The position numbers and the translations under genes are program-made. This document shows, in pieces, positions 1 through 59,370 of a stretch of DNA of 59,370 bases (position 1 is the stretch's first letter; each line of letters opens with the position of its first letter). This DNA is from a virus. The DNA lies in the IMG/VR virus record IMGVR_UViG_3300025872_000062, positions 1 through 59,370 of that record; one strand, given 5' to 3'. The notes under the pieces were generated by a model, which was given only the letters and a program-made list of their open reading frames with translations, searched no databases and was not told the origin of the DNA.

Positions 1-49
1 GACGTACGACATCACGAACAACGCCGGAAACATCGTCAGGATACAGTAA
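1..49 (+). CDS. 3' end of the small structural-region gene that is complete at 58393-58656
   Basis: The first 49 bases encode the last 15 codons and TAA stop of the same protein that is complete at 58393-58656, ending in NAGNIVRIQ. The bases are identical to 58608-58656. This shows that the left end of the window is the continuation of its right end. The downstream ATG at 50 abuts the stop directly. Function unknown. Confidence 0.85.
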   Translation, partial: TYDITNNAGNIVRIQ

Positions 50-763
50 ATGGCCACGGTATATTTCGACCCGCCATACGACCCGATGACGCAAGGACCT
101 ACTCAATTGTCGTCGATCGAGGACGCAACAACGGACCTTGTCGGCTTTGCATTCCAAGCCGAGGAGGACGCCACCGTTGTTTCGGTGTTGTTCTATATTG
201 TCACAAAGACCGGAACGCCGGGAACGGTACGCGCCGGGTTCCAAGGAGTCAACGCTTCGACGGGGCTCAACGACGGTGTGTGGCAATCGTATGTCGACGT
301 CGCCGGAACATCCATAACGGCAGGCGGGTACAACACATTCACGCTTTCGACGACTCAAAATGTCACACGCGGGCAATTGTACTGCATCGTAATACAGCCG
401 ATAAGCGGAACGTGGAATTCGACGAATAGCATCGCCGTCTGGTACGGGCGTGGCAACTCATATCCGTGGTCTGGTTTGCCATACGCATTCACCAACACGA
501 CTGGCACAACGGCAAAAGTAACAACCAACCAACATTTGTTCTGGGGATATAGGTCGGCAACGAAATCGTATGGAACCCCGATGTTCTACATCGGAAGCGG
601 CGCTAGAAACGTCAATACGAATCCAAACGAATATGGAAACCGGTTTACGCTGCCGTCTACACGTGGCAAGCAATTCACACTGCTGGGGATCAATGCCAAC
701 TTGCTACTCGATGCTGGAGGTACGTTTTCGCTAAACCTCTATGATTCCAACTCAAACCTAATT
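1..763 (+). repeat. Terminal overlap, left copy (matches 58608-59370)
   Basis: Bases 1-763 align without gaps to 58608-59370. I count 42 mismatches, all between 118 and 636. Bases 1-117 and 637-763 (exactly 127 bases) are identical. Most differences are synonymous; seven residues change. Because the match includes the end of the upstream gene, this is best read as contig circularity with two strain haplotypes rather than a tandem gene duplication. Confidence 0.85.
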
Positions 764-1108
764 ACTACACGCTCTTTTGATTCCGATCAGGCCGTAAATC
801 TGGGGCAGGATGGTACATACCAAATCCTATTTACCGATTCCGCGCTGCCTACGTTGTCTTACGGAACGCAGTATATAGTCGGTCTGAAAGCATTGAGCGT
901 GGCAAACATGAGCATGGCCTTCACGTGCGTGACAATCCTGCAAGACCAGACGGCGTTTTTGCGATCCACTATGAGTATGATTCAGCGGAAAGACTCTGGC
1001 GTGTGGCAGGTTAATGCCAATTTGATCCCGTCGTGGCAATTGATGATACGCGATACGAGTGGCGGCGGTGTCGGGTATCCAGGCATGACCGGCGGCATGA
1101 GAGGTTGA
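50..1108 (+). CDS. Putative tail fibre / receptor-binding-type protein, paralogue 1
   Basis: A 352-residue protein rich in Thr, Ser, Gly and aromatic residues, without a signal peptide or charged coiled coil. This fits an all-beta exposed virion protein. It is clearly paralogous to the next gene: both contain NDGVWQSYVD, RGQ.(L/I)CIVIQP, LPYAF.NTTGTTAK and SYGT(Q/R)YIV segments, and both end in GMTGGMRG. The ATG directly follows the TAA of the preceding gene. The location between membrane/head-tail genes and tail genes suggests an adsorption role. I do not recognise a named family, so the fibre call is inference from position and composition. Confidence 0.55.
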   Translation: MATVYFDPPYDPMTQGPTQLSSIEDATTDLVGFAFQAEEDATVVSVLFYIVTKTGTPGTVRAGFQGVNASTGLNDGVWQSYVDVAGTSITAGGYNTFTLSTTQNVTRGQLYCIVIQPISGTWNSTNSIAVWYGRGNSYPWSGLPYAFTNTTGTTAKVTTNQHLFWGYRSATKSYGTPMFYIGSGARNVNTNPNEYGNRFTLPSTRGKQFTLLGINANLLLDAGGTFSLNLYDSNSNLITTRSFDSDQAVNLGQDGTYQILFTDSALPTLSYGTQYIVGLKALSVANMSMAFTCVTILQDQTAFLRSTMSMIQRKDSGVWQVNANLIPSWQLMIRDTSGGGVGYPGMTGGMRG

Positions 1109-1112
1109 CGCG

Positions 1113-2189
1113 ATGCCTCAATCTATGTGGATACCGCCACTGATCGGTATGGGCACGAACGTCACATATGCTACATCGCTCGAGGATTCAACGAGCGATC
1201 TAGTCGGCTGGGCGTTCATGCCGGAGGAGGATGCAACGGTTGTATCCGTTTTGATTTTTCTCTATCAGAAAACTGGATCGCCGGGAATGGCCAGGATCGG
1301 TTTTCAGGGATGCGACGCGACTACCGGTCTCAATGATGGCGTTTGGCAGTCTTACGTCGACACCGATATGTCGACTGTGGGCGCTGGCGGTATACGGACA
1401 TTTACACTCGGGACGACGCAAAACGTATATCGCGGGCAAACGATATGTATCGTGATCCAGCCCCTCAGTGGCACATGGAATGCGTCGAATTCCATCAGCA
1501 TTTCGTGGGGCAGGACAAACGCTTACCCGTACAACAACCTTCCGTACGCTTTTGCGAACACGACCGGCACGACGGCAAAAATCAGTACACGCGGCTACGT
1601 GACGTATGGATATAGGTCGTCCACAAAAACATATGGGACTCCGTTTACCCCGGGTCTTTCTGGCACTTGGAACGTGAATTCCACCAATAACGAACTGGGC
1701 ATACAATTCACTCTTCCAGCGACGTGGGGGAAAACATTTACGTTGGTCGGCATCAACGCGACGCACCGTTTCATTTCGGGTTCAGGAAGCAACGCAACGT
1801 TCAATTTGAACCTCTACGACGCGGCATCGAATTTGCTTGCACAACGATCGTTCAATTCAAACGAAGTAATGATTCCAACAAGCAACCTAGAAACGACGTA
1901 TCAATTTTTTTTCGACGAATCAACGCTGCCTACGTTGTCGTACGGTAGCCGATATATCGTTGCAATGCACGCGACAAATACGGTCGACCAACGGTACGTC
2001 CAAACAGTGGTATTTGCGGCAGGAGACTGGAGTGCGGTGACAGATGCCGAATACGTGCAGGCAAGCCGTGCCAACGGTGGAACATGGGGAACGAATTCGC
2101 TATTGTCGATGAACTGGCAACTGATGATACAGGACACGACATCTGGTGGCGTTACGTACGCCGGTATGACCGGCGGGATGCGAGGTTGA
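1113..2189 (+). CDS. Putative tail fibre / receptor-binding-type protein, paralogue 2
   Basis: A 358-residue tandem paralogue of the 50-1108 product, starting 4 bases after its stop, with GAGG in the preceding stop region as a ribosome binding site. The two proteins share overall architecture, the NDGVWQSYVD block and the terminal GMTGGMRG. They differ in the distal half, where this copy has an inserted Ser/Gly/Asn stretch (about residue 220). Two diverged copies kept in tandem suggest either a heteromeric spike or a receptor-range repertoire. Function is inferred from context only. Confidence 0.55.
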   Translation: MPQSMWIPPLIGMGTNVTYATSLEDSTSDLVGWAFMPEEDATVVSVLIFLYQKTGSPGMARIGFQGCDATTGLNDGVWQSYVDTDMSTVGAGGIRTFTLGTTQNVYRGQTICIVIQPLSGTWNASNSISISWGRTNAYPYNNLPYAFANTTGTTAKISTRGYVTYGYRSSTKTYGTPFTPGLSGTWNVNSTNNELGIQFTLPATWGKTFTLVGINATHRFISGSGSNATFNLNLYDAASNLLAQRSFNSNEVMIPTSNLETTYQFFFDESTLPTLSYGSRYIVAMHATNTVDQRYVQTVVFAAGDWSAVTDAEYVQASRANGGTWGTNSLLSMNWQLMIQDTTSGGVTYAGMTGGMRG

Positions 2190-2190
2190 T

Positions 2191-3177
2191 GTGAGCAAAA
2201 TACTCCTACGTCGTGGCGGCACGTCCAACATCATCAGGATGTTTTTGCAGGACGCGACTTCGCCAAGCGGAGCTGGCAAGACTGGCCTTGCCTACAATTC
2301 AGCCGGACTGATCATTTCAACAATTGCGGACGTGGAGGCAACCGCGACAACCTATACAGCCGCCCTCACGACGATTGAAACAGTCGGAACAATCGGCACA
2401 TACGCTGCTCCTACCCCGACCAAATGCCGATTCAGGGAAATTGACGCAACCAACTTCCCGGGCGTGTACGAAATCCAGATTGCCGATGCTCGGTTCAACG
2501 TTGCGAACTCAACCCAATTGATCGTATCCGTGCAGGCTACAGGCGTCGCGACCGTCTATGCGGAGTTTCAATTCACTCTGGCAGACCTCCTCGACGCAGT
2601 CCGGCTAGGCCTTACTGCTCTCCCCAACGTGTCGTCCGGCTCCGCTGGTGCTATCATCACAAGTGGCACCGGCACGGCGCAATTGTCCGTGTCCAGCGGA
2701 GCGGTCACTGTCGGCACCGTCAATTCCGGTGCGGCAACCACAATTGAGAACGCCGTATGGGATGCGACAATGTCCAGCCATACCGGCTCCACAACGTATG
2801 GCGGTCGGATCGTCCGCGCGGCGAACAGCAATGTGACTACGTTCATCACAGGGGCGCAACACATTGCTGCTGATATCCATGAGTTGCAACCCGCTGTGAT
2901 TGATAACACGCACTTTGCGGCTGGAGCAATTGATAGCAATGCATTTGCACTAAGTGCTGCCCAGGAAGTTGCAGATACAGTTCTTGGTAGAAATATTGCT
3001 GGTGGTTCCAGTAGTGGGCGAACAGTTACCGAAGCACTTAGATTTATACGGAATAAATTTACAGTCGTTGGAACTACTCTTACCGTCTACCAAGAAGATG
3101 ACGCAACGGTATCCTGGACTGCAACAGTTGGAACAACTGCTGGAGCAGACCCGATTACGAGTAGCGTTCCTGCGTAA
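2191..3177 (+). CDS. Putative tail fibre-associated / baseplate-type protein
   Basis: A 328-residue protein starting at GTG, one base after the upstream TGA and behind GAGG. The N-terminal 130 residues read as a beta-rich module of the type found in many phage fibre-tip proteins (GLAYNSAGL, FREIDATNFPGVYEIQI, STQLIVSVQATG). A Ser/Thr/Gly-rich centre follows, then an amphipathic C-terminal part (RTVTEALRFIRNKF) ending in TITSSVPA-like residues. Base composition changes inside the gene near 2930-2960 from CpG-rich to AT-rich, marking a probable recombination joint. The homology is general resemblance, not a firm family call. Confidence 0.5.
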   Translation: MSKILLRRGGTSNIIRMFLQDATSPSGAGKTGLAYNSAGLIISTIADVEATATTYTAALTTIETVGTIGTYAAPTPTKCRFREIDATNFPGVYEIQIADARFNVANSTQLIVSVQATGVATVYAEFQFTLADLLDAVRLGLTALPNVSSGSAGAIITSGTGTAQLSVSSGAVTVGTVNSGAATTIENAVWDATMSSHTGSTTYGGRIVRAANSNVTTFITGAQHIAADIHELQPAVIDNTHFAAGAIDSNAFALSAAQEVADTVLGRNIAGGSSSGRTVTEALRFIRNKFTVVGTTLTVYQEDDATVSWTATVGTTAGADPITSSVPA

Positions 3178-3443
3178 TGGCTATCGGGTTTAGGTCATTC
3201 GCCGCATTCTGGATTGGAGGAATCTCATCCATTGGGCCGGAGCCTTCATGCCCATGCCCAGAATGGCTTCCAGACGGAACGCTTATAAATTCTTTCGTCA
3301 ACTTGAATGAGACTACATGCGTTGGATATGATCAATCCATTACTCTTGTAAATAACTTTGCTCAAGTATCGGAACAGTCTGGTAATTCCTACAAGCAAGG
3401 AATTACATTGACCAACAATTGGGTCAAGAGGAATTGCGAATAA
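3177..3443 (+). CDS. Small Cys-containing protein of unknown function, tail region
   Basis: An 88-residue protein whose ATG overlaps the preceding TAA (TAATG) and whose own TAA overlaps the next ATG (TAATG), so it is translationally coupled on both sides. It has a short hydrophobic N-terminus (FAAFWIGGISSIG), a CPCP motif near residue 25 and a Ser/Thr/Asn-rich C-terminus (ITLVNNFAQVSEQSGNSY). I recognise no family. It could be a small fibre chaperone or tail accessory protein. Confidence 0.5.
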   Translation: MAIGFRSFAAFWIGGISSIGPEPSCPCPEWLPDGTLINSFVNLNETTCVGYDQSITLVNNFAQVSEQSGNSYKQGITLTNNWVKRNCE

Positions 3444-6400
3444 TGCCACAAAATGTACGATCCTCAGCCCCTACATTCCAAGCACTAACGGTTGGAGATC
3501 GTTTGTGGCTCGGCATGGATACTTATACCGATCCGAATAAAATTGCTGATGGGTATGCCCAGCGAATTACTAACCTAGTTGTTCAAAACGGAAGTCTTGT
3601 TCAGCGAAAAGGATTCCAATGCCAAACAACGAATGCTATTTCTGGATCGTATTGGTCATCGATTCCAGTTCGGGCTGGTAAGAATACTTCGTCTACGGCT
3701 GTTCTTGTTGGAGAATCAAATGGATCCCTTGATACTGGATTCTGGAAATTTGATTCAAATCATTCAGACGCATTGCCTATTCCAATGTCCTCTACTGGGA
3801 CATTGACGTTTTCCAATATCGAGCCTGACAGAGTTCGTATGGCTCAGTTTGGTCGTTATATTTATGTAGCTCCTGGCATTGCTGCAACTGGAACTGATAG
3901 CTATCCACTTCGCATTGATACAAATACAAAAAGCCAAAAACTTCTATCGGTCACACTTGGAACAAATCTTTTCACATATAATAATCATGGATTAGTTGCC
4001 GGAGATCCAATCGTAATAACTGACGTTACGGCTGGAACTCTTCCTGGTGCGCTTGCAACAAATACTGTCTATTTCGTAACTCACGCAACCACTAATACGT
4101 TTTATATTGCAAGTTCACTTCCGACGTCCACTACTACGTCGGTTAGCCATATTACGTTTGCAACGCCATCGCCTACTTGTACGGTCACTGTAGTAACTAC
4201 CCTTAAGGGAGAAACTGTACCTGTTGCGACTGGATTGACAGAACTGTCTCCAATTGCAGAACCGTTTCCTTTTGTCGCGAAGTCAATTCCGACAAGCAAT
4301 GTTTATAACATAGTAACAAATGGAACTGCTATTGGATCATCATCACAGATGCTATCCAATGCAGATTTTACTGGAACGAATAACGTTGCTCCTGCAAGTT
4401 GGACTCAATTTGTTACGTCTGGCAATAGAACGGTCACAATTAAAACTGCATTTCCTCCTAACTCTACTGCTGACTATAAGATCCTTATCGATGATGATTC
4501 AGATGCTGGAATCTTCCCAGGTGTTTATCAGCAAGTAACTCCTGTTACTGAAACAACTACCCTATATAACGGAAGCGTTTCGGCAACATGCTTGATGTAT
4601 AGGTTTAGTGTTCGGGCTATACATTTTGATCAGATTACAACTCCCAGGCGAAGGCCAATAGCCGTTCGTGTACGCGGAACAAAATTGTCTGGAGCCGTTC
4701 AAGTTCCGATTGATGGGTGCATTGTTGAAGAGATTGTCAATCTGAATCCTACTTTGAATCCAGATGGCTATTCGATCATTGATGTAATTGCGGACTTTCG
4801 CGACTTCAAAGATGAACTTACAAGCACTGGAAAGATTCAAGTTGAAATTCAAGCGGCGGCTGATTTTGGCGTAACGAGTGGAAGTTATGCACAATTTGGG
4901 CTGTATGTGGACTATGCATATCTTTATCCACATGCAGCAGTAGCAAAAACATCCAACCTTGATACAACTGTTGATCCAGATAATAAGTTGGTTCGTATTA
5001 GGGCAACGAGTCTAAATACGAATACAGCGGCATACGCAGGGTATGTTCGCGATAGGCATTTTTATTACAATACAACCACTGCCTATACAGTCAATCTAAC
5101 TACGACTGCTACGCATACTGCAACATCTCCTTCGACTGCCCCAGATAACGGTACTCCAGTATCGTTTACAAGTGTAGGCACTATAACTGGCATTGCAACT
5201 AATACGACTTATTACGTTGTGAATAAATCAGGTGCAACATTTGGCCTATCTGCAACATATGATGGGACTGCAATAACGCCTGGCGGGACTGCTGCTTCTG
5301 GATTGACAATGACAGCCGGGGTTTATCTGAAAAAAGCCGATTCGGTTAGTTGTCAGTTCTATCTAAATCCACAATTTCAAAATCAAAATCCTACGTTTAG
5401 TATCGGTATTCAAAGCGGTACATCAACATCGATTACATGGGGTCCACGCGGAGCGTATTCAGAAACCCTTAGGTATCTGACGTTTTCCTTGTCGTCATTT
5501 GCTAAATCGGATCTTGAAAATGTAAAGGCTATTTACATTAGAGTAAATGATGATTACTTTGTAAGTACAGCAGATGATGCAGCGCCAGTCTCACAAAGTT
5601 CTATTTTGTTTTATATTGGGCAACTGGTATACAACGGAGAACTACAGAATCAGGGAATGTACGAGTATGTGTTCTCTCGTTGGAAAAGTGCCCCTGCATA
5701 TAGCACGGATACAAGTTCTGCGACATTTCTTGTAAAAGCACCCTGGACATATCAAAACTCTGTAAGTACTTACTTTGGCGGAGTCGAAAGTCCCCTGTCT
5801 AAAGCAAGTGTTCCTCTTCGCACGAACGAAGCAGAAAGCCGAATTAAACTAACTATTAGTGCCAGCGATTTCAAAGATTCATCTGGCATTGGTTACACGC
5901 ATCTGCTTGTTTACCGTCGGAATAGTTCGACTTTTCCTGATGGAAAATTCAGGTTGATAGCCCAAGTCAATATTGCAGGAGCAACGCCATCTCTTAGCAG
6001 TAGCTCGGCAAATATATTCTTGGATAGCACAACAACAACTGCTACAAGCATCGTATTGATCGACAATATTGGCGATACTGAACTGTTGTTCGATAAGCCA
6101 ATTGGACAGACAGGTTATGTGTACCGGGATGGCAAGGATTTCTTTCCCCAGGGATGCGAGAGCATTGCCATTCATCAACAACGTATTTGGTTTTCAAAAG
6201 CAAATACGTTGTATGCTTCCTGGCTTTTGGATTCTGATAATGAGTATTCGCTGCATACGACCATAGTTCCTATAGCAACTGATCCTTCACTTCCCGTCAA
6301 GGGAGCATCCTTCGATATCAGTAGCAATAATGACTATGAGCCGATTGTCTCGATGGTGTCATTCAGTGGTGAAGGACTAAGCAAGAATAGTTCTTCAACA

Positions 6401-7357
6401 AACGCTTTGCTTGTGCTGCGTAACAATAGCATTCTTCCAGTTCTTGGTACAGATGCATCGAACTTTTCTGTTCTTGGTTTTGTACGAGAAGCAGGATCTG
6501 GCTGTATTGCTCCTTTGTGTGCGCAGACTGTCAATGGGCGTGTATGGTGGCTATCCAACTCTGGCATAAGTCAATACACTGATGGATTGCCAGAGATGAT
6601 GAGTCGCCCCCTGGATAGGTTGATCAATGCAAGAAGCAACAACGCATTGTTCAATCCTACATCTGGCAGTTTGACTATAGACCAGTCGTTGCAAAGGACA
6701 AGCTCCAGCGTATTCTTTGACAAGAAGTTTATTTTTACATCTGCTCAACCTGGCGGTACGGCAGTAACAACACTTTTTGTTTTCGATACCGCAACGAATG
6801 GTTGGTTTGAATGGTCATTCCCGCAGCCGACATCTGGCAGTGCAACGCAGCCGCGTTCTATGTTTGCATTTGACTCAAACTACGATGCTCCTGAGCTTTA
6901 TGTTGCTGCATCAAATGGTCATATTTATAAGTACACTGGAACTCAGGATAAACACACAACCAGCCTTACGTCTTTTGACTGGGCATTGCTTACTCGGCAT
7001 TACGGGCAAACGTATAGCCAGGGACAAGCATACTATGCACAAAATCGAGTGCACCAAATGGATATCCATTTGGATACTTCTTCCTCACTAGCAACCAACT
7101 GGCGCATTTACAATCAAGATCAACCACAACTTGTGTCGCCAATTTTCAATAATCCATCTTTCACGTTCTATGCATCTGGAACATGGACGTTTGGCAGTGG
7201 CAATAAATCTGTTGCGATACGCAACATCAAGAAAGATCTTCGAGGTACTTCTTACTCGGTGCAACTTTCTGGAACATCGCTATCTGGAGATAACTACTTT
7301 AGGATTTATGGAATCCTTTTGCATGTTAATGAGGGCGGTATAAGGAGGGTGAACTAA
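3443..7357 (+). CDS. Large tail tubular / phage stabilisation-type protein
   Basis: About 1304 residues. The ATG at 3443 overlaps the upstream stop and has GAGGAA upstream, so it is preferred over the in-frame TTG at 3419. The N-terminus (DTYTDPNKIADGYAQRITNL, then GSLVQRKGF) matches the usual opening of podovirus tail-tube-B/P22 gp10-like proteins, in which the parameter GLNT...NVxV...KRPG region precedes beta-propeller-like repeats. Later parts fit the same group: GVESPLSKASV, an LLVYRR segment, IAIHQQRIWFSKAN, and VWWLSNSGISQYTDG. It contains HGL(V/S)xGDP..ITDV-type small domains also seen at 55116-56432. It most likely forms the tail nozzle below the connectors. Confidence 0.65.
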   Translation: MPQNVRSSAPTFQALTVGDRLWLGMDTYTDPNKIADGYAQRITNLVVQNGSLVQRKGFQCQTTNAISGSYWSSIPVRAGKNTSSTAVLVGESNGSLDTGFWKFDSNHSDALPIPMSSTGTLTFSNIEPDRVRMAQFGRYIYVAPGIAATGTDSYPLRIDTNTKSQKLLSVTLGTNLFTYNNHGLVAGDPIVITDVTAGTLPGALATNTVYFVTHATTNTFYIASSLPTSTTTSVSHITFATPSPTCTVTVVTTLKGETVPVATGLTELSPIAEPFPFVAKSIPTSNVYNIVTNGTAIGSSSQMLSNADFTGTNNVAPASWTQFVTSGNRTVTIKTAFPPNSTADYKILIDDDSDAGIFPGVYQQVTPVTETTTLYNGSVSATCLMYRFSVRAIHFDQITTPRRRPIAVRVRGTKLSGAVQVPIDGCIVEEIVNLNPTLNPDGYSIIDVIADFRDFKDELTSTGKIQVEIQAAADFGVTSGSYAQFGLYVDYAYLYPHAAVAKTSNLDTTVDPDNKLVRIRATSLNTNTAAYAGYVRDRHFYYNTTTAYTVNLTTTATHTATSPSTAPDNGTPVSFTSVGTITGIATNTTYYVVNKSGATFGLSATYDGTAITPGGTAASGLTMTAGVYLKKADSVSCQFYLNPQFQNQNPTFSIGIQSGTSTSITWGPRGAYSETLRYLTFSLSSFAKSDLENVKAIYIRVNDDYFVSTADDAAPVSQSSILFYIGQLVYNGELQNQGMYEYVFSRWKSAPAYSTDTSSATFLVKAPWTYQNSVSTYFGGVESPLSKASVPLRTNEAESRIKLTISASDFKDSSGIGYTHLLVYRRNSSTFPDGKFRLIAQVNIAGATPSLSSSSANIFLDSTTTTATSIVLIDNIGDTELLFDKPIGQTGYVYRDGKDFFPQGCESIAIHQQRIWFSKANTLYASWLLDSDNEYSLHTTIVPIATDPSLPVKGASFDISSNNDYEPIVSMVSFSGEGLSKNSSSTNALLVLRNNSILPVLGTDASNFSVLGFVREAGSGCIAPLCAQTVNGRVWWLSNSGISQYTDGLPEMMSRPLDRLINARSNNALFNPTSGSLTIDQSLQRTSSSVFFDKKFIFTSAQPGGTAVTTLFVFDTATNGWFEWSFPQPTSGSATQPRSMFAFDSNYDAPELYVAASNGHIYKYTGTQDKHTTSLTSFDWALLTRHYGQTYSQGQAYYAQNRVHQMDIHLDTSSSLATNWRIYNQDQPQLVSPIFNNPSFTFYASGTWTFGSGNKSVAIRNIKKDLRGTSYSVQLSGTSLSGDNYFRIYGILLHVNEGGIRRVN

Positions 7358-7797
7358 TGCCAACTCTAGGAACCCTTACAACTCCAGAAACATTGACAGG
7401 GCAGCGTCTTGGTGCATCAAGAATCATATATAAGAACGAAGCAACCAATCTAGGCCAGGAATTCATTCCATATACAAACGCTGGATTTGTTATTGTGAAT
7501 CTGACCGCTGCTGCCACGTTGACAGATACATCTCCGTTACTGGTCAGATGCGATACCACATCTGGTGCATTTACAGTGACATTGCCGCCTACGTCTAAAG
7601 CCTACAATGGATTCTTCCATATAGTTAAAGTAGACTCTGCGGCGAATTCAGTAACCATAGCAATAGATTCCACTGACACATGGTATGGGTCAACGACTCC
7701 ACAAACATTGGCTTCCCAGTGGAAGTCGGTTACACTTATTGCAGCTTTTGATGCAATCAGTAGTATTAGCGGATGGCATGTAGTTGCTTCTACTTAA
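7357..7797 (+). CDS. Small beta-rich virion protein, unknown
   Basis: A 146-residue protein starting in a TAATG overlap with the large tail gene. It is rich in Thr, Ser and Ala. The central part resembles the beta-strand repeats of phage fibre C-termini or decoration modules: FTVTLPPTSKAYNGFFHIVKV, then SVTIAIDSTDTWYGS. That module (a short run of Thr/Val strands, then a hydrophobic turn) is common in tail-spike-like proteins. The exact role is unknown. It is probably a tail accessory protein, as it is locked in the tail operon. Confidence 0.5.
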   Translation: MPTLGTLTTPETLTGQRLGASRIIYKNEATNLGQEFIPYTNAGFVIVNLTAAATLTDTSPLLVRCDTTSGAFTVTLPPTSKAYNGFFHIVKVDSAANSVTIAIDSTDTWYGSTTPQTLASQWKSVTLIAAFDAISSISGWHVVAST

Positions 7798-7818
7798 TAG
7801 GAAGCGATAGGCAATACA

Positions 7819-9639
7819 ATGGCAAAACCACCTTCTTATTATTCTTCCACTGTAAATCCTAGGGTTAGAAATCCGCGAAACCCTTTGTTTCCAGCTAGCA
7901 GTTTTGGAATTTATCCTGGTGCAACAATTGACCCAAGATATATGATTGGGGAATATCCAGTTCCATTTCTTGCATCGAATACATATGGCCTATTTGGCCC
8001 AAAAGAAGGTGGCAGTGGCATGTATATTGTGCCATCTACACCACCTAAGCCTAGAACGATTGCGCCAACAAGTTCAGGGCAAGGATCTATTTCTTTCAAT
8101 CCATTTGAAGTCCCAACTTTCTCTGTTACTCCTGGATCAGGACTATCTCCTGGCGGGAACATTCTTCCTACTTTTGCTAATCCAGCTATTCCTGAATCGA
8201 ACCTAGCTCTATTTGAACCAAGCGGTAAGCGTAGTCTTGGATCGCAATATGCCCAGTTTGTACAAGGTGTTCAATCTTGGGGCAATCCAGATGCTCGTTT
8301 GCAAAAGACAATGGCTCCATACAGTGGCGCATTGCAAACACAATCAGTCAATCGCTTCCTGCAGAAGCCGAGCGCTGAGACAGCTGTTGGTGCTGGCGCA
8401 ACGTATGCATTGAATGCTAATCCCTATTATGCGGGTGTCAATATGATTACCGGTGGTGCACTGGATAAAGGTGTTCAGCGAGGCATCTCTTGGTTTGGGA
8501 ATCAGCTTCGCGGCAATCGTAAGCCACCGCCTGATCCAGCAAAAGTCAGTCAGCAGTTGGCTCTTGCAAATGCTACTGCGGATGCGCGTAATCGCTATTT
8601 GCAGATGTATCAGGAGAGCCGCAAGAATCAACAACAGGCCGATGAGAACATTGGGCTGTATCGGCAACAAGCTGAAAACCTGGCTGCATTTGGATTGTCT
8701 CCCCGTCAAACAGTTGGTCAAGTTGCAAGCGCATTGCCCACTGCCGCAACTGAAGCTGCACTTGCCTCTACGCAAGCTAGTGCGGCACAGCGTGGAATTA
8801 CTGGTGGCGTTCCATCTGGTGCAGAAGCTGCACTTCGTGCTGGCATGGCTCAAGCTGCCGGTCAAGTTGGTACTGCCCTGACTCAAGACGTACTTAATCG
8901 TGCTGACGCAATGCGTGGTCAGCTCTTTCAGTCCGATATGTCTCAGAGACAGCAAGCTGCACAAAATGCACTTGCGTCTCTTGGCGCTGCAACGGAACTA
9001 CCATTTCAACTTCAAGCAGCAAATCTTGCTGAGCAGCGCCAGCGTGAAGCGCGTGATCAGCAAATCTATGAGCGGCGTCAAGCTGAACAAGGACAGATTG
9101 GACAACTTATTGGGCTGCTTGGCCCAAGTATTCTTGAGCGATTCGGGAAAAAAGGCGTTACTCCTACAGATGCAACTGCCACTCAACCTGGCAATGGATT
9201 TGGTGCATTGGGTGGACCAGGTGCATTTGGCATCAATCCGAATACAAACCGTGGTTATTATCTAGATCCATCTGGAGCAGCCAGGGATTTTGATACTAAT
9301 GAGATCATTACAGATCAGTGGGGTCGTCCTGTGCAAGGAGGAGATTTCAATCCTGCTCCAGACTATACGAATCCATTTACTGGTGAAACATATTTCACTG
9401 GATCGGATGGAAAAATGTATAGCACTGCAACAGGTGCTCCACTTTATCCATCTGAAGGCACTGCTGCTGCTGGAGGTGCTGCTAGTTCTGGGAAAGTTGT
9501 TGAGACGCGAACTCAAATTATGCTGGACATGGCTAATCAGAATGCAAAAGTTGGCGATGTTGCATCCGTTGTTCCTGAACAATTGAAAAAGTATGGATCT
9601 TTTGTCAAAGGGCCAGACGGATTGTGGAGGAAACTGTAA
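7819..9639 (+). CDS. Putative internal virion / ejection protein A
   Basis: 606 residues. The first 180 are Pro/Gly/Ser-rich and disordered-looking (YYSSTVNPRVRNPRNPLFP). Residues about 230-440 are an Ala/Gln-rich helical segment (QQADENIGLYRQQAENLAAF; AEQRQREARDQQIYERRQA). It ends in an amphipathic helix (IGQLIGLLGPSILERFGKK) and a Gly-rich C-terminal domain with YFTGSDGKMYSTATGAPLYP. Gln/Ala-rich helical proteins between tail genes and a giant protein are typical of podoviral internal (ejection) proteins. Its stop overlaps the next ATG (TAATG). Confidence 0.55.
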   Translation: MAKPPSYYSSTVNPRVRNPRNPLFPASSFGIYPGATIDPRYMIGEYPVPFLASNTYGLFGPKEGGSGMYIVPSTPPKPRTIAPTSSGQGSISFNPFEVPTFSVTPGSGLSPGGNILPTFANPAIPESNLALFEPSGKRSLGSQYAQFVQGVQSWGNPDARLQKTMAPYSGALQTQSVNRFLQKPSAETAVGAGATYALNANPYYAGVNMITGGALDKGVQRGISWFGNQLRGNRKPPPDPAKVSQQLALANATADARNRYLQMYQESRKNQQQADENIGLYRQQAENLAAFGLSPRQTVGQVASALPTAATEAALASTQASAAQRGITGGVPSGAEAALRAGMAQAAGQVGTALTQDVLNRADAMRGQLFQSDMSQRQQAAQNALASLGAATELPFQLQAANLAEQRQREARDQQIYERRQAEQGQIGQLIGLLGPSILERFGKKGVTPTDATATQPGNGFGALGGPGAFGINPNTNRGYYLDPSGAARDFDTNEIITDQWGRPVQGGDFNPAPDYTNPFTGETYFTGSDGKMYSTATGAPLYPSEGTAAAGGAASSGKVVETRTQIMLDMANQNAKVGDVASVVPEQLKKYGSFVKGPDGLWRKL

Positions 9640-11459
9640 TGGCTTCTGTTGCTGGCTTGCTAAGTGGATTGGCACAAGGATTTACGACTGCGCGTCAACA
9701 GCGCCAACAGGATGAACGCGAACGTCTTGCCGAATTGCGAGCAGAACAATCGCAAGCAAACGCTGTATTCAATCAAGCACAAGAAGCAGCGGCAGCTGCA
9801 CGGCGTTTTGATCTTGATGCATTGACTCGCCTACAATCAGCTGGTCTTAATCCGACTATGCGTAGGGCCATTACGGAACAGGCCAGGGCAAATGCGGCGG
9901 CAACCAGATCAATGATTAGCGGCCTTGCCAAGCAGCCTGGTGTGAAATCTCAATATGGCGATTTTGCCGCTGGGCTAATGGCGCCATCAATGTTTGAACA
10001 GCCTGATTTTGACATCAAGCCGTTCATGCCGGAAGAAGGCTTGCGCGGTATTGCTGAAAAAGCAAAGGCAGAAGCCAGGCTTGCCGCTCCTAATGCCAAG
10101 TCAAATGTCATTGAGCGCGCACGGCAAGACATGCTTCAATATGCACCGCAGGAATATGTTGATGCTGTACTTCCGCGCGTAGGAGCAAATGTAGGTTTCG
10201 ATCAGCCGACCGTTGCAACTCCACTGCAGAACCCTCAGAAGGTTCAAGATTTTGCAAAGTTGATGCCTGACTGGGTTCCTGGAGTTGGCGGAACTCGCGT
10301 TCTTCCTTCTGGTGCAAAACAGCGTGTCTATTTTAAAGATGGAAAACCTGTAGTCGATTATCAAAAAGGTTTTACTGCCGACTATGTAGCCCCAGAAGCA
10401 ACGATCATCAAGAACAAGACGATGGCCGAACAGCTTCGCCAGCTTGTTGGCATGTACGATTACAAACGGCAGAAGGCTGAATCCGATATTGCTTGGCGGA
10501 ATTTGCAAAGCGACTTCCTAAAAGAAAAAATCAAAGCCTTTCCTGCTGAATCGCAAGCTAATATTCGTGCGAAGCTTGGCAAACTTAGCAATGCTGCTTC
10601 GGATACAAATGCCAAACTACGATTGCTTTCTATTCTTTTGAGTGCACAACAACGGCAACAGCAACTGGGTATCAACGAACGTGCGCTTGGCCTTGATGTT
10701 GCCGGAAAGATAATGGGGCTTCAGAAAGAACTTCGCGGCGACTTGATGTCCCTTGAGCGACAGAAGATGGAATTTGCCGCTGCTGCTGGTATTGGCCGAG
10801 ATAAAGGTTTGAGGGGTTCATTCAGCGCAAATAAACAAAATGTTGATGCTATTCAAGCACGCATTGATGAACTTAAAGCTAATGGAACTGCTTTGCTTCA
10901 GGGAAATCTTACTGCTGCTGGATCTATTCTTGGCGGATATGGAGATACTTCGGCTATTGATGCCTCTGCCCTTCTTGCACAGCAAACATCTCGCCCAGAT
11001 GCAATGACTCAAATGCTTATGGCATCATTGATGCGTGGGCAAGCTCCTGCTACATCTGGGCCGCAAATGCCAGTCGTTGTGAATGCCGGCCAACCTGGTA
11101 TGGATCCGAATGCAATGATGGCATTGATTGCTGCTATGGGAGGTCGCGGAATGGTTCCTGGAGCAGCAGGTGGTGGTGCTCCAGGTGCTTCTCCTACTGC
11201 CGATCCAGGAACTTTCCCGCCTGGAACTATTAGTGCAGGACTTAATCCTGCACAACAAGCTGCACGATTGCAAGTATTGCAACGCACATTCCCGAGATAT
11301 GCGGCTACTCCTGCTGGTCGATCTGCATTGGAAGCATTGAAGTATTCTGCCAATATTCCTCCTGCAATTAGGCAATATATTGAACAGCAGGAATCTGGTG
11401 GACGGACTCCACCTAGAACTACATCGCCTGGAACAAGCCCTATTCCTGGTCGACGCTAA
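9639..11459 (+). CDS. Putative internal virion / ejection protein B
   Basis: 606 residues, starting at the ATG of TAATG (9639) behind GTGGAGG; an in-frame upstream start at 9624 lies inside the previous gene. The N-terminus has a short Gly/Leu segment (VAGLLSGLAQGF) followed by a long charged/Gln-rich coiled coil (RQQRQQDERERLAELRAEQS). The middle is mixed alpha/beta. The C-terminal 120 residues are Met/Ala/Gly/Pro-rich with low complexity (NAMMALIAAMGGRGM) and end in TSPGTSPIPGRR. Order and composition suggest a second ejection protein acting with the 4486-residue product. Confidence 0.55.
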   Translation: MASVAGLLSGLAQGFTTARQQRQQDERERLAELRAEQSQANAVFNQAQEAAAAARRFDLDALTRLQSAGLNPTMRRAITEQARANAAATRSMISGLAKQPGVKSQYGDFAAGLMAPSMFEQPDFDIKPFMPEEGLRGIAEKAKAEARLAAPNAKSNVIERARQDMLQYAPQEYVDAVLPRVGANVGFDQPTVATPLQNPQKVQDFAKLMPDWVPGVGGTRVLPSGAKQRVYFKDGKPVVDYQKGFTADYVAPEATIIKNKTMAEQLRQLVGMYDYKRQKAESDIAWRNLQSDFLKEKIKAFPAESQANIRAKLGKLSNAASDTNAKLRLLSILLSAQQRQQQLGINERALGLDVAGKIMGLQKELRGDLMSLERQKMEFAAAAGIGRDKGLRGSFSANKQNVDAIQARIDELKANGTALLQGNLTAAGSILGGYGDTSAIDASALLAQQTSRPDAMTQMLMASLMRGQAPATSGPQMPVVVNAGQPGMDPNAMMALIAAMGGRGMVPGAAGGGAPGASPTADPGTFPPGTISAGLNPAQQAARLQVLQRTFPRYAATPAGRSALEALKYSANIPPAIRQYIEQQESGGRTPPRTTSPGTSPIPGRR

Positions 11460-11481
11460 ATCTGTGTAATAATAGAAAAAT

Positions 11482-14400
11482 ATGCGACGAAGTAATCCTT
11501 CTACAAATTCGTTTGCTGATTACTTGCAACTTCTGCAAGACGATAATTTGCTGCTTACCAAACCAGGGCAGCAATTATTCTTCAACGTTCTATCAGAAGG
11601 TCGCAAAACTAATAAGATCTCTCAGGATCAGTACGATGCATTGGTTCAAGCTCAGAATCAACGCGTAAATCAGATCCTGAATACTCCACTTATTAATCCG
11701 GCTACTGGGCAACCTGCATATAAAGTTACGCAGCCAAGGCAAACGCAATATAGCAAAGCCACTGGTCAGCCTATGGAACCAACGTTGGTTCCTCAGACTG
11801 GTCGCGATTTGTTTTTTGGCGGAAGTCTTCGTGCTGAATATCCGTCAACTGCAATCATTGGTGCACGTCAGGAAGCTATTCGTCAACTTGGCGTAGAGCA
11901 GCAAAAAGAAGAGGATCGTATCAAGGGAATCCTCAATATCCTCCAGCCTGGCGCTACTGATATTGGTGGACGATTCCGTCTTGCTGCTGAACGCGCCAAG
12001 GGTGCCGTTAAAGGATTTCAAGCATCTGCTGGTATTCAGGGAGTTGCTCCGAAACAAACGCCTGAAGAGTTGGCAGCTCTATTCAACATGCCAGACCTTG
12101 CAGAAGTGCAACCTGAAGATGCTGGCAAATTGCTTCAGCAGGAAGGTGCTGCTTTTGGAGCATCGGTCCAACAAGCAATTGCCCCCACTGTTGGTGGCGG
12201 CATACTTGGTCGTGGTGCCGGTCCTATTTCGTCTGTATTCAATCTTGGAACGAAACGATGGGGACCAGCTGCAACTGCTGGAATCTCTGCTGCATTGTCA
12301 TTTATTGGCGCGTCTGGAACTAATGCGTTGATGGAGCGGCGTATGCGTTCAGTCTATGGTGACGACGTATACGAAAATCAAATCAAGCCAATACTTGGAA
12401 CATCCATGCTTGAAAACCCAGAAGCATATTTTGCTGGGCAGATAGCTACCATTCCATTGCAAGGTGGTTTGAATCTATCTTCTGGTATTGGAACACGGGC
12501 TGGATTTGGTACGCTGTTCAATGCAATTCGGAATCGACCTTCTACCATTATTGGAAGGGCATCAGATCTTGGCGCTAGTGCAAAGAAGCTATCCGATGCA
12601 GCAAATGCTGGTCAAATTTTGCAGAACACGCTAAATGCGCCGAATAAGTTTTCTGAATTTCAGACTGCATTTCTGCAAAAGATTGGGCAAGCATCCAAGG
12701 AATCTATTGATAGTTATGTTCAGTTCAAGCCTACTGGTGGACTTGGCGAACGCATTGGTCAATATTCAGCTCTTAGCCGCACAATGCCTGGCTTCGCTGA
12801 ATTCACTTCAGATATTGTTGGTGAACAAGCATCCAATCTTGGATTGGCTGCTTATGACTATATGGTGGAGTGGCGTAAATTCCAAAACGGAGAAACCGCT
12901 GAAGCACCATCAATCAAAGATGCTCTAGTAAATCTCGCACTTGGATCTTTGTTCATCAAGGATACGAAGTTCCAGAACATGATCTCCAATGTTGGAGGCG
13001 CAATCGGCGGTGCTGGACTAGCAGTAGGCAAGAAGATTCCTGGAGTATCTGCTGGAATTAATGCTCTTGAAAAGCGTTACTACCAAGGCAATGTTGGATT
13101 TGTAAATTCTCTTCTTGAACAACAATTTGAAGACATCAGCAAAGGAGTTATTCCTGCACCTGCCGGTGGCGTACGTTTCAAATCTGGTGGCGTAGCTCCT
13201 GGCGCTGGAGTTGAAGCTCGTGGATTGATTGGCGCGGAAGTTCCTATTTCTGTTGGTGGTGGAAAGATTGCAATCTACAATCCTGAAACCAAAGAAGTTC
13301 GCTATTCTAATTACAGCGACGTCTACAAAACATTTACTGAACCGACTAGCGCAGAAGCAAATCAACAAATTGCAGGTGCCATCTCTTCACTTCCAGTAGA
13401 ACGTATTGGCAAGGGAATTACAGGAAGGCTATCCGCATTTGGCGGAAGGGACGTTGTCAAGGGCGAAGGAGATAGCCGACAACAACTTGTTGGAGTTATC
13501 GGCAATCATGTCGTAGTACGAGAAAATCCTATTGGCGATGATGGAATTCGTTTGTCGCAACCGGAATACAGCGTTCTGCGCGTATCGGATCTTGAAGAAA
13601 ACAATCGATCCATTGCAGAACAAATGTTTGGTGAACTTGGCATAACTGCCTCGGACACTCCGTATAACTATAATCCCTCTAATCCGCGAACTGGTGCTCC
13701 GTCTCTTCAGGATATTAAAGTTGCACAAGACGATATCTTTAGGATTTTCAAGCCAAAAGGCAGCACAAAAGAAGCTTACAAAGCTATCAATGAATACTTT
13801 AAAAGCTATGTGTGGATTGATAGCAATACGCAACTGCGTGGTCGAGTAGTTGGACGCGCTGCAAATAATGACGCTATTGTCCAGCTGCTTGGATATGACA
13901 CTGCAATCATTCGTGTCAATCCCGTAAACCTTGAAAAAGGCGGAAAGCTAAGTGCGACTGCTCCTGGTGATGTTGTAAACCTTTCCAACATTATCTCGGA
14001 AGCAAATCTCTCCGAGGCGCAACGGCAATATCTTCAGGAGTATGACGATATTGCAGATACTCCGAATGCAGTTTTTGCAAGTAAGAATATAGACTCTCAG
14101 AATTTTGCTATTGCACTTACGCCTCAACAAGCCTCTGCGGCAAGGGCATTTTTTCCTGCACTGCAACAAGCGCAGTCCCGTATTGATCAAGCTCAAGATC
14201 CAGTCAAAATTGAACAAGACATCAAACAACTCAAGTCTAAATTCCGAAACAAGATTCTTGGCGTGTTGGCAAAAGCGGATTCCGAATTTGAACTGGGAAC
14301 TGTTATTGTCGCCGATACTGCGCGTGGGCGAGAAAATGGAATCGTTATTGACAATACCGATTTCGGTCCTGTTGTCGCATTTGAATCAACTGGATGGCGT

Positions 14401-17400
14401 GGAGTAATTGTTCAGCCTGGATCGATTGTGTCTGGGCAAAAAGTATCTCCATCTCTTCTTGACCAACAAGAACAACCATCTACCAAACCAAGCAAGCGCA
14501 AAGAGCCTAAGCAAAAGAAGCTGCCTAAGGTTCAAGAAGAACAGACTGTTTCTCAAGAACCTAAACTTGAGGAAGAAAAACCTGTTGTTAAAAAACGCAA
14601 GCAGGGAAAACAAGAACCTGTAATTGAAACTACGGAAGAAGAGACCAAGCCGACTGCTGTTTCAATTGGCGATTACAACGATATCGCAAGTAAGTTTGGA
14701 AATCATGTAACGACTCAAATGTCCGATGACCAACGCCGTGTTGCGTTGAGTCTTTCAGATTTTATTGAGGTTGTAGTCCGTGATCCAAACTCGCCTGATG
14801 AAGAAGCCGCAACGGTTGAGCGTATTCCTGTTTTCTATCAAGGGAAAAACCTCTATCATTCGGCTGTTCGCAAGATTGCGAATAGTCAATACAGTCGCCT
14901 TACCGATAGAGAGAAGGCATTGCTTGCTGCTCTTGGCGTTCCAGATTATAGGAATAAGGCCAATAAACTTTGGTGGAATGGACAATACCAACTTGTTCAA
15001 TTCCTTACCGATCCTCAACTTAAGAATATTGTAAACAAGCTTTTCGATGAGATGTCCGATCCTGGAAATTTGGATTTGGATATGCCCACCGTGCTTGTTG
15101 ATATCAATGAGCCACCAGCAACGGAAGCACCTTCTGTAATCCCGGCACCTCAAGAGAAACCTATTGAGGTTGAATCTCTTGCCCCTATTGTCGAAGAGCC
15201 TGTTGCGGTTCAGCCAGAACCGCTTCTTGATGAAGAAGAAGCGGCTATTGAACAGGACATTACTGCGCCTCCTGTTATTGATGAGACTGTAATTCCTCTC
15301 CCGCAGGAAGAAGAGCCTATTGTTCCGCAGATAGAAGCGCCTACGATTCTAGCATTGCCTACAAAGCCAGAGGTGGCAATCGAGGTAAAGCCTGAAGATA
15401 TACCTGCTCAACCTGATCCGATTATCGTTCCTGAAAATGCTCGGATAGATGAAGATCCGATCATTGATATTTCCGTATTGGAAAATCAGCGACTCGGAAC
15501 GATGCTTGTCAAAGACATCAATGTCGATGCAGGTCGATTCCAGTTCCGTGCACTATCTGGAACAGAGGGTGTTTCTGGAAGTACGGCTGATGCCCAGGCA
15601 TGGAATCGCGATCTTGCTGGTGTAGTTGCTGTATGGCGTGACCCAGCAAATAACAAAGTCTATATTGTCAATGGGCACAATCGGTTTGCCCTTGCCAAAC
15701 GATTTGGCGTCAAGGAACTCGATGTTGTGTTCCTTGATTCTGCGTCAGCGGAAGAGGCACTGTTCACAGGTGCCCTGATCAATATTGCTGGTGGGAATGC
15801 TACTCCCGTAGATGCTGCAAAAATATTCCGCATGCAGCCGCGCTCGAAAGAAACGCTGCGCCAGCTAGGTGTTTCCATGAATAGCAACCTTGTTCAGCAA
15901 GGCTTGTCTATCTCTCGTCTTCCGTATCAGGTATTTCAAGCTGCTATCAATGATTCGTTCGATAGTCCAAAGATGGCACTATACGCAGCCATTGCAGAAA
16001 ACCCAGATATGGACGAGCGTCGCATGGCGCTCCTCTGGGAAAAAGTGCGGACAAAAGAAGATGGAGTTCCGTCGACATTCAAATCTTCTGTCACTATTGA
16101 TGGTATTCGTGAACGAGTTCTTGATCTTATTGGTTCGGAGTTGGAGTTTGAAGAAGGTGCTCTTCCAGGTATGGAAGAGTTTGCCGCCTTTCGTTCTGCA
16201 TCCGATGAGTCAGTAGAACTGCGTGGAGCAATTCGTCGATATCTCACGCAAGAAAAGCAACTGCTGCAACGCCTTATTAAAGATCAAAACAAAGACATAC
16301 TCGATAGGGCTGGCAACAAACTAAATAACGATCAGAACCGCGCCATTGCTGAATCTAATGCGGATATTCTAAATGTCTGGTCTCAAATTGTAAGGCTTGA
16401 TAAGCAGTTCCGAGACTACATTGAAAGTCTTGCCAGCAATCTTCCTAAGGGTCAAATTAGCAAACAAGGGCTGGATGAGTTCGTTCGATCAAATAGTGAA
16501 TCAATCCGAAATCAGGTTCTCACTGCAAGAGAGCGTTTGCTCAATAGGGCTTCTGGAAATGTTGAAATTCCTACTACTCAAGAAGAACCCATTGCGCCTA
16601 CGGAAACAGTAGAAGATATATCGCTATTTGAACAGCCAGAAGAACCTGTTGCCGTTGAAGATGTTGTCGCTGAAGAACCTGTGCGTGAACGAATTGAAAA
16701 CACGCCGGTCATTCCAATATCGTTTGAAAAAGATGGAATAGAAGCGCTTCAATCTTCTAAAGATGGAATAGAAGCTCTTCAATCTGCTCTTGATAATTTG
16801 AACGAGCTTAAGACTCAATACCCATATGGGCTATATAAAGTTGATGAAGATGACACTTCGTATATGCGAAGTGATCTTGCTTGGTTTGATAGCAAATTTC
16901 TCGCAGATGATAGAGAGACCATTGAAAACGAAGGCACTTCTGTATATCTAGAATTTGTAGATACATACAATGAATTCCTAGCTGAAGATAGTGATATTGC
17001 ATCAGAGTATGAAATAGCTGGTGCTGCACTTGCTACTGTTATTCGGAAAACTTTTATCAATGGGTTTCCTGGCGAGGAGCCATTGAATATTGCAGTTCCT
17101 GAATACAACCAACTTGATCCATCTTTTTACAAAGATGATGAATCGTACATGCCGCTTGTTTGGCAACAAAAAGCATTTGCCAAGCGCAAAAATATAAAAA
17201 AGAAATATGAGTCTTTTATCAGAGACTGGGAAATAGAACTTGCAAATAGACTAGCGGATAGGTATTTGCCTGTCTTTGCAGATTCACTTGACATTGATAT
17301 CAGGACTGAACGACCTGCAGCACAAAAGCCAACTGAAATTGCACCAGAAGAGCAAATCTCTGAACCCAGTGTTGCTGTTGAGAATGCTCCTGAAATAGAA

Positions 17401-20400
17401 TCTATTCCGCCATCCAAGATGGAAGAGATTCGTTCATCTGTAGATGGATTTATTTCAGATATAAGGGAATCGCCAACAAATGTTTATACCAATAAGTATG
17501 GTGACCCTGGGCAACCAAAGACCGTTGTTTATGACATAATTAATTATGTTGACAAAACGTCTGTATTTGAATCGATTAAAAATCATTTTGGAATCAATGG
17601 CAAATTTGCCACAAAGGATGAGGTGATCGATGTCCTAAAGGATATTCTTGTTGGGTATCTACCTCGTACAGATTGGCGATCTGATCTTCAGAATACCTAT
17701 AGTAACCTTGACCCAGATTACTTTAGTGATTTCAACTATTGGAATCAAATTGCTGATCAGCCAGAACTGTCTCGAGTATTTGAAAAAGAACGAAGGCTGG
17801 GTGAGCGCAAACAGTTGTTCGATAAATTCAAAAACGAATTTAATTATCGAACACGCCTAGCCCAAGAAGATATTGCAGTTGAATACCTAAAAGAGTTCCC
17901 TGAGCTTCCAGCAATCATTGGGGTTCAAGATGCAGATCCATACGTTGTTTTTGGAAAAGACAAATCTCGCATATTGTCTGAACTTGGATTCTATAAATCT
18001 ACTGATGAGCAAGTAGCGTATAGCATCCTTGGCAACATGTTCCCCTGGACGCAAATTGATAGTGGCGATTATGAAAAAGAGCTTGCCACTATGTCTCGAT
18101 CAGAGATCATCAATTCCATGGCGGCATCCATACGGAATCAATTGCTGTCGCCAGAAAATGATGTAATCTCATCTATCGAGGCAGAAGCATATCCAGATGC
18201 CATCAAATTGATGGTAGATGATATTGTTTCAGATTATTCCCAACTGTTCTTCGACAATATTCCAGTATTGTCTAGCCGCGATGATTTGCAATCTTCTCCT
18301 ACAGAGGAAGAAGGGCAATTAGGTTTGTTCCAGTTCATTATGAACGGAACGGATCAACCTAAAACAAAGATTCACATCAACAATCCGCGCCTAACTCTTA
18401 CAGAAGACGAGAAACAAAAGCTGCGCGAATCTGGTTTTGTAGTCAATAACCGTATCGATGCAGCTGCTGTTGCTTTGTTTGCAAGTCAAGAGTCTCCAGT
18501 TATTGCTCAAGAGATTACGATAACGGAGATGCCATCTTCTGGCATGCTGGCACAGGCATCTGTTGTTAGTCCTCGTATCGATCTCAAGTTCAATAAACTT
18601 AGCATTGAGGCGTACAGGATTACTGACAAGGCAACCCTGAAGGTCAACATTGCCAGGCTTCTTGCCGTGACGCAAGAAGGTCAGAAGATGTCCGAAGATG
18701 AGTTGAACTCAGCAGCCGAGAACATTGCCAACTATATGGATATGCTCGGTCATTCCGTAGTTTCTCGTCGCCTTAGAGCAATGGCCGATGCCGCAATGCT
18801 CAATGTTTTTGGCAGAAGGTACATGGGCGGAGCGCAGATTTTCCAAACTGATCGCGAAGCCGACTTTATGTCCTATGACGAATTCATGGCTCGAGATCTT
18901 GGACCTTTGTATTTCCAGTTCAAGAAGAAATTTAATGCCATTTATGGAGCTGCTACTGGCAAGGCAACATCCAGGCTGTCTTCAAGTCAGATATTTGAAT
19001 CGACTAATCCTGATATTGTTCGCAGCCGTGCTGCTGCTCTGGCTGAACTGGCAGAAGAAGAAACAGAGAAGTTCCTACGCGATAAATTTCCTGCAATTGG
19101 ACACATATTGAATGTTTCCAAGCCAAAAGACATGCTTGGAACAAAGGGGATGCATACAACTGCTATCGATCCTGATACAGGTCGTGCCGTTCGATTTATT
19201 ACTGCATTCCATAATTCTAATATCGAAACCGTTTTGCATGAGATTGCGCATGGCTGGCTTGAAGGATTGCCATACTATGCTGCCCATGAACTTGCAACGG
19301 CAATGGGTAAGACGCTTCGTATTCCTAGCCCGACCAATACGTCAATCATTCCTTATGAAATGCATGAGGAATTTGCGTATGGCATGATGTTGTCTTTCGC
19401 CAATATGGATCTCGGAACATTTGGCGAAAGCAAGGGTTGGATTGGAACAACTTCTGGAAGGAAGATGAATGAATCCAATCCTATCTATCAGCAGCTTCTA
19501 GGCATTAGTAAATACGCGCGTGAAATGTATCAGAACATGCAGCTCACGCCCAATATTTTCAATAGCGTATATCATTTGCGATTCCGGCCAGAAGGTGAAG
19601 GAGAAGCAGGTACGTTCTCTGGAACATGGCGCGTGTTTTATCAAACAGAGAAAAAAGTAAAATCCAAAATCAGTTCCAACGGGAAGCAGCAATACAGGAC
19701 CATTAAAGTTCCAAACAACAAGCTGTATCTATGGCGCGGCGCTCCTATTGTTTGGACTGATTACTCAACCGGAAAGCCTGTTTCATATGAAGCCGACATT
19801 CTAAATGATGTTGGGCGTACTAGTAATCCTAGTCATTACGTTCAAGTTCGGACTTATTTGACTCAAGACAGGCTTGAATCTGAAAGTAGAATTCAAACTA
19901 TTCAGGCTGGCAGTATCCAATATATTGGAGGAACGATTTCTGGTATTCCTCCTGCTGTTCAGTTCACAATGTCTAAGTGGCTTGCTTTTAATCGCGGCCT
20001 TCTTGGTGTTGAAAGTTCCGTACCAGAACAACGCAAAATTGCTCGCGAGCGCATTGAAGAAGCTGCTCAAGGACGAATCTCCGAAGAAGCTCAAGAGGCA
20101 TTCAAGTCTCGTGGAGTCGGAGAGTTCTATACTAAAAATCAAAAGATCAATGTCATTGCCAGGAACTTTGGTCTTCCATATTTGAAATCGACTGCATTGA
20201 CGGCAATCTCCAAAAACATTTCAGATCAGTCCGTCAACAAGTTGTGGGCAAACAGAACGACATTGATGCGGCAATATGCTGACGATCCCATTGCCACACT
20301 GCAAAAGAATCCAGAGCTTTGGTCTTTGCATCAAGCGGCAATTTCCGAACGCATCAAATATCGATTGAATCAAAATGCCAAAGAGAAACCTGGTTTGCGC

Positions 20401-23400
20401 CAGCAAGCCTTGAAGACTTTGGCGGACCCTAAGCGTTTGCAGCGATTGACGAAATCAATTCTGCGCGCACATCTTGGAAGCATTGCTTCCAAGGCTAGTG
20501 TTTTTCAGGATATGCGTAGGATTTTTAATCCGCCTACGTCTGGATACCCTCCTCAGTTTGAAATAATGACTGATGGATTTGGTGCTCCGACATATTCCAG
20601 GAAGCGAAAAATTCTTGGCATCAACGATCTTCGAGCAAACAAGAAACCATTCTTCGTTAATCTTGACGACGGATCTGTCGTTGGATATCCATACATTCCA
20701 CCTAAATCCAACCTGTGGAAAGAATTGGACGCAGAAGCCGACTCGTTCATTGAAGATATTGAAAATGCAAAATATTCCAGCCGATGGTCTGAGAATAGTT
20801 TGAATTTCAATATCCCATCCATACAGCTGGAATTCAATGGAGAGATGGTTGAGTTTGGCAATACAAACATCCAGCAATTGAATACGCTGATTTATAAGCA
20901 GCTTCAGAATTCAGGGATTACTTTTGATCCGCAAAGCTCTGACATAAGCTACTATGTAAATCATCCTTATTACTATATTGCTGGAACTCTTGTCAGTGCT
21001 AGGCCGCATCAGTTTGCCAGGTTGAAACAAGAACAGTTCTACGACTTCCAACCTAATCTTCAATCTAATTCTGATTCTGATGTGACGAGCCAGGTGGAAC
21101 AGATTGGAAATATCGATGAGGCTATCCCTGCCGATTTGATTGACGAGTCAAACGATTTTGATGGAAGTGAGCCACTTAGGAATGCAATCATTGCCGACTC
21201 TGGCAGGTCTGTTCCAGATTATGGCTATCAGCAATTCACTACCGAGCGTTATGCCAATGAGACTCAACGATCAAATGTTGTGTCGGAGCAAGTCTTTGTC
21301 GAAACAGCGCAGCGTGGCGTAGATGGTGTCTATCAATCTGCCGTTAGATCGCTTGCAAATGGCGAGCCTTCTGAATACAAGCGGAAGATCAACTGGATCA
21401 CAAACTATGCTGCTGACGTGATTAATGGGGCTTTCCATTCAAATGAAGCAGCTATTGATGGATCGTTCTATGGCTCTGCTGTTGTCAATGAATCCAAGGC
21501 TCACTGGGTTGGAAGCATAAAAGTTGGCAACACAAACATGTTGTCTGCCATTGCAAAGGCAGCTCATGTCGGTAGGCAACTTGGTCAACCAAATACGTTC
21601 ATAACTGCAGACGGTTCCAACCTTGAATATGGATTCTCAAACGAAGGACATGCCGTTGTGCCGGCAATGGATATTCGTTTTACATCTCCTGTTGACAGCA
21701 TTGCTGCAAAACAATTTGCCAATCAGTATTCTGATGTTGTTAATGGGTTGGAGATTTCCGATGCTGGGATGTCAATGAAGATATTCATGGTCCCAGATCA
21801 ACAGATTGGAAGGTCTGAATCCAATGCGTGGACAAGCAGTGCAAAGACAGCAGTCTCCGAATTTTTCTCCCCTGGACAAGAAGCGCGAGCAGGTACGACC
21901 GTATCGCAAGTCAATCCAATCCGTCTTAAGCTCTGGAACCTGGGCAGTTCCGAACTTGGAGGAATCGGACGTTTTACCGAATACGAGCGAGTTCTCGATA
22001 TCGTTCAAACCAACGGAATCGACGAAGCCATTCCGTCCAAAGAAGTAGAGCAGCAAATCAGGTCGAAGCGAATGCGAGATGCATTCAATAAAACCTTCTC
22101 GAATGTATTTGGAAAGCAATTCCAAATCTCCGAGAATGTAATGTTTAGGCGATCTAATGCAAGCTTCAATGTCAAATCCATAATTGCTGAACATAGGCAA
22201 GAGCAGCCTGTTGATGGAACGGATGTCGACAAGAATGTTCTGTTCGCCTATCAAAAACTTATCGACCAACTAAAAAAACAACACAAGTCCATTGGCATTA
22301 CATTCGAGTTTTCCAAGCAGCGAACTGAAAATGGAGAACCAATTCGTAATGCATCTGGTGTTTTGCAGTTTGCAGATATGTATGATGGGCGACAAGAAGT
22401 TGCCGCTTATGACATTCGGCAGAATCGCCATTTGTTTATTCATCCAGTGACCGAAGAGTCATTTGGTATTGGCGTGGAAGAAATGCAAAAGCATCCATTG
22501 TGGGCAATGTCCACTATCAAAGATGCAAATGGCGAATCCATGCGCTGGATTGATGTTTTGAATGGCATCCAGCAAGCATTCAATGTTTCGATGCATGATG
22601 CTAATTATCAAGGAGAAGGAGAGAGCCTTGGATATATTGCCCATGCAATGATTACTGAAGATCCCTGGGCGATCTGGGCACTTGCCAATGAAACAATAGT
22701 TACGGATGCATATGTCACAAGCAACATAGATCGCATTGGTCTCAATGGTGAAATCAACTTTGCAACCAATGTAACTGGAGATTTCCAGTTGCATAAACTA
22801 TCTCTTCCCCCGCTGGAAGATATCCTTTGTGGATGCAATGCTGTTGACGATGTCATTCGCGGATTCGCAAAAACCTTGCGGTCTGATTTTGATAACTACT
22901 ATGGAACTAGCCCTATTCTTGATCCTGGTATGACTGGATCTGGTAATGCCATTGAAAGTGCCAATGGGCATATTCTTGGATTCCATTCTCCGAATGCGGA
23001 AAAGGCTATCATTGATCCTAAGTTTGGAACCGTAACTGCAGATTTCGCAGAAGAGGATTTTGGGTTGATCAGGAACATGACGTTTGTCAATGTTCCAAAT
23101 CCAACACCTTCTTCAGTGCGCAATGCAGTAATCAATCCTGCGCCTCCTGCTCCTAATCCAAATAGGACTCAGACTGCACTCAAGGCTGCGCGCAACTCCG
23201 CTTTGTTTACGAATGAGATATTTAAGGCTGGGGCTGCTGGTGACGCATCTCCAATCTTGATGCAGAATTACATTCTGACTGTTGACAACCCTGCTGCCTT
23301 GGCAAAGCAGATTAAATCTTTGAAGCGTGTGTTTATGAATCCAAACCTTGGATTTGAATTCAAGGGAAAGGTTTATAACGCCGATGGAATGTACGGAAAG

Positions 23401-24942
23401 AAAGTATTCCATCAATCGATGGATGAGATGGTTCGCAGCCGACCTACATATCAATATGCAAAGTACCTAGGTCTTACACTTGCAGCTGCCAATCTTGATA
23501 ACGATCTTGATGAGCTTAGGCAGACGAATCCTTCTGCGACACTTCAGGATATTGATGAACTTGCTCCGTCCATCAATCAAGAGATCAACATCAAGTGGAT
23601 GCGTCATCTTCCTGGGCATGGGCAATCGCAAAGGATGTATTCCCTTGCCAAAGATGTAACCAAGATGACGGCATTCGATGCATTCGCAAGGCATCTTGTT
23701 GATTGCGGCTACAATCCGACTCCTATTTTTGAGACGGATAGCAACGGCGATGTCGTGATTGATGACAACGGAAGGCCAAAGATTCTAAATACTGCATGGA
23801 ATAGGGCCTTGCGCGATGTATCGTCGCTTATGAATGTTGCATCTGGAGACGTTCGGTTCTCGGATGATGCGGAACGAGATCGTCTTATGAACGAGGCTTA
23901 TAGTTATGCCTTGTTCAGCCCTCGATGGTGGGCAAGCCGAATGATGTTGGATAGGACAGGCCGAACTATCTTTGAGAACGTTTCCAATCTTGCTGGAGCA
24001 GTTGTTGGAAAGTCGGACTACGGCACAAACATCCTTAGGATGAACCGCCTGGATGAACGATCCATTCTTCGGCGGGATCCGCACGTAGGCGCTTACCACT
24101 GGAAGTTGATGTCTCAGGCATGGGGTCTACTTGCTGGCCTGTTCGCTCTTATCTATGGATCGCAAGCCCTGTATCCGCATACGATGGAAGTATCCGCTGA
24201 TAAATCTGGTACGCGTGTTCGTATTGGAGACTATACATTCCGCTCACCTGGTGCTATCAGTACACAGCTTGAATGGATGAATGCGGTATTCAATGGATTT
24301 ACCGAGTGGTCCGCGCGCAAGGGAACCGAAGGAGAACGCCCTCTGATCTCACTCGTGTGGGATAAGGTTGCTGGAAATCTTATGTCCCGATCCAGTCCAA
24401 TCGTTGGCTTTGTTAGTGAAGCTGTTACTGGTCGAGATGCTTTTGGTCAACCAGCTTTTATTCCTGACGAAGCTTTGAAGACTTTCGGAAATGAAGTCGT
24501 TGCTCCCGTGCTAAAGGGATTCGGAGTCAAGGGATTCTCTACACCAGATATGAATAGCGCGTTTACAAAGCGCTTTATGTGGTGGTGGCTGCATGACATC
24601 ATGGACTCCTACAAGATGATGCGAGATACAAATGTGGGTACTGCAGAAGCCCTTCTGAAATCTTCGCTCATGGGCGGATTCTCCTTCCTTGGAGGTCGTG
24701 TCCTATATGACCCGAAGGAACTCAGGGCTGCGCGCGAAGGGCAGGAGCGAATGGAAGGGCCAAGTCTATTGACCACCCTTCAGGGGAAGACATCGGGAAT
24801 GGATCTTCTATCTGGACGCCTGGAACTTGGCGGAGAAGATTGGAATGCTCCAGTACCTGCGTCTGACGAAGAACTGTGGCGGTCTGCACCGAGGCCGTAC
24901 ATGATTGGGTCGCCTCCAGAAGACTGGAGGGCTTGGTACTAA
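11482..24942 (+). CDS. Giant polyvalent virion protein with ParB-like and HExxH peptidase modules
   Basis: A single 4486-residue reading frame, about 23% of the genome. Visible parts: Gly-rich hydrophobic stretches near residues 235-290 and 500-530; a Lys/Glu-rich linker about 1000-1060; a Pro/Glu linker about 1205-1325; a ParB/sulfiredoxin-like module about 1340-1530 with G1398-H1399-N1400-R1401; another acidic linker; a zinc metallopeptidase motif H2586-E2587-x-x-H2590 with a candidate third ligand at E2629/E2630; and a hydrophobic helix near 4215 (LLAGLFALIYGSQAL). Such mixtures are known as phage polyvalent proteins, thought to be packaged, ejected and to act on the host chromosome or cell proteins early in infection. 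No clear RNA polymerase motif was seen, so N4-type vRNAP is not supported. The SD before the ATG is weak. Confidence 0.8.
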   Translation: MRRSNPSTNSFADYLQLLQDDNLLLTKPGQQLFFNVLSEGRKTNKISQDQYDALVQAQNQRVNQILNTPLINPATGQPAYKVTQPRQTQYSKATGQPMEPTLVPQTGRDLFFGGSLRAEYPSTAIIGARQEAIRQLGVEQQKEEDRIKGILNILQPGATDIGGRFRLAAERAKGAVKGFQASAGIQGVAPKQTPEELAALFNMPDLAEVQPEDAGKLLQQEGAAFGASVQQAIAPTVGGGILGRGAGPISSVFNLGTKRWGPAATAGISAALSFIGASGTNALMERRMRSVYGDDVYENQIKPILGTSMLENPEAYFAGQIATIPLQGGLNLSSGIGTRAGFGTLFNAIRNRPSTIIGRASDLGASAKKLSDAANAGQILQNTLNAPNKFSEFQTAFLQKIGQASKESIDSYVQFKPTGGLGERIGQYSALSRTMPGFAEFTSDIVGEQASNLGLAAYDYMVEWRKFQNGETAEAPSIKDALVNLALGSLFIKDTKFQNMISNVGGAIGGAGLAVGKKIPGVSAGINALEKRYYQGNVGFVNSLLEQQFEDISKGVIPAPAGGVRFKSGGVAPGAGVEARGLIGAEVPISVGGGKIAIYNPETKEVRYSNYSDVYKTFTEPTSAEANQQIAGAISSLPVERIGKGITGRLSAFGGRDVVKGEGDSRQQLVGVIGNHVVVRENPIGDDGIRLSQPEYSVLRVSDLEENNRSIAEQMFGELGITASDTPYNYNPSNPRTGAPSLQDIKVAQDDIFRIFKPKGSTKEAYKAINEYFKSYVWIDSNTQLRGRVVGRAANNDAIVQLLGYDTAIIRVNPVNLEKGGKLSATAPGDVVNLSNIISEANLSEAQRQYLQEYDDIADTPNAVFASKNIDSQNFAIALTPQQASAARAFFPALQQAQSRIDQAQDPVKIEQDIKQLKSKFRNKILGVLAKADSEFELGTVIVADTARGRENGIVIDNTDFGPVVAFESTGWRGVIVQPGSIVSGQKVSPSLLDQQEQPSTKPSKRKEPKQKKLPKVQEEQTVSQEPKLEEEKPVVKKRKQGKQEPVIETTEEETKPTAVSIGDYNDIASKFGNHVTTQMSDDQRRVALSLSDFIEVVVRDPNSPDEEAATVERIPVFYQGKNLYHSAVRKIANSQYSRLTDREKALLAALGVPDYRNKANKLWWNGQYQLVQFLTDPQLKNIVNKLFDEMSDPGNLDLDMPTVLVDINEPPATEAPSVIPAPQEKPIEVESLAPIVEEPVAVQPEPLLDEEEAAIEQDITAPPVIDETVIPLPQEEEPIVPQIEAPTILALPTKPEVAIEVKPEDIPAQPDPIIVPENARIDEDPIIDISVLENQRLGTMLVKDINVDAGRFQFRALSGTEGVSGSTADAQAWNRDLAGVVAVWRDPANNKVYIVNGHNRFALAKRFGVKELDVVFLDSASAEEALFTGALINIAGGNATPVDAAKIFRMQPRSKETLRQLGVSMNSNLVQQGLSISRLPYQVFQAAINDSFDSPKMALYAAIAENPDMDERRMALLWEKVRTKEDGVPSTFKSSVTIDGIRERVLDLIGSELEFEEGALPGMEEFAAFRSASDESVELRGAIRRYLTQEKQLLQRLIKDQNKDILDRAGNKLNNDQNRAIAESNADILNVWSQIVRLDKQFRDYIESLASNLPKGQISKQGLDEFVRSNSESIRNQVLTARERLLNRASGNVEIPTTQEEPIAPTETVEDISLFEQPEEPVAVEDVVAEEPVRERIENTPVIPISFEKDGIEALQSSKDGIEALQSALDNLNELKTQYPYGLYKVDEDDTSYMRSDLAWFDSKFLADDRETIENEGTSVYLEFVDTYNEFLAEDSDIASEYEIAGAALATVIRKTFINGFPGEEPLNIAVPEYNQLDPSFYKDDESYMPLVWQQKAFAKRKNIKKKYESFIRDWEIELANRLADRYLPVFADSLDIDIRTERPAAQKPTEIAPEEQISEPSVAVENAPEIESIPPSKMEEIRSSVDGFISDIRESPTNVYTNKYGDPGQPKTVVYDIINYVDKTSVFESIKNHFGINGKFATKDEVIDVLKDILVGYLPRTDWRSDLQNTYSNLDPDYFSDFNYWNQIADQPELSRVFEKERRLGERKQLFDKFKNEFNYRTRLAQEDIAVEYLKEFPELPAIIGVQDADPYVVFGKDKSRILSELGFYKSTDEQVAYSILGNMFPWTQIDSGDYEKELATMSRSEIINSMAASIRNQLLSPENDVISSIEAEAYPDAIKLMVDDIVSDYSQLFFDNIPVLSSRDDLQSSPTEEEGQLGLFQFIMNGTDQPKTKIHINNPRLTLTEDEKQKLRESGFVVNNRIDAAAVALFASQESPVIAQEITITEMPSSGMLAQASVVSPRIDLKFNKLSIEAYRITDKATLKVNIARLLAVTQEGQKMSEDELNSAAENIANYMDMLGHSVVSRRLRAMADAAMLNVFGRRYMGGAQIFQTDREADFMSYDEFMARDLGPLYFQFKKKFNAIYGAATGKATSRLSSSQIFESTNPDIVRSRAAALAELAEEETEKFLRDKFPAIGHILNVSKPKDMLGTKGMHTTAIDPDTGRAVRFITAFHNSNIETVLHEIAHGWLEGLPYYAAHELATAMGKTLRIPSPTNTSIIPYEMHEEFAYGMMLSFANMDLGTFGESKGWIGTTSGRKMNESNPIYQQLLGISKYAREMYQNMQLTPNIFNSVYHLRFRPEGEGEAGTFSGTWRVFYQTEKKVKSKISSNGKQQYRTIKVPNNKLYLWRGAPIVWTDYSTGKPVSYEADILNDVGRTSNPSHYVQVRTYLTQDRLESESRIQTIQAGSIQYIGGTISGIPPAVQFTMSKWLAFNRGLLGVESSVPEQRKIARERIEEAAQGRISEEAQEAFKSRGVGEFYTKNQKINVIARNFGLPYLKSTALTAISKNISDQSVNKLWANRTTLMRQYADDPIATLQKNPELWSLHQAAISERIKYRLNQNAKEKPGLRQQALKTLADPKRLQRLTKSILRAHLGSIASKASVFQDMRRIFNPPTSGYPPQFEIMTDGFGAPTYSRKRKILGINDLRANKKPFFVNLDDGSVVGYPYIPPKSNLWKELDAEADSFIEDIENAKYSSRWSENSLNFNIPSIQLEFNGEMVEFGNTNIQQLNTLIYKQLQNSGITFDPQSSDISYYVNHPYYYIAGTLVSARPHQFARLKQEQFYDFQPNLQSNSDSDVTSQVEQIGNIDEAIPADLIDESNDFDGSEPLRNAIIADSGRSVPDYGYQQFTTERYANETQRSNVVSEQVFVETAQRGVDGVYQSAVRSLANGEPSEYKRKINWITNYAADVINGAFHSNEAAIDGSFYGSAVVNESKAHWVGSIKVGNTNMLSAIAKAAHVGRQLGQPNTFITADGSNLEYGFSNEGHAVVPAMDIRFTSPVDSIAAKQFANQYSDVVNGLEISDAGMSMKIFMVPDQQIGRSESNAWTSSAKTAVSEFFSPGQEARAGTTVSQVNPIRLKLWNLGSSELGGIGRFTEYERVLDIVQTNGIDEAIPSKEVEQQIRSKRMRDAFNKTFSNVFGKQFQISENVMFRRSNASFNVKSIIAEHRQEQPVDGTDVDKNVLFAYQKLIDQLKKQHKSIGITFEFSKQRTENGEPIRNASGVLQFADMYDGRQEVAAYDIRQNRHLFIHPVTEESFGIGVEEMQKHPLWAMSTIKDANGESMRWIDVLNGIQQAFNVSMHDANYQGEGESLGYIAHAMITEDPWAIWALANETIVTDAYVTSNIDRIGLNGEINFATNVTGDFQLHKLSLPPLEDILCGCNAVDDVIRGFAKTLRSDFDNYYGTSPILDPGMTGSGNAIESANGHILGFHSPNAEKAIIDPKFGTVTADFAEEDFGLIRNMTFVNVPNPTPSSVRNAVINPAPPAPNPNRTQTALKAARNSALFTNEIFKAGAAGDASPILMQNYILTVDNPAALAKQIKSLKRVFMNPNLGFEFKGKVYNADGMYGKKVFHQSMDEMVRSRPTYQYAKYLGLTLAAANLDNDLDELRQTNPSATLQDIDELAPSINQEINIKWMRHLPGHGQSQRMYSLAKDVTKMTAFDAFARHLVDCGYNPTPIFETDSNGDVVIDDNGRPKILNTAWNRALRDVSSLMNVASGDVRFSDDAERDRLMNEAYSYALFSPRWWASRMMLDRTGRTIFENVSNLAGAVVGKSDYGTNILRMNRLDERSILRRDPHVGAYHWKLMSQAWGLLAGLFALIYGSQALYPHTMEVSADKSGTRVRIGDYTFRSPGAISTQLEWMNAVFNGFTEWSARKGTEGERPLISLVWDKVAGNLMSRSSPIVGFVSEAVTGRDAFGQPAFIPDEALKTFGNEVVAPVLKGFGVKGFSTPDMNSAFTKRFMWWWLHDIMDSYKMMRDTNVGTAEALLKSSLMGGFSFLGGRVLYDPKELRAAREGQERMEGPSLLTTLQGKTSGMDLLSGRLELGGEDWNAPVPASDEELWRSAPRPYMIGSPPEDWRAWY
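16729..16788 (+). repeat. 30-bp tandem duplication inside the giant gene
   Basis: Two adjacent 30-base units encode KDGIEALQSS and KDGIEALQSA, differing at two bases. They sit in the low-complexity linker after the ParB-like module. This is a recent in-frame slippage or duplication of ten codons. Confidence 0.85.
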
Positions 24943-24945
24943 AAA

Positions 24946-24978
24946 TAAAAGCCTCTTGCTTTTGGCAAGAGGCTTTTA
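24946..24978. terminator. Bidirectional intrinsic terminator between late and early operons
   Basis: A perfect 14-bp stem (TAAAAGCCTCTTGC with its complement) and a 5-base loop lie 3 bases after the stop of the giant gene. T runs on both strands flank the GC core. It lies between two converging operons, so it probably ends both late (+) and early (-) transcripts. Confidence 0.92.
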
Positions 24979-25030
24979 TCCGAAAGGACAACCCGGTAGG
25001 TTGGATTAGTACACTACCAGATTGATCATA

Positions 25031-25267
25031 CTACTCCTGATCTTCTCCCGCATCTCCCTCTCTAAAAAATACGTTGTTATTTATGAGGAAGTAAGCATCC
25101 GTTATGTTGCTTACCTTCAGCGCTCGAAACGCCCTATACAACGCATCTTCCAGTGTCCTGGGCTTGATGCCAAGTGACTCTGCCGCAGATGATCTTGACC
25201 CGCACTCGATGACCGCCTTGATCAGAATGCGCTGGTAGTTTGATACACGGTTGCATCCACGTTGCAT
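25031..25267 (-). CDS. Small LuxR/sigma-region-4-type HTH protein
   Basis: A 78-residue protein from the ATG at 25267 (AGGTG seven bases upstream); a GTG at 25276 overlapping the previous stop would add three residues. Residues about 10-55 form a helix-turn-helix of the sigma-70 region 4 / LuxR type (NYQRILIKAVIECGSRSSAA, then GIKPRTLEDALYRAFRAL). It is the last gene of the leftward operon. It could be a transcriptional regulator acting on phage or host promoters, for example an early-to-late switch. Confidence 0.65.
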   Translation of the reverse strand: MQRGCNRVSNYQRILIKAVIECGSRSSAAESLGIKPRTLEDALYRAFRALKVSNITDAYFLINNNVFFREGDAGEDQE

Positions 25268-25268
25268 C

Positions 25269-25787
25269 TTAGGCACCTATCATCTTTGCATCCTTGGCCT
25301 CGCCCAAGGCAGGAATCGGGATCTGTAGTTCATTCTCAATGGATGGATCATCCAGAGCTTCTTCCATGACACCCTGTACTGCACGTTCTAACTTGTCGTC
25401 AGTCAGTTCTCCGACTCGTTCCCACCCGCCAAGGTATTTCACGATGGATTGCACCATTGGCGCAACCCTACCCTCGGAGATCAGTTTATCGGCAGCGCTT
25501 CGCCGATCCTTTGATGGGTAATGCAGAACAATATGCCTAATCTGTTCCTGGGCTTGCGGGGCTGGAACAACAACACGTTTGATCTGCAGTGCAATCTCAC
25601 GCAGTTCGCATGGAGTGGGACGCCACTTGCGAGTCATCAACGCCTTCATTACAGCACGTTCGGTAAGTTTGTCATCCCATGTCTTCATGGCGATTGCGTA
25701 CATCATGCTTACGCGATCATCCCATGCCTGTGAGGACGGCATGGCAGACAGGATGTTGGACACGACGGCGAATGTCTTCTCGGTCAT
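25269..25787 (-). CDS. Candidate replicative helicase loader
   Basis: 172 residues. The ATG at 25787 overlaps the upstream TGA (ATGA) and has AAGGA upstream. The N-terminal 70 residues resemble the helicase-loader/replication-inhibitor family (G40P-loader-like and P-like proteins): WDDRVSMMYAIAMKTWDD, then ERAVMKALMTRKWRPTP and ELREIALQI, where a Trp/Arg-Pro-Thr turn precedes a helix. A second helical domain follows (QSIVKYLGGWERVGEL). It sits one gene below an HTH_36 initiator, the same order as lambda O then P. Family assignment is by pattern and context. Confidence 0.55.
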   Translation of the reverse strand: MTEKTFAVVSNILSAMPSSQAWDDRVSMMYAIAMKTWDDKLTERAVMKALMTRKWRPTPCELREIALQIKRVVVPAPQAQEQIRHIVLHYPSKDRRSAADKLISEGRVAPMVQSIVKYLGGWERVGELTDDKLERAVQGVMEEALDDPSIENELQIPIPALGEAKDAKMIGA

Positions 25788-26062
25788 TCGATGAATCCTT
25801 TCCCAGAGCAGACAGGATCGACGATACTGCCACGCCCATCGCACTTACGGCATTCCTTCCAGTCGATCCATCCAGCCCCAAAGCATTTCCTGCATTGGAG
25901 CCTCCCGCCAGCATCGCAGTTGGAACAACGGCCATGCGTAGCAGAGACTCCATTGCCTGTCGGAAGGTTCTCCCCAGTTTCGTTCACAAAGAGAAGGGCG
26001 ATGAGTGGGGAGCAGAAGAATATGACTACTCCGATTTGGTAGATGGCAAGCAGCAGTTTCAT
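25784..26062 (-). CDS. Membrane-anchored DnaJ-type zinc-finger protein
   Basis: 92 residues. A hydrophobic segment (residues 3-26, LLLAIYQIGVVIFFCSPLIA) is followed by three or four CxxCxGxG-like units: CSNCDAGG, CRKCFGAG, CRKCDGRG and a degenerate CSGKG. Such units bind two zinc ions in DnaJ central domains, but the J domain is absent. The gene is joined to both neighbours by ATGA overlaps, so it is co-translated between the replication initiator and the candidate loader. It may tether a replication or lysis-control factor to the membrane; the exact role is unknown. Confidence 0.65.
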   Translation of the reverse strand: MKLLLAIYQIGVVIFFCSPLIALLFVNETGENLPTGNGVSATHGRCSNCDAGGRLQCRKCFGAGWIDWKECRKCDGRGSIVDPVCSGKGFIE

Positions 26063-26910
26063 AGATCAGAGCCAGACACCTTTCGGAATACGTCAATGGC
26101 GCTGGTTGCAATGTCCTCCATGCTTCGTGATGGCTTGCCTTGCTGCTTGACAACCGGTGTTCCAGTCGTTGCGGCAGACCAGTGCTTCCACAATGCATGC
26201 ATGGTTACGATGTCTCGCTTTCCATTCCACTTTGTGACTAGGTTCCTTGCGGCATTCTCGACCGTCAGTGCGTCGATGCCCTTTGCATGCATCTGGTAGA
26301 CGATGTGCCTGACTCCAGTCCACTCTCCAATGGTGAAGTCAGATGGGTACAACTCTGGGTAGATCACAGACCGGTAAGCCTCGTAAATGGCACGGCCTGG
26401 GTCACCTTCCAGCGGCAGTTTTGGCAGAGTCCTTGGTCGTCCAACTACCGTTCTTTGTGGTTCTTGTTCAATATGACTCTTATTCAATGTAATGGGGGTG
26501 CTGTTTTTGACACCCTCGACAGTATCAGTTTTTGCACCCTCCTCCCCATCAGATTTTGTAGTGTCTGCGTCTGGGAACAGGATGTATCCATTGCTCGTCT
26601 GGCGACCGTTCTTGTCGTATCGATACTTCATCGATAGCACCTTCATGCCGTTGACTTCTGCGGAATCCAGCCCGTCAAGAGCACGACGAACTGTTGGTAC
26701 AGACAGCCCTGTTATCGTTGCGATAGCACCTATGCTGGGGAAGCAGTAACCATTTGAGTCCATGTGCATCGCAAGCGCAGTGAAGACCATCCACTCAGAG
26801 CTGGTGAACGTCTTCAAGTACGGCAAGATTGCGTGATGGAACTGGACATAGGTCGTCTGCCCTGCGTTCTTGTCAAGAGAGCGCATGCTCCCGTTGAAAA
26901 TTGAGATCAT
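26059..26910 (-). CDS. Replication initiator-like protein with HTH_36 domain
   Basis: 283 residues from the ATG at 26910, which overlaps the upstream stop (ATGA) and follows GAGAGGAACTCC. Residues about 25-90 form a winged helix of the HTH_36 type: LPYLKTFTSSEWMVFTALAM, then GYCFPSIGAIATITGLS and PTVRRALDGL. This is the DNA-binding domain of many phage/plasmid replication initiators (lambda O-like organisation). A linker and a C-terminal helical domain (TIGEWTGVRHIVYQMHAKGI) follow. An origin may lie within or near this gene, as in lambda O, but I did not identify iterons here. Confidence 0.7.
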   Translation of the reverse strand: MISIFNGSMRSLDKNAGQTTYVQFHHAILPYLKTFTSSEWMVFTALAMHMDSNGYCFPSIGAIATITGLSVPTVRRALDGLDSAEVNGMKVLSMKYRYDKNGRQTSNGYILFPDADTTKSDGEEGAKTDTVEGVKNSTPITLNKSHIEQEPQRTVVGRPRTLPKLPLEGDPGRAIYEAYRSVIYPELYPSDFTIGEWTGVRHIVYQMHAKGIDALTVENAARNLVTKWNGKRDIVTMHALWKHWSAATTGTPVVKQQGKPSRSMEDIATSAIDVFRKVSGSDL

Positions 26911-27518
26911 TGGAGTTCCTCTCGGTCGGTGCGGTACGGGCAAGTCTTGCAAAGCACGCACTGAAGTGCAGTGGCTTGATCTATGGAATGCACTGGATCT
27001 GGCTCAGATCCCTTTGATTCCCGAATGGCTTCTGCGTATGCCTGCAAGACCGCCACAGCCTCGTTCTCTGTGATGCCGGGTGGAAGTGCCACACGGTCTA
27101 CTTTCTGAGGCTGCTTGCCAGAAATATGGGACTGCAAGTCAACTGCAGACAAGCCCTTGTCCCTTGCCCATTCAAGCATTGCCTTCTGGTCTTGCTGATC
27201 GATGGATGCAACAACTCGGTGATGCGTCCAACTAACATCCTGGACACGGTTGGCAATAGGAACGTGCTTGCTAACCCAGACCATGTTGGCAAGAGACTGG
27301 TATGACAAGCCAGTTGCGTCCATTGCCTGACTATATTTTTCTCCGTACTGTGCCTCGCCGTAGATCAATGCATCTCCGATTGCGAACTGGAACGCCGTCT
27401 CAAGTCGTACAAGCGTCTTCATCAAGTCGACCCATTCGTCGTATGAGAGCGAATGGATGACAGTCAATCCAACAGGCGTCAGGTTTACGTTGTTCGTCCT
27501 AATCAAGGAATCTTCCAA
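26907..27518 (-). CDS. Conserved phage/plasmid-type protein with ParB-like helical domain, unknown
   Basis: 203 residues starting at TTG (27518) behind a strong GGAGG seven bases upstream, so a non-ATG start is well supported. The central part (EWVDLMKTLVRLETAFQFAI, GEAQYGEKYSQAMDATGLSY and QSLANMVWVSKHV) looks like the helical family found in actinobacterial and cyanobacterial mobile elements, whose members carry a GE..YGEKY..A signature. The C-terminus has Cys pairs (CVLCKTC). It overlaps the initiator gene by ATGA. Function unknown; a replication/partition accessory role is possible. Confidence 0.6.
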   Translation of the reverse strand: MEDSLIRTNNVNLTPVGLTVIHSLSYDEWVDLMKTLVRLETAFQFAIGDALIYGEAQYGEKYSQAMDATGLSYQSLANMVWVSKHVPIANRVQDVSWTHHRVVASIDQQDQKAMLEWARDKGLSAVDLQSHISGKQPQKVDRVALPPGITENEAVAVLQAYAEAIRESKGSEPDPVHSIDQATALQCVLCKTCPYRTDREELQ

Positions 27519-27539
27519 TGGTTATCCTCCAGACGGAAT

Positions 27540-27562
27540 GGCCCCGTTGGTTAGACGGGGCC
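27540..27562. terminator. Intercistronic hairpin
   Basis: A perfect 7-bp GC stem (GGCCCCG/CGGGGCC) with a 9-base loop lies between two leftward genes. There is no U run on the minus strand, so it is more likely an attenuator or mRNA stability/processing element than a full terminator. Confidence 0.6.
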
Positions 27563-27569
27563 TTCGTGT

Positions 27570-28133
27570 TCAGATAGTCGTGAACGTGACAGACTCTCCG
27601 CCCTCGACGATGGAGAACCCATCGATCTGCTCGGAGTTTTCACCCGTCATCTTCTCAACCATCCACTGTGGCAGTTTGCTTACATGAACTGCCTCTGAAA
27701 CAACTACAGCCTCGGGTGCATTCGACTTGCACCAATCAAGCGCAAGATCCTTGTCCCAGATCGCAACCTTCGTAGGCGTTGTGCGGAAAGAAACCTTGCC
27801 CCAAGGGCACTGGTACGTCTTGCTGCGCAGGTCGCCGTTTGATTTCCTCGGAAGCAGCGTTTGGGCAAGTACTGACGCCTCTGCCTCATACCGTCCCTTC
27901 AACCAGTTGAGACGGGCTTCCTGGTCCTTCACGATCTTTCGGCAGTTATCGATCACCGCATCGAGTTCACGCTGACGTGCTTGCAGCGCAGACTGATACT
28001 GCATCAGACGACGCATGTACCAGAGGAGATCGTCCTCAGACTCTATCGAGTCACGCAGATCGTTGTCTGCTGGGCCAGCGTACTCTCCAGTCTCTTCGTC
28101 TATAAAGTCGTCACCAACCTTGATGATTGCCAC
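27570..28133 (-). CDS. Gp157 / Gam-like protein
   Basis: 187 residues from a GTG start (28133) with AGGAGG upstream. The N-terminal half is a long coiled coil (QYQSALQARQRELDAVIDNC, then RKIVKDQEARLNWLKGRYEA). The second half carries the beta segment KTYQCPWGKVSFRTTPTKV. This order matches siphovirus Gp157-type and Gam-like proteins, which coat DNA ends or protect against host nucleases. The gene is next to a Rad52/Erf-type annealing protein, a very common pairing in phage recombination modules. The match is by pattern, so precise function is inferred. Confidence 0.7.
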   Translation of the reverse strand: MAIIKVGDDFIDEETGEYAGPADNDLRDSIESEDDLLWYMRRLMQYQSALQARQRELDAVIDNCRKIVKDQEARLNWLKGRYEAEASVLAQTLLPRKSNGDLRSKTYQCPWGKVSFRTTPTKVAIWDKDLALDWCKSNAPEAVVVSEAVHVSKLPQWMVEKMTGENSEQIDGFSIVEGGESVTFTTI

Positions 28134-28142
28134 GTTGTCCTC

Positions 28143-28766
28143 CTAAAACGGTGCATCCGAACCTTTGCCAAGACGGGCAATCAGTGTCTGCCATTCCTCT
28201 GGAATGTTGCATGCAAGCACCATGTCCGTGGCTTCGCCAAGGGACTCGATGGTTCGCTCCTTGTCACCGGAAAGTATCCTGAAGACCTGCTTGAGCCTAT
28301 CGACGGAAATACCTGGCTCAAAGTAGGCAACGGCTTCTTTGAACTGCTTGCCAGCAGTAGCGATATCCATCTGCTGGTCTGGTTTCTTCGGTGCCGCATC
28401 CTGCTTTGGCGATGCCTTGACAGTTACAGGTGCATCGGCTAGGCGTTCGCCCTCATCGAAATCTTGAAGAGCGTAGATGGTTCCGAATCCGGCAATCGCC
28501 AACGCCCTTCCAATTGCGCCGGTCTCTGCCTTCTCCACGAAGTCAGCAAAATCGCGCTTGCTTTCTTGCTTGGTGCCCATCCCAAGCAAGATGCCGTCCA
28601 GCCAAACCTCGGCCTGGAATACGGCGAAGCCGCTCTCCATGTCGATCTGGAGCGGCGTGGTCTTTATCGAGTATGGTTGCTTCTCGTTGCGGATAATCGC
28701 AATCCGACCTGCAACGGGAAGGTAAGGCTTCCCCTTCAGGTTGATCAAGTAGTCTGCTGGATTCAT
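28143..28766 (-). CDS. Single-strand annealing protein, Rad52/Erf-type
   Basis: 207 residues from the ATG at 28766 behind GAGGAGG. The signature FVEKAETGAIGRALAIAGFG (residues 76-95) is the conserved helix-turn of the phage/bacterial Rad52/Erf-like annealing family, preceded by KGKPYLPVAGRI and a beta sheet (KTTPLQIDMESGFAVFQAEV). The C-terminal domain is a helical tail. It should pair complementary ssDNA in recombination-dependent replication, working with SSB (43437-43874). It is separated from the upstream gene by a hairpin and a palindrome. Confidence 0.85.
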   Translation of the reverse strand: MNPADYLINLKGKPYLPVAGRIAIIRNEKQPYSIKTTPLQIDMESGFAVFQAEVWLDGILLGMGTKQESKRDFADFVEKAETGAIGRALAIAGFGTIYALQDFDEGERLADAPVTVKASPKQDAAPKKPDQQMDIATAGKQFKEAVAYFEPGISVDRLKQVFRILSGDKERTIESLGEATDMVLACNIPEEWQTLIARLGKGSDAPF

Positions 28767-28789
28767 AGTTCCTCCTCTACCAAAAGCAA

Positions 28790-28819
28790 CATGCAAGGAC
28801 CATGAATGGCCCTTGCATG
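28790..28819. terminator. Intergenic hairpin upstream of the annealing-protein gene
   Basis: A 9-bp stem (CATGCAAGG with CCTTGCATG), one A-C mismatch and further pairing form a near-perfect cruciform-capable hairpin. There is no U tract, so it may be an attenuator or RNA processing site. It is adjacent to the palindromic element at 28851-28880. Confidence 0.6.
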
Positions 28820-28834
28820 CGTACCCGTGGTAGT

Positions 28835-28880
28835 CAAGTATACCATCTACTGAACAAGCATGCTTGTTCATCTTGTTCAG
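28835..28880 (-). promoter_or_regulatory. Palindromic operator region with candidate promoter for the recombination genes
   Basis: A perfect 20-bp inverted repeat (TGAACAAGCATGCTTGTTCA, 28851-28870) is followed by a third half-site CTTGTTCA at 28872-28879. On the minus strand a TATACT element lies just downstream of the repeat, where a -10 box would fall for the 28143-28766 gene. No good -35 is evident. The arrangement fits a repressor operator overlapping an internal promoter. Confidence 0.65.
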
Positions 28881-29575
28881 TAATGGTCGAGCATGTATTC
28901 CTCTGGATCGTTGGGGTTGTGGTTGGGATTGATCTGCATGATGTCATGCAACGGGAACACCTTGCCGTTCCATAGGATGATGGGGTGCTCCATGCTTGCC
29001 GTTATCAGGTTGCTTGCAACGATCATGTGCTCGATCAGCACATCCTCCGTGCTGATTTGCGGGTACTTGTCGCACACAAGGCTGATGATCTCGCTGATGC
29101 TGTTTGCGGCAAGCGGAATGACATCGTCTCCTACGCTCTGCCCAAGCGGCTTGCCTGTCTTGCGGTTGTAGCACAAGTACAAGAAGCCATTGCGTGTCGG
29201 GCAGACCGGGCCTGAAGGGAATGCTTGCGCAATCACAACGCTCTCGTCATTCGTTTCAAAGGCGCATACGTTGCGGCCCTCGTAACGAATGAAACGCCAT
29301 GCCGACAAGATCTCGATCAGGGAAACCTGTTCAAACTCTATCTTCGACATCACGTCTTCGGCGTTTCCGGCATCGAGCGCCGCGCTCACCTGGCTGCGGA
29401 TGCTTTCCTCGGTGTCTGCGACGAGAAGGTAGCGCCACATGCCACCAACGTTGTAGGTGATGGCTTGGTTCTTGTCGTGCTTTGGACGTGCAATCCATAG
29501 GCGGTCGACGCCGTTCTGCTGGAAGACGTAGTCCCAGCAATCCATCTCTGGATCTGCAATCTTTTCCTTGATCAT
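28877..29575 (-). CDS. Unknown early protein
   Basis: 232 residues, joined to the upstream nuclease gene by an ATGA overlap. It is an acidic, soluble-looking protein with alternating strands and helices (CWDYVFQQNGVDRLWIARP; GPVCPTRNGFLYLCYNRKTG; IPLAANSISEIISLVCDKYP). There are scattered Cys residues but no clear zinc motif and no membrane segment. I do not recognise it. Co-translation with a VRR-NUC nuclease suggests a DNA-metabolism or early host-takeover role. Confidence 0.6.
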   Translation of the reverse strand: MIKEKIADPEMDCWDYVFQQNGVDRLWIARPKHDKNQAITYNVGGMWRYLLVADTEESIRSQVSAALDAGNAEDVMSKIEFEQVSLIEILSAWRFIRYEGRNVCAFETNDESVVIAQAFPSGPVCPTRNGFLYLCYNRKTGKPLGQSVGDDVIPLAANSISEIISLVCDKYPQISTEDVLIEHMIVASNLITASMEHPIILWNGKVFPLHDIMQINPNHNPNDPEEYMLDHY

Positions 29576-29964
29576 AGTTGCTGCATAACTCCGGCGATGC
29601 GCGCTACTTGCGCCTCATCGCCAATACGGGATTCGATGGTCGACAATGTATCGAGCGCCTGTTTTGTCGAACGCACTATCACGGTTACTCCACGCTCGGC
29701 TAGGTTCTTCTGTGCTTCGCTAGGCTTTCCCTTCTCGGCTTTTAGTTCCAGCGCAACTGCAAGCGGACCCCACCCATCACGGTGCACATACAAGTCTGGC
29801 AATCCCGGCGTATTGCCTTGCCATCCTGTTGCGTATGCACGGTTCCCGCACCTGGCGCATACGTTCCTGCTCCTGCTTTTGCCTGTCTCCATTACGGTGT
29901 ACCCAAGCAAGACAAGCATGGAACGAATGTCGCGTTGCAGCTGGGCTTCTGGTTTCATAGTCAT
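29572..29964 (-). CDS. VRR-NUC domain nuclease
   Basis: 130 residues. The motifs G-L-P-D-L (PD at 56-57) and ELKAEKGKPSEAQ (73-85) are the PD-(D/E)xK active site of the VRR-NUC family, whose members cut branched or flap DNA in replication and repair. A CARCGNR pair lies just before the PD motif. Start options are 29964 or the nearby ATG at 29958; 29964 makes an ATGA overlap with the upstream stop. Standalone VRR-NUC proteins are common in phage replication operons, possibly resolving recombination intermediates. Confidence 0.85.
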   Translation of the reverse strand: MTMKPEAQLQRDIRSMLVLLGYTVMETGKSRSRNVCARCGNRAYATGWQGNTPGLPDLYVHRDGWGPLAVALELKAEKGKPSEAQKNLAERGVTVIVRSTKQALDTLSTIESRIGDEAQVARIAGVMQQL

Positions 29965-30119
29965 CGACCAAGCAGATAGAACTCAAGCGCGCGGATCAAA
30001 TCGATGCCCTTGAGTCCAGACTCTTCGGCCATGCGTTGACACTTCGCGATCTTGCCTTCATCGATCCCGCTCTTCCTTGCGTTCTCGATGACGATGTTCA
30101 AACGGCTGGTGTTGCTCAC
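29961..30119 (-). CDS. Small helical protein, unknown
   Basis: 52 residues starting at GTG (30119) within a GTGA overlap with the upstream stop and behind AAGGAG. A longer frame extends upstream but overlaps the 184-residue gene in another frame, so the short form is preferred. The sequence (SRLNIVIENARKSGIDEGKI) is predicted mostly helical and basic at the start. Function unknown. Confidence 0.55.
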   Translation of the reverse strand: MSNTSRLNIVIENARKSGIDEGKIAKCQRMAEESGLKGIDLIRALEFYLLGR

Positions 30120-30670
30120 TTCTTGACTCCTTCGTGACGTATGTATCGATAAACCCAAAGCAGTACGGACTTCTTGCGCGACCATCCAGACCGATTCGCG
30201 CAGGTTATCCACGCTGATGCGTTTGGGCTGCGCGCACACAATGCGTATAGTGCCGGGTTGTGCAGGATCTCCTTGTATGCCAGTGCTTGCTCCTCGTCAA
30301 GTCCTGCAGGTGGATCAAGCGGAACACGGAACAACTCGCGCTCCCGATGCTCGTCCGTCCTGGTGTACTCCACAATCTCGCCAGAGTCGAACGTGATTGC
30401 CACTATCGGGGAACTCGGCCATGTGTTGTTCATCATTTCGCACACGGCCTTCGGTCCACGGGTACACGTCCTATCGGTGAAGTAGTACACGCGCTGCTCC
30501 ACCTTGACGATGGAGTTGTGACGCTGCGATATGCGTTCGGCGTCCTGCGAGAACTGCGTCATGGTTGCATCGCAGTCTCGACGAAGCCAATCCCACCAGA
30601 CGGATGTCTGGTGGGATGACTCCAGCATGGTGCGGTAGACGCATGAAACGCCACCGCTCCGTTCCTTCAA
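30116..30670 (-). CDS. Unknown early protein
   Basis: 184 residues. The best start is TTG at 30670, which forms a TTGA overlap with the upstream stop and has AAGGAG eight bases before it; an internal ATG at codon 15 is an alternative. The fold looks alpha/beta with Cys/Trp-containing segments (RVYYFTDRTCTRGPKAVCEM; YKEILHNPALYALCARSP). No family is recognised. It is part of a run of leftward genes linked by 4-base overlaps. Confidence 0.55.
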   Translation of the reverse strand: MKERSGGVSCVYRTMLESSHQTSVWWDWLRRDCDATMTQFSQDAERISQRHNSIVKVEQRVYYFTDRTCTRGPKAVCEMMNNTWPSSPIVAITFDSGEIVEYTRTDEHRERELFRVPLDPPAGLDEEQALAYKEILHNPALYALCARSPNASAWITCANRSGWSRKKSVLLWVYRYIRHEGVKK

Positions 30671-30927
30671 CAGGCTGTCTCCTTGATGCCGCCAAGAGGC
30701 CCGAACTCGATCACCTTGTCGGGGTACGGATCGCGCTCCTCACGGGGATCGCGCAACCAGATCTGCATGCATGCCCGGTTGTCCGTGCACGGGTAGCGCA
30801 GATCGCGAAGCGTACGATACTCGAAAACGCGCTTCGCCTCCTTGATGCTGCTGAAAAACTCGGTGTCATCGCGCACGATAGGTTGCGAGTAATTTCCACC
30901 TCCCCAGTACATTCCCCAGCACTTCAT
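30667..30927 (-). CDS. Small aromatic-rich protein, unknown
   Basis: 86 residues from the ATG at 30927 with GGAGG eight bases upstream; it overlaps both neighbours by 4 bases. It opens with CWGMYWGGGNYSQP and contains an EAKRVFEYRTLRDLRYPC segment, then an Asp/Arg/Pro-rich C-terminus. No signal peptide or membrane segment. Function unknown. Confidence 0.55.
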   Translation of the reverse strand: MKCWGMYWGGGNYSQPIVRDDTEFFSSIKEAKRVFEYRTLRDLRYPCTDNRACMQIWLRDPREERDPYPDKVIEFGPLGGIKETAC

Positions 30928-31457
30928 TCCATATCCTCCCGATTGTCGCAAAGCATCTTGTGAAGGCTTTTCTTGTAGTCGCAGTACGACATCTCCGAGG
31001 AGAACAAAAGCGCGAACGTGTAGCCGCTCGCGCCGGGCGCATGCGATTCGTTGTACGTTCCGCAGATGATGAGCCATCGCTGGTCGTCGTACCAGCGCCA
31101 CTCGCCACTGCTTGTCCCGTCTCGATTCTCCTCCGCATCAAACCATTCGATCTCCTCGGAGATGTCTTCGTAGTTGGGCAAGCGCAGCGCTTCCCACTCA
31201 GCATGCCGATCCATGTACACCGTCTCCCACTTCTTTGAAGTGTGGATCGCCAGAGGCGGGAGGAGCGGCTCCCACTCGCCAAAGATGTCACGGGTAACCG
31301 ACGTGAGGTGCGCGCGGTCGGTCGACCCGTGCTTGATATGCACCAGTCCGCTCGGGTGAACGTAGTACGCAGATCCATTGCAACGCCAACTGATTGGCCG
31401 CACAAGGTATTTTCCTTTCGACTCGCTCGCCAACTTGAGGGCATCCAACATGTTCAT
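30924..31457 (-). CDS. Unknown early protein
   Basis: 177 residues, ATG at 31457 after the GAAAGGACAGATCTGG leader shared in form with other genes of this operon. It carries an alpha/beta N-terminal domain (DALKLASESKGKYLVRPISW) and a Trp-rich middle (EEIEWFDAEENRDGTSSGEW). I recognise no family. A hairpin follows upstream of it at 31481-31504. Confidence 0.55.
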   Translation of the reverse strand: MNMLDALKLASESKGKYLVRPISWRCNGSAYYVHPSGLVHIKHGSTDRAHLTSVTRDIFGEWEPLLPPLAIHTSKKWETVYMDRHAEWEALRLPNYEDISEEIEWFDAEENRDGTSSGEWRWYDDQRWLIICGTYNESHAPGASGYTFALLFSSEMSYCDYKKSLHKMLCDNREDME

Positions 31458-31480
31458 CCAGATCTGTCCTTTCAGGTAGA

Positions 31481-31504
31481 GGGGGAACCGTGACCGGCTC
31501 CCCC
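31481..31504. terminator. GC-rich intercistronic hairpin
   Basis: A 10-bp stem with one mismatch (GGGGGAACCG with CGGCTCCCCC) and a 4-base loop, between the 31511-31834 stop and the leader of the 31457 gene. It is the distal-most member of the hairpin-plus-leader series. Confidence 0.6.
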
Positions 31505-31510
31505 GTTAAA

Positions 31511-31834
31511 TCAGCGCGCGACCAGCTGCAAGCGCTCGGCTTGCCCGTGCTCGTTGATGATGTAGCGCGCGTCGTTGAAGATGTAATCGCTCACGGACCC
31601 CTTGTATCCAAAAACACCGGGAACATAGTTGAAGATCAAGCGCGTGATCTCCTTCAACGTACTGGCGTTGCGCATATCGGCCCTGGACACGGCCATACGA
31701 AGGTCGTTGTCCAGCACGGACTCGAGGAATCCGCCAACCGGTACGCCGTGCTCCAGCAACCGGGAGAGATCGGCGATGATGTCGTGCGACACCATCGAGT
31801 ATTCGTCGGGCAGTTCAAACTTGCAGAGTTTCAT
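31511..31834 (-). CDS. Unknown early protein
   Basis: 107 residues from the ATG at 31834, directly after the GGAAGGACAACC leader. It is a compact alpha/beta protein (SMVSHDIIADLSRLLEHGVP; ASTLKEITRLIFNYVPGVFG), mildly acidic at first and basic at the end. No recognisable motif. It sits behind a hairpin at 31858-31882. Confidence 0.55.
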   Translation of the reverse strand: MKLCKFELPDEYSMVSHDIIADLSRLLEHGVPVGGFLESVLDNDLRMAVSRADMRNASTLKEITRLIFNYVPGVFGYKGSVSDYIFNDARYIINEHGQAERLQLVAR

Positions 31835-31857
31835 GGTTGTCCTTCCAGAAAACAGAT

Positions 31858-31882
31858 GGCCCCCGGCCAGAAACCGGAGGCC
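31858..31882. terminator. GC-rich intercistronic hairpin
   Basis: A 9-bp stem with one C-A mismatch (GGCCCCCGG with CCGGAGGCC) and a 7-base loop. It lies between two leftward genes and is followed on the minus strand by ATCTGTTTTC, a modest T-rich run, so partial termination is possible. Confidence 0.6.
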
Positions 31883-31920
31883 AATACTATTCTAAACCAC
31901 GCGCACCGTGAGGTCAAGTG

Positions 31921-32619
31921 TTACTTGAGTTCACCGCACCAATCAACGAACCCGGTCTCGGTGCGGAGTTCCTTCGGGCAGTTGGCATCGATGTACTCGA
32001 TGATGTCTGCCAGATCGCGGCGCGCTTCCGTATTGAGCAGGGCCACCTTCGGAGAGCCGAGTATCAGCCATTGAAACGAGGTGCCCGGGTGCACCCGGTC
32101 CTTGATATACCCGTCGATTGCGTCCTGCCACCACGGTTCTGGGTGGCAATTGGTGCACTTCCCCCGGCTGTTGTATGGGTTGCGGCAGATCTTGCAGCGA
32201 AGTCCTTTGAGTTGTCCGATGAGGCGCTCCATCGCCACGTCGTCGTAGTACCAAGATGTGATGCGCGGGTCTACCGCGCCTTCGTGCCGCATGACGGGCG
32301 TGAGGATGGTTTCAGAGACAAGGCTGTACCACACCATATGTGTGCCGAACTCTTCGACGATCACCGCCGCGTCTTGCTGCGCGTCCGCAGGGAATCCGAT
32401 GGGTGTCCGTCCCTGCGAGAACGCATCGAAGAGCGATTCCAGCAGAAGTCCGATCTGGGAATACTTCAGCGCAACGACCGCGCCGGTGATCGGCGTGATT
32501 GGGTGATTGATGATGCGCGTACCGGAGATACCGGAATACTTGCCTTCGCGCAGCCAGATCTGCCTCAGCGCACCGAGGAATCCGACTGCCATCTCGTTGT
32601 TCGGGTAGTTCGTCTTCAT
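31921..32619 (-). CDS. Unknown early protein with a zinc-ribbon-like Cys cluster
   Basis: 232 residues from the ATG at 32619 after the GGAAGGACAGAC leader. A CKIC...CTNC cluster (LRCKICRNPYNSRGKCTNCH, about residues 140-160) is a treble-clef/zinc-ribbon-type pair. The rest is alpha/beta with an acidic C-terminus (DIIEYIDANCPKELRTETG). No family recognised; a nucleic-acid or protein-interaction role is plausible. Confidence 0.55.
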   Translation of the reverse strand: MKTNYPNNEMAVGFLGALRQIWLREGKYSGISGTRIINHPITPITGAVVALKYSQIGLLLESLFDAFSQGRTPIGFPADAQQDAAVIVEEFGTHMVWYSLVSETILTPVMRHEGAVDPRITSWYYDDVAMERLIGQLKGLRCKICRNPYNSRGKCTNCHPEPWWQDAIDGYIKDRVHPGTSFQWLILGSPKVALLNTEARRDLADIIEYIDANCPKELRTETGFVDWCGELK

Positions 32620-32640
32620 GTCTGTCCTTCCATGTTCGCT

Positions 32641-32664
32641 GGGGCCGGGTTTGCACCCGGCCCC
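32641..32664. repeat. GGGGCCGGG-type intercistronic hairpin, copy 1
   Basis: A perfect 10-bp stem (GGGGCCGGGT/ACCCGGCCCC) with loop TTGC, 9 bases before the upstream gene's stop and ahead of the GGAAGGACAGAC leader. It is one of several near-identical hairpins in the gaps of the early ORFan array. Confidence 0.85.
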
Positions 32665-32672
32665 GATCTGTT

Positions 32673-33029
32673 TCAATCCGATTCCAGTTGCCGATCCCGC
32701 TCCAGATCGATCCGCATCGCCTCGTCCATGCCGGCATCGACGTACCGCTCCACGCTGAGGCTGTAATCGGCGATCACGTCCGTGTCATTGCCCCAGACGA
32801 GCATGATCTGGCCGATTTCGCGCTCGGTCTGCGGGCCGTCGAAGATTACGACCCACTCCTCATCGCACTGGAACAAGTGCGGCTCCAACGTCGCCCAGTC
32901 CGTGGCGATGACCTCGGGATTGTCGCCGGGTTCGTACATGACGGCGACCGCGCGTCCGTCGGCGAATGCCGCCTCGGCCACTGCTTTCACAACGCGCATC
33001 TCCGCGCGCTTCCGATCCTGGATGTCCAT
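32673..33029 (-). CDS. Unknown acidic early protein
   Basis: 118 residues from the ATG at 33029 after GAAAGGAGAAAGT. An alpha/beta pattern (KAVAEAAFADGRAVAVMYEP; EWVVIFDGPQTEREIGQIML) and a charged C-terminus (RIDLERDRQLESD). No recognised domain. It begins the GC-rich part of the early operon. Confidence 0.55.
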   Translation of the reverse strand: MDIQDRKRAEMRVVKAVAEAAFADGRAVAVMYEPGDNPEVIATDWATLEPHLFQCDEEWVVIFDGPQTEREIGQIMLVWGNDTDVIADYSLSVERYVDAGMDEAMRIDLERDRQLESD

Positions 33030-33056
33030 ACTTTCTCCTTTCGGGGGAACCTTGGG

Positions 33057-33497
33057 CTAATCGACGATCAGCGGCTGGCCGCTGACCGTCATCCACATTG
33101 CTCCATCATGGAGCACGTGCTCCACTCTCACGTTGTCCTGATCGTGCCAGTACTGCTCGATGGTGTAGTCGTCGAGCACGTTGGCGACGCGCTCAAGTAG
33201 ATCGCGCAGGTATTCGGCGAGCATTCGGTTGGCCTCCTCCCGCGTCTCCACAAGGTCCACTTCGCCGTCAATGTACAACGCGATCTCGTCCCCTATCATG
33301 GACGAGCGGACCAGTGTCCACCCATTGGACACGGTTTTGTCGACGGCGTTGTCGTCCTGCTTGATCAGTTGCATCTGGCTGACATCCACGGCGCGCAGGG
33401 CGGCCTCCGTCATGTCGTCGATTTCATCCATCGGCCCCCGTAGCGTTATTACATGGCTGTAGAGCCGTTGCAGATAGATGGTCCGCTTCGTGATCAT
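33057..33497 (-). CDS. Unknown early protein
   Basis: 146 residues from the ATG at 33497 after GAAAGGACAAGGACAACC, the leader motif with an internal duplication. Helical N-terminal segment (RTIYLQRLYSHVITLRGPMD) followed by strands (GDEIALYIDGEVDLVETREE) and an acidic stretch (NVLDDYTIEQYWHDQDNVRV). No membrane segment. Function unknown. Confidence 0.55.
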   Translation of the reverse strand: MITKRTIYLQRLYSHVITLRGPMDEIDDMTEAALRAVDVSQMQLIKQDDNAVDKTVSNGWTLVRSSMIGDEIALYIDGEVDLVETREEANRMLAEYLRDLLERVANVLDDYTIEQYWHDQDNVRVEHVLHDGAMWMTVSGQPLIVD

Positions 33498-33524
33498 GGT
33501 TGTCCTTGTCCTTTCGAGATAGGT

Positions 33525-33546
33525 GGGCCGGGTTTGCACCCGGCCT
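33525..33546. repeat. GGGCCGGG-type intercistronic hairpin, copy 2
   Basis: The core GGCCGGGT/ACCCGGCC is identical to copy 1 including its TTGC loop. It lies directly between the stop of the 33550-33891 gene and the leader of the 33057-33497 gene. Confidence 0.8.
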
Positions 33547-33549
33547 CGG

Positions 33550-33891
33550 TCAGTTGCGCTCGGTATCGGCCGCCTCAAGCGCCTCCGCGATTGCTTGGGC
33601 CGTTGCGGCTGCGCGCGCCTCTCTGTCCCACGCGACCCGTTGCAGGGCGAGACGGGCGCGGGATCGCCCCGCCTCCGTCCTCGCCTTGCCGATGCGGTCA
33701 TGCGCCGCATCCACCGCGTCGAGGTCGAGCCGCGCCGCAAGCGATGCGGCTGCCGGGTGCTCCCCGGCGAGGTCGACAACAGCAGCGCGCAGCAACGCAA
33801 TGCCGTGCTCCGAAGATGAATCGGAGTTTGCCCAGTCCCCCACGCGCCCAAGGGCGCGTGCGACTGCAAGATAATGTTGTGATATGTCCAT
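33550..33891 (-). CDS. Ala-rich helical early protein, unknown
   Basis: 113 residues from the ATG at 33891. Almost entirely helical and Ala/Arg/Glu-rich (AHDRIGKARTEAGRSRARLA; AREARAAATAQAIAEALEAA). It contains LDLDAVDAA, which resembles the LDLDAVAAA unit repeated in the 36178-36573 product. No named family. Confidence 0.55.
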   Translation of the reverse strand: MDISQHYLAVARALGRVGDWANSDSSSEHGIALLRAAVVDLAGEHPAAASLAARLDLDAVDAAHDRIGKARTEAGRSRARLALQRVAWDREARAAATAQAIAEALEAADTERN

Positions 33892-33916
33892 TTGTTGGTG
33901 CCTTTGCCGGTGTATC

Positions 33917-33932
33917 GCCCCGCCGGCAGGGC
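33917..33932. repeat. Near-perfect GC inverted repeat
   Basis: GCCCCGCCGGCAGGGC is self-complementary except one position. It occupies the gap between the genes at 33550-33891 and 33938-34123, where the longer hairpins are absent. Confidence 0.5.
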
Positions 33933-33937
33933 ATCGG

Positions 33938-34123
33938 TCACTCGCGCTCCCGGTCGTCGGCGTCGTCGCCGAATTCCTCGGCGAACGCCTCTTCGGCCTC
34001 GGCCTCGGGATCATCGATCCACGAAAGGCCGTCGGTCTCGTCCTCGAGCGCGCCGTATCGATCCTCGTAGGCGATCTCGGCAGTGTCGATCCACACGGCC
34101 AGGCGGTCGAGTATTGTGCTCAC
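33938..34123 (-). CDS. Small acidic protein, unknown
   Basis: 61 residues from GTG (34123) in a GTGA overlap with the upstream stop. About a third of the residues are Asp/Glu (EAEAEEAFAEEFGDDADDRE). Small acidic early phage proteins often act as DNA mimics or inhibitors, but no specific homology is visible. Confidence 0.55.
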   Translation of the reverse strand: MSTILDRLAVWIDTAEIAYEDRYGALEDETDGLSWIDDPEAEAEEAFAEEFGDDADDRERE

Positions 34124-34434
34124 GCCAATCCCCTCCGCTTGGCTTCCCTGTCAAGCATGTCGAGCGCCTTCAGGCCGTGGCCGTCGCCGCGCGCGATCAT
34201 GGTTGGTCTGTCCCAACCAAACGGCTGGTATCCGTCGTGGTAGGTCATCGCATCCCAGATGCGATTGTAGACGTGCGCCAACTCCTTATCGGTCATGAGG
34301 CGGAGGATTGCCTCGGTCGCGCTGGGGGCCTGCGTGTAGCGGCCCCATCGCATGTATCGGCGCTCCGCCGGGGTCATGCATGCATCCGGCATGTGCGCGT
34401 GCGCTTCGCGCGCACGCTTTTCTCGTTTCGGCAT
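34120..34434 (-). CDS. Basic early protein, unknown
   Basis: 104 residues from the ATG at 34434 (KREKRAREAHAHMPDACMTP), after a GAAGGGACAAACC leader; an upstream ATG at 34467 is less favoured. It is basic at the N-terminus and has a helical C-terminal half (HGLKALDMLDREAKRRGLA). No recognised motif. Confidence 0.5.
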   Translation of the reverse strand: MPKREKRAREAHAHMPDACMTPAERRYMRWGRYTQAPSATEAILRLMTDKELAHVYNRIWDAMTYHDGYQPFGWDRPTMIARGDGHGLKALDMLDREAKRRGLA

Positions 34435-34497
34435 CGATGGTTTGTCCCTTCGGGGCGCTGGGTGCACCCGCTCACACTATACCGTCAAGTGCGCGCA

Positions 34498-34529
34498 AAA
34501 GAAAAGGGCCGGGGGTTTTCCCCCGGCCC
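34498..34529 (-). terminator. Strong intrinsic terminator on the minus strand
   Basis: A perfect 10-bp stem (GGGCCGGGGG/CCCCCGGCCC) with a 4-base loop is followed on the minus strand by CTTTTCTTTTG. This is the only hairpin of the array that also has a proper U tract, so it probably reduces read-through midway along the early operon. Confidence 0.85.
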
Positions 34530-34547
34530 GTGTTGTCCGTGTCTGGC

Positions 34548-34751
34548 TTACTGCTTTGCGGCGATGTATCCGTCGAGCCATGCTCCGGCTCGAGCTAGGC
34601 CCAGTTCGCGCCCGATAGGGTTGCCGGTGCCGTCTTCGATGCGCTCGAACCAATACCGGGTCACTCCGTCGCCCGGGCGACCGAGGATGACGCGCAACCC
34701 CATTGCCTCCGCGCGCGCCTCGATCTCCTTACGGGTCCACTTACCGGCCAT
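34548..34751 (-). CDS. Small protein, unknown
   Basis: 67 residues from the ATG at 34751 after GGAGGAGACAGACA. A basic N-terminal helix (GKWTRKEIEARAEAMGLRVI) precedes a strand-turn-helix (TRYWFERIEDGTGNPIGREL). No family recognised. It overlaps the upstream gene by 11 bases. Confidence 0.5.
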   Translation of the reverse strand: MAGKWTRKEIEARAEAMGLRVILGRPGDGVTRYWFERIEDGTGNPIGRELGLARAGAWLDGYIAAKQ

Positions 34752-34983
34752 TGTCTGTCTCCTCCTCATGCGTGCACCCGTGCGCGTGGCACCGGTCTGC
34801 GTAGATCATGCGCGCGGCGTCCGTCTCCGGCCCGCGCGCGATCCGCCCGGGGCGGTATCCCATCTGCTCGATGCGGCCAATGGTGCGGTACTCATCCGAC
34901 CATTGACCTGCGTGGTGGTGCGCGGCCCACCAATACCGGGCATCGAGCACGTCCCACCGCGTGTAATCGTGTCCTGCGGTCAC
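34741..34983 (-). CDS. Small His-rich protein, unknown
   Basis: 80 residues starting at GTG (34983) after GAAAGGATAGCAGACA. It is rich in His, Tyr and Trp (DARYWWAAHHHAGQW) and has a CHAHGCTHE cluster, a possible metal site. No recognised family. Confidence 0.5.
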   Translation of the reverse strand: MTAGHDYTRWDVLDARYWWAAHHHAGQWSDEYRTIGRIEQMGYRPGRIARGPETDAARMIYADRCHAHGCTHEEETDNGR

Positions 34984-35008
34984 TGTCTGCTATCCTTTCG
35001 TGGTCGTT

Positions 35009-35032
35009 GGGGCCGGGATTGCACCCGGCCCC
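35009..35032. repeat. GGGGCCGGG-type intercistronic hairpin, copy 3
   Basis: A perfect 9-bp stem (GGGGCCGGG/CCCGGCCCC) with loop ATTGCA, between the gene at 35040-35291 and the leader of the gene at 34741-34983. Confidence 0.85.
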
Positions 35033-35039
35033 GATGGTC

Positions 35040-35291
35040 TCAGCGCTGGGCGATGATGATGTCATCGCCCTCGGCGCGCGCGATCCAGTCGCCGCCCTCG
35101 CCAAGTAGCGCCATTATACCGGAAGCCGGGATGGTGGGCGCCAGCGCGCACGCGAGCCGGAACGCGGCGCGCGCATCTTGGGCGCGCGCGGTCTGCCATC
35201 GTTCGCGGATCACGGGGAGGATTGCCGCCGGTACGATCCACGCGGGTTTGTCGGCGGTGCCCGCCGTGATTCGGTAGGTGGTTGGTTGCAT
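35040..35291 (-). CDS. Ala-rich small protein, unknown
   Basis: 83 residues from the ATG at 35291 directly after the leader GAAAGGACAGACCCA. Helical, Ala-rich (KPAWIVPAAILPVIRERWQT; ARAAFRLACALAPTIPASGI). A hydrophobic stretch exists but is broken by charges, so membrane insertion is doubtful. Function unknown. Confidence 0.5.
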   Translation of the reverse strand: MQPTTYRITAGTADKPAWIVPAAILPVIRERWQTARAQDARAAFRLACALAPTIPASGIMALLGEGGDWIARAEGDDIIIAQR

Positions 35292-35314
35292 TGGGTCTGT
35301 CCTTTCATGGTTGC

Positions 35315-35340
35315 CGGGGCCGGGATTGCACCCGGCCCCG
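35315..35340. repeat. GGGGCCGGG-type intercistronic hairpin, copy 4
   Basis: A 10-bp stem with the same core and ATTGCA loop as copy 3, followed by the leader of the 35291 gene. The sequence from the hairpin to the leader is nearly the same as at 35009. Confidence 0.85.
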
Positions 35341-35347
35341 ATGGGGT

Positions 35348-35896
35348 CTAGAGGATGCCGCGCTCGCGCATCGAGGAGACTTCGGGAATGAAACCTTCGC
35401 GTCGCGCTCCGATGATGACATGGTCGAGCACCGGGATACCGATGATGTCGCCGCACTCGCGCAGGCGCTTGGTGACTTGGATGTCTTCGGGCGACGGCGC
35501 GGGGTCGCCGCTGGGGTGATTGTGCGCGACCACAATGGCCGCCGCGTTGGCAGCGATGGCCGGCCGGAACACGCTCCGTGGGTGGATGATTGCGCTGTTG
35601 AGGTCGCCCCTCGAGACGATCTCCGCGCGCAACAGTCTGTTGCGCGTGTCGACCGAGAGCACTGCGAACTGCTCGCACGGGTCGCCGGCCATGCCGGCCA
35701 GATAGGTGGCAACGTCCTGCGGCGCGCGCAACACGGGCGCGGATGCCGGGGCCGCGCACCATGTCGGCAGGAAGGTCGCCTCCACGCGCGCGCGCTCTGC
35801 GCGGAGCGCTCGCGCGACCAATGCCGATATGCTCGGCCGGATGCGGCGCGCGCCCTTGCGCGCGTTGGTCTGCGGGGTCTGCGTGGGTGTCTGCAT
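35348..35896 (-). CDS. RadC-like JAB/MPN domain protein
   Basis: 182 residues. The motif H-N-H-P-S-G-D-P (residues 125-132) with a downstream SPED is the JAMM-type zinc site of the RadC/MPN family. It is preceded by EQFAVLSVDTRNRLL and GDLNSAIIHPRSVFRPAIA, also typical. The helix-hairpin-helix N-terminus of chromosomal RadC is absent, so only the MPN module is present. Such shortened RadC-like proteins are common on mobile elements and phages, but their biochemical role is not settled. Ala/Arg-rich N-terminus, GC-rich coding. Confidence 0.85.
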   Translation of the reverse strand: MQTPTQTPQTNARKGARRIRPSISALVARALRAERARVEATFLPTWCAAPASAPVLRAPQDVATYLAGMAGDPCEQFAVLSVDTRNRLLRAEIVSRGDLNSAIIHPRSVFRPAIAANAAAIVVAHNHPSGDPAPSPEDIQVTKRLRECGDIIGIPVLDHVIIGARREGFIPEVSSMRERGIL

Positions 35897-35921
35897 GGTT
35901 GTCTCCGTTCCTGGGGTCGGG

Positions 35922-35946
35922 GCCGGGGCGGGTGCGCCGCCCCGGC
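35922..35946. repeat. GC hairpin between small early genes
   Basis: A perfect 10-bp stem (GCCGGGGCGG/CCGCCCCGGC) with a 5-base loop, between the 35955-36119 gene and the start of the RadC-like gene. It belongs to the same hairpin series but has a CGGGGCGG core. Confidence 0.75.
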
Positions 35947-35954
35947 GGTGGGTG

Positions 35955-36119
35955 CTACTCGGCGTCGCCGTCGCCGTCGCCGTCGCGCGCGTCGTCGTCG
36001 TCGAGGTCGTCGGCGTCGTCTTCGCGCGGGTCGAGGTCGTCGTACCAGTCGTCGAGCGGGTCGAGGTCGACGTAACCGCTGATGCGGTCTTCAAAAGCCA
36101 TATCTACCGGGTCGCCCAT
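35955..36119 (-). CDS. 54-residue Asp-rich acidic protein
   Basis: A short gene (ATG 36119, TAG at 35955-35957, GGAGG upstream). Roughly half of the residues are Asp or Glu, ending in DDDDARDGDGDGDGDAE. The DNA uses GTCGAGGTCG-type repeats that also occur in the neighbouring genes. It could be a DNA-mimic or an acidic linker peptide; low complexity means no homology claim is possible. Confidence 0.65.
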   Translation of the reverse strand: MGDPVDMAFEDRISGYVDLDPLDDWYDDLDPREDDADDLDDDDARDGDGDGDAE

Positions 36120-36147
36120 GTCGGGCCTCCTGTCTTCGGGGGTCGGG

Positions 36148-36171
36148 GCCGGGGCGGGGGAGCGCCCCGGC
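36148..36171. repeat. GC hairpin between small early genes
   Basis: A 9-bp stem (GCCGGGGCG/CGCCCCGGC) with loop GGGGAG, flanked by CGGGGGTCGG. Nearly identical in sequence and flanks to the hairpin at 36596-36619. Confidence 0.75.
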
Positions 36172-36177
36172 TGGGGG

Positions 36178-36573
36178 TTACGGGCGGAACAGGCGCTTGG
36201 TCAAACGGTCGGCGAACCTGTCCGCCAAACGGTCCGCCAGTGCGTCGAGGTCGAGCGCCGCCGCCACCGCGTCGAGGTCGAGCGCCGCCGCGAGTTGGTC
36301 GAGGTCGAGCGCTCCGCTGAGGTCCTGCATGTCGACATGCTCCGCTACGGTTTCGATGCTGAGCAGGTCGGCGATTTCGGCGGCAACGCGTTCGCGCTCC
36401 CGGACGGTCGCAACGTATCCCTGAGTCGCGAGACTCAGCCACAGGCTGCGGAGGTCGACGGGGGCAAGGGCGCCGACAATTGCCGGCGCTATCTCGGGGG
36501 CCATTCGGGTCGCAGCTGCGGCTACCAGTAGGTCGGTCGCCCGTGCGACCTGCTCATCGTTCTGTGTCTGCAT
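36178..36573 (-). CDS. Repeat-containing helical protein, unknown
   Basis: 131 residues from the ATG at 36573 after GAAAGGACAACC. The C-terminal third consists of a 9-residue repeat: LDLDQLAAA, LDLDAVAAA, LDLDALADR, then ADRFADRLTKRLF. This should be a regular amphipathic helix with acidic and Ala faces, encoded by a 27-bp period at 36241-36321. The N-terminal part is also helical (AARMAPEIAPAIVG-like). No family recognised; a self-assembling or partner-binding helix is plausible. Confidence 0.6.
   Translation of the reverse strand: MQTQNDEQVARATDLLVAAAATRMAPEIAPAIVGALAPVDLRSLWLSLATQGYVATVRERERVAAEIADLLSIETVAEHVDMQDLSGALDLDQLAAALDLDAVAAALDLDALADRLADRFADRLTKRLFRP
36241..36321. repeat. 27-bp tandem repeats encoding LDLD(Q/A)xAAA
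   Basis: Units begin at 36244, 36271 and 36298, each GTCGAGGTCGAGCGC followed by a variable tail. The repeats lie in frame in the C-terminal third of the minus-strand gene 36178-36573. Confidence 0.8.
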
Positions 36574-36595
36574 GGTTGTCCTTTCGGGGGTCGGG

Positions 36596-36619
36596 GCCGG
36601 GGCGGGGGAGCGCCCCGGC
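36596..36619. repeat. GC hairpin between small early genes
   Basis: A 9-bp stem with the same sequence and GGGGAG loop as 36148-36171, including the GGGGGTCGG flank. It lies between the 36626-36895 stop and the GAAAGGACAACC leader of the 36573 gene. Two such identical elements in neighbouring gaps argue for copying of the element. Confidence 0.75.
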
Positions 36620-36625
36620 GGGGGG

Positions 36626-36895
36626 TTACGGGCGGGTCGTCGAGGAGCGGCGCAGGTTGGCCGCATCGAGTCGGGCAAGGCGCAACTGGCGCTCAGTTCC
36701 GTCGAGTCGGGCCGACATTGCGGCGGCGGAGCGCCGATAGGCATCGGCGCAGGTTTCGGCGTGTTCGGCGCGGCGCTCGGCGCGGCGCTGGGCGCGGTGG
36801 GCGTTGCGGAGGGCGTGGCACGCCACTCCGGCGACAAGGATGGACAGAGCGCTGAGGGCCGTCAAGGCGGCCGGGACGGCGGTCACTAGGGTCAT
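36626..36895 (-). CDS. Small membrane protein with coiled coil, unknown
   Basis: 89 residues from the ATG at 36895 with GGAG upstream. A hydrophobic N-terminal segment (VPAALTALSALSILVAGVAC, residues 7-26) is followed by a strongly basic coiled coil (RNAHRAQRRAERRAEHAETC). Topology suggests N-terminal membrane anchor and cytoplasmic basic tail. It is the first gene of the leftward early operon in the GC-rich array. A role in early host takeover or membrane attachment is possible. Confidence 0.6.
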   Translation of the reverse strand: MTLVTAVPAALTALSALSILVAGVACHALRNAHRAQRRAERRAEHAETCADAYRRSAAAMSARLDGTERQLRLARLDAANLRRSSTTRP

Positions 36896-37412
36896 GATTG
36901 GTTGCTCCACAGGAGGGTCAAGCGGTCGCCCGATTGCGACCGTTGCTAGGTTCGCCCGCCCGCGCGGGGATACCTGCAAGGGCGGGGGATTATTTTCGGG
37001 GGCGGGGTCGGGGTCGAGGTCGGGCACTTTGTCGCCCCATGGGGGGCGGAGGAGCATGTACCTGGGATTCGTCGGGCGGGGGATTCGCCGGGTCGCGGGC
37101 GTTGCCCAGTCCCTGGCGCTTTTGCCTCCCAGTGCGGAGCGCCGGGCGGAGCGTCGAGCACGTCGAGCACGTCGAGCGGCTGAGCATGCCGCCACACCGG
37201 GCGTCGGGGCGGAGCGGCGACCGGGCCGCCAAGTCGAGCAAACCAGCGGCGCCGCTACGGGCCCTTGGGGCCCCTTCCAAGTCATGATTCTTGTCCAGCG
37301 GAGGCTGTGCCCCACACCCCTATGGCAATCCCCAGCCCCTCCAGCGGAGGCTGGCTTGTCCCCGAAGCGCATCCTCACAACCTAATCATCATTTTCTCCC
37401 GAAGAAGAAACC
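36896..37412. other. 517-bp non-coding GC-rich region upstream of the early ORFan operon
   Basis: No credible gene is seen; short frames here are low-complexity shadows. The segment contains CGTCGAGCA repeated three times with a 9-bp period (37152-37178), a palindrome-like GGGCCCTTGGGGCCCC at 37259, and a pair of 14-bp direct repeats (37294, 37340). The right edge becomes AT-rich at 37380-37412. It is the obvious place for the early promoter or an origin, but no convincing -10/-35 pair was identified on the minus strand. Confidence 0.5.
37294..37353 (+). repeat. Paired direct repeats TCCAGCGGAGGCTG
   Basis: Identical 14-bp units at 37294-37307 and 37340-37353, 46 bp apart centre to centre. 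They lie in the gene-free interval and could be protein-binding sites or part of an origin. Confidence 0.75.
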
Positions 37413-38222
37413 CTAATCAGTACAGTTGCATTCTTCCAAATCGTCTTCATCGAACATAAGTGATTGCTGATTGACTGCCATATCCAGGAGTTGCCTATAG
37501 GGTGGCGTATCCTTGCGGAATCGTGCTCCTATCTTGTCTTCCATCCTTACCCACCAGTCTGCGTAGGTAGGCTCATCTCGGAAGACATTCATGCGCTTTG
37601 CATTGCCTTTGAGAAAGCAGCCAACGCAGTTTCCAAATGCAGTGTTGTCCGCAGGCAATTTCAGATCAAAGTCGTTATTTCTCCAAAAATGGAGTACGTC
37701 TTGTAGACCATGTCCTGCGCTGTACATTGGGCATACAACATCTCTATTGAGTTGATCTGTTCGTATTCTATGTACGCGTCTAGGCTCGTCGTATCTGAGT
37801 CCTACTGCTTCAGTCCATGAATCCCATTCGTATCTATCTTTGACATAGCGAGCTATAGTCCTGATCTTGCACTCTATGGTGCAGAATCGTTTTGCTGGAT
37901 TGGGTAGATAATTGCAGGAATCTATGAGCGATTCCATTGGTTCGCCATTACGACTAGCTGTGTCGTAACCGACCACCTTGTACGAGTTGGTGTTTTCGAT
38001 GCGTTCATATTCGAGCCATGTCACTGGTGCTACTCGTTCAGATACCTGTTGAACGAACTCGTAAGTAGCCTCATGCTCAAGCCCTGTATTTGCAAACAGG
38101 ACGACTACATTGCTTGGTAGGCATCCACCATGTGCCTCCACAATTTTGCAAAGCATATATCCGCTGGTTCTTCCACCCGAGAAAGATATGACTGCAGGAC
38201 CAGCTATTTTGTATGGATTCAT
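37413..38222 (-). CDS. PAPS-reductase-like / adenine nucleotide alpha-hydrolase family protein
   Basis: 269 residues from the ATG at 38222 with GGAG upstream. SFSGGRTSGYM (near residue 12) is the SGG-T-S pyrophosphate-binding loop of the PAPS reductase/ATP-pyrophosphatase group. Conserved Cys residues follow (RFCTIECKI; GNCVGCFLKGN), and the C-terminus ends in DLEECNCTD, suggesting an iron-sulfur or thiol site. Phage members are often called PAPS reductase or DndC-like and occur near DNA-modification genes. Substrate cannot be read from the sequence. It is alone on the minus strand, divergent from the methyltransferase operon. Confidence 0.8.
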   Translation of the reverse strand: MNPYKIAGPAVISFSGGRTSGYMLCKIVEAHGGCLPSNVVVLFANTGLEHEATYEFVQQVSERVAPVTWLEYERIENTNSYKVVGYDTASRNGEPMESLIDSCNYLPNPAKRFCTIECKIRTIARYVKDRYEWDSWTEAVGLRYDEPRRVHRIRTDQLNRDVVCPMYSAGHGLQDVLHFWRNNDFDLKLPADNTAFGNCVGCFLKGNAKRMNVFRDEPTYADWWVRMEDKIGARFRKDTPPYRQLLDMAVNQQSLMFDEDDLEECNCTD

Positions 38223-38242
38223 CAATGCATTTCTCCAAGTTT

Positions 38243-38290
38243 TGACTACCTGCGCTATCCTATATATTGTCAATATTACTGTCAACCGAT
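38243..38290. promoter_or_regulatory. Overlapping divergent promoters
   Basis: On the plus strand TTGACT is followed by 15-17 bases and TATATT/TATTGT. On the minus strand TTGACA is followed by 17 bases and TAGGAT. They overlap in a short AT-rich segment between the PAPS-reductase-like gene (-) and 38316 (+), so their use is probably mutually influenced. Confidence 0.65.
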
Positions 38291-38315
38291 ACACTAGATA
38301 TCAGGAGGTTGGATT

Positions 38316-38627
38316 ATGCAGGAGGACTTGATCTCCATATTGCGTGAGCGCAACAAGGACATTTTTATCTGGGATGATTTCAATAATGCGCTTGTTGGTT
38401 ATGCGTCGATCATGCGTGGTGGGAAGATGGTTGATGTGGCGCTCTATGACAAGGAGCGTTGCATCGACATCATAATCTCTCAATCGGAAAGTTTGGGTAC
38501 GGAAGATCCAACTTCAGACGCTTATTCCGACGCATTGGAGTATGTCGAGTACAACCTTGAAGGTTCGTATATTGGTCCTGGCACTCCGATACTGCTTGAT
38601 CGGCATCAATCCAAGTTAGACGTGTGA
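38316..38627 (+). CDS. Small acidic protein, unknown, first gene of methyltransferase operon
   Basis: 103 residues with an excellent AGGAGG seven bases before the ATG. Acidic, alpha/beta (ERNKDIFIWDDFNNALVGYA; SDALEYVEYNLEGSYIGPG). It ends one base before the GTG of the methyltransferase, so the two are coupled. It may be a small partner or anti-restriction accessory protein; no family recognised. Confidence 0.6.
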   Translation: MQEDLISILRERNKDIFIWDDFNNALVGYASIMRGGKMVDVALYDKERCIDIIISQSESLGTEDPTSDAYSDALEYVEYNLEGSYIGPGTPILLDRHQSKLDV

Positions 38628-38628
38628 C

Positions 38629-39741
38629 GTGAACTACCTATCGGTATTCAGTGGGATCGAGGCTGCATCGGTTGCGTGGCAGCCACTTGGTTGGAATCCT
38701 ATTGGATTTTCAGAGATTGACCGATTTGCATGTCGCGTGTTGTCGTATCGCTTTCCAGATGTGAAAAATTATGGCGACGCAAAGGAATTCAAAAGCTGGG
38801 GAATCGAACGCGGTTCAGTTGACGTTCTTGTCGGAGGACCACCATGCCAATCGTGGAGCATCGCTGGTCTTCGGAGAGGTCTTGACGATGAGCGTGGACG
38901 ACTCGTCATGGTCTTTCTCCAGATGGTGGAAGCGTTTCGACCCGTATGGTTTGCCTTCGAGAACGTACCTAACATCGTGTCATCGGACGGAGGAAGGGCT
39001 TTGGGCTTCCTCCTCGGGCAACTTACAGACCTCGGGTATGGGTGGGCCTATAGGTGCCTGGACGCTTCGGGGTGGGGGGTTCCCCAGAGGCGCAAGAGAT
39101 TCTTCCTTGTCGGACATTCTTCAGGAGATTTCCGACGTGCCGCCCATGTACTATTTGAGTCCCAACGCATGTCGTGGGATATTGACCCGCGCGAAGGAAA
39201 CCAATTTCACGCTGCCGGAACAACTGGAGAAAGCACTGATGCTGCGCGTGCAAGGGGAATCTGCTGGGACGGATTGAATACATCCAGGGCATTGACGAGG
39301 AAGGGTTGCAACGGACGTATAAATCAACCTGAAAAACAGAATTTCAATGCAGTGCTTCAGCCTATGTCGTTCAATTGGCAGAGCCGAGGAGACATGCGCG
39401 GGCAAACACTATCTGGAACTGCAAGCATATGCACGCAACAAGTTCCTGCAGTGCTCCACTCAGAGGATATGATCGTCAGGCGATTCACTCCGCTTGAATG
39501 CGAACGCTTGATGGGATTCCCTGACGACTTCACCAATGTGCGGTGGTACAAGTGCTGCAACACGGAATACGTCTGGCATCTTGGAGATAGGGCTTGCATG
39601 CATTGCGGTGGAGCAAAACAAGCCACCGTCATGCGTTCAACGGATAAGCGCCGTTATGAACTGCTGGGCAACTCCATAGTTGTTCCGCAATTGCGCTGGA
39701 TTGGAGAAAGGATCCAGCTTGTCTCATCGAATATGGATTAA
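38629..39741 (+). CDS. dcm: DNA (cytosine-5) methyltransferase, orphan
   Basis: 370 residues starting at GTG. Motif I LSVFSGIEAAS, catalytic PCQ (71-74), motif VI FENVPN (110-115), motif VIII PQRRKRFF, RRFTPLECERLMGFPDDF and ELLGNSIVVPQL are all present, so it should be active. An unusual Cys cluster (CC then CMHC, about 305-330) lies between motifs IX and X, like an inserted zinc ribbon. No restriction partner is nearby, so protection of phage DNA from host restriction is the likely role. Confidence 0.92.
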   Translation: MNYLSVFSGIEAASVAWQPLGWNPIGFSEIDRFACRVLSYRFPDVKNYGDAKEFKSWGIERGSVDVLVGGPPCQSWSIAGLRRGLDDERGRLVMVFLQMVEAFRPVWFAFENVPNIVSSDGGRALGFLLGQLTDLGYGWAYRCLDASGWGVPQRRKRFFLVGHSSGDFRRAAHVLFESQRMSWDIDPREGNQFHAAGTTGESTDAARARGICWDGLNTSRALTRKGCNGRINQPEKQNFNAVLQPMSFNWQSRGDMRGQTLSGTASICTQQVPAVLHSEDMIVRRFTPLECERLMGFPDDFTNVRWYKCCNTEYVWHLGDRACMHCGGAKQATVMRSTDKRRYELLGNSIVVPQLRWIGERIQLVSSNMD

Positions 39742-39778
39742 TTGCATCCATGCTCAAACTTCACCTTTTGTAAAAACA

Positions 39779-40234
39779 ATGCAACTACTGATCAAGCCTT
39801 TGGAACTTAAACAGGCAAACGATTTTGTTTTGCTGCATCACCGACATCACAAACCAGTAGTTGGGCATCGGTTTAGTATTGGTTGCATTGATGAAGATGG
39901 TGTTTTGCGTGGGGCTTGCATTGTTGGGAGGCCCGTAGCTCGCCTGGTCGATCATACCGAAGTACTTGAAGTTACTCGCTTGGTAACAGATGGGACGAGA
40001 AATGCATGCTCAATTTTGTATGGAGCAGCTGCTAGAGCGGGAAAAGCAATGGGATATCGCAAGATTCAAACCTACATACTGGAAGATGAAATCGGAACAT
40101 CATTGCTAGCATCAGGATGGTGCTGTATGGGCTGGTCTTCTGGCGGACAATGGAAACATACAGATGGAAAACCTCGAAGAATAGATCAACCGATATGCCG
40201 TAAAGGTAGATGGGAGAAGATACTGAATCAATGA
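39779..40234 (+). CDS. GNAT-type protein of the XF1762/Mom-like group
   Basis: 151 residues from the ATG at 39779; a longer frame starts inside the methyltransferase gene. HHRHHKPVVGHRFSIG, then GRPVARLVDH and EVTRLVTDGTRNACSILYGA, and a GW...GG segment fit the XF1762-like family, which is related to the fold of phage Mu Mom. The Mom protein transfers a carbamoylmethyl-type group to adenine. That relation is family-level; here the acceptor is unknown. Adjacent to the methyltransferase and divergent from a PAPS-reductase-like gene. Confidence 0.75.
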   Translation: MQLLIKPLELKQANDFVLLHHRHHKPVVGHRFSIGCIDEDGVLRGACIVGRPVARLVDHTEVLEVTRLVTDGTRNACSILYGAAARAGKAMGYRKIQTYILEDEIGTSLLASGWCCMGWSSGGQWKHTDGKPRRIDQPICRKGRWEKILNQ

Positions 40235-40265
40235 ATAACCACTGGATTAGGAATATGAGTTAGTT

Positions 40266-40472
40266 ATGTCGACACCTAAACTTCCATTTCTTGAAAAAGA
40301 TGCCATGCGCTGGAAAGATCACACCTCTTTGGTGATGAACGAACTACGAGGAGTCATTCACGCAACCGCATCTCCATCCGTCACCACTCGCCTTGAGGCT
40401 CTCTACTGGCAAGTGGAGAACATTATCAAGGATATTGACAAGACTATTTCCGATAGGCGGATTCAGAAGTAG
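40266..40472 (+). CDS. Small protein upstream of ThyX, unknown
   Basis: 68 residues from the ATG at 40266; SD is weak (AGGAATATGAG). Helical, charged (WKDHTSLVMNELRGVIHATA; ALYWQVENIIKDIDKTISDR). Stop one base before the ThyX start region. No family recognised. Confidence 0.6.
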   Translation: MSTPKLPFLEKDAMRWKDHTSLVMNELRGVIHATASPSVTTRLEALYWQVENIIKDIDKTISDRRIQK

Positions 40473-40473
40473 C

Positions 40474-41124
40474 ATGAGCGTCAAACTTGTATGGGTAACG
40501 CCGTCTCCAGAGACGCAGATCATGTATTGCGCTCGTGTTTCCAGCCCGCACAGGCAGGATAGCGAGGACAAGAGACTTCTTGCGTACTGCATCAAGCACA
40601 AACATTGGAGTCCATTTGAAATGGCGTCCATGTGTCTTGAAATCCAGACTACAAGGGCTATATCCGCGCAAATCTTGCGGCATAGGTCGTTTCATTTTCA
40701 GGAATTCAGTCAGCGATATTCGCCTGTTGCCAACAAACCTGTTGTTCCAAAGATGCGCATTGCGGGAAAGACCAACCGCCAAGGTAGCCAGGAGGCCGAA
40801 TTAAGCGTTGCACAGATGGCAATAACCCAGAAGGCCACCACGCTTGTTTCGCTTCTGTGGCAGGCTTACAACGAGCTTGTCGAGAGCGGTGTGGCTACGG
40901 AGTCTGCGCGCAATATCTTGCCTCTTTGCACGGATACGATGATGTATATGTCTGGAACGATGCGGGATTGGCTTCACTACTGCCTTGTACGCTCTTCCGA
41001 AGATACCCAGAAGGAACATCGCGATATTGCGCTTGGCGTACAGGAGATCCTAAAGAAGGAAATTCCTGCCACATGGGAGGCGTTCACCAAATATCATATG
41101 GCGCAAGGTGAACAATCGGGATAG
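40474..41124 (+). CDS. thyX: Flavin-dependent thymidylate synthase ThyX
   Basis: 216 residues from the ATG at 40474. The ThyX signature RHRSFHFQEFSQRYS is present, although the usual first Ser (RHRxxS) is His here. N-terminal CARVSSP and ARNILPLCTDTMMYM match the FAD/dUMP-binding family pattern. It makes dTMP from dUMP using methylene-tetrahydrofolate and FADH2, supplying thymidine for phage DNA. Works with the dUTPase at 42509-42949. Confidence 0.93.
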   Translation: MSVKLVWVTPSPETQIMYCARVSSPHRQDSEDKRLLAYCIKHKHWSPFEMASMCLEIQTTRAISAQILRHRSFHFQEFSQRYSPVANKPVVPKMRIAGKTNRQGSQEAELSVAQMAITQKATTLVSLLWQAYNELVESGVATESARNILPLCTDTMMYMSGTMRDWLHYCLVRSSEDTQKEHRDIALGVQEILKKEIPATWEAFTKYHMAQGEQSG

Positions 41125-41170
41125 TATGCTTATGCATGTTGTGTCTTTCTGCGGTATGAATGCTCATGTG

Positions 41171-41197
41171 ATGCCGGCATTTTGCCGGCATTTTTTT
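41171..41197 (+). terminator. Intrinsic terminator after thyX
   Basis: A 9-bp stem (ATGCCGGCA/TGCCGGCAT), 3-base loop and six Ts downstream. Placed 46 bases after the thyX stop. Classic rho-independent terminator. Confidence 0.93.
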
Positions 41198-41287
41198 GTC
41201 TTGCATTTTTAGCAGAAAAAGACGTATATTGTCGTTGCGGATGGGTGGTGCCAATAACTCATTCGCGAAATAGGTTCTCCACTCGGA

Positions 41288-41326
41288 AATATGCCCCATG
41301 TAAATGCACATGGGGCATATTTTTTG
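41288..41326. terminator. Long bidirectional intrinsic terminator
   Basis: A perfect 14-bp stem (AATATGCCCCATGT with its complement), 6-base loop and T runs on both strands. It separates thyX (+) from the endolysin (-) operon and should stop traffic from both sides. Confidence 0.93.
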
Positions 41327-41370
41327 GTTTCCTCCATAGTTCGCGCCTCATTGCGCGATGATGGTGCTTT

Positions 41371-41388
41371 CGATACGGCGTCGTATCG
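41371..41388 (-). terminator. Short hairpin immediately downstream of the endolysin gene
   Basis: A 7-bp stem (CGATACG/CGTATCG) with 4-base loop starts next to the endolysin stop. No U run, so probably an mRNA 3' stabiliser ahead of the main terminator. Confidence 0.5.
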
Positions 41389-41943
41389 TTAGAAATCCAC
41401 CAGAAGAATACCGCCAAATTCTCCAAGCTCCGACCATCGACGGTCTTTCTCAAACACGCCATCGCCATCGCGCTCTACTTCACCTTCGTCTTCTGGTTCC
41501 GGGCTTGTATTTCCTTCTATCGTAATGACTCCGTACTTCATCACTTTGACAATGATGCCAATATGCGCGATACGACCGAGTGCAGGGAAATAAAACAACG
41601 CCAAATCACCTGGGAGAACTTGCTTGTATCCATCGCCTGTCCTCAATCCTTTTGCGGAAATCCACTTGTTGTTTTGTTTTGCCCATCGGCTCCAATCAGG
41701 CGTGTATCCAGTACGCGGGAAGGTTGGATCGTAAACCATGTTCAACTTGTTGGCAGCAGCCTTCATGCGATAACGCACGAAAGCGGCACACCAAGGAGAG
41801 CCTGGAGGAATCGGAGGAACACAACTGGATTGGTACAGTTCAATGTACGTTCCACGGTTCTCACCCTCTTCCTGAACTCCAATATTCGCAATGGCACCAA
41901 ACGCAGTTGCCTCTGCTATTGGACGATACGAAGCACGACTCAT
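41389..41943 (-). CDS. CHAP-domain endolysin
   Basis: 184 residues. CAAFVRYRMKAAA with the preceding SPW carries the catalytic Cys near residue 52, the His appears in GRIAHIGIIVKV and the Asn in TIEGNTS. This is the Cys-His-Asn order of CHAP amidase/peptidases. No signal peptide or binding domain is visible, so it depends on a holin. ATG overlaps the upstream TGA (ATGA) with AAAGG upstream. It lies on the minus strand, away from the late operon holin candidates. Confidence 0.85.
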   Translation of the reverse strand: MSRASYRPIAEATAFGAIANIGVQEEGENRGTYIELYQSSCVPPIPPGSPWCAAFVRYRMKAAANKLNMVYDPTFPRTGYTPDWSRWAKQNNKWISAKGLRTGDGYKQVLPGDLALFYFPALGRIAHIGIIVKVMKYGVITIEGNTSPEPEDEGEVERDGDGVFEKDRRWSELGEFGGILLVDF

Positions 41944-42338
41944 TTTGTACCTTTCCTAAACTTCGCAGTCTTCTCGGCAATGGATTTCGGTTGTGCGACA
42001 AACTGTTTGCCAGCCGCATTTCCCTTGGCTTTCGCAGCGTTGGTTGCAGCCTTCTCTGCTGAGGAAAGGGAAGACCATGCTTTGTCTGGCAAATAACGCT
42101 TCTTCCCCTCGCTGGGAGAATTATCGCTTGTGCGCCATTTCTCCTTTGTCCACTTGGCAAGGCTGTTGTCAGATTGCTTCGGCCCTTCGTAGCCACCACC
42201 ACGCTTCTTGTATTCCGCTACGGCCATCTGCGCCTTTCGCGCCGACCATTCGCCTGGATCGCCACCCTTGCTGCTTGCCTTTGCTTCGGACACAACCTTG
42301 TCCCACAACTTTGGGTTGGAACGCTTTGCACTACTCAT
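41940..42338 (-). CDS. DUF5872-type basic protein
   Basis: 132 residues rich in Lys, Ser and Ala. NPKLWDKVVSEAKASSKGG, then GEWSARKAQMAVAEYKKRGG and DKAWSSLSSAEKAA match the DUF5872 pattern seen in many environmental phages and giant viruses. DNA- or protein-binding is plausible because of charge. Start ATG at 42338 behind GGAGATTATCCC; it overlaps the upstream fragment by 8 bases. Confidence 0.8.
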   Translation of the reverse strand: MSSAKRSNPKLWDKVVSEAKASSKGGDPGEWSARKAQMAVAEYKKRGGGYEGPKQSDNSLAKWTKEKWRTSDNSPSEGKKRYLPDKAWSSLSSAEKAATNAAKAKGNAAGKQFVAQPKSIAEKTAKFRKGTK

Positions 42339-42492
42339 GGGATAATCTCCAGTCTTTCAAGGGTATCAAGATGTGCATGTGGAGGCTGTCATTGTACGTT
42401 CCACAGTTATCGGCTTCTTCCTGTACTCCAATGTTTGCAATAACACCAGGTACGGTTGATTCCGCTATTGGCCGATGCGACGCACGGCTCAT
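42331..42492 (-). pseudogene. Truncated copy of the endolysin N-terminus
   Basis: 53 residues from the ATG at 42492 with a strong GGAGG five bases upstream. The first about 32 residues (MSRASHRPIAESTVPGVIAN, then IGVQEEADNCGTY) match the endolysin start (MSRASYRPIAEATAFGAIAN, then IGVQEEGENRGTY). After that the sequence is unrelated, so catalytic Cys/His are absent. It looks like a partial duplication of the CHAP gene's 5' end left behind after insertion of the DUF5872 gene. It still has translation signals, so a short peptide may be made. Confidence 0.75.
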
Positions 42493-42508
42493 ATTTACCT
42501 CCATCAAG

Positions 42509-42949
42509 CTATACACCAGTGCTTCCAAGTCCACCGATCCGTTGTGCACTGGTTGACCCAGATGTTTTCACGCGTGGGGCAAACACAATCTGAGCAATGC
42601 GATCTCCTTTTGCAATCATAAACGGTTCTGGATCGTCGACAACCTTGGTAAGCAAGACTTTGATTGTGTCCTTGTAATCAGCATCGATGATCCCAGGAGC
42701 GTTGACAACCATGACTCCATGCCTTGCAGCAAGACCAGAACGGGAACAAATCATTCCATAGAAGTTGGGTGGCATATTGACGTATACGCCCGTGTCCACA
42801 ATGGTCACATGGCCGAATGCGACAACGGCGAAAGCAGCTGCAGGTAGATCGATACCGGCGCTATGCTCCGTGGACGGAACAAGCATCTCGCACGAATTTT
42901 TGACAAGAAGAACGATGTCTTCACTGGTTCCGATAGGCTCTTCGCTCAC
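42509..42949 (-). CDS. dut: dUTPase
   Basis: 146 residues from GTG (42949) with AGGAG upstream. All five trimeric-dUTPase motifs are visible: SAGIDLPAA (30-38), CSRSGLAARHG, NAPGIIDADYKD with the catalytic Asp, KGDRIAQIVFAP and GGLGSTGV at the end. It hydrolyses dUTP to dUMP, which ThyX then converts to dTMP. First gene of the leftward lysis-containing cluster. Confidence 0.94.
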   Translation of the reverse strand: MSEEPIGTSEDIVLLVKNSCEMLVPSTEHSAGIDLPAAAFAVVAFGHVTIVDTGVYVNMPPNFYGMICSRSGLAARHGVMVVNAPGIIDADYKDTIKVLLTKVVDDPEPFMIAKGDRIAQIVFAPRVKTSGSTSAQRIGGLGSTGV

Positions 42950-42980
42950 TCGTAGTCTCCTGTAGGAGTATCAATTTATG

Positions 42981-42994
42981 CACCCTGGAGGGTG
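42981..42994. promoter_or_regulatory. Palindromic operator near the dUTPase promoter
   Basis: CACCCTGGAGGGTG is a perfect 14-bp inverted repeat in the divergent region between dut (-) and 43150 (+). On the minus strand GGGGTATACAAAAT just before it resembles a -10 region. The palindrome therefore fits an operator, possibly for the XRE-type protein at 43890. Confidence 0.6.
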
Positions 42995-43038
42995 TCATTT
43001 TGTATACCCCTATTAACTAGAATCAAAATCAACTATAA

Positions 43039-43061
43039 ATACCAATCCTTCGGATTGGTAT
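43039..43061. promoter_or_regulatory. Hairpin in the divergent region
   Basis: A 10-bp stem (ATACCAATCC/GGATTGGTAT) with a TTC loop. It has no U tract and sits inside the dut/43150 intergenic region, so it may be a transcript leader structure or operator. Confidence 0.55.
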
Positions 43062-43100
43062 ATGCCGACCGACCAAGTTGAAAATATTGATACCATGCGG

Positions 43101-43130
43101 TTGCATAAGCTGCAAAGGTTGCTGTACACT
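43101..43130 (+). promoter_or_regulatory. Candidate promoter for the SSB operon
   Basis: TTGCAT, 18 bases, TACACT, followed 19 bases later by the ATG at 43150 with GGGAGGT directly upstream. A moderate sigma-70-like match only. Confidence 0.45.
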
Positions 43131-43149
43131 TTGACAAGGAGCGGGAGGT

Positions 43150-43440
43150 ATGTCCGAGTTGTTCACTTTCCTCATAGGCGTATTTGCAACGGCAATCGCC
43201 ATGACAATGTTCAGTGGCAAGGATATGCATCGCAAGAACTCATGCGTTGCCTATATTGCCGAATCTGGAAAGTACGAACTGGGCTGGTTGGCCCAAGACT
43301 TTTATGAGTCAGATGCCTTTGTGGTAGTGGTGAACGACCATAGGAAACTACATGCGCCGCTTGTGGTGGATGCGCGCAAAGTGCGTTTCTTTACCGACGA
43401 TGGGCTTCGTATCAACGAGGCAAACTGGAAGACCCTATGA
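43150..43440 (+). CDS. Small membrane-anchored protein upstream of SSB
   Basis: 96 residues with GGGAGGT before the ATG. An N-terminal hydrophobic segment (LFTFLIGVFATAIAMTMFS) is followed by a soluble part (NSCVAYIAESGKYELGWLAQ; DAFVVVVNDHRKLHAPLVV). It overlaps the SSB start (ATGA), so they are co-translated. Function unknown. Confidence 0.65.
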   Translation: MSELFTFLIGVFATAIAMTMFSGKDMHRKNSCVAYIAESGKYELGWLAQDFYESDAFVVVVNDHRKLHAPLVVDARKVRFFTDDGLRINEANWKTL

Positions 43441-43874
43441 ACAAGATTTGTATCGTGGGTCGGCTTGTGGCCGATCCTGAAACCAAAAATATTGGCGCTG
43501 ACAAGTTGTCCGTATGTGAGTTTTGCGTTGCCGTTGACAAGGCGCGGAAGAAGGACGAAACGGATTTCTTCAATGTGAAAGCGTGGGGAAAGACTGGGGA
43601 ATTCGTACAGTCCTACTTGTCAAAGGGCCGTCTTGTATCGGTTGCTGGACGTATGGATAGCCGCAAGACGGAACGCGATGGAATCAAGGTCACTTATTGG
43701 GATCTTGTTGCTGATGACGTGAATGCGTTGGATAAGCGACCTGAAGGCACCGGACAGACAACCACATCTGGTTCGTCGAACAGCAGAGGGCAATGGAGTG
43801 GTCGTCGCAATATTGAACCTGCTCCTCCACCTCCGCTTCCTGGAGAGTTGGATATCGAAGATCCTTTTGCGTAG
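43437..43874 (+). CDS. ssb: Single-stranded DNA-binding protein
   Basis: 145 residues. OB-fold pattern: NKICIVGRLVADPETK, FCVAVDKARKKDETDFFNVKAWGKTGEFVQSYLSKG, RLVSVAGRMDS. A Gly/Ser/Pro-rich linker and an acidic tail (LDIEDPFA) follow, as in bacterial SSB tips that dock replication proteins. Coats ssDNA in replication and recombination. Confidence 0.94.
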   Translation: MNKICIVGRLVADPETKNIGADKLSVCEFCVAVDKARKKDETDFFNVKAWGKTGEFVQSYLSKGRLVSVAGRMDSRKTERDGIKVTYWDLVADDVNALDKRPEGTGQTTTSGSSNSRGQWSGRRNIEPAPPPPLPGELDIEDPFA

Positions 43875-43889
43875 AAACAAGGAGAACAA

Positions 43890-44111
43890 ATGGCTAAGCG
43901 TATTGAGTTCCTGAAGGAACGTGGATTGACTTCCGTCATGCTTGCGGAACGATTGCAATTGACGCAACCCCAGGTTTCGATGTGGCTATCTGGAAGGCTA
44001 TGGCCTACCAAGCGCAACTTCTTCAAGCTCGTGAATGCACTTGAAGTCACACCGGAAGAACTTGGTCACTATTTGATTGATCGTTGGATTCATTCAAATA
44101 GGAAGAAGTAG
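43890..44111 (+). CDS. XRE-type HTH repressor-like protein
   Basis: 73 residues with AAGGAG upstream. ERGLTSVMLAERLQLTQPQV, then MWLSGRLWPTKRNFFKLVNA is a lambda-repressor/XRE helix-turn-helix. There is no dimerisation domain. It may control the SSB/dut divergent promoters or the operon of the LuxR-type gene that faces it. Confidence 0.85.
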   Translation: MAKRIEFLKERGLTSVMLAERLQLTQPQVSMWLSGRLWPTKRNFFKLVNALEVTPEELGHYLIDRWIHSNRKK

Positions 44112-44117
44112 TGAAAT

Positions 44118-44140
44118 GGCCTCCAAATGGAGGCCGTTTT
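44118..44140. terminator. Convergent terminator between XRE and LuxR-type genes
   Basis: A 7-bp stem (GGCCTCC/GGAGGCC), AAAT loop, then GTTTTAC on the plus strand. It overlaps the stop of the facing minus-strand gene, so both converging transcripts may end here. Confidence 0.85.
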
Positions 44141-44342
44141 ACATTGACGTGGAGATATGCCCCAAACGTCCCAATAACTTAATGTTCCTATTTTTGCCTG
44201 GAGGTATGTCGTATTTGGAATAAATGATCTGCAAATGGAAGTTGACTGTCCTTGATGTGGTTCCAATTGCTGCTGCAATTTCGGATACAGTCATGCCTTT
44301 TGCAAGATGAGTTACGATGTCATTCTCTTGTTCAATAGTCAT
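44139..44342 (-). CDS. Small LuxR-type HTH regulator
   Basis: 67 residues. The HTH (MTVSEIAAAIGTTSRTVNFH, then LQIIYSKYDIPPGKN) is the DNA-binding domain of LuxR/GerE proteins. No sensor domain is present. AGAGG upstream of the ATG. A palindrome (44355-44370) lies just upstream of its start, suggesting autoregulation. Divergent from the late-gene side. Confidence 0.88.
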   Translation of the reverse strand: MTIEQENDIVTHLAKGMTVSEIAAAIGTTSRTVNFHLQIIYSKYDIPPGKNRNIKLLGRLGHISTSM

Positions 44343-44354
44343 TTTTGACCTCTT

Positions 44355-44370
44355 GTGTCATCAATGACAC
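44355..44370. promoter_or_regulatory. Palindromic operator upstream of the LuxR-type gene
   Basis: GTGTCAT-CA-ATGACAC has two 7-bp perfect arms separated by CA. Lies between the LuxR-type gene (-) and the late-region start (+). A plausible binding site for that regulator or the XRE protein. Confidence 0.7.
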
Positions 44371-44400
44371 CAATCATATCACTTGCAACATTGATTGAGT

Positions 44401-44406
44401 TATACT
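44401..44406 (+). promoter_or_regulatory. -10-like TATACT at the start of the late block
   Basis: TATACT lies 13 bases before the ATG at 44420, leaving almost no leader. The flanking GAGT-TAT-ACTC is an inverted repeat. A -35 is weak (TTGATT or TTGCAA at non-ideal spacing), so the call is tentative. Confidence 0.4.
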
Positions 44407-44419
44407 CATACTGGCTATC

Positions 44420-44668
44420 ATGGGTGTCGTCAAAAAATACCAAGATCCAAAAGGCGGATTGAATGCCGCTGGTCGAGCGCACTTCAAGGCTAAAGAGGGC
44501 GCTAATTTGAAACCTCCTGCTCCAAATCCAAAAACAAAGGCAGACGCTGGTCGTCGTGCCTCTTTTTGTGCAAGGATGGGCGGCATGAAGAAAAAGTTGA
44601 CGTCCTCCCAGACTGCGAATGACCCCGATTCGCGCATCAACAAAGCGCTTCGCGCATGGAACTGCTGA
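44420..44668 (+). CDS. DUF6321-type small basic protein
   Basis: 82 residues with a basic, Lys/Gly-rich N-terminus (KYQDPKGGLNAAGRAHFKAK) and a conserved SFCARMGGMKKKLT block; this matches the DUF6321 pattern of marine/freshwater phages. No SD is visible, and a TATACT lies 13 bases upstream, so a leaderless message is possible. Role unknown; high charge suggests nucleic acid contact or packaging. Confidence 0.7.
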   Translation: MGVVKKYQDPKGGLNAAGRAHFKAKEGANLKPPAPNPKTKADAGRRASFCARMGGMKKKLTSSQTANDPDSRINKALRAWNC

Positions 44669-44670
44669 CT

Positions 44671-44847
44671 ATGCTTAGTAAATTGCTCGGTATCAAAAAT
44701 AACAAAGTTCAGAAAGTCATGCACGAATACAAGCATGGAACTCTGAAGTCGTCTTCTGGCAGCAAGGTTGTAAATCGAAAGCAAGCCGTTGCTATTGCTC
44801 TTTCCGAGGCTGATCGCGCTGCAAAAATGCGGAAGAAAGGAAAGTAG
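44671..44847 (+). CDS. DUF6496-type small basic protein
   Basis: 58 residues from the ATG at 44671, two bases after the previous stop; an in-frame ATG at 44656 would overlap by 13 bases. KVQKVMHEYKHGTLKSSSGS, then KQAVAIALSEADRAAKMRKK is the DUF6496 pattern. Basic. The DUF6321/DUF6496 pair recurs together in environmental phage genomes. Function unknown. Confidence 0.7.
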   Translation: MLSKLLGIKNNKVQKVMHEYKHGTLKSSSGSKVVNRKQAVAIALSEADRAAKMRKKGK

Positions 44848-44852
44848 TAATT

Positions 44853-46112
44853 ATGCCTGGTGGATCTGATAATCAATTCCGTGCTATTGTTGACCGTATT
44901 CGTAGAGGCGTTACGCCAGAAGAAAAGCGTAGGCTTATTGCGCAACTCCGGCAATTGCAGGCAGAAGGTTCTAGTGCAGGACGTATTCCACTTGATATTC
45001 TTGGTGGTGGTGGACGTGCTCCTGTTTCTGACGCACTAGTGCCTGTTCCCAAAGAGCCAAGCCCTGTTCGCCTTACTAATCCAAATGCTCCTCCGCAGTA
45101 TACGGGAACTGCCAGGCCTCGAGGAACCAGGGCTATTCCCGCACGCGATGCTGGCGCACTAGTTCCTATTCCGCGTAGTGGCGGAGGTGGCGCAGTTATT
45201 CCTGGTGGTGGTGGAGGTGGTGGCGCTATTCCTAGTGGTGGTGCTCGACCTGCTCCGCGATTTGGAATGCAGCCTGGAAATGCTGGTCCATATACGAGGC
45301 TTGGAGATGCTCCGACTGGTATGCGAACTCCTCCTGCTCCTGCTTCTGGTGGCGGCGCTCTTGCTCGCGTTGGTCCTACTTCGCTAGACCGCATACCTGC
45401 ACCTATGGGTGGTGGCGGTGGCGGTGGTGGTGTTGGTAGTGCAATTGCTCGTTATGGTGATGACGTTGCTAAAACTGTTGGACGAAAGGGTCTTTCTCCG
45501 AACTGGAAAAAGGCTCTTGCTGGGGCAGGGCTTGTTGCTGGTGCAGTTGCACTTAATGCGCTTAAGGATAATCGCCAAGGCGAAGATCTTAGCGAATTTG
45601 AAGGTTCCGCTGTTCCCCCTAGCCAGCGAGATCAAAAGCCTCCCACTCAAGTTATGAAGTCGAAACCTGCAGAAGCTGATATGCCAGCCTATAAGGGACA
45701 AGGACCAATGTCCAAGGCTATGGGCGTGACGCGTAATGATGATGGCAAGGTTGATGCCAATAAGGTGAAACTCGGCCAAGGCTGGATGTTTGATATGACT
45801 CGTCGTATTGGTCAAAAGGGATTTGATCAGCCTGGCATGGAACGGCGTGGGCAGAAGCTTGGATCTTCTGGTCGAGATGACATTGCACAAATGTTCCGAA
45901 CCAGCGATTATGCCAACAAGGAACTGAATCTTAGCGAACGAGAAATCAATGCTGCAGTAGAAGCCTTCAAGCGTGATTTCAATAAGCAGCAATTCAAGGG
46001 CCAGAGCTATGCGGCTGATCGACTTCCTCGCGGAACGTCTGCTCCTGCTGGCACTGTTGTTCCGCGAAAGGTTTTGTCCACTCCTGAGTATCGTGCTCGT
46101 TATGGTCGGTAA
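44853..46112 (+). CDS. Gly/Pro-rich protein, putative virion component
   Basis: 419 residues. A helical N-terminus (DNQFRAIVDRIRRGVTPEEK; RRLIAQLRQLQAEGSS), then a long low-complexity Gly/Pro/Ala section with GGGGGGGV runs (about 100-220), then a hydrophobic helix (WKKALAGAGLVAGAVALNAL) and a soluble C-terminal domain. The layout suggests a flexible structural or internal protein. It sits at the head of the late operon. No family recognised. Confidence 0.55.
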   Translation: MPGGSDNQFRAIVDRIRRGVTPEEKRRLIAQLRQLQAEGSSAGRIPLDILGGGGRAPVSDALVPVPKEPSPVRLTNPNAPPQYTGTARPRGTRAIPARDAGALVPIPRSGGGGAVIPGGGGGGGAIPSGGARPAPRFGMQPGNAGPYTRLGDAPTGMRTPPAPASGGGALARVGPTSLDRIPAPMGGGGGGGGVGSAIARYGDDVAKTVGRKGLSPNWKKALAGAGLVAGAVALNALKDNRQGEDLSEFEGSAVPPSQRDQKPPTQVMKSKPAEADMPAYKGQGPMSKAMGVTRNDDGKVDANKVKLGQGWMFDMTRRIGQKGFDQPGMERRGQKLGSSGRDDIAQMFRTSDYANKELNLSEREINAAVEAFKRDFNKQQFKGQSYAADRLPRGTSAPAGTVVPRKVLSTPEYRARYGR

Positions 46113-46129
46113 AAAGAAAGGTTATTGAT

Positions 46130-46297
46130 ATGCCGATGGGAATGCCCTATCCCAAGGGTGAAATGGGAATGCATAAGGCGAAGTCCATGTCCGAATTGAT
46201 GGGTGTTGAAAAGAAGGAACATGGTATGGCCGAAAAGATGATGAAGAAACCCGTCAAGAAGGCCAAGCCGAAGGCGATGCCTTTCAAGAAGAAGTAA
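46130..46297 (+). CDS. 55-residue Lys/Met-rich basic peptide
   Basis: ATG at 46130 with AAAGG eight bases upstream. The sequence MPMGMPYPKGEMGMHKAKSM ends in a strongly basic tail (KKPVKKAKPKAMPFKKK). Such small Lys-rich proteins occur among phage DNA-condensing or nucleoid-like proteins. Function not proven. Confidence 0.65.
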   Translation: MPMGMPYPKGEMGMHKAKSMSELMGVEKKEHGMAEKMMKKPVKKAKPKAMPFKKK

Positions 46298-46300
46298 GTA

Positions 46301-46328
46301 TAAGCCGCATGGTAAAACATGCGGCTTA
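46301..46328 (+). terminator. 11-bp hairpin, intercistronic
   Basis: TAAGCCGCATG/CATGCGGCTTA with loop GTAAAA. The right arm touches the SD (AGGA) of the next gene. No U run follows, so it may control translation or RNA processing. Confidence 0.65.
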
Positions 46329-46338
46329 GGACTGAATT

Positions 46339-46971
46339 ATGCCAAACGGAAATACCAAAAGTAAGTCGCCCGTAGTATCTAAGGCTCTGAAGGCCTGGGG
46401 TCAAGCTCAAGCTAAATACGCAAGCTTGCCTCCGTGGTTTAGAAAAGGAGTTAGGGCTACTCAAGGAATTCCATTTATGGCAGCGTCCGAACTAATCGGA
46501 GAAGAAGGAAATATCCTGCCAGGACAACTTGAAGATGAACTTCTGAATGAAGCGCGGTTCAAAGAATCCGCACAGCGTTATTGGGGTGGAACGGAAGATG
46601 AACTTGTGCGGCAAATTGCTGGTAAAGATATCCCAAGGATGCGCACTCTAAATGGAATGCCTTTTGAAAGTGTTCGCAGGAAGCAAATTCTACATAGCGC
46701 GCAAGGCGGCAGGGATGTAAACGAATTGCTTCTTCCGCAAGGTGGCGGTCTTTATAAATGGTATAGCGGTGGCAGGAATCCGCTTGATCTTACAACGGAA
46801 GAGACTGGTCCTTATATTTCATCAATCGCAGGGATGCGTGGTGATGCAAATCCAAATGATCCTCGATATGAGGAACAATTTGGGCCACTTGATCCAGGAT
46901 ATGGAAATATGGCACGCGATAGGGCCTGGCTCATCCGCAAGGCACTCGCTCAGAATTACAGAATACGATAA
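46339..46971 (+). CDS. Unknown late protein
   Basis: 210 residues. Basic N-terminus (NTKSKSPVVSKALKAWGQAQ), then a Glu-rich helix-containing region (GQLEDELLNEARFKESAQRY) and a tail. No signal or family motif. It may be a small virion or packaging-associated protein; it lies four genes before the terminase. Confidence 0.55.
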   Translation: MPNGNTKSKSPVVSKALKAWGQAQAKYASLPPWFRKGVRATQGIPFMAASELIGEEGNILPGQLEDELLNEARFKESAQRYWGGTEDELVRQIAGKDIPRMRTLNGMPFESVRRKQILHSAQGGRDVNELLLPQGGGLYKWYSGGRNPLDLTTEETGPYISSIAGMRGDANPNDPRYEEQFGPLDPGYGNMARDRAWLIRKALAQNYRIR

Positions 46972-47180
46972 TGCCTAGACCACCAAAAACACAATTGCCT
47001 CAGCAGCCCGTGCAGCAAGTGCATATGAAATTTAATCGGATGGGTCAGATCAAATATGCTAACCGGGTGTTGGAATCTCTTGGGAGTCCGACCCGCATTG
47101 GGAATTTGATGAATCCTGCTCTGCGTCAGTCGACGTATGACACTCGTAATCTCGACAGGATTGACTCAGATACTGAATAA
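46971..47180 (+). CDS. Small late protein, unknown
   Basis: 69 residues starting at a TAATG junction. Pro/Gln-rich N-terminus (RPPKTQLPQQPVQQVHMKFN) and a polar C-terminus (YDTRNLDRIDSDTE). Its last 122 bases are antisense to the DUF3310-like gene. The TAATG coupling supports that it is translated. Confidence 0.55.
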   Translation: MPRPPKTQLPQQPVQQVHMKFNRMGQIKYANRVLESLGSPTRIGNLMNPALRQSTYDTRNLDRIDSDTE

Positions 47181-47427
47181 GTTCGTCCGACAATATGACT
47201 GCAACGTCATGCGGCATAACTTTCGAGGCAGTCTCGTATATCAAATACCAGACTGCCTTTAGCATATCTGCCTCAAAGCTATTGCCTGATTTCTTTCCAG
47301 CGCGCTGGATGTATTTGGTTGCTGAAAACAAAGCTGGGGAAAGATTCCATACTTTAGATACCAGCAATGCATCAATTGTGGAATTACGATAGTGACTGTA
47401 TAGTTTGCTCGTAATGTTGTCGGCCAT
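47059..47427 (-). CDS. DUF3310-like protein, antisense to late genes
   Basis: 122 residues from the ATG at 47427. WNLSPALFSATKYIQRAGKK, then NSFEADMLKAVWYLIYE matches the core of DUF3310 (nucleotide-kinase-like, T7 gp1.7-related) proteins: an F/Y-GNA-x-KYI-RAGKK-x-GN-x-DLKKA-WYL pattern. It lies alone on the minus strand within the late block, and its start is only 17 bases from the start of the divergent terminase gene. C-terminal part overlaps the plus-strand 69-residue gene. Confidence 0.7.
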   Translation of the reverse strand: MADNITSKLYSHYRNSTIDALLVSKVWNLSPALFSATKYIQRAGKKSGNSFEADMLKAVWYLIYETASKVMPHDVAVILSDELIQYLSQSCRDYECHTSTDAEQDSSNSQCGSDSQEIPTPG

Positions 47428-47444
47428 AATTACAGTATACAGCA

Positions 47445-48194
47445 ATGGAACAAAGCGCTGAACTTGAACAAACACTAACTACCCATAATGGTGGTACTGG
47501 TGTTAGGTGTCATGGAATTGTGAACGGTGCACAGTGCCGTCAGTTTGCCGTCCGTGGCCGAAAGTTCTGCAACTATCATGGTGGAAAAGCGCTTGCTGGT
47601 GTTGAAAGTCCATCGTTCAGAACAGGATTGAGATCGATGGAAAGCAAGCGGTTCCGAAGCATAGGCAAGGAATTGCTTGAAAAGATCGATGCTCTTAGGG
47701 AAGATCCAGATCTTTTCAATCTGCGTGATGATGCGGCATATATGACGGCGCTAATTGATAGGCGTGCTGAGGCTGCTTCAGAAGGTTTTGGTGTTCATGT
47801 TCTACGCAATTTGCAGCAACAATACGCAACTGCAAACAGGGCGTATAGGTCTTCCAACATTGAGGAATTTGAAGAAGCATTCAAAAACCTAGGAGAGACA
47901 TTGAATGCTGGTGGCGATGAGGCCAAATCATCGGATGAAGTAATTGAACTAATTGGTCGGCGTGTTCAACTTGTTGAAGCAGAACAAAGGGTAGCTCAAT
48001 CAAAAGCTTATGTTCTTGAGGTTGATCAAGCATACTCGCTTATCATGCAAGTCGTTGGTGTTGTAAAGCAATGCGTTCGCAATGCGGATGAATTGACAGC
48101 AATTAAGAACGGAATCAACCGTCTTCTGAAAGTCTATAAAGAAGAATCTGAATCAGAGGACGATGATGTGGTTGATGCGGAGGTTGTTGAATGA
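47445..48194 (+). CDS. Putative terminase small subunit
   Basis: 249 residues. The N-terminus has a Cys/His motif (CHGIVNGAQCRQFAVRGRKF, then CNYHGG), followed by a mostly helical body (RRAEAASEGFGVHVLRNLQQ) and an acidic tail (ESEDDDVVDAEVVE). It overlaps TerL by 4 bases (ATGA), the standard TerS-TerL arrangement. No SD is visible; TATACA lies just upstream of the ATG. Assignment is mainly from context, with a DNA-binding-type zinc motif as support. Confidence 0.65.
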   Translation: MEQSAELEQTLTTHNGGTGVRCHGIVNGAQCRQFAVRGRKFCNYHGGKALAGVESPSFRTGLRSMESKRFRSIGKELLEKIDALREDPDLFNLRDDAAYMTALIDRRAEAASEGFGVHVLRNLQQQYATANRAYRSSNIEEFEEAFKNLGETLNAGGDEAKSSDEVIELIGRRVQLVEAEQRVAQSKAYVLEVDQAYSLIMQVVGVVKQCVRNADELTAIKNGINRLLKVYKEESESEDDDVVDAEVVE

Positions 48195-49924
48195 GGCGTA
48201 ACTCAACAACTACCAGGCAAACGCCAAGGGCATTCAAGAAGTTTGTAAGGCCAGACAAGCCGTTGAGTCTTGCACTTCTTGAAGCTCTCGATAGCGAATT
48301 GGATACCATTATCCGCACTGGTGACTTCGATACGGGTAGGGCTTATCCAATCCAAGGATCGGAGCTTGATTTTAGATCATGGCTTCGTACTTATGCTCCT
48401 CATGCTGCTTCTTCTCCCTTGGGGGAACATCATATTCGTGCATGGGAATGGGCGGAAAATATAGAGCCTGGGAATCCGCCACCTGCATTGATTGAATGCT
48501 GGTTCCGTGGTGGTGGCAAATCCACTACGATGGAACTGATTTCCAGTCGTATTGCTGTAAAAGCAACAAAGAGATTCCTGCTTTATGTTTGTGCTACACA
48601 AGATATGGCAGACCGTCACGTTCAAGATATTGCCACAACCATGGAGCGCTGTGGTATTGAACGTGCTGTCAATAAATATGGATTCAGCAAGGGCTGGAAT
48701 GCAAGTAAGTTGAGAACTGAAAATGGATTCAACGTGCTTGCGTTCGGTCTTGATACTGGTGCACGCGGTGTAAAGTTGGATTACCTCCGGCCTGACTTCA
48801 TTGTATTCGACGACATTGATGAGTTGGATGATTCTGTATCGAGGGTTGATAAGAAGGTTGCAACCATCACGCAAACCATTCTTCCAGCAAAGTCAACCGA
48901 CTGCGCCATTGTATTTGTTCAGAATAGAATTCATGCAAATAGCGTCATGTCGAAAGTCCTCAGCGGCGAAGTCGACATGTTGCAGAATCGTGTCCAAGCA
49001 CCAATTGTTCCTGCCATCAAAAACCTAACTTATACAAATGAGGAAAAGGAAGATGGCCGCATGGGATATCGCATCACTGGTGGTATTCCAACATGGGCAC
49101 ATAAAGGCATCGAAGTATGCCAAAGGGAGATCGATGACTTTGGGTTGATCTCGTTCCTTCGTGAATGCCAGCACGAGGTTGGTGTTGGTGGTTTGTTCTT
49201 CCCAGACTTTAAAGAATTCGGCCAGGATGGAAGTGCTTGGCATGTTGTGGACAATATATATATACAGCCTTGGTGGCGTGTGTGGGCAAGTCACGACTTT
49301 GGTACGGGTGCACCATGTTGTTTTCTTCTATATGCATCTGACGAAAAAGAGAATATCTACGTTATTGGCGAGGTTTATGAGAAAGGACATGTGTCATCTT
49401 CTCAGGCACAACTTGCATTGAATCTGCTTGAGTCGCGCGGAATGGCCGAGCCGACTGATAGGCGTAACAGGGATGGTAAATGGAATACCAGGCTTGAGGC
49501 AATTGCTTTCGACTGGGCAAACACATTTCCTCCTGAAAATGTACAGCAGCGTATTGGTGAATATCCTGTCGAGGTCTGGTGGGAAAGAGGTCTTCCTGCT
49601 GTTCGTGCCGTAAAGGACAGGAAGGCTGGATGGCGTCGAGTAAAAGAATGGTTTGCAAGTTCTGAGATGGTCGATGGTAAACATGTTCCTAAGATTCGCA
49701 TTGCTCGCCATTGCCAAAATCTTATTCGTGAACTTTCCAAATGTATGGCCGACCCAAAAGATCCAGAAGAAATTGACCGTGGAACAAAGAACGATCACGC
49801 TCTTGACTCATTTAGGTATGGATTGATGTGGCGCGAATATCCAGTTGCTTGCCCAGAGATTGATCAGAAAAAAACCGATAGGCCAACATGGCTCAATGAA
49901 GATCGGAAGCGTGAATGGCTATAA
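48191..49924 (+). CDS. terL: Terminase large subunit
   Basis: 577 residues. ATPase motif RGGGKST (106-112) with Walker B VFDDID (205-210), an adaptor CATQ-type motif, and a nuclease domain containing SHDFGTG (about 355) and NDHALDSFRYGL near the C-terminus. This is the motor-nuclease order of T7/P22-type packaging enzymes. It packages concatemeric DNA into the prohead with the portal. Confidence 0.93.
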   Translation: MRRNSTTTRQTPRAFKKFVRPDKPLSLALLEALDSELDTIIRTGDFDTGRAYPIQGSELDFRSWLRTYAPHAASSPLGEHHIRAWEWAENIEPGNPPPALIECWFRGGGKSTTMELISSRIAVKATKRFLLYVCATQDMADRHVQDIATTMERCGIERAVNKYGFSKGWNASKLRTENGFNVLAFGLDTGARGVKLDYLRPDFIVFDDIDELDDSVSRVDKKVATITQTILPAKSTDCAIVFVQNRIHANSVMSKVLSGEVDMLQNRVQAPIVPAIKNLTYTNEEKEDGRMGYRITGGIPTWAHKGIEVCQREIDDFGLISFLRECQHEVGVGGLFFPDFKEFGQDGSAWHVVDNIYIQPWWRVWASHDFGTGAPCCFLLYASDEKENIYVIGEVYEKGHVSSSQAQLALNLLESRGMAEPTDRRNRDGKWNTRLEAIAFDWANTFPPENVQQRIGEYPVEVWWERGLPAVRAVKDRKAGWRRVKEWFASSEMVDGKHVPKIRIARHCQNLIRELSKCMADPKDPEEIDRGTKNDHALDSFRYGLMWREYPVACPEIDQKKTDRPTWLNEDRKREWL

Positions 49925-50061
49925 CAACTGTTGTTTTCAGTGCTTTATCGGCAATGGCATGTATTGCCATTGCTTGGATAGAATATTGCAATTTCTGCAT
50001 CATTCGTGAAATTGCGGGTAAGCAAAAAACAAAGCGATCTAAGGATCGGGAGTATATCTGA
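49915..50061 (+). CDS. 48-residue membrane peptide between terL and portal
   Basis: ATG at 49915 within the end of terL and a TGA that shares its A with the portal ATG (TGATG), so translation is coupled to the portal. A hydrophobic stretch (ITTVVFSALSAMACIAIAW) is followed by a Cys pair and a basic tail (KQKTKRSKDREYI). Easily missed because of size. A membrane-active role such as holin/antiholin, or merely a coupling peptide, is possible. Confidence 0.65.
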   Translation: MAITTVVFSALSAMACIAIAWIEYCNFCIIREIAGKQKTKRSKDREYI

Positions 50062-52259
50062 TGGCAATCCAAGACATGATCAGCCAGTTGATGAAACAGC
50101 AGATCAAAAGCAAGAACAGGATGACTGCCCTTAGTCAGCCGTCTCCTATGGGCATGCCTGGATCTATTCCTTCAGAAGATCTGAATCTTATCGATCCAGA
50201 AGATCTTGGCATTGATCACAACTCGCAAGATTGGATTAACCAGCCAGAGATCGATGAAGAAGAAGAACGCAGGATTACCACCTATGTTCGCCAATCTTTT
50301 GATGAAGCATATAGGGCCAGGCAGGAAATGGAGTTGGAATGGGCCTTGGCTACTGCTTTTTTCGAGGGAAGGCAATGGCTGCGAATCTCTAGCACAACGC
50401 GTAATTTGATTCAACTGCAAAATCCAAGTGAACCTAATCGGTATATGATTGTGCAGAAAATGCGTCCGCTAATTGACGGCGTGGTCGGTAAGCTTACGCA
50501 AGTTTCACCAGACGCATATGCAATTCCTCTATCGGATACTGAGCGTGACAGGAATGCTTCGGACGAAGCAAATATCATTTGTCAGCATTTCAATAGGAAG
50601 TTTGGTCGAGAAACACAGTTGAAAGAACGGGTGCGATGGGCATGCGTCTGCGGCACCAGTTATTTGAAAATCTATTGGGATTCAAAAGGCATTCAGACAG
50701 TTCCGTTTTTTGATATGGAAACTGGTGAAGTTGGTGGCTTCAAGCAGATGTCGGTTGGCGATGTCCGCGAAGAAATTCTTCCTGCCTTTGATGTGTTTGT
50801 TGATCCCACTGCCAAACGCGATGAAGATATCCGCTGGTTGATTCATGCATCTGTGCGCCCTTTGTCCTGGTTTGTGGACTCTTATGGCGATAGGGGTAAG
50901 TCTGTTAGCGCAGATGCATTGTCAGGACAAAGCAGTAGCTACATTGATGCTTACCTTGAAGGTGGAAATGGCAGTGGCAATGGCTGGGTTCCGCCATCCA
51001 CTTCCAGAATGGGCCAGATAGAAAGTCGTAAAAAAGCAGCAGTTGTTTACGAATATTGGGAAAAGCCAAATGAGCAATATCCCAAAGGCCGCTACATCGT
51101 TTCTACCAACACTGCCCTTCTCTATGCTGGAAATTGGCCGTATGAGAAGAAGGATAAGTTTCCGTTTGTTCCTTTGCGATGGCAACCTAGGGCAGGAACT
51201 GTCTATGGGTATTCCCTAGGATATGATCTCTGCCCACTGCAGCAAACGTATAACCGGATTTATAGTCGGCTTCTTGAACAGTTTGAGAGCCAAAAAGACT
51301 ATGTGATGATCCAGAAACTATCTGGCGTTGGGGCAGATGCATTCAATAATCAATCAGATGACGTTGTTGATAGCAATCGTATCTATCGTAAAATTTATTA
51401 TAATCAAGCAACTGCACCTCCTACGATTGTTCGTGCTCCTGGCGTTGGTGGAGATCTTTTCCCAATGCTCCAGTTGCTTGAAAAAGACATGATGGATATT
51501 GCTGGCTTGCATGATGTAAGCCAGGGAATGGCTCAAGCTGGAACTCCCGCAGAAAGCGTGAGGCTACTTCAACGTGCAGATAACACGCAACATTCGTTCA
51601 TTAGGGCAGATATTGAAATTTCAAATGCCGAAATCAAAGAATGGGAAGTTGCACTTGTTGCCCAGTATGGCGTTGCTCCGTTCGTTGGTCAAATGCAAGA
51701 GCCGCAAGACCCTGCCAATGAAATGAGGAGTGGCGTAATTACCTTCGACCATATTCGCGATGGAGGTCAATATCGAATCGAATATGTTCCTGGCTCTGCT
51801 CAAGAAGATAGCCCAGATCAGAAATTGCAAAAACTAATGGCGTTCAGGCAAATGGGATTGTTCGGAGATCCTGCTGATCCAGCCACAAATATGCTTGTAA
51901 TCAAAATGCTGAAACTTCCTGATACGACGTTGATTATGGAGCATTTGGAACAGCAGCAACAAAAATTCCAAATGATGCAGCAAATGGCTATGGAACAAGC
52001 TCAGGCGCAAAATGCTCCCAAGAATGGATTTGATCCAGAAGCGGAGCAAATGAAAGCCCAGCTTGATATTGAAAAAATTCAAGCTCAAGTCGGCGCAAAA
52101 ATGAATGCCGATTTGGAAAAACTTCGAGAAAAATCACGCCTTGCCCAGGAAAATGATGCTTCCAAGGCAATGGTGAATCTTTCTCAGGAGACTCTTCGGA
52201 AAAATATTTTTCCTGAAGAGGTTGACCGGGGTGGCGAAAACACCAATAGGAAACAATAA
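50061..52259 (+). CDS. Portal protein
   Basis: 732 residues. The N-terminal region (RQEMELEWALATAFFEGRQW, IVQKMRPLIDGVVGKLTQVS), CGTSYLKIYWDSKG and QQTYNRIYSRLLEQFESQKD have the pattern of podoviral portal proteins. A helical Met/Gln-rich C-terminus follows (EHLEQQQQKFQMMQQMAMEQ), suggesting a barrel-type tail. Placed between terL and scaffold as expected. Forms the DNA entry ring. Confidence 0.88.
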   Translation: MAIQDMISQLMKQQIKSKNRMTALSQPSPMGMPGSIPSEDLNLIDPEDLGIDHNSQDWINQPEIDEEEERRITTYVRQSFDEAYRARQEMELEWALATAFFEGRQWLRISSTTRNLIQLQNPSEPNRYMIVQKMRPLIDGVVGKLTQVSPDAYAIPLSDTERDRNASDEANIICQHFNRKFGRETQLKERVRWACVCGTSYLKIYWDSKGIQTVPFFDMETGEVGGFKQMSVGDVREEILPAFDVFVDPTAKRDEDIRWLIHASVRPLSWFVDSYGDRGKSVSADALSGQSSSYIDAYLEGGNGSGNGWVPPSTSRMGQIESRKKAAVVYEYWEKPNEQYPKGRYIVSTNTALLYAGNWPYEKKDKFPFVPLRWQPRAGTVYGYSLGYDLCPLQQTYNRIYSRLLEQFESQKDYVMIQKLSGVGADAFNNQSDDVVDSNRIYRKIYYNQATAPPTIVRAPGVGGDLFPMLQLLEKDMMDIAGLHDVSQGMAQAGTPAESVRLLQRADNTQHSFIRADIEISNAEIKEWEVALVAQYGVAPFVGQMQEPQDPANEMRSGVITFDHIRDGGQYRIEYVPGSAQEDSPDQKLQKLMAFRQMGLFGDPADPATNMLVIKMLKLPDTTLIMEHLEQQQQKFQMMQQMAMEQAQAQNAPKNGFDPEAEQMKAQLDIEKIQAQVGAKMNADLEKLREKSRLAQENDASKAMVNLSQETLRKNIFPEEVDRGGENTNRKQ

Positions 52260-52264
52260 TTACA

Positions 52265-53125
52265 ATGTCTGAAGAGATGGTGATGCATACACCCGATTCA
52301 CCAGCGGGTGCTTCTGACGATTATGGCGTTGGTAATGCCATATTGGACATGGTTCAGGATACCGTCGGTCCTGAATCTTTTGCCGAAGACGTAAATGATA
52401 CGGCTGTCCAGGATGGGTCATATTCTGAGGATCAGTACGATCCGTATGACCTGCTAGGTGTTGAGCAACCTAACACCGCGTATTCGGAATTCAATGATCC
52501 GAATCCTGTTCCTTACGAACGCTTTCGCGAAGTAAATGAACGAGCGAAGGCAGCAAACGAACAACTATCTCGTTGGGGCCAGGTCATTCAAGAATTTGAG
52601 CGACAGGGTTTCAATAGTGCCGATGATGTAAATCTTGCTCTTGCGCGACAGCAACAGGCCGCGCAGGAACAAGCGATTGTAAATCGGTATCGAGATCTGG
52701 AACAGCAGGAACTCATTGATCCCGAAACTGGCAAGCTTCAAATGGAAGCTGAATTGGAACGATTCCGATATCAGCAAGCCATGCAGGAAGTAAGTCAGTA
52801 CATGATTGAGCAACAAAAATCTCAAGCGTTGAGCCAATATCCTCTTGCTCAACGCAACCAGGCTTCTGTTGATCAATTGGTTAGTCGCGGACTTGATCCT
52901 GTCGATGCTGCGCGCATTGTGCATGACCAGGTTGAGCAGCTCACCAAAGCATTGGTTCCAGAACTCGTCCAGCGCCTGAATCAAGGACGGCAAGCGCCAA
53001 CCCCAACTAGTACCAGGCAAACGGTACGAGCCACTGTTTCCAATGGAGGACAGCAACAGGCGCAAGGTGGTCGATCCACTTTGAGTCAGTTGCTTGGTAT
53101 TTCACGCAACAGACAATCCATCTGA
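52265..53125 (+). CDS. Scaffolding protein
   Basis: 286 residues, acidic N-terminus (SEEMVMHTPDSPAGASDDYG), Gln/Glu-rich coiled coil (residues about 90-190; RQQQAAQEQAIVNRYRDLEQ) and a basic, Gly/Gln C-terminus (GGQQQAQGGRSTLSQLLG). This acidic-coiled-coil-basic order between portal and capsid is that of scaffold proteins, whose C-terminus docks to the capsid protein. No protease is seen. Confidence 0.82.
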   Translation: MSEEMVMHTPDSPAGASDDYGVGNAILDMVQDTVGPESFAEDVNDTAVQDGSYSEDQYDPYDLLGVEQPNTAYSEFNDPNPVPYERFREVNERAKAANEQLSRWGQVIQEFERQGFNSADDVNLALARQQQAAQEQAIVNRYRDLEQQELIDPETGKLQMEAELERFRYQQAMQEVSQYMIEQQKSQALSQYPLAQRNQASVDQLVSRGLDPVDAARIVHDQVEQLTKALVPELVQRLNQGRQAPTPTSTRQTVRATVSNGGQQQAQGGRSTLSQLLGISRNRQSI

Positions 53126-53136
53126 GGTAGAAAACA

Positions 53137-54162
53137 ATGGCTATTGACTTCAATGGTGCTTTGACGCTTGCGGACCATGCGTCTCTCAGCAACGATCCGC
53201 TCGTCAAGGAAATCACCAAATCTCTTCACAAGACCTGGAATGCCCTTAAGGACATTCCGTTGTTTACGTCCCCGACTCTTAAGCAGGTCGGTATGCGTTA
53301 TCTCAACAGCAATATCCCGCAGCCCAACTGGACCGGTGTCAATTCCGAGCCTGTTGCTGTCAAGGGCAAGCCGAAGAGCTATGAAGAATCCATGTATCTT
53401 GTTCGTAACAAGATTCTTGTGGATCACATTTTGCTCGATCAGCCGACCAATATTATTGATCCTATTGAAGCGCAGGTGCAGATCTTCCTTGAAGGTTTTG
53501 CCTATGACTTCAACGACAAGTTCATCAACAACAATCCGGCCTCTCCTGCTGCTGGAAACTCTGCTGATTGTTTCCCTGGACTTGCATATCGCATGGACAA
53601 TTTTGCGGACTACGATATCCCCTCTGAAATGGATATTGCCGCCACTGGTGGTTCCGCTGACTTGTTCACGAACACGTCCACTTCGGCCAACAACTTTATC
53701 TTCAAGCTCCAGGAACTTCTTGACAACATGAATGCTCCTGATGGCGATGGTGTTGTCCTGTATATGAACGAAGCCACGAAGCGACGCATTGAACTCAACA
53801 TCCGTGTCATGGGCATTGGTGCTGGTTTCGATATGACGCAGGATTCGTTTGATCGGCCTGTGGAAAAGTACAAGAATGCGACTGTTCGTACTGTTGGGCG
53901 CAAGGCTGATGGCGTCACGTCCGTTATTGCGGACAACCTGAACAACGGCGTTGCCGGTGATGCTGGCAAGTGTACGCATATCTATGCCGTCCGATATGGC
54001 ACTGGTTATGTTCAGGGTTGGCAGAGCGGCCCGTTCAAGCCGACTTATCTTGGGCTGTCCAAGGAAAATGGCATTATGCACAATGTCGTTTTCGACTGGG
54101 GCGTGGGACTCTGGGTTCCCCATACCCGAGCCATTGGGCGTCTTAAGGTTCGCGTTTCGTAA
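53137..54162 (+). CDS. Major capsid protein
   Basis: 341 residues, ATG after GAGGTAGAAAACA. Features of an HK97-fold capsid protein: long N-arm with SLHKTWNALKDIPLFTSPTL, E-loop-like GKPKSYEESMYLVRNK, spine-helix region, LYMNEATKRRIELNIRVMG and a C-terminal GLWVPHTRAIGRLKVRV. Follows scaffold directly. Codon choice is more GC-ending than in its neighbours, as expected for a highly expressed gene. Confidence 0.9.
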   Translation: MAIDFNGALTLADHASLSNDPLVKEITKSLHKTWNALKDIPLFTSPTLKQVGMRYLNSNIPQPNWTGVNSEPVAVKGKPKSYEESMYLVRNKILVDHILLDQPTNIIDPIEAQVQIFLEGFAYDFNDKFINNNPASPAAGNSADCFPGLAYRMDNFADYDIPSEMDIAATGGSADLFTNTSTSANNFIFKLQELLDNMNAPDGDGVVLYMNEATKRRIELNIRVMGIGAGFDMTQDSFDRPVEKYKNATVRTVGRKADGVTSVIADNLNNGVAGDAGKCTHIYAVRYGTGYVQGWQSGPFKPTYLGLSKENGIMHNVVFDWGVGLWVPHTRAIGRLKVRVS

Positions 54163-54180
54163 CCTTAAAGGAGATCAATT

Positions 54181-55062
54181 ATGGCAAGGGATGGAAAACT
54201 TGTTTTCCGATTTGTCCAGACTGCTGCTGGTAACAACCAGTTGGCTATTGTCAATTACGGCAATAGCTCGACTGCCAGCACGGGGGCATTTATCGGTTCT
54301 GTAACTGCGGCGTCTACTGCGTCCCAATGGGTTCGCGGAACCAGTAACTCCCTTAACCGATCTGGTTTTCGCAATACGAGTGCTGATCAATCGATTATTG
54401 TCTCCGGTGAAACGTCGGCAATTACGAGTGATCCTGCAATTGCTGGCGATACGTCCTATGCGTATGAATACGTTCGTATTCGTTACGCTCCTGTTGGGCC
54501 GTTGAATACTACGAACAATACGTTTGAATTGTATTTGGAAGCGGCTTCTGACAGTGGTACTGGCACTGCTGGTTCCGACTGGACGATTGCTGGATCGGCT
54601 GTGCCGATTAGTCCAATTGCCTCGTATGCCACCACGGTTTCGACTGCTGCTGGTGTTGTGGCAGGAGTTGTCAATACGGCTACTGCCCACGGCCTGGCTG
54701 CTGGGCAAGTGCTGTTTGCACAAGCTGCTGGTACTGGTTACGGCGCGAGTGAACCTTTGTTTGTTATTACTCAGCCGAGCAACGCTACCTTCAGCAGCCC
54801 GAGCACGCAGTTTGGGCTTACCAAGGTGCCTGGAAGCAATGCCGTCGACACGTCGTTGTCCTCTGCTGCTTCTGCGCAAACGTTTGACCGCTCTGGGGCA
54901 TCGCGAATCATCACGTTGCCCTTGATGATGACTACCAAGCCTTGGGTCCGCATTGCTTATCGGGTTCTTCCGTCCAGCACTGCAACCAATGCTCGGTACT
55001 CTGGAGTCTGGTTGGACAACTGCTTCCTCACTCGCGGTCGAGACAACTCGGCTACCTTCTAA
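54181..55062 (+). CDS. Capsid-associated protein, paralogue A (decoration candidate)
   Basis: 293 residues with AAAGGAG upstream. Beta-rich, Ser/Thr/Ala-rich, with the blocks ARDGKLVFRFVQTAAGNNQL, AIAGDTSYAYEYVRIRYAPVG and DSGTGTAGSDWTIAG that recur in the 55116 gene. The location right after the capsid gene suggests a decoration or head-completion protein present in high copy. Family unassigned. Confidence 0.6.
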   Translation: MARDGKLVFRFVQTAAGNNQLAIVNYGNSSTASTGAFIGSVTAASTASQWVRGTSNSLNRSGFRNTSADQSIIVSGETSAITSDPAIAGDTSYAYEYVRIRYAPVGPLNTTNNTFELYLEAASDSGTGTAGSDWTIAGSAVPISPIASYATTVSTAAGVVAGVVNTATAHGLAAGQVLFAQAAGTGYGASEPLFVITQPSNATFSSPSTQFGLTKVPGSNAVDTSLSSAASAQTFDRSGASRIITLPLMMTTKPWVRIAYRVLPSSTATNARYSGVWLDNCFLTRGRDNSATF

Positions 55063-55069
55063 TAGGTGA

Positions 55070-55100
55070 CAGGGGCAAGGTGTAATGCATCTTGCCCCTG
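55070..55100 (+). terminator. 10-bp hairpin between the two paralogues
   Basis: CAGGGGCAAG/CTTGCCCCTG with an 11-base loop. It has no U tract and its right arm abuts the SD AAGG of the next gene, so it more likely lowers translation of the second copy or acts as a processing site. Confidence 0.65.
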
Positions 55101-55115
55101 CAAGGAAAATACAAA

Positions 55116-56432
55116 ATGGCGCGAGATAATGAACTGAGGCTGACGTTTTCCGATGTTAGCGCAACGACAAACGTTGCCGGCGTTGATCGAGATGTTACGT
55201 CCTCTCCGTATCGAGGTGGCCTTGTCACCTTGGTTACCACTGCTAATCAGTGGGCAGTCGGTTATTCCGATGCTCTTAACTTTACTCATTGGCGAAATCA
55301 AGTTGCTGATATTAGCAACTTGACTACCAGTACTCCCACTACAGCGATTGCGGGAGATCCTATTCTTTCTAACGGAACTGCACTTTCTGAATATTATATT
55401 CGGACTGCGGTTGCTCCGGTTGGATTGATGGGTCCGTCTGATGTTCAGATTATTGCCCAGGCGGCAAATGATACTGGAGCTGGAACTGCTGGAACTGCTT
55501 TTGCAGCTATTTCCAATCCTGTGAACATTCCAGCAAATGCCAGTGCAATTACCGCTAACTTCAGTCTTGCTAGCCCGACTGTTGTTACTCCGACTGCTGG
55601 TAGTGTTCCTGCATCTGGAAGCATTGTCATTTTCACCGCACTTGGTGGTGGCGTTGGTCCTGTTGTGCGTATTCCATATATTGTCCTGCAACAGTCGGCT
55701 ACGACGTTTACGATGGTATCCACTCTTGGTGGAACTACGGGAATTAACGCAAGTACCGGTGGAACTAGTGCTACCCTTCTTGCAGGAAACAATGCTACTG
55801 GGATTACCCCAACTAGTGTTGCTAGCGACAGGATTGTCTTTACTGAAACGCTTGCAGTCGGAGATACAATTATCTTTGGTAATGTTGGTAGCATTGTAGG
55901 AATTACTGCTGGAACGCTTTACTATGTGGTTGCAGTTACTTCAACTGGAGTTCAAATTGCAACCTCTTCCGGTGGCTCGGCAATTACTGGCCTTGGAACT
56001 ACGCTCGGCACTCCGTTTGCTGGGAAGGTCAACATTGCAAATACTGCTGCAACGTTTGTTTCCAGCGTTGCGAGCAATGTGATTACCACTACTGCTCCCC
56101 ACGGCTTGTCCGTTGGACAGATGGTTGTTGCCACTACTACTGCGGGTTCCCTTGCTGCTGGTCAGGGTTACTATGTGAATACGGTGCCTTCTGCAACTAC
56201 ATTCACTGTTTCCGCTACGGTTGGTGGATCTACTGCAACGGTAACTGCAACTCCTGGGAATCTGTTTGTTGGACGTCCTCCGCGTTTGGTTATGACGCAA
56301 GTTGGGATGACTACTCGTCCTTGGCTGCGTGTTGCTGTTCAGCAGCTCAACAGTTCTGCTGTTCAGGATGGCTATGTGATGTTCTATAATGCGGACATCT
56401 CTGTTGGCCGTGATGGATCGATGGCAGGCTAA
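55116..56432 (+). CDS. Capsid-associated protein, paralogue B
   Basis: 438 residues from the ATG at 55116; an in-frame start at 55092 lies in the hairpin and lacks an SD. The first 150 residues parallel the 54181 product (ARDNELRLTFSDVSATTNVA; AIAGDPILSNGTALSEYYIR). It adds HGLSVGQMVV...GYYVNTVPSATTFTVS modules that also occur in the large tail protein. A longer decoration or tail-associated relative. Stop overlaps the next ATG (TAATG). Confidence 0.6.
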   Translation: MARDNELRLTFSDVSATTNVAGVDRDVTSSPYRGGLVTLVTTANQWAVGYSDALNFTHWRNQVADISNLTTSTPTTAIAGDPILSNGTALSEYYIRTAVAPVGLMGPSDVQIIAQAANDTGAGTAGTAFAAISNPVNIPANASAITANFSLASPTVVTPTAGSVPASGSIVIFTALGGGVGPVVRIPYIVLQQSATTFTMVSTLGGTTGINASTGGTSATLLAGNNATGITPTSVASDRIVFTETLAVGDTIIFGNVGSIVGITAGTLYYVVAVTSTGVQIATSSGGSAITGLGTTLGTPFAGKVNIANTAATFVSSVASNVITTTAPHGLSVGQMVVATTTAGSLAAGQGYYVNTVPSATTFTVSATVGGSTATVTATPGNLFVGRPPRLVMTQVGMTTRPWLRVAVQQLNSSAVQDGYVMFYNADISVGRDGSMAG

Positions 56433-57082
56433 TGACAAGGGCGCAACTCAAACAACGAATTAGGGTTCTTGGTTCAAACCTATTCAATACAGGTGCGGAC
56501 CAAGACCCATTCGGGCTTGACTTGCTCCTTATCGAACAGGCCAACCAAATAGCCCGTCAAACGGACTGCTTGGTTGGCCGTCGATATCTAGATCTTGTAG
56601 CTGGAGAAGACGAATACTGCTCTCCAGATATTTATAAGATTCGTGGCATCTTCTATTTGGATGGAACCGACTACACTCGTTTGAGGCAGGTCACCTTTTC
56701 ATCCAAACAGTTTGATGATAATCGCAACGATACAACAGCTTCAACTCCCGATGTCTGCGCTGTCTACGGAATGAACCGTATTCGTCTTAAGCCAGCTCCT
56801 AGTGAAGCAGTTACAAGCGGATTGATGATTGAAGGGTATTGCCAGCCTGGAAATATATGGCAATACAATTCCAGTGGAACTATAGATACTGGCGTTCCTA
56901 CAGAAGACCATGAGTGCCCGTTGCCAGACGTAGCGCAAGATTGCCTTGTGTATGCAGTGCTACATGCCCGTTCTGTGCAATTGCGTGATCAGGCTGGGAT
57001 TGCACTCTACATGCAGGAATACCGACAGCGACTTGGTGATGTCGAGGCTTTTGCTGCGATTTACCATACAAGGATGGCATAA
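56432..57082 (+). CDS. Head-tail connector (adaptor) protein 1
   Basis: 216 residues. Pattern of podoviral adaptor proteins: TRAQLKQRIRVLGSNLFNTG, EQANQIARQTDCLVGRRYLD, EDEYCSPDIYKIRGIFYLDG and a helical end (CPLPDVAQDCLVYAVLHARS). The hydrophobic start of such adaptors docks to the portal. Placed just before a second connector-like gene. Confidence 0.75.
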   Translation: MTRAQLKQRIRVLGSNLFNTGADQDPFGLDLLLIEQANQIARQTDCLVGRRYLDLVAGEDEYCSPDIYKIRGIFYLDGTDYTRLRQVTFSSKQFDDNRNDTTASTPDVCAVYGMNRIRLKPAPSEAVTSGLMIEGYCQPGNIWQYNSSGTIDTGVPTEDHECPLPDVAQDCLVYAVLHARSVQLRDQAGIALYMQEYRQRLGDVEAFAAIYHTRMA

Positions 57083-57790
57083 ATGGCTACGCTTGCTGAA
57101 CTGGAGAACGATACACTCATCCTCCTAAACGAAGCAACTGGCAGCGTCCTTGGCGATCTACCCAATGGTACTGGTGGCACTACAATTGCCACGCTGACCA
57201 CCATTGATCAGTACCTGAACGAAGCACAGTACGAGATGGCGCGTTCTTGCGTCTACATTCCCGGCACACAGACGTTCACGGGATTCACTGGAACTGACCT
57301 TACTCTGACTTCAGTGTGGCATCCAATGTCGGTAGCCATTGCTGGATCGGCATTGCAACATACCAGTGATGCAAGGCTTCGTGCATGGCAACCAAACTTT
57401 GAAGTCTTTACCGGTACATTCACCCTTCCGAATGGTGGAACAACAACCGATCCTTACTACTGGTATAGGAAAGACCCGTTGGTTGTACGGGTATTCCCTT
57501 CTGCCACAAACAAAACCATTGTCGTAAACGGAGTTTCTATTCCTACGGCAATTACAACGTCCTGCACCTTCGCACCAGACGATGTGCTGCGTAATACGCT
57601 CCCCGTATACGCCGCAATGAAACTGGCTATGAAGAATCTGGACGATCCTAGCCTCGCACCGCGAATTCAGCTTTGGCGCGAATGGTGGTTCGATTCGTGC
57701 ATGAGGCTATGGAATAATCTTGACTCGTCGTTGAAGATGGAAGGTAGCCCTTACCAGCAACCACCAGTGGCTCCTCCCGCTGCTAAGTGA
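57083..57790 (+). CDS. Head-tail connector (adaptor) protein 2
   Basis: 235 residues, ATG abutting the previous TAA. ATLAELENDTLILLNEATGS, TIDQYLNEAQYEMARSCVYI, LTSVWHPMSVAIAGSALQHT and a helical C-terminus (VYAAMKLAMKNLDDPSLAPR) resemble the preceding adaptor in architecture, so the pair may form consecutive rings. Ends with a Pro-rich tail. Confidence 0.7.
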   Translation: MATLAELENDTLILLNEATGSVLGDLPNGTGGTTIATLTTIDQYLNEAQYEMARSCVYIPGTQTFTGFTGTDLTLTSVWHPMSVAIAGSALQHTSDARLRAWQPNFEVFTGTFTLPNGGTTTDPYYWYRKDPLVVRVFPSATNKTIVVNGVSIPTAITTSCTFAPDDVLRNTLPVYAAMKLAMKNLDDPSLAPRIQLWREWWFDSCMRLWNNLDSSLKMEGSPYQQPPVAPPAAK

Positions 57791-57798
57791 GGTTACTG

Positions 57799-58026
57799 AT
57801 GCATATTGATTCTGGTTGGGCTGCTGTATTTATGATGGCCCTTATCGCCATCATTGGCGGCATAGGCAAGTTGATCCACATGATGTATCGCATGGAGAGC
57901 GAACTCGGTGGTACTTCCGCTGTCATCAAGGACCATAGCCGACGTCTCGAGATCGTCGAGAAGGAAATCAATTCTCTCCTGGCAGTCGTGACTAGGCTCT
58001 ATGCGGATGTTGGAAAAAAACCGTGA
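57799..58026 (+). CDS. Small membrane protein with coiled coil, holin candidate 1
   Basis: 75 residues from the ATG at 57799 with GAGG nearby. One N-terminal TM segment (AAVFMMALIAIIGGIGKLIH) and a coiled-coil tail with a heptad pattern (HSRRLEIVEKEINSLLAVVT). Single-TM plus coiled coil is common in phage holin/antiholin and spanin-like proteins. Its TGA overlaps the GTG of the next gene (GTGA). The lysis enzyme is far away at 41389. Confidence 0.6.
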   Translation: MHIDSGWAAVFMMALIAIIGGIGKLIHMMYRMESELGGTSAVIKDHSRRLEIVEKEINSLLAVVTRLYADVGKKP

Positions 58027-58121
58027 AGCAACTCATCTCCAATGTCGTCTGGGCCATATGCGTAGTAGGGTGTATCTTCACCGCATATACATTCATCATG
58101 GCCTTCCTTCAGTGGGAATAG
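58023..58121 (+). CDS. 32-residue transmembrane peptide
   Basis: GTG at 58023 in a GTGA overlap with the upstream stop; too short for usual calling. The sequence MKQLISNVVWAICVVGCIFT, then AYTFIMAFLQWE is almost a bare TM helix. It is translationally tied to the 75-residue gene and the 87-residue gene that follows. Candidate accessory lysis (holin/antiholin) peptide. Confidence 0.55.
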   Translation: MKQLISNVVWAICVVGCIFTAYTFIMAFLQWE

Positions 58122-58128
58122 ACTATCC

Positions 58129-58392
58129 ATGAAGAACATATCCATCAAAAGGCTAATCACGGTTATCGTGGCAACTATTATTGCTGTCTCTGCTCCTGCC
58201 ATGCAGAGTGCCTTCGCAAAGCCTGTGCCAGAAACCGCAGGTGTGGAGGAACTCACAGTGCGGTTCAAGCTTGGCATCATGATGGCTATGAATAATCTAA
58301 TCCCGGCATTGATCGGAACGCTGATGGCGTTTTTTACACGCGCAGATAAGAACGAGCCTGTGTTTGCGCTATCCCAGAAGGCTGGCGAATAA
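58129..58392 (+). CDS. Small secreted/membrane protein, holin candidate 2
   Basis: 87 residues. Basic N-terminus and hydrophobic core with a signal-peptide-like end (RLITVIVATIIAVSAPAMQS, cleavable after AFA), followed by a second hydrophobic stretch (MAMNNLIPALIGTLMAFFTR). Topology fits a two-TM holin or a small exported virion protein. Part of the membrane-protein cluster at 57799-58392. Confidence 0.6.
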   Translation: MKNISIKRLITVIVATIIAVSAPAMQSAFAKPVPETAGVEELTVRFKLGIMMAMNNLIPALIGTLMAFFTRADKNEPVFALSQKAGE

Positions 58393-58656
58393 ATGGCGTC
58401 CTCGATTACGCTTGTGCAACGGATTGATGCTCCAGACGGTAGCATCACGTTCAAATTCAGCGACAAAAGCGGTATCGGTTTCCAAAGCGAGGCTGATCTG
58501 ATTAGTTATCAGGCCAATGCGGAATCGAATGTCGTGTCAATTGACGATTTGAAGCGGTACTTGATCTGCTGGTCTGGCCGCAATGGCCGGAAGGTAAACA
58601 AGACGGCGACGTACGACATCACGAACAACGCCGGAAACATCGTCAGGATACAGTAA
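58393..58656 (+). CDS. Small beta-rich protein ahead of the fibre genes
   Basis: 87 residues, ATG directly after the previous TAA. Soluble (SITLVQRIDAPDGSITFKFS; SYQANAESNVVSIDDLKRYL), ending NAGNIVRIQ. Its final 49 bases recur exactly at position 1. Unknown; probably a small tail or adsorption accessory protein because of its place. Confidence 0.6.
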   Translation: MASSITLVQRIDAPDGSITFKFSDKSGIGFQSEADLISYQANAESNVVSIDDLKRYLICWSGRNGRKVNKTATYDITNNAGNIVRIQ

Positions 58657-59370
58657 ATGGCCACGGTATATTTCGACCCGCCATACGACCCGATGACGCA
58701 AGGACCTACTCAATTGTCGTCGATTGAAGACGCAACAACGGACCTTGTCGGATTTGCATTCCAAGCCGAGGAAGACGCCGCAGTCGTCTCGGTTTTGTTC
58801 TACATCGTGACAAAGACCGGAACGCCGGGAACGGTACGCGCTGGGTTCCAAGGAGTCAATGCCGCGACCGGACTCAACGACGGCGTATGGCAATCGTATG
58901 TGGACGTTGCCGGAACGTCCATAACGGCAGGCGGGTACAACACATTCACGCTTTCGACGACTCAAAATGTCACACGCGGGCAATTGTACTGCATCGTAAT
59001 ACAGCCGATAAGCGGAACGTGGAATGCGACGAATAGCATCGCCGTCTGGTACGGACGTGGCAACTCATACCCGTGGTCTGGCTTGCCGTACGCATTTACA
59101 AACACGGCTGGAACAACGGCTAAGATAACAACCAACCAACATTTGTTCTGGGGATATAGGTCGGCAACGAAATCGTATGGAACTCCAATGTTCTATATCG
59201 GTAGCGGCCTTAGAAACGTCAATACGAATCCAAACGAATATGCAAACCGGTTTACGCTGCCGTCTACACGTGGCAAGCAATTCACACTGCTGGGGATCAA
59301 TGCCAACTTGCTACTCGATGCTGGAGGTACGTTTTCGCTAAACCTCTATGATTCCAACTCAAACCTAATT
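58608..59370 (+). repeat. Terminal overlap, right copy (matches 1-763)
   Basis: Counterpart of 1-763. Divergence is concentrated at 58725-58915 and 59026-59243, with identical flanks. Supports circularity of the contig and population variation in the fibre gene. Confidence 0.85.
58657..59370 (+). CDS. Second allele of the fibre-like protein (5' part, runs off the window)
   Basis: 238 codons visible, aligned without gaps to 50-763. Seven residue changes relative to the left copy (T to A, S to A twice, T to A, V to I, A to L, G to A), while most of the 42 base changes are silent. The last 127 bases are identical to 637-763. Read as an allelic variant of the same gene in the sampled population rather than a third paralogue. 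Confidence 0.7.
   Translation, partial: MATVYFDPPYDPMTQGPTQLSSIEDATTDLVGFAFQAEEDAAVVSVLFYIVTKTGTPGTVRAGFQGVNAATGLNDGVWQSYVDVAGTSITAGGYNTFTLSTTQNVTRGQLYCIVIQPISGTWNATNSIAVWYGRGNSYPWSGLPYAFTNTAGTTAKITTNQHLFWGYRSATKSYGTPMFYIGSGLRNVNTNPNEYANRFTLPSTRGKQFTLLGINANLLLDAGGTFSLNLYDSNSNLI

Follow-up and report, generated by a model that had tools for sequence, protein, structure and literature searches.

A 4,486-residue, nearly cysteine-free polyvalent protein as a putative ejection protein with exchangeable cargo in a lineage of short-tailed phages

The window analyzed here is a stretch of 59,370 nucleotides (positions 1 to 59,370 of the IMG/VR virus record IMGVR_UViG_3300025872_000062). It contains a giant gene at 11482..24942 on the plus strand, the strand of all features given below in this form, whose product is a putative polyvalent ejection protein with 3 Cys in total. 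The uninterrupted frame reported for this locus in the initial annotation is present: it opens with ATG and runs for 4,486 aa with zero internal stops over 11482-24942. A frame of 4,486 codons cannot be accidental, and a giant frame is also seen at the same locus in related phages. A module map built from iterated profiles over 31 proteins divides the giant into an N-terminal block (residues 1-985; 11482..14436), a first bay (residues ~990-2527), a zincin domain (residues 2528-2641), a second bay (residues ~2642-3910) and a C-terminal chassis (residues 3880-4486; 23119..24939). The N-terminal block is also present, at ~33%, in the giant of the related record G002, the closest relative, and its residues 580-985 are common to 7 giants. 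The first bay comprises a ParB/Noc/KorB-fold module (residues 1335-1627; 15484..16362) and an orphan stretch (residues 1700-2290; 16579..18351), the second is mostly orphan or common to few giants, and the lengths of these bays range from 365-1,544 aa and 885-3,145 aa, respectively, across the 6 proteins with an alignable N-terminal block (the window giant and 5 relatives). The orphan stretch of the first bay and that at residues 2720-3260 (19639..21261) have no detectable relative in other giants, and residues 3255-3830 (21244..22971) are common to the G002 giant and partly to further giants. Pro/Glu-rich linkers, which had likewise been noted before, flank the ParB-type module at residues 1201-1335 (15082..15486) and ~1691-1750 (16552..16731). 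The terminal membrane-prone helices proposed alongside them were not recovered, as no 19-residue segment of the giant has a mean Kyte-Doolittle value of at least 1.6, the highest being 1.32 (residues 4209-4227) and 1.18 (residues 266-284).

The whole giant gave no match in sequence searches of Pfam, NCBIfam and PDB, and sequence and profile searches of it for a peptidoglycan hydrolase domain were equally negative. A scan of viral contigs with either the whole giant or the ParB block alone as query found no match, and in GenBank phages and plasmids searched with the giant the ParB block alone matched. An exact 38-mer from this block is absent from every other IMG/VR contig, so the window giant is known from one assembly. 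Its relatives were instead recovered with the terminase and with profiles as queries: the large terminase (48191..49924) retrieved 80 relatives with 69-100% identity, and the C-terminus of the giant as query added relatives beyond the terminase set (3,299-5,539 aa), reaching down to 2,845 aa; a genome scan with the same C-terminus gave no match. In both sets each relative whose record spans the region has one giant ORF of 2,845-5,539 aa in the same place. These giants are scarcely alignable with each other, yet the major capsid (53137..54162), portal (50061..52259) and terminase proteins of the same phages are 57-90% identical. We describe the group as a freshwater-type one that is common among environmental phages. 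Contig L005, which is 99.98% identical to the window over 12.2 kb and does not cover the giant, crosses from the window end into the window start; hence, the record represents a near-complete, circularly mapping genome. Positions 1-763 and 58608-59370 are mutual repeats of ~94% identity, and the ends of the window reflect a circular map with strain variation at the join. Separately, the G+C content increases to 62-67% at positions 32000-38000, compared with about 45-50% in the remainder of the window; the Arg-rich frames present there on either strand are unconvincing.

The giant is encoded among virion genes as the last and largest member of a cassette. This begins with a tail nozzle-like protein of 1,312 aa and normal cysteine content (8 Cys; 3419..7357), which is assigned by position only (the place of T7 gp12) and lacks a PHROG match, and continues with a 146-aa protein conserved in the cassette (7357..7797), a 606-aa Cys-free protein in a gp14-like position (7819..9639) and, directly upstream of the giant, a 611-aa Cys-free protein in a gp15-like position (9624..11459). 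The giant ORF closes a transcription unit, with the genes that follow lying on the opposite strand. Of 14 relatives examined over this region, all 14 have a protein of 539-733 aa (0-1 Cys) immediately upstream of the giant, and those with sufficient coverage also show, ahead of it, a nozzle-like protein of 1,100-1,416 aa (3-8 Cys), a ~140-aa protein and a Cys-free protein of 249-606 aa. The ejection proteins of podophages have been reported to be encoded in the same order, gp14-gp15-gp16, with the largest gene last (PMC8954989). No sequence similarity was detected between the giants and T7 gp14-16 or N4 gp50-51, nor profile similarity to T7 gp16. Eight related records (G005, G006, G010-G013, G017 and G018) have a further large ORF poor in Cys (about 1,300-1,753 aa) upstream of terL, which is possibly another internal virion protein; its counterpart in the window is a 419-aa Cys-free ORF at 44853-46112.

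The most distinctive compositional feature of the giants is their exclusion of cysteine, which was scored by a binomial against the other ORFs of the same phage. The window giant has 3 Cys against about 59 expected (P 8e-22), and Cys is absent from 18 of the 27 lineage giants and limited to at most 4 residues in the others, with binomial P values of about 1e-8 to 1e-30 across the giants. T7 gp15 and gp16 and N4 gp50, gp51 and gp52, all of which are known ejected proteins, likewise contain 0 Cys. The absence of Cys from N4-like virion RNA polymerases has been linked to their route across the tail and the periplasm (PMC3715699, PMC2784036). Cysteine exclusion, known from these polymerases, offers a simple means of recognizing ejected proteins from sequence. 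Cysteine poverty is not unique to them, since other ORFs of at least 400 aa with 0-1 Cys are present in the lineage genomes. A CGC tripeptide stands at residues 3783-3785 (22828-22836) of the otherwise almost Cys-free giant; residue 3785 was considered as a conserved catalytic Cys and rejected, as it aligns with a Cys of the G002 giant and is absent from other members of the block.

At the center of the giant lies a gluzincin domain (residues 2528-2641; 19063..19404) with predicted ligands H2586, H2590 and E2629 and general base E2587. The gluzincin-type HExxH motif that had been placed at residues 2586-2590 is confirmed there as HEIAH (19237..19251), and, with a downstream Glu ligand, marks a lineage-wide gluzincin. 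By composition HExxH is expected 0.03 times in the window giant; across 16 relatives it was observed 16 times, once per protein, against 0.52 expected in total. A profile of the domain matches 20 giants, and in the 20 aligned domains E2587, H2590 and E2629 are invariant and H2586 is retained in 18. The two remaining giants, L241 and L242, have EELSH instead of HExxH (at their residues ~1386), thereby losing the first zinc ligand and retaining the other zincin residues; their peptidase is probably inactive on this basis, and proteolysis is therefore not obligatory across the group. No match to Peptidase_M78 (PF06114) was found in the window giant. The zincin region of G005, from another clade of the lineage, matches this family over the curated cut-off and aligns with the window domain in hhalign (probability 86%, E 5e-6). 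The domain is probably a zinc protease.

The module in the first bay had been described as ParB/sulfiredoxin-like, with a GHNR motif at residues 1398-1401 (15673..15684). The motif is in place, where it aligns with the GERR box of ParB/Noc proteins, and a structure search places the module in the ParB superfamily. It is of the Noc/ParB/KorB type rather than the DdrB type, as PF18763 gave no match (6e-42 for P1 DdrB as positive control) and hhalign of the module profile against P1 DdrB gave no signal. An AlphaFold2 model, with a mean pLDDT of 77 (mostly 85-97 over the initial ~145 residues, with lower values at 21-30), spans an NTP domain and a following helical DNA-binding domain. In a Foldseek search of PDB its best 29 matches are all to ParB, Noc, KorB or Spo0J (top E 8.6e-6, probability 1.00), but with moderate TM-scores of up to 0.55 on target, which argues for a common fold rather than close kinship. 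A scan for the module yielded 291 viral stretches matching a pattern, of which 260 encode a relative; 80 loci were kept, and 29 viral copies were aligned. The resulting 29-sequence profile of this ~290-aa module matches Noc with E 0.013, and G-H-x-R, at the nucleotide-binding GxxR box, is invariant in all 29 aligned copies. At the position of the ENxQR box the window module has Ile1433-Asn1434, with the Asn retained and the catalytic Glu replaced. Among the PHROGs, the module has a match in the C-terminal extension of portal proteins of phrog_21 (E 2e-31) and a weak one to a ParB-like partition family; the ParB family is also matched, at 6.5e-4, by a relative fused to a portal. Within the lineage the module is confined to the window phage, and elsewhere it occurs in marine podophages, including the gp16-position protein of P-SCSP1u, and in portal fusions. 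The simplest reading of this distribution is horizontal acquisition of the module into the first bay. At the portal-fused and other Cys-normal loci (L164-L233) the module has 4 Cys in 10,705 aa, and the remainder of the proteins bearing it mostly contains 1-2.4% Cys.

As judged from profile matches, the C-terminal ~600 aa form the universal core of the lineage giants: residues 3911-4161 are present in all 27 that reach the region and residues 4206-4411 in 20. A model of the C-terminus (pLDDT 70, pTM 0.69) resembles viral proteins named 'Large polyvalent protein associated domain-containing' (E 4e-12, TM 0.62), and had no match among solved structures in PDB. Pfam LPD38 was not matched, and the LPD38 control genomes were equally silent; profiles of the C-terminal block and the zincin gave no usable signal against T7, N4 and P1 proteins. 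A ParB fold and a gluzincin in one chain, encoded among virion genes, support the proposal that the giant is a polyvalent protein, and the predicted fold of the C-terminus is compatible with it.

The two bays, one between the N-terminal block and the zincin and the other between the zincin and the C-terminal block, were found by sequence comparison to hold contents that are exchanged between relatives. Between zincin and C-terminal block the cargo is a C5-cytosine methyltransferase in some giants (Pfam E 5e-26 for L246) and an AAA_33 P-loop kinase in others; in G002 the kinase is inserted directly after the region matching residues 3255-3830 of the window giant. The methyltransferase retains its PVC and ENV motifs. 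In the L246 giant (frame 3077-11611) residue 1999, the methyltransferase nucleophile, is the sole Cys in 2,845 aa, and other methyltransferase-bearing giants retain the nucleophile among their 2-4 Cys. As the catalytic Cys is kept in these proteins, the pattern argues for Cys exclusion with function-preserving exceptions; a sole remaining Cys that serves a DNA methyltransferase as nucleophile points to cargo that would be active after delivery. The window also encodes a separate cytosine-methyltransferase-like ORF (38629-39741), which in phmmer matches no giant, the methyltransferase-bearing one included.

We consider it likely that the giant is a polyvalent ejection protein with exchangeable cargo, the largest of three such internal proteins in the virion of a short-tailed phage. 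In favor of the earlier proposal of a packaged and delivered multi-enzyme cargo, the order of the cassette matches that of podophage ejection cassettes and Cys is nearly excluded; hence, the giant appears to be packaged and ejected. Judging by gene order, it would be synthesized late and packaged at the portal together with the 606- and 611-aa proteins, and its avoidance of Cys suggests that it leaves the virion unfolded, via tail and periplasm. The conserved N- and C-terminal blocks would constitute a delivery chassis, whose first bay carries in the window phage a ParB-type module, with the predicted fold of a DNA clamp, between two Pro/Glu linkers. The central gluzincin, which is degenerate in two relatives, probably cuts the carrier and so frees the cargo, or else has a host protein as its substrate. 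Inside the cell, the ParB-type module might bind the phage DNA as it arrives, gated by NTP, and either shield this DNA or mark it so that host enzymes replicate or maintain it. We favor this role only tentatively among those conceivable for the module, and it is the weakest step of the mechanism. A single ejection protein would in this case act as an exchangeable cargo carrier, its middle being replaced among phages with capsid and terminase proteins 57-90% identical. Such giants make the threading and refolding of giant proteins, and activities delivered before any gene expression, accessible to experiment.

A somewhat unlikely alternative is that the ParB-type module works in the ejection machine itself, as a clamp at the portal or core that holds or threads DNA entering or leaving the head. 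The module occurs elsewhere fused behind portal proteins (phrog_21), and in the giants it belongs to a core protein that should be stacked on the portal; both locations are in contact with packaged DNA. The model of the module includes both an NTP domain and a DNA-binding helical domain. However, other giants of the lineage lack the module, so that ejection as such is independent of it; the module is also Cys-free even behind Cys-normal portals, which would fit ejection too, although ParB folds may be Cys-poor anyway. It is also conceivable, if rather unlikely, that an NTP-gated clamp built into the ejection apparatus, within giants here and behind the portal elsewhere, closes on DNA as it passes the vertex, such that a clamp is in place on the genome by the time it reaches the cell; a clamp on the entering genome would then shield the DNA or recruit host replication. 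Less probable still, the giant could have a structural role only, as an internal core protein poor in Cys whose domains are inactive remnants. Such a protein would account for the orphan stretches at residues 1700-2290 and 2720-3260, the degenerate zincin of two relatives and the replaced catalytic Glu of the ParB-type module, but the zinc ligands are retained in 18/20 aligned zincins despite diverging surroundings, and the methyltransferase of the relatives keeps its motifs and, in the giant of 2,845 aa, the one Cys that this protein has. That the giant is an early effector outside the virion, merely placed in the late region, is very improbable, for its position at the end of a transcription unit would allow this, but its linkage to the cassette is conserved in all relatives and its extreme Cys exclusion is hard to reconcile with a protein remaining cytoplasmic.

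The initial annotation had also drawn attention to the lack of a phage-encoded polymerase, and had suggested that an early delivered protein may act on host proteins or the chromosome ahead of transcription. The lack of a polymerase stands for family-A DNA polymerases, none of which was recognized in the window or in nine related records; for RNA polymerases the family search is uninformative, its control genomes being silent. An N4-like RNA polymerase hidden in the giant was considered as a candidate and rejected, phmmer of N4 gp50 against all giants giving no match. Cyanophages of the MPP-C group are also devoid of a DNA polymerase gene (PMC9860041). Since the enzyme is unrecognized in this phage, its relatives and MPP-C cyanophages, it is possible that the ParB-type module of a delivered giant takes part in passing the phage genome on to replication by the host.

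Neither polyvalent proteins nor giant ejected proteins are new as kinds of protein. The window giant resembles the polyvalent proteins of Iyer et al. 2017 (PMC5512222) in combining disparate domains in one chain, with a zincin hub, a ParB domain and a late-gene context; unlike in those, its ParB domain is Noc/ParB/KorB-like and unmatched to ddrB-ParB by sequence, and exchange takes place among close relatives. Phage P1 DdrB also unites ParB and zincin, and DdrB, DarB and DarA are packaged and ejected as anti-restriction proteins (PMC12810830), but DdrB matches Pfam ddrB-ParB and the window module does not. The Noc/ParB/KorB CTPases share with this module the fold of the N-domain and DNA-binding domain and the GxxR box, whereas the window module lacks the catalytic Glu of ENxQR and is embedded in a giant. 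N4 vRNAP (gp50, 3,500 aa), which is packaged and ejected (PMC12633501), is similarly giant and Cys-free and adjoins smaller Cys-free ejection proteins, but the window giant has no sequence similarity to the polymerase. The T7 gp14-gp15-gp16 ejectosome has the same order after tail tube and nozzle genes, with the largest last and gp15 and gp16 Cys-free; it differs in that there is no sequence similarity, no lytic transglycosylase was found in the window giant and the latter is >3x the size of gp16. The 2,563-aa protein of the cultured MPP-C cyanopodovirus P-SCSP1u has the same ParB module (29% identity) followed by a later HExxH, is Cys-free and occupies the gp16 position, but shows no profile similarity to the C-terminal blocks or zincin of the window lineage. 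Set against these systems, what is new is the lineage itself, a ParB subtype outside DdrB-ParB, the exchange of cargo among close relatives and a near-total exclusion of Cys in which a catalytic nucleophile is retained.
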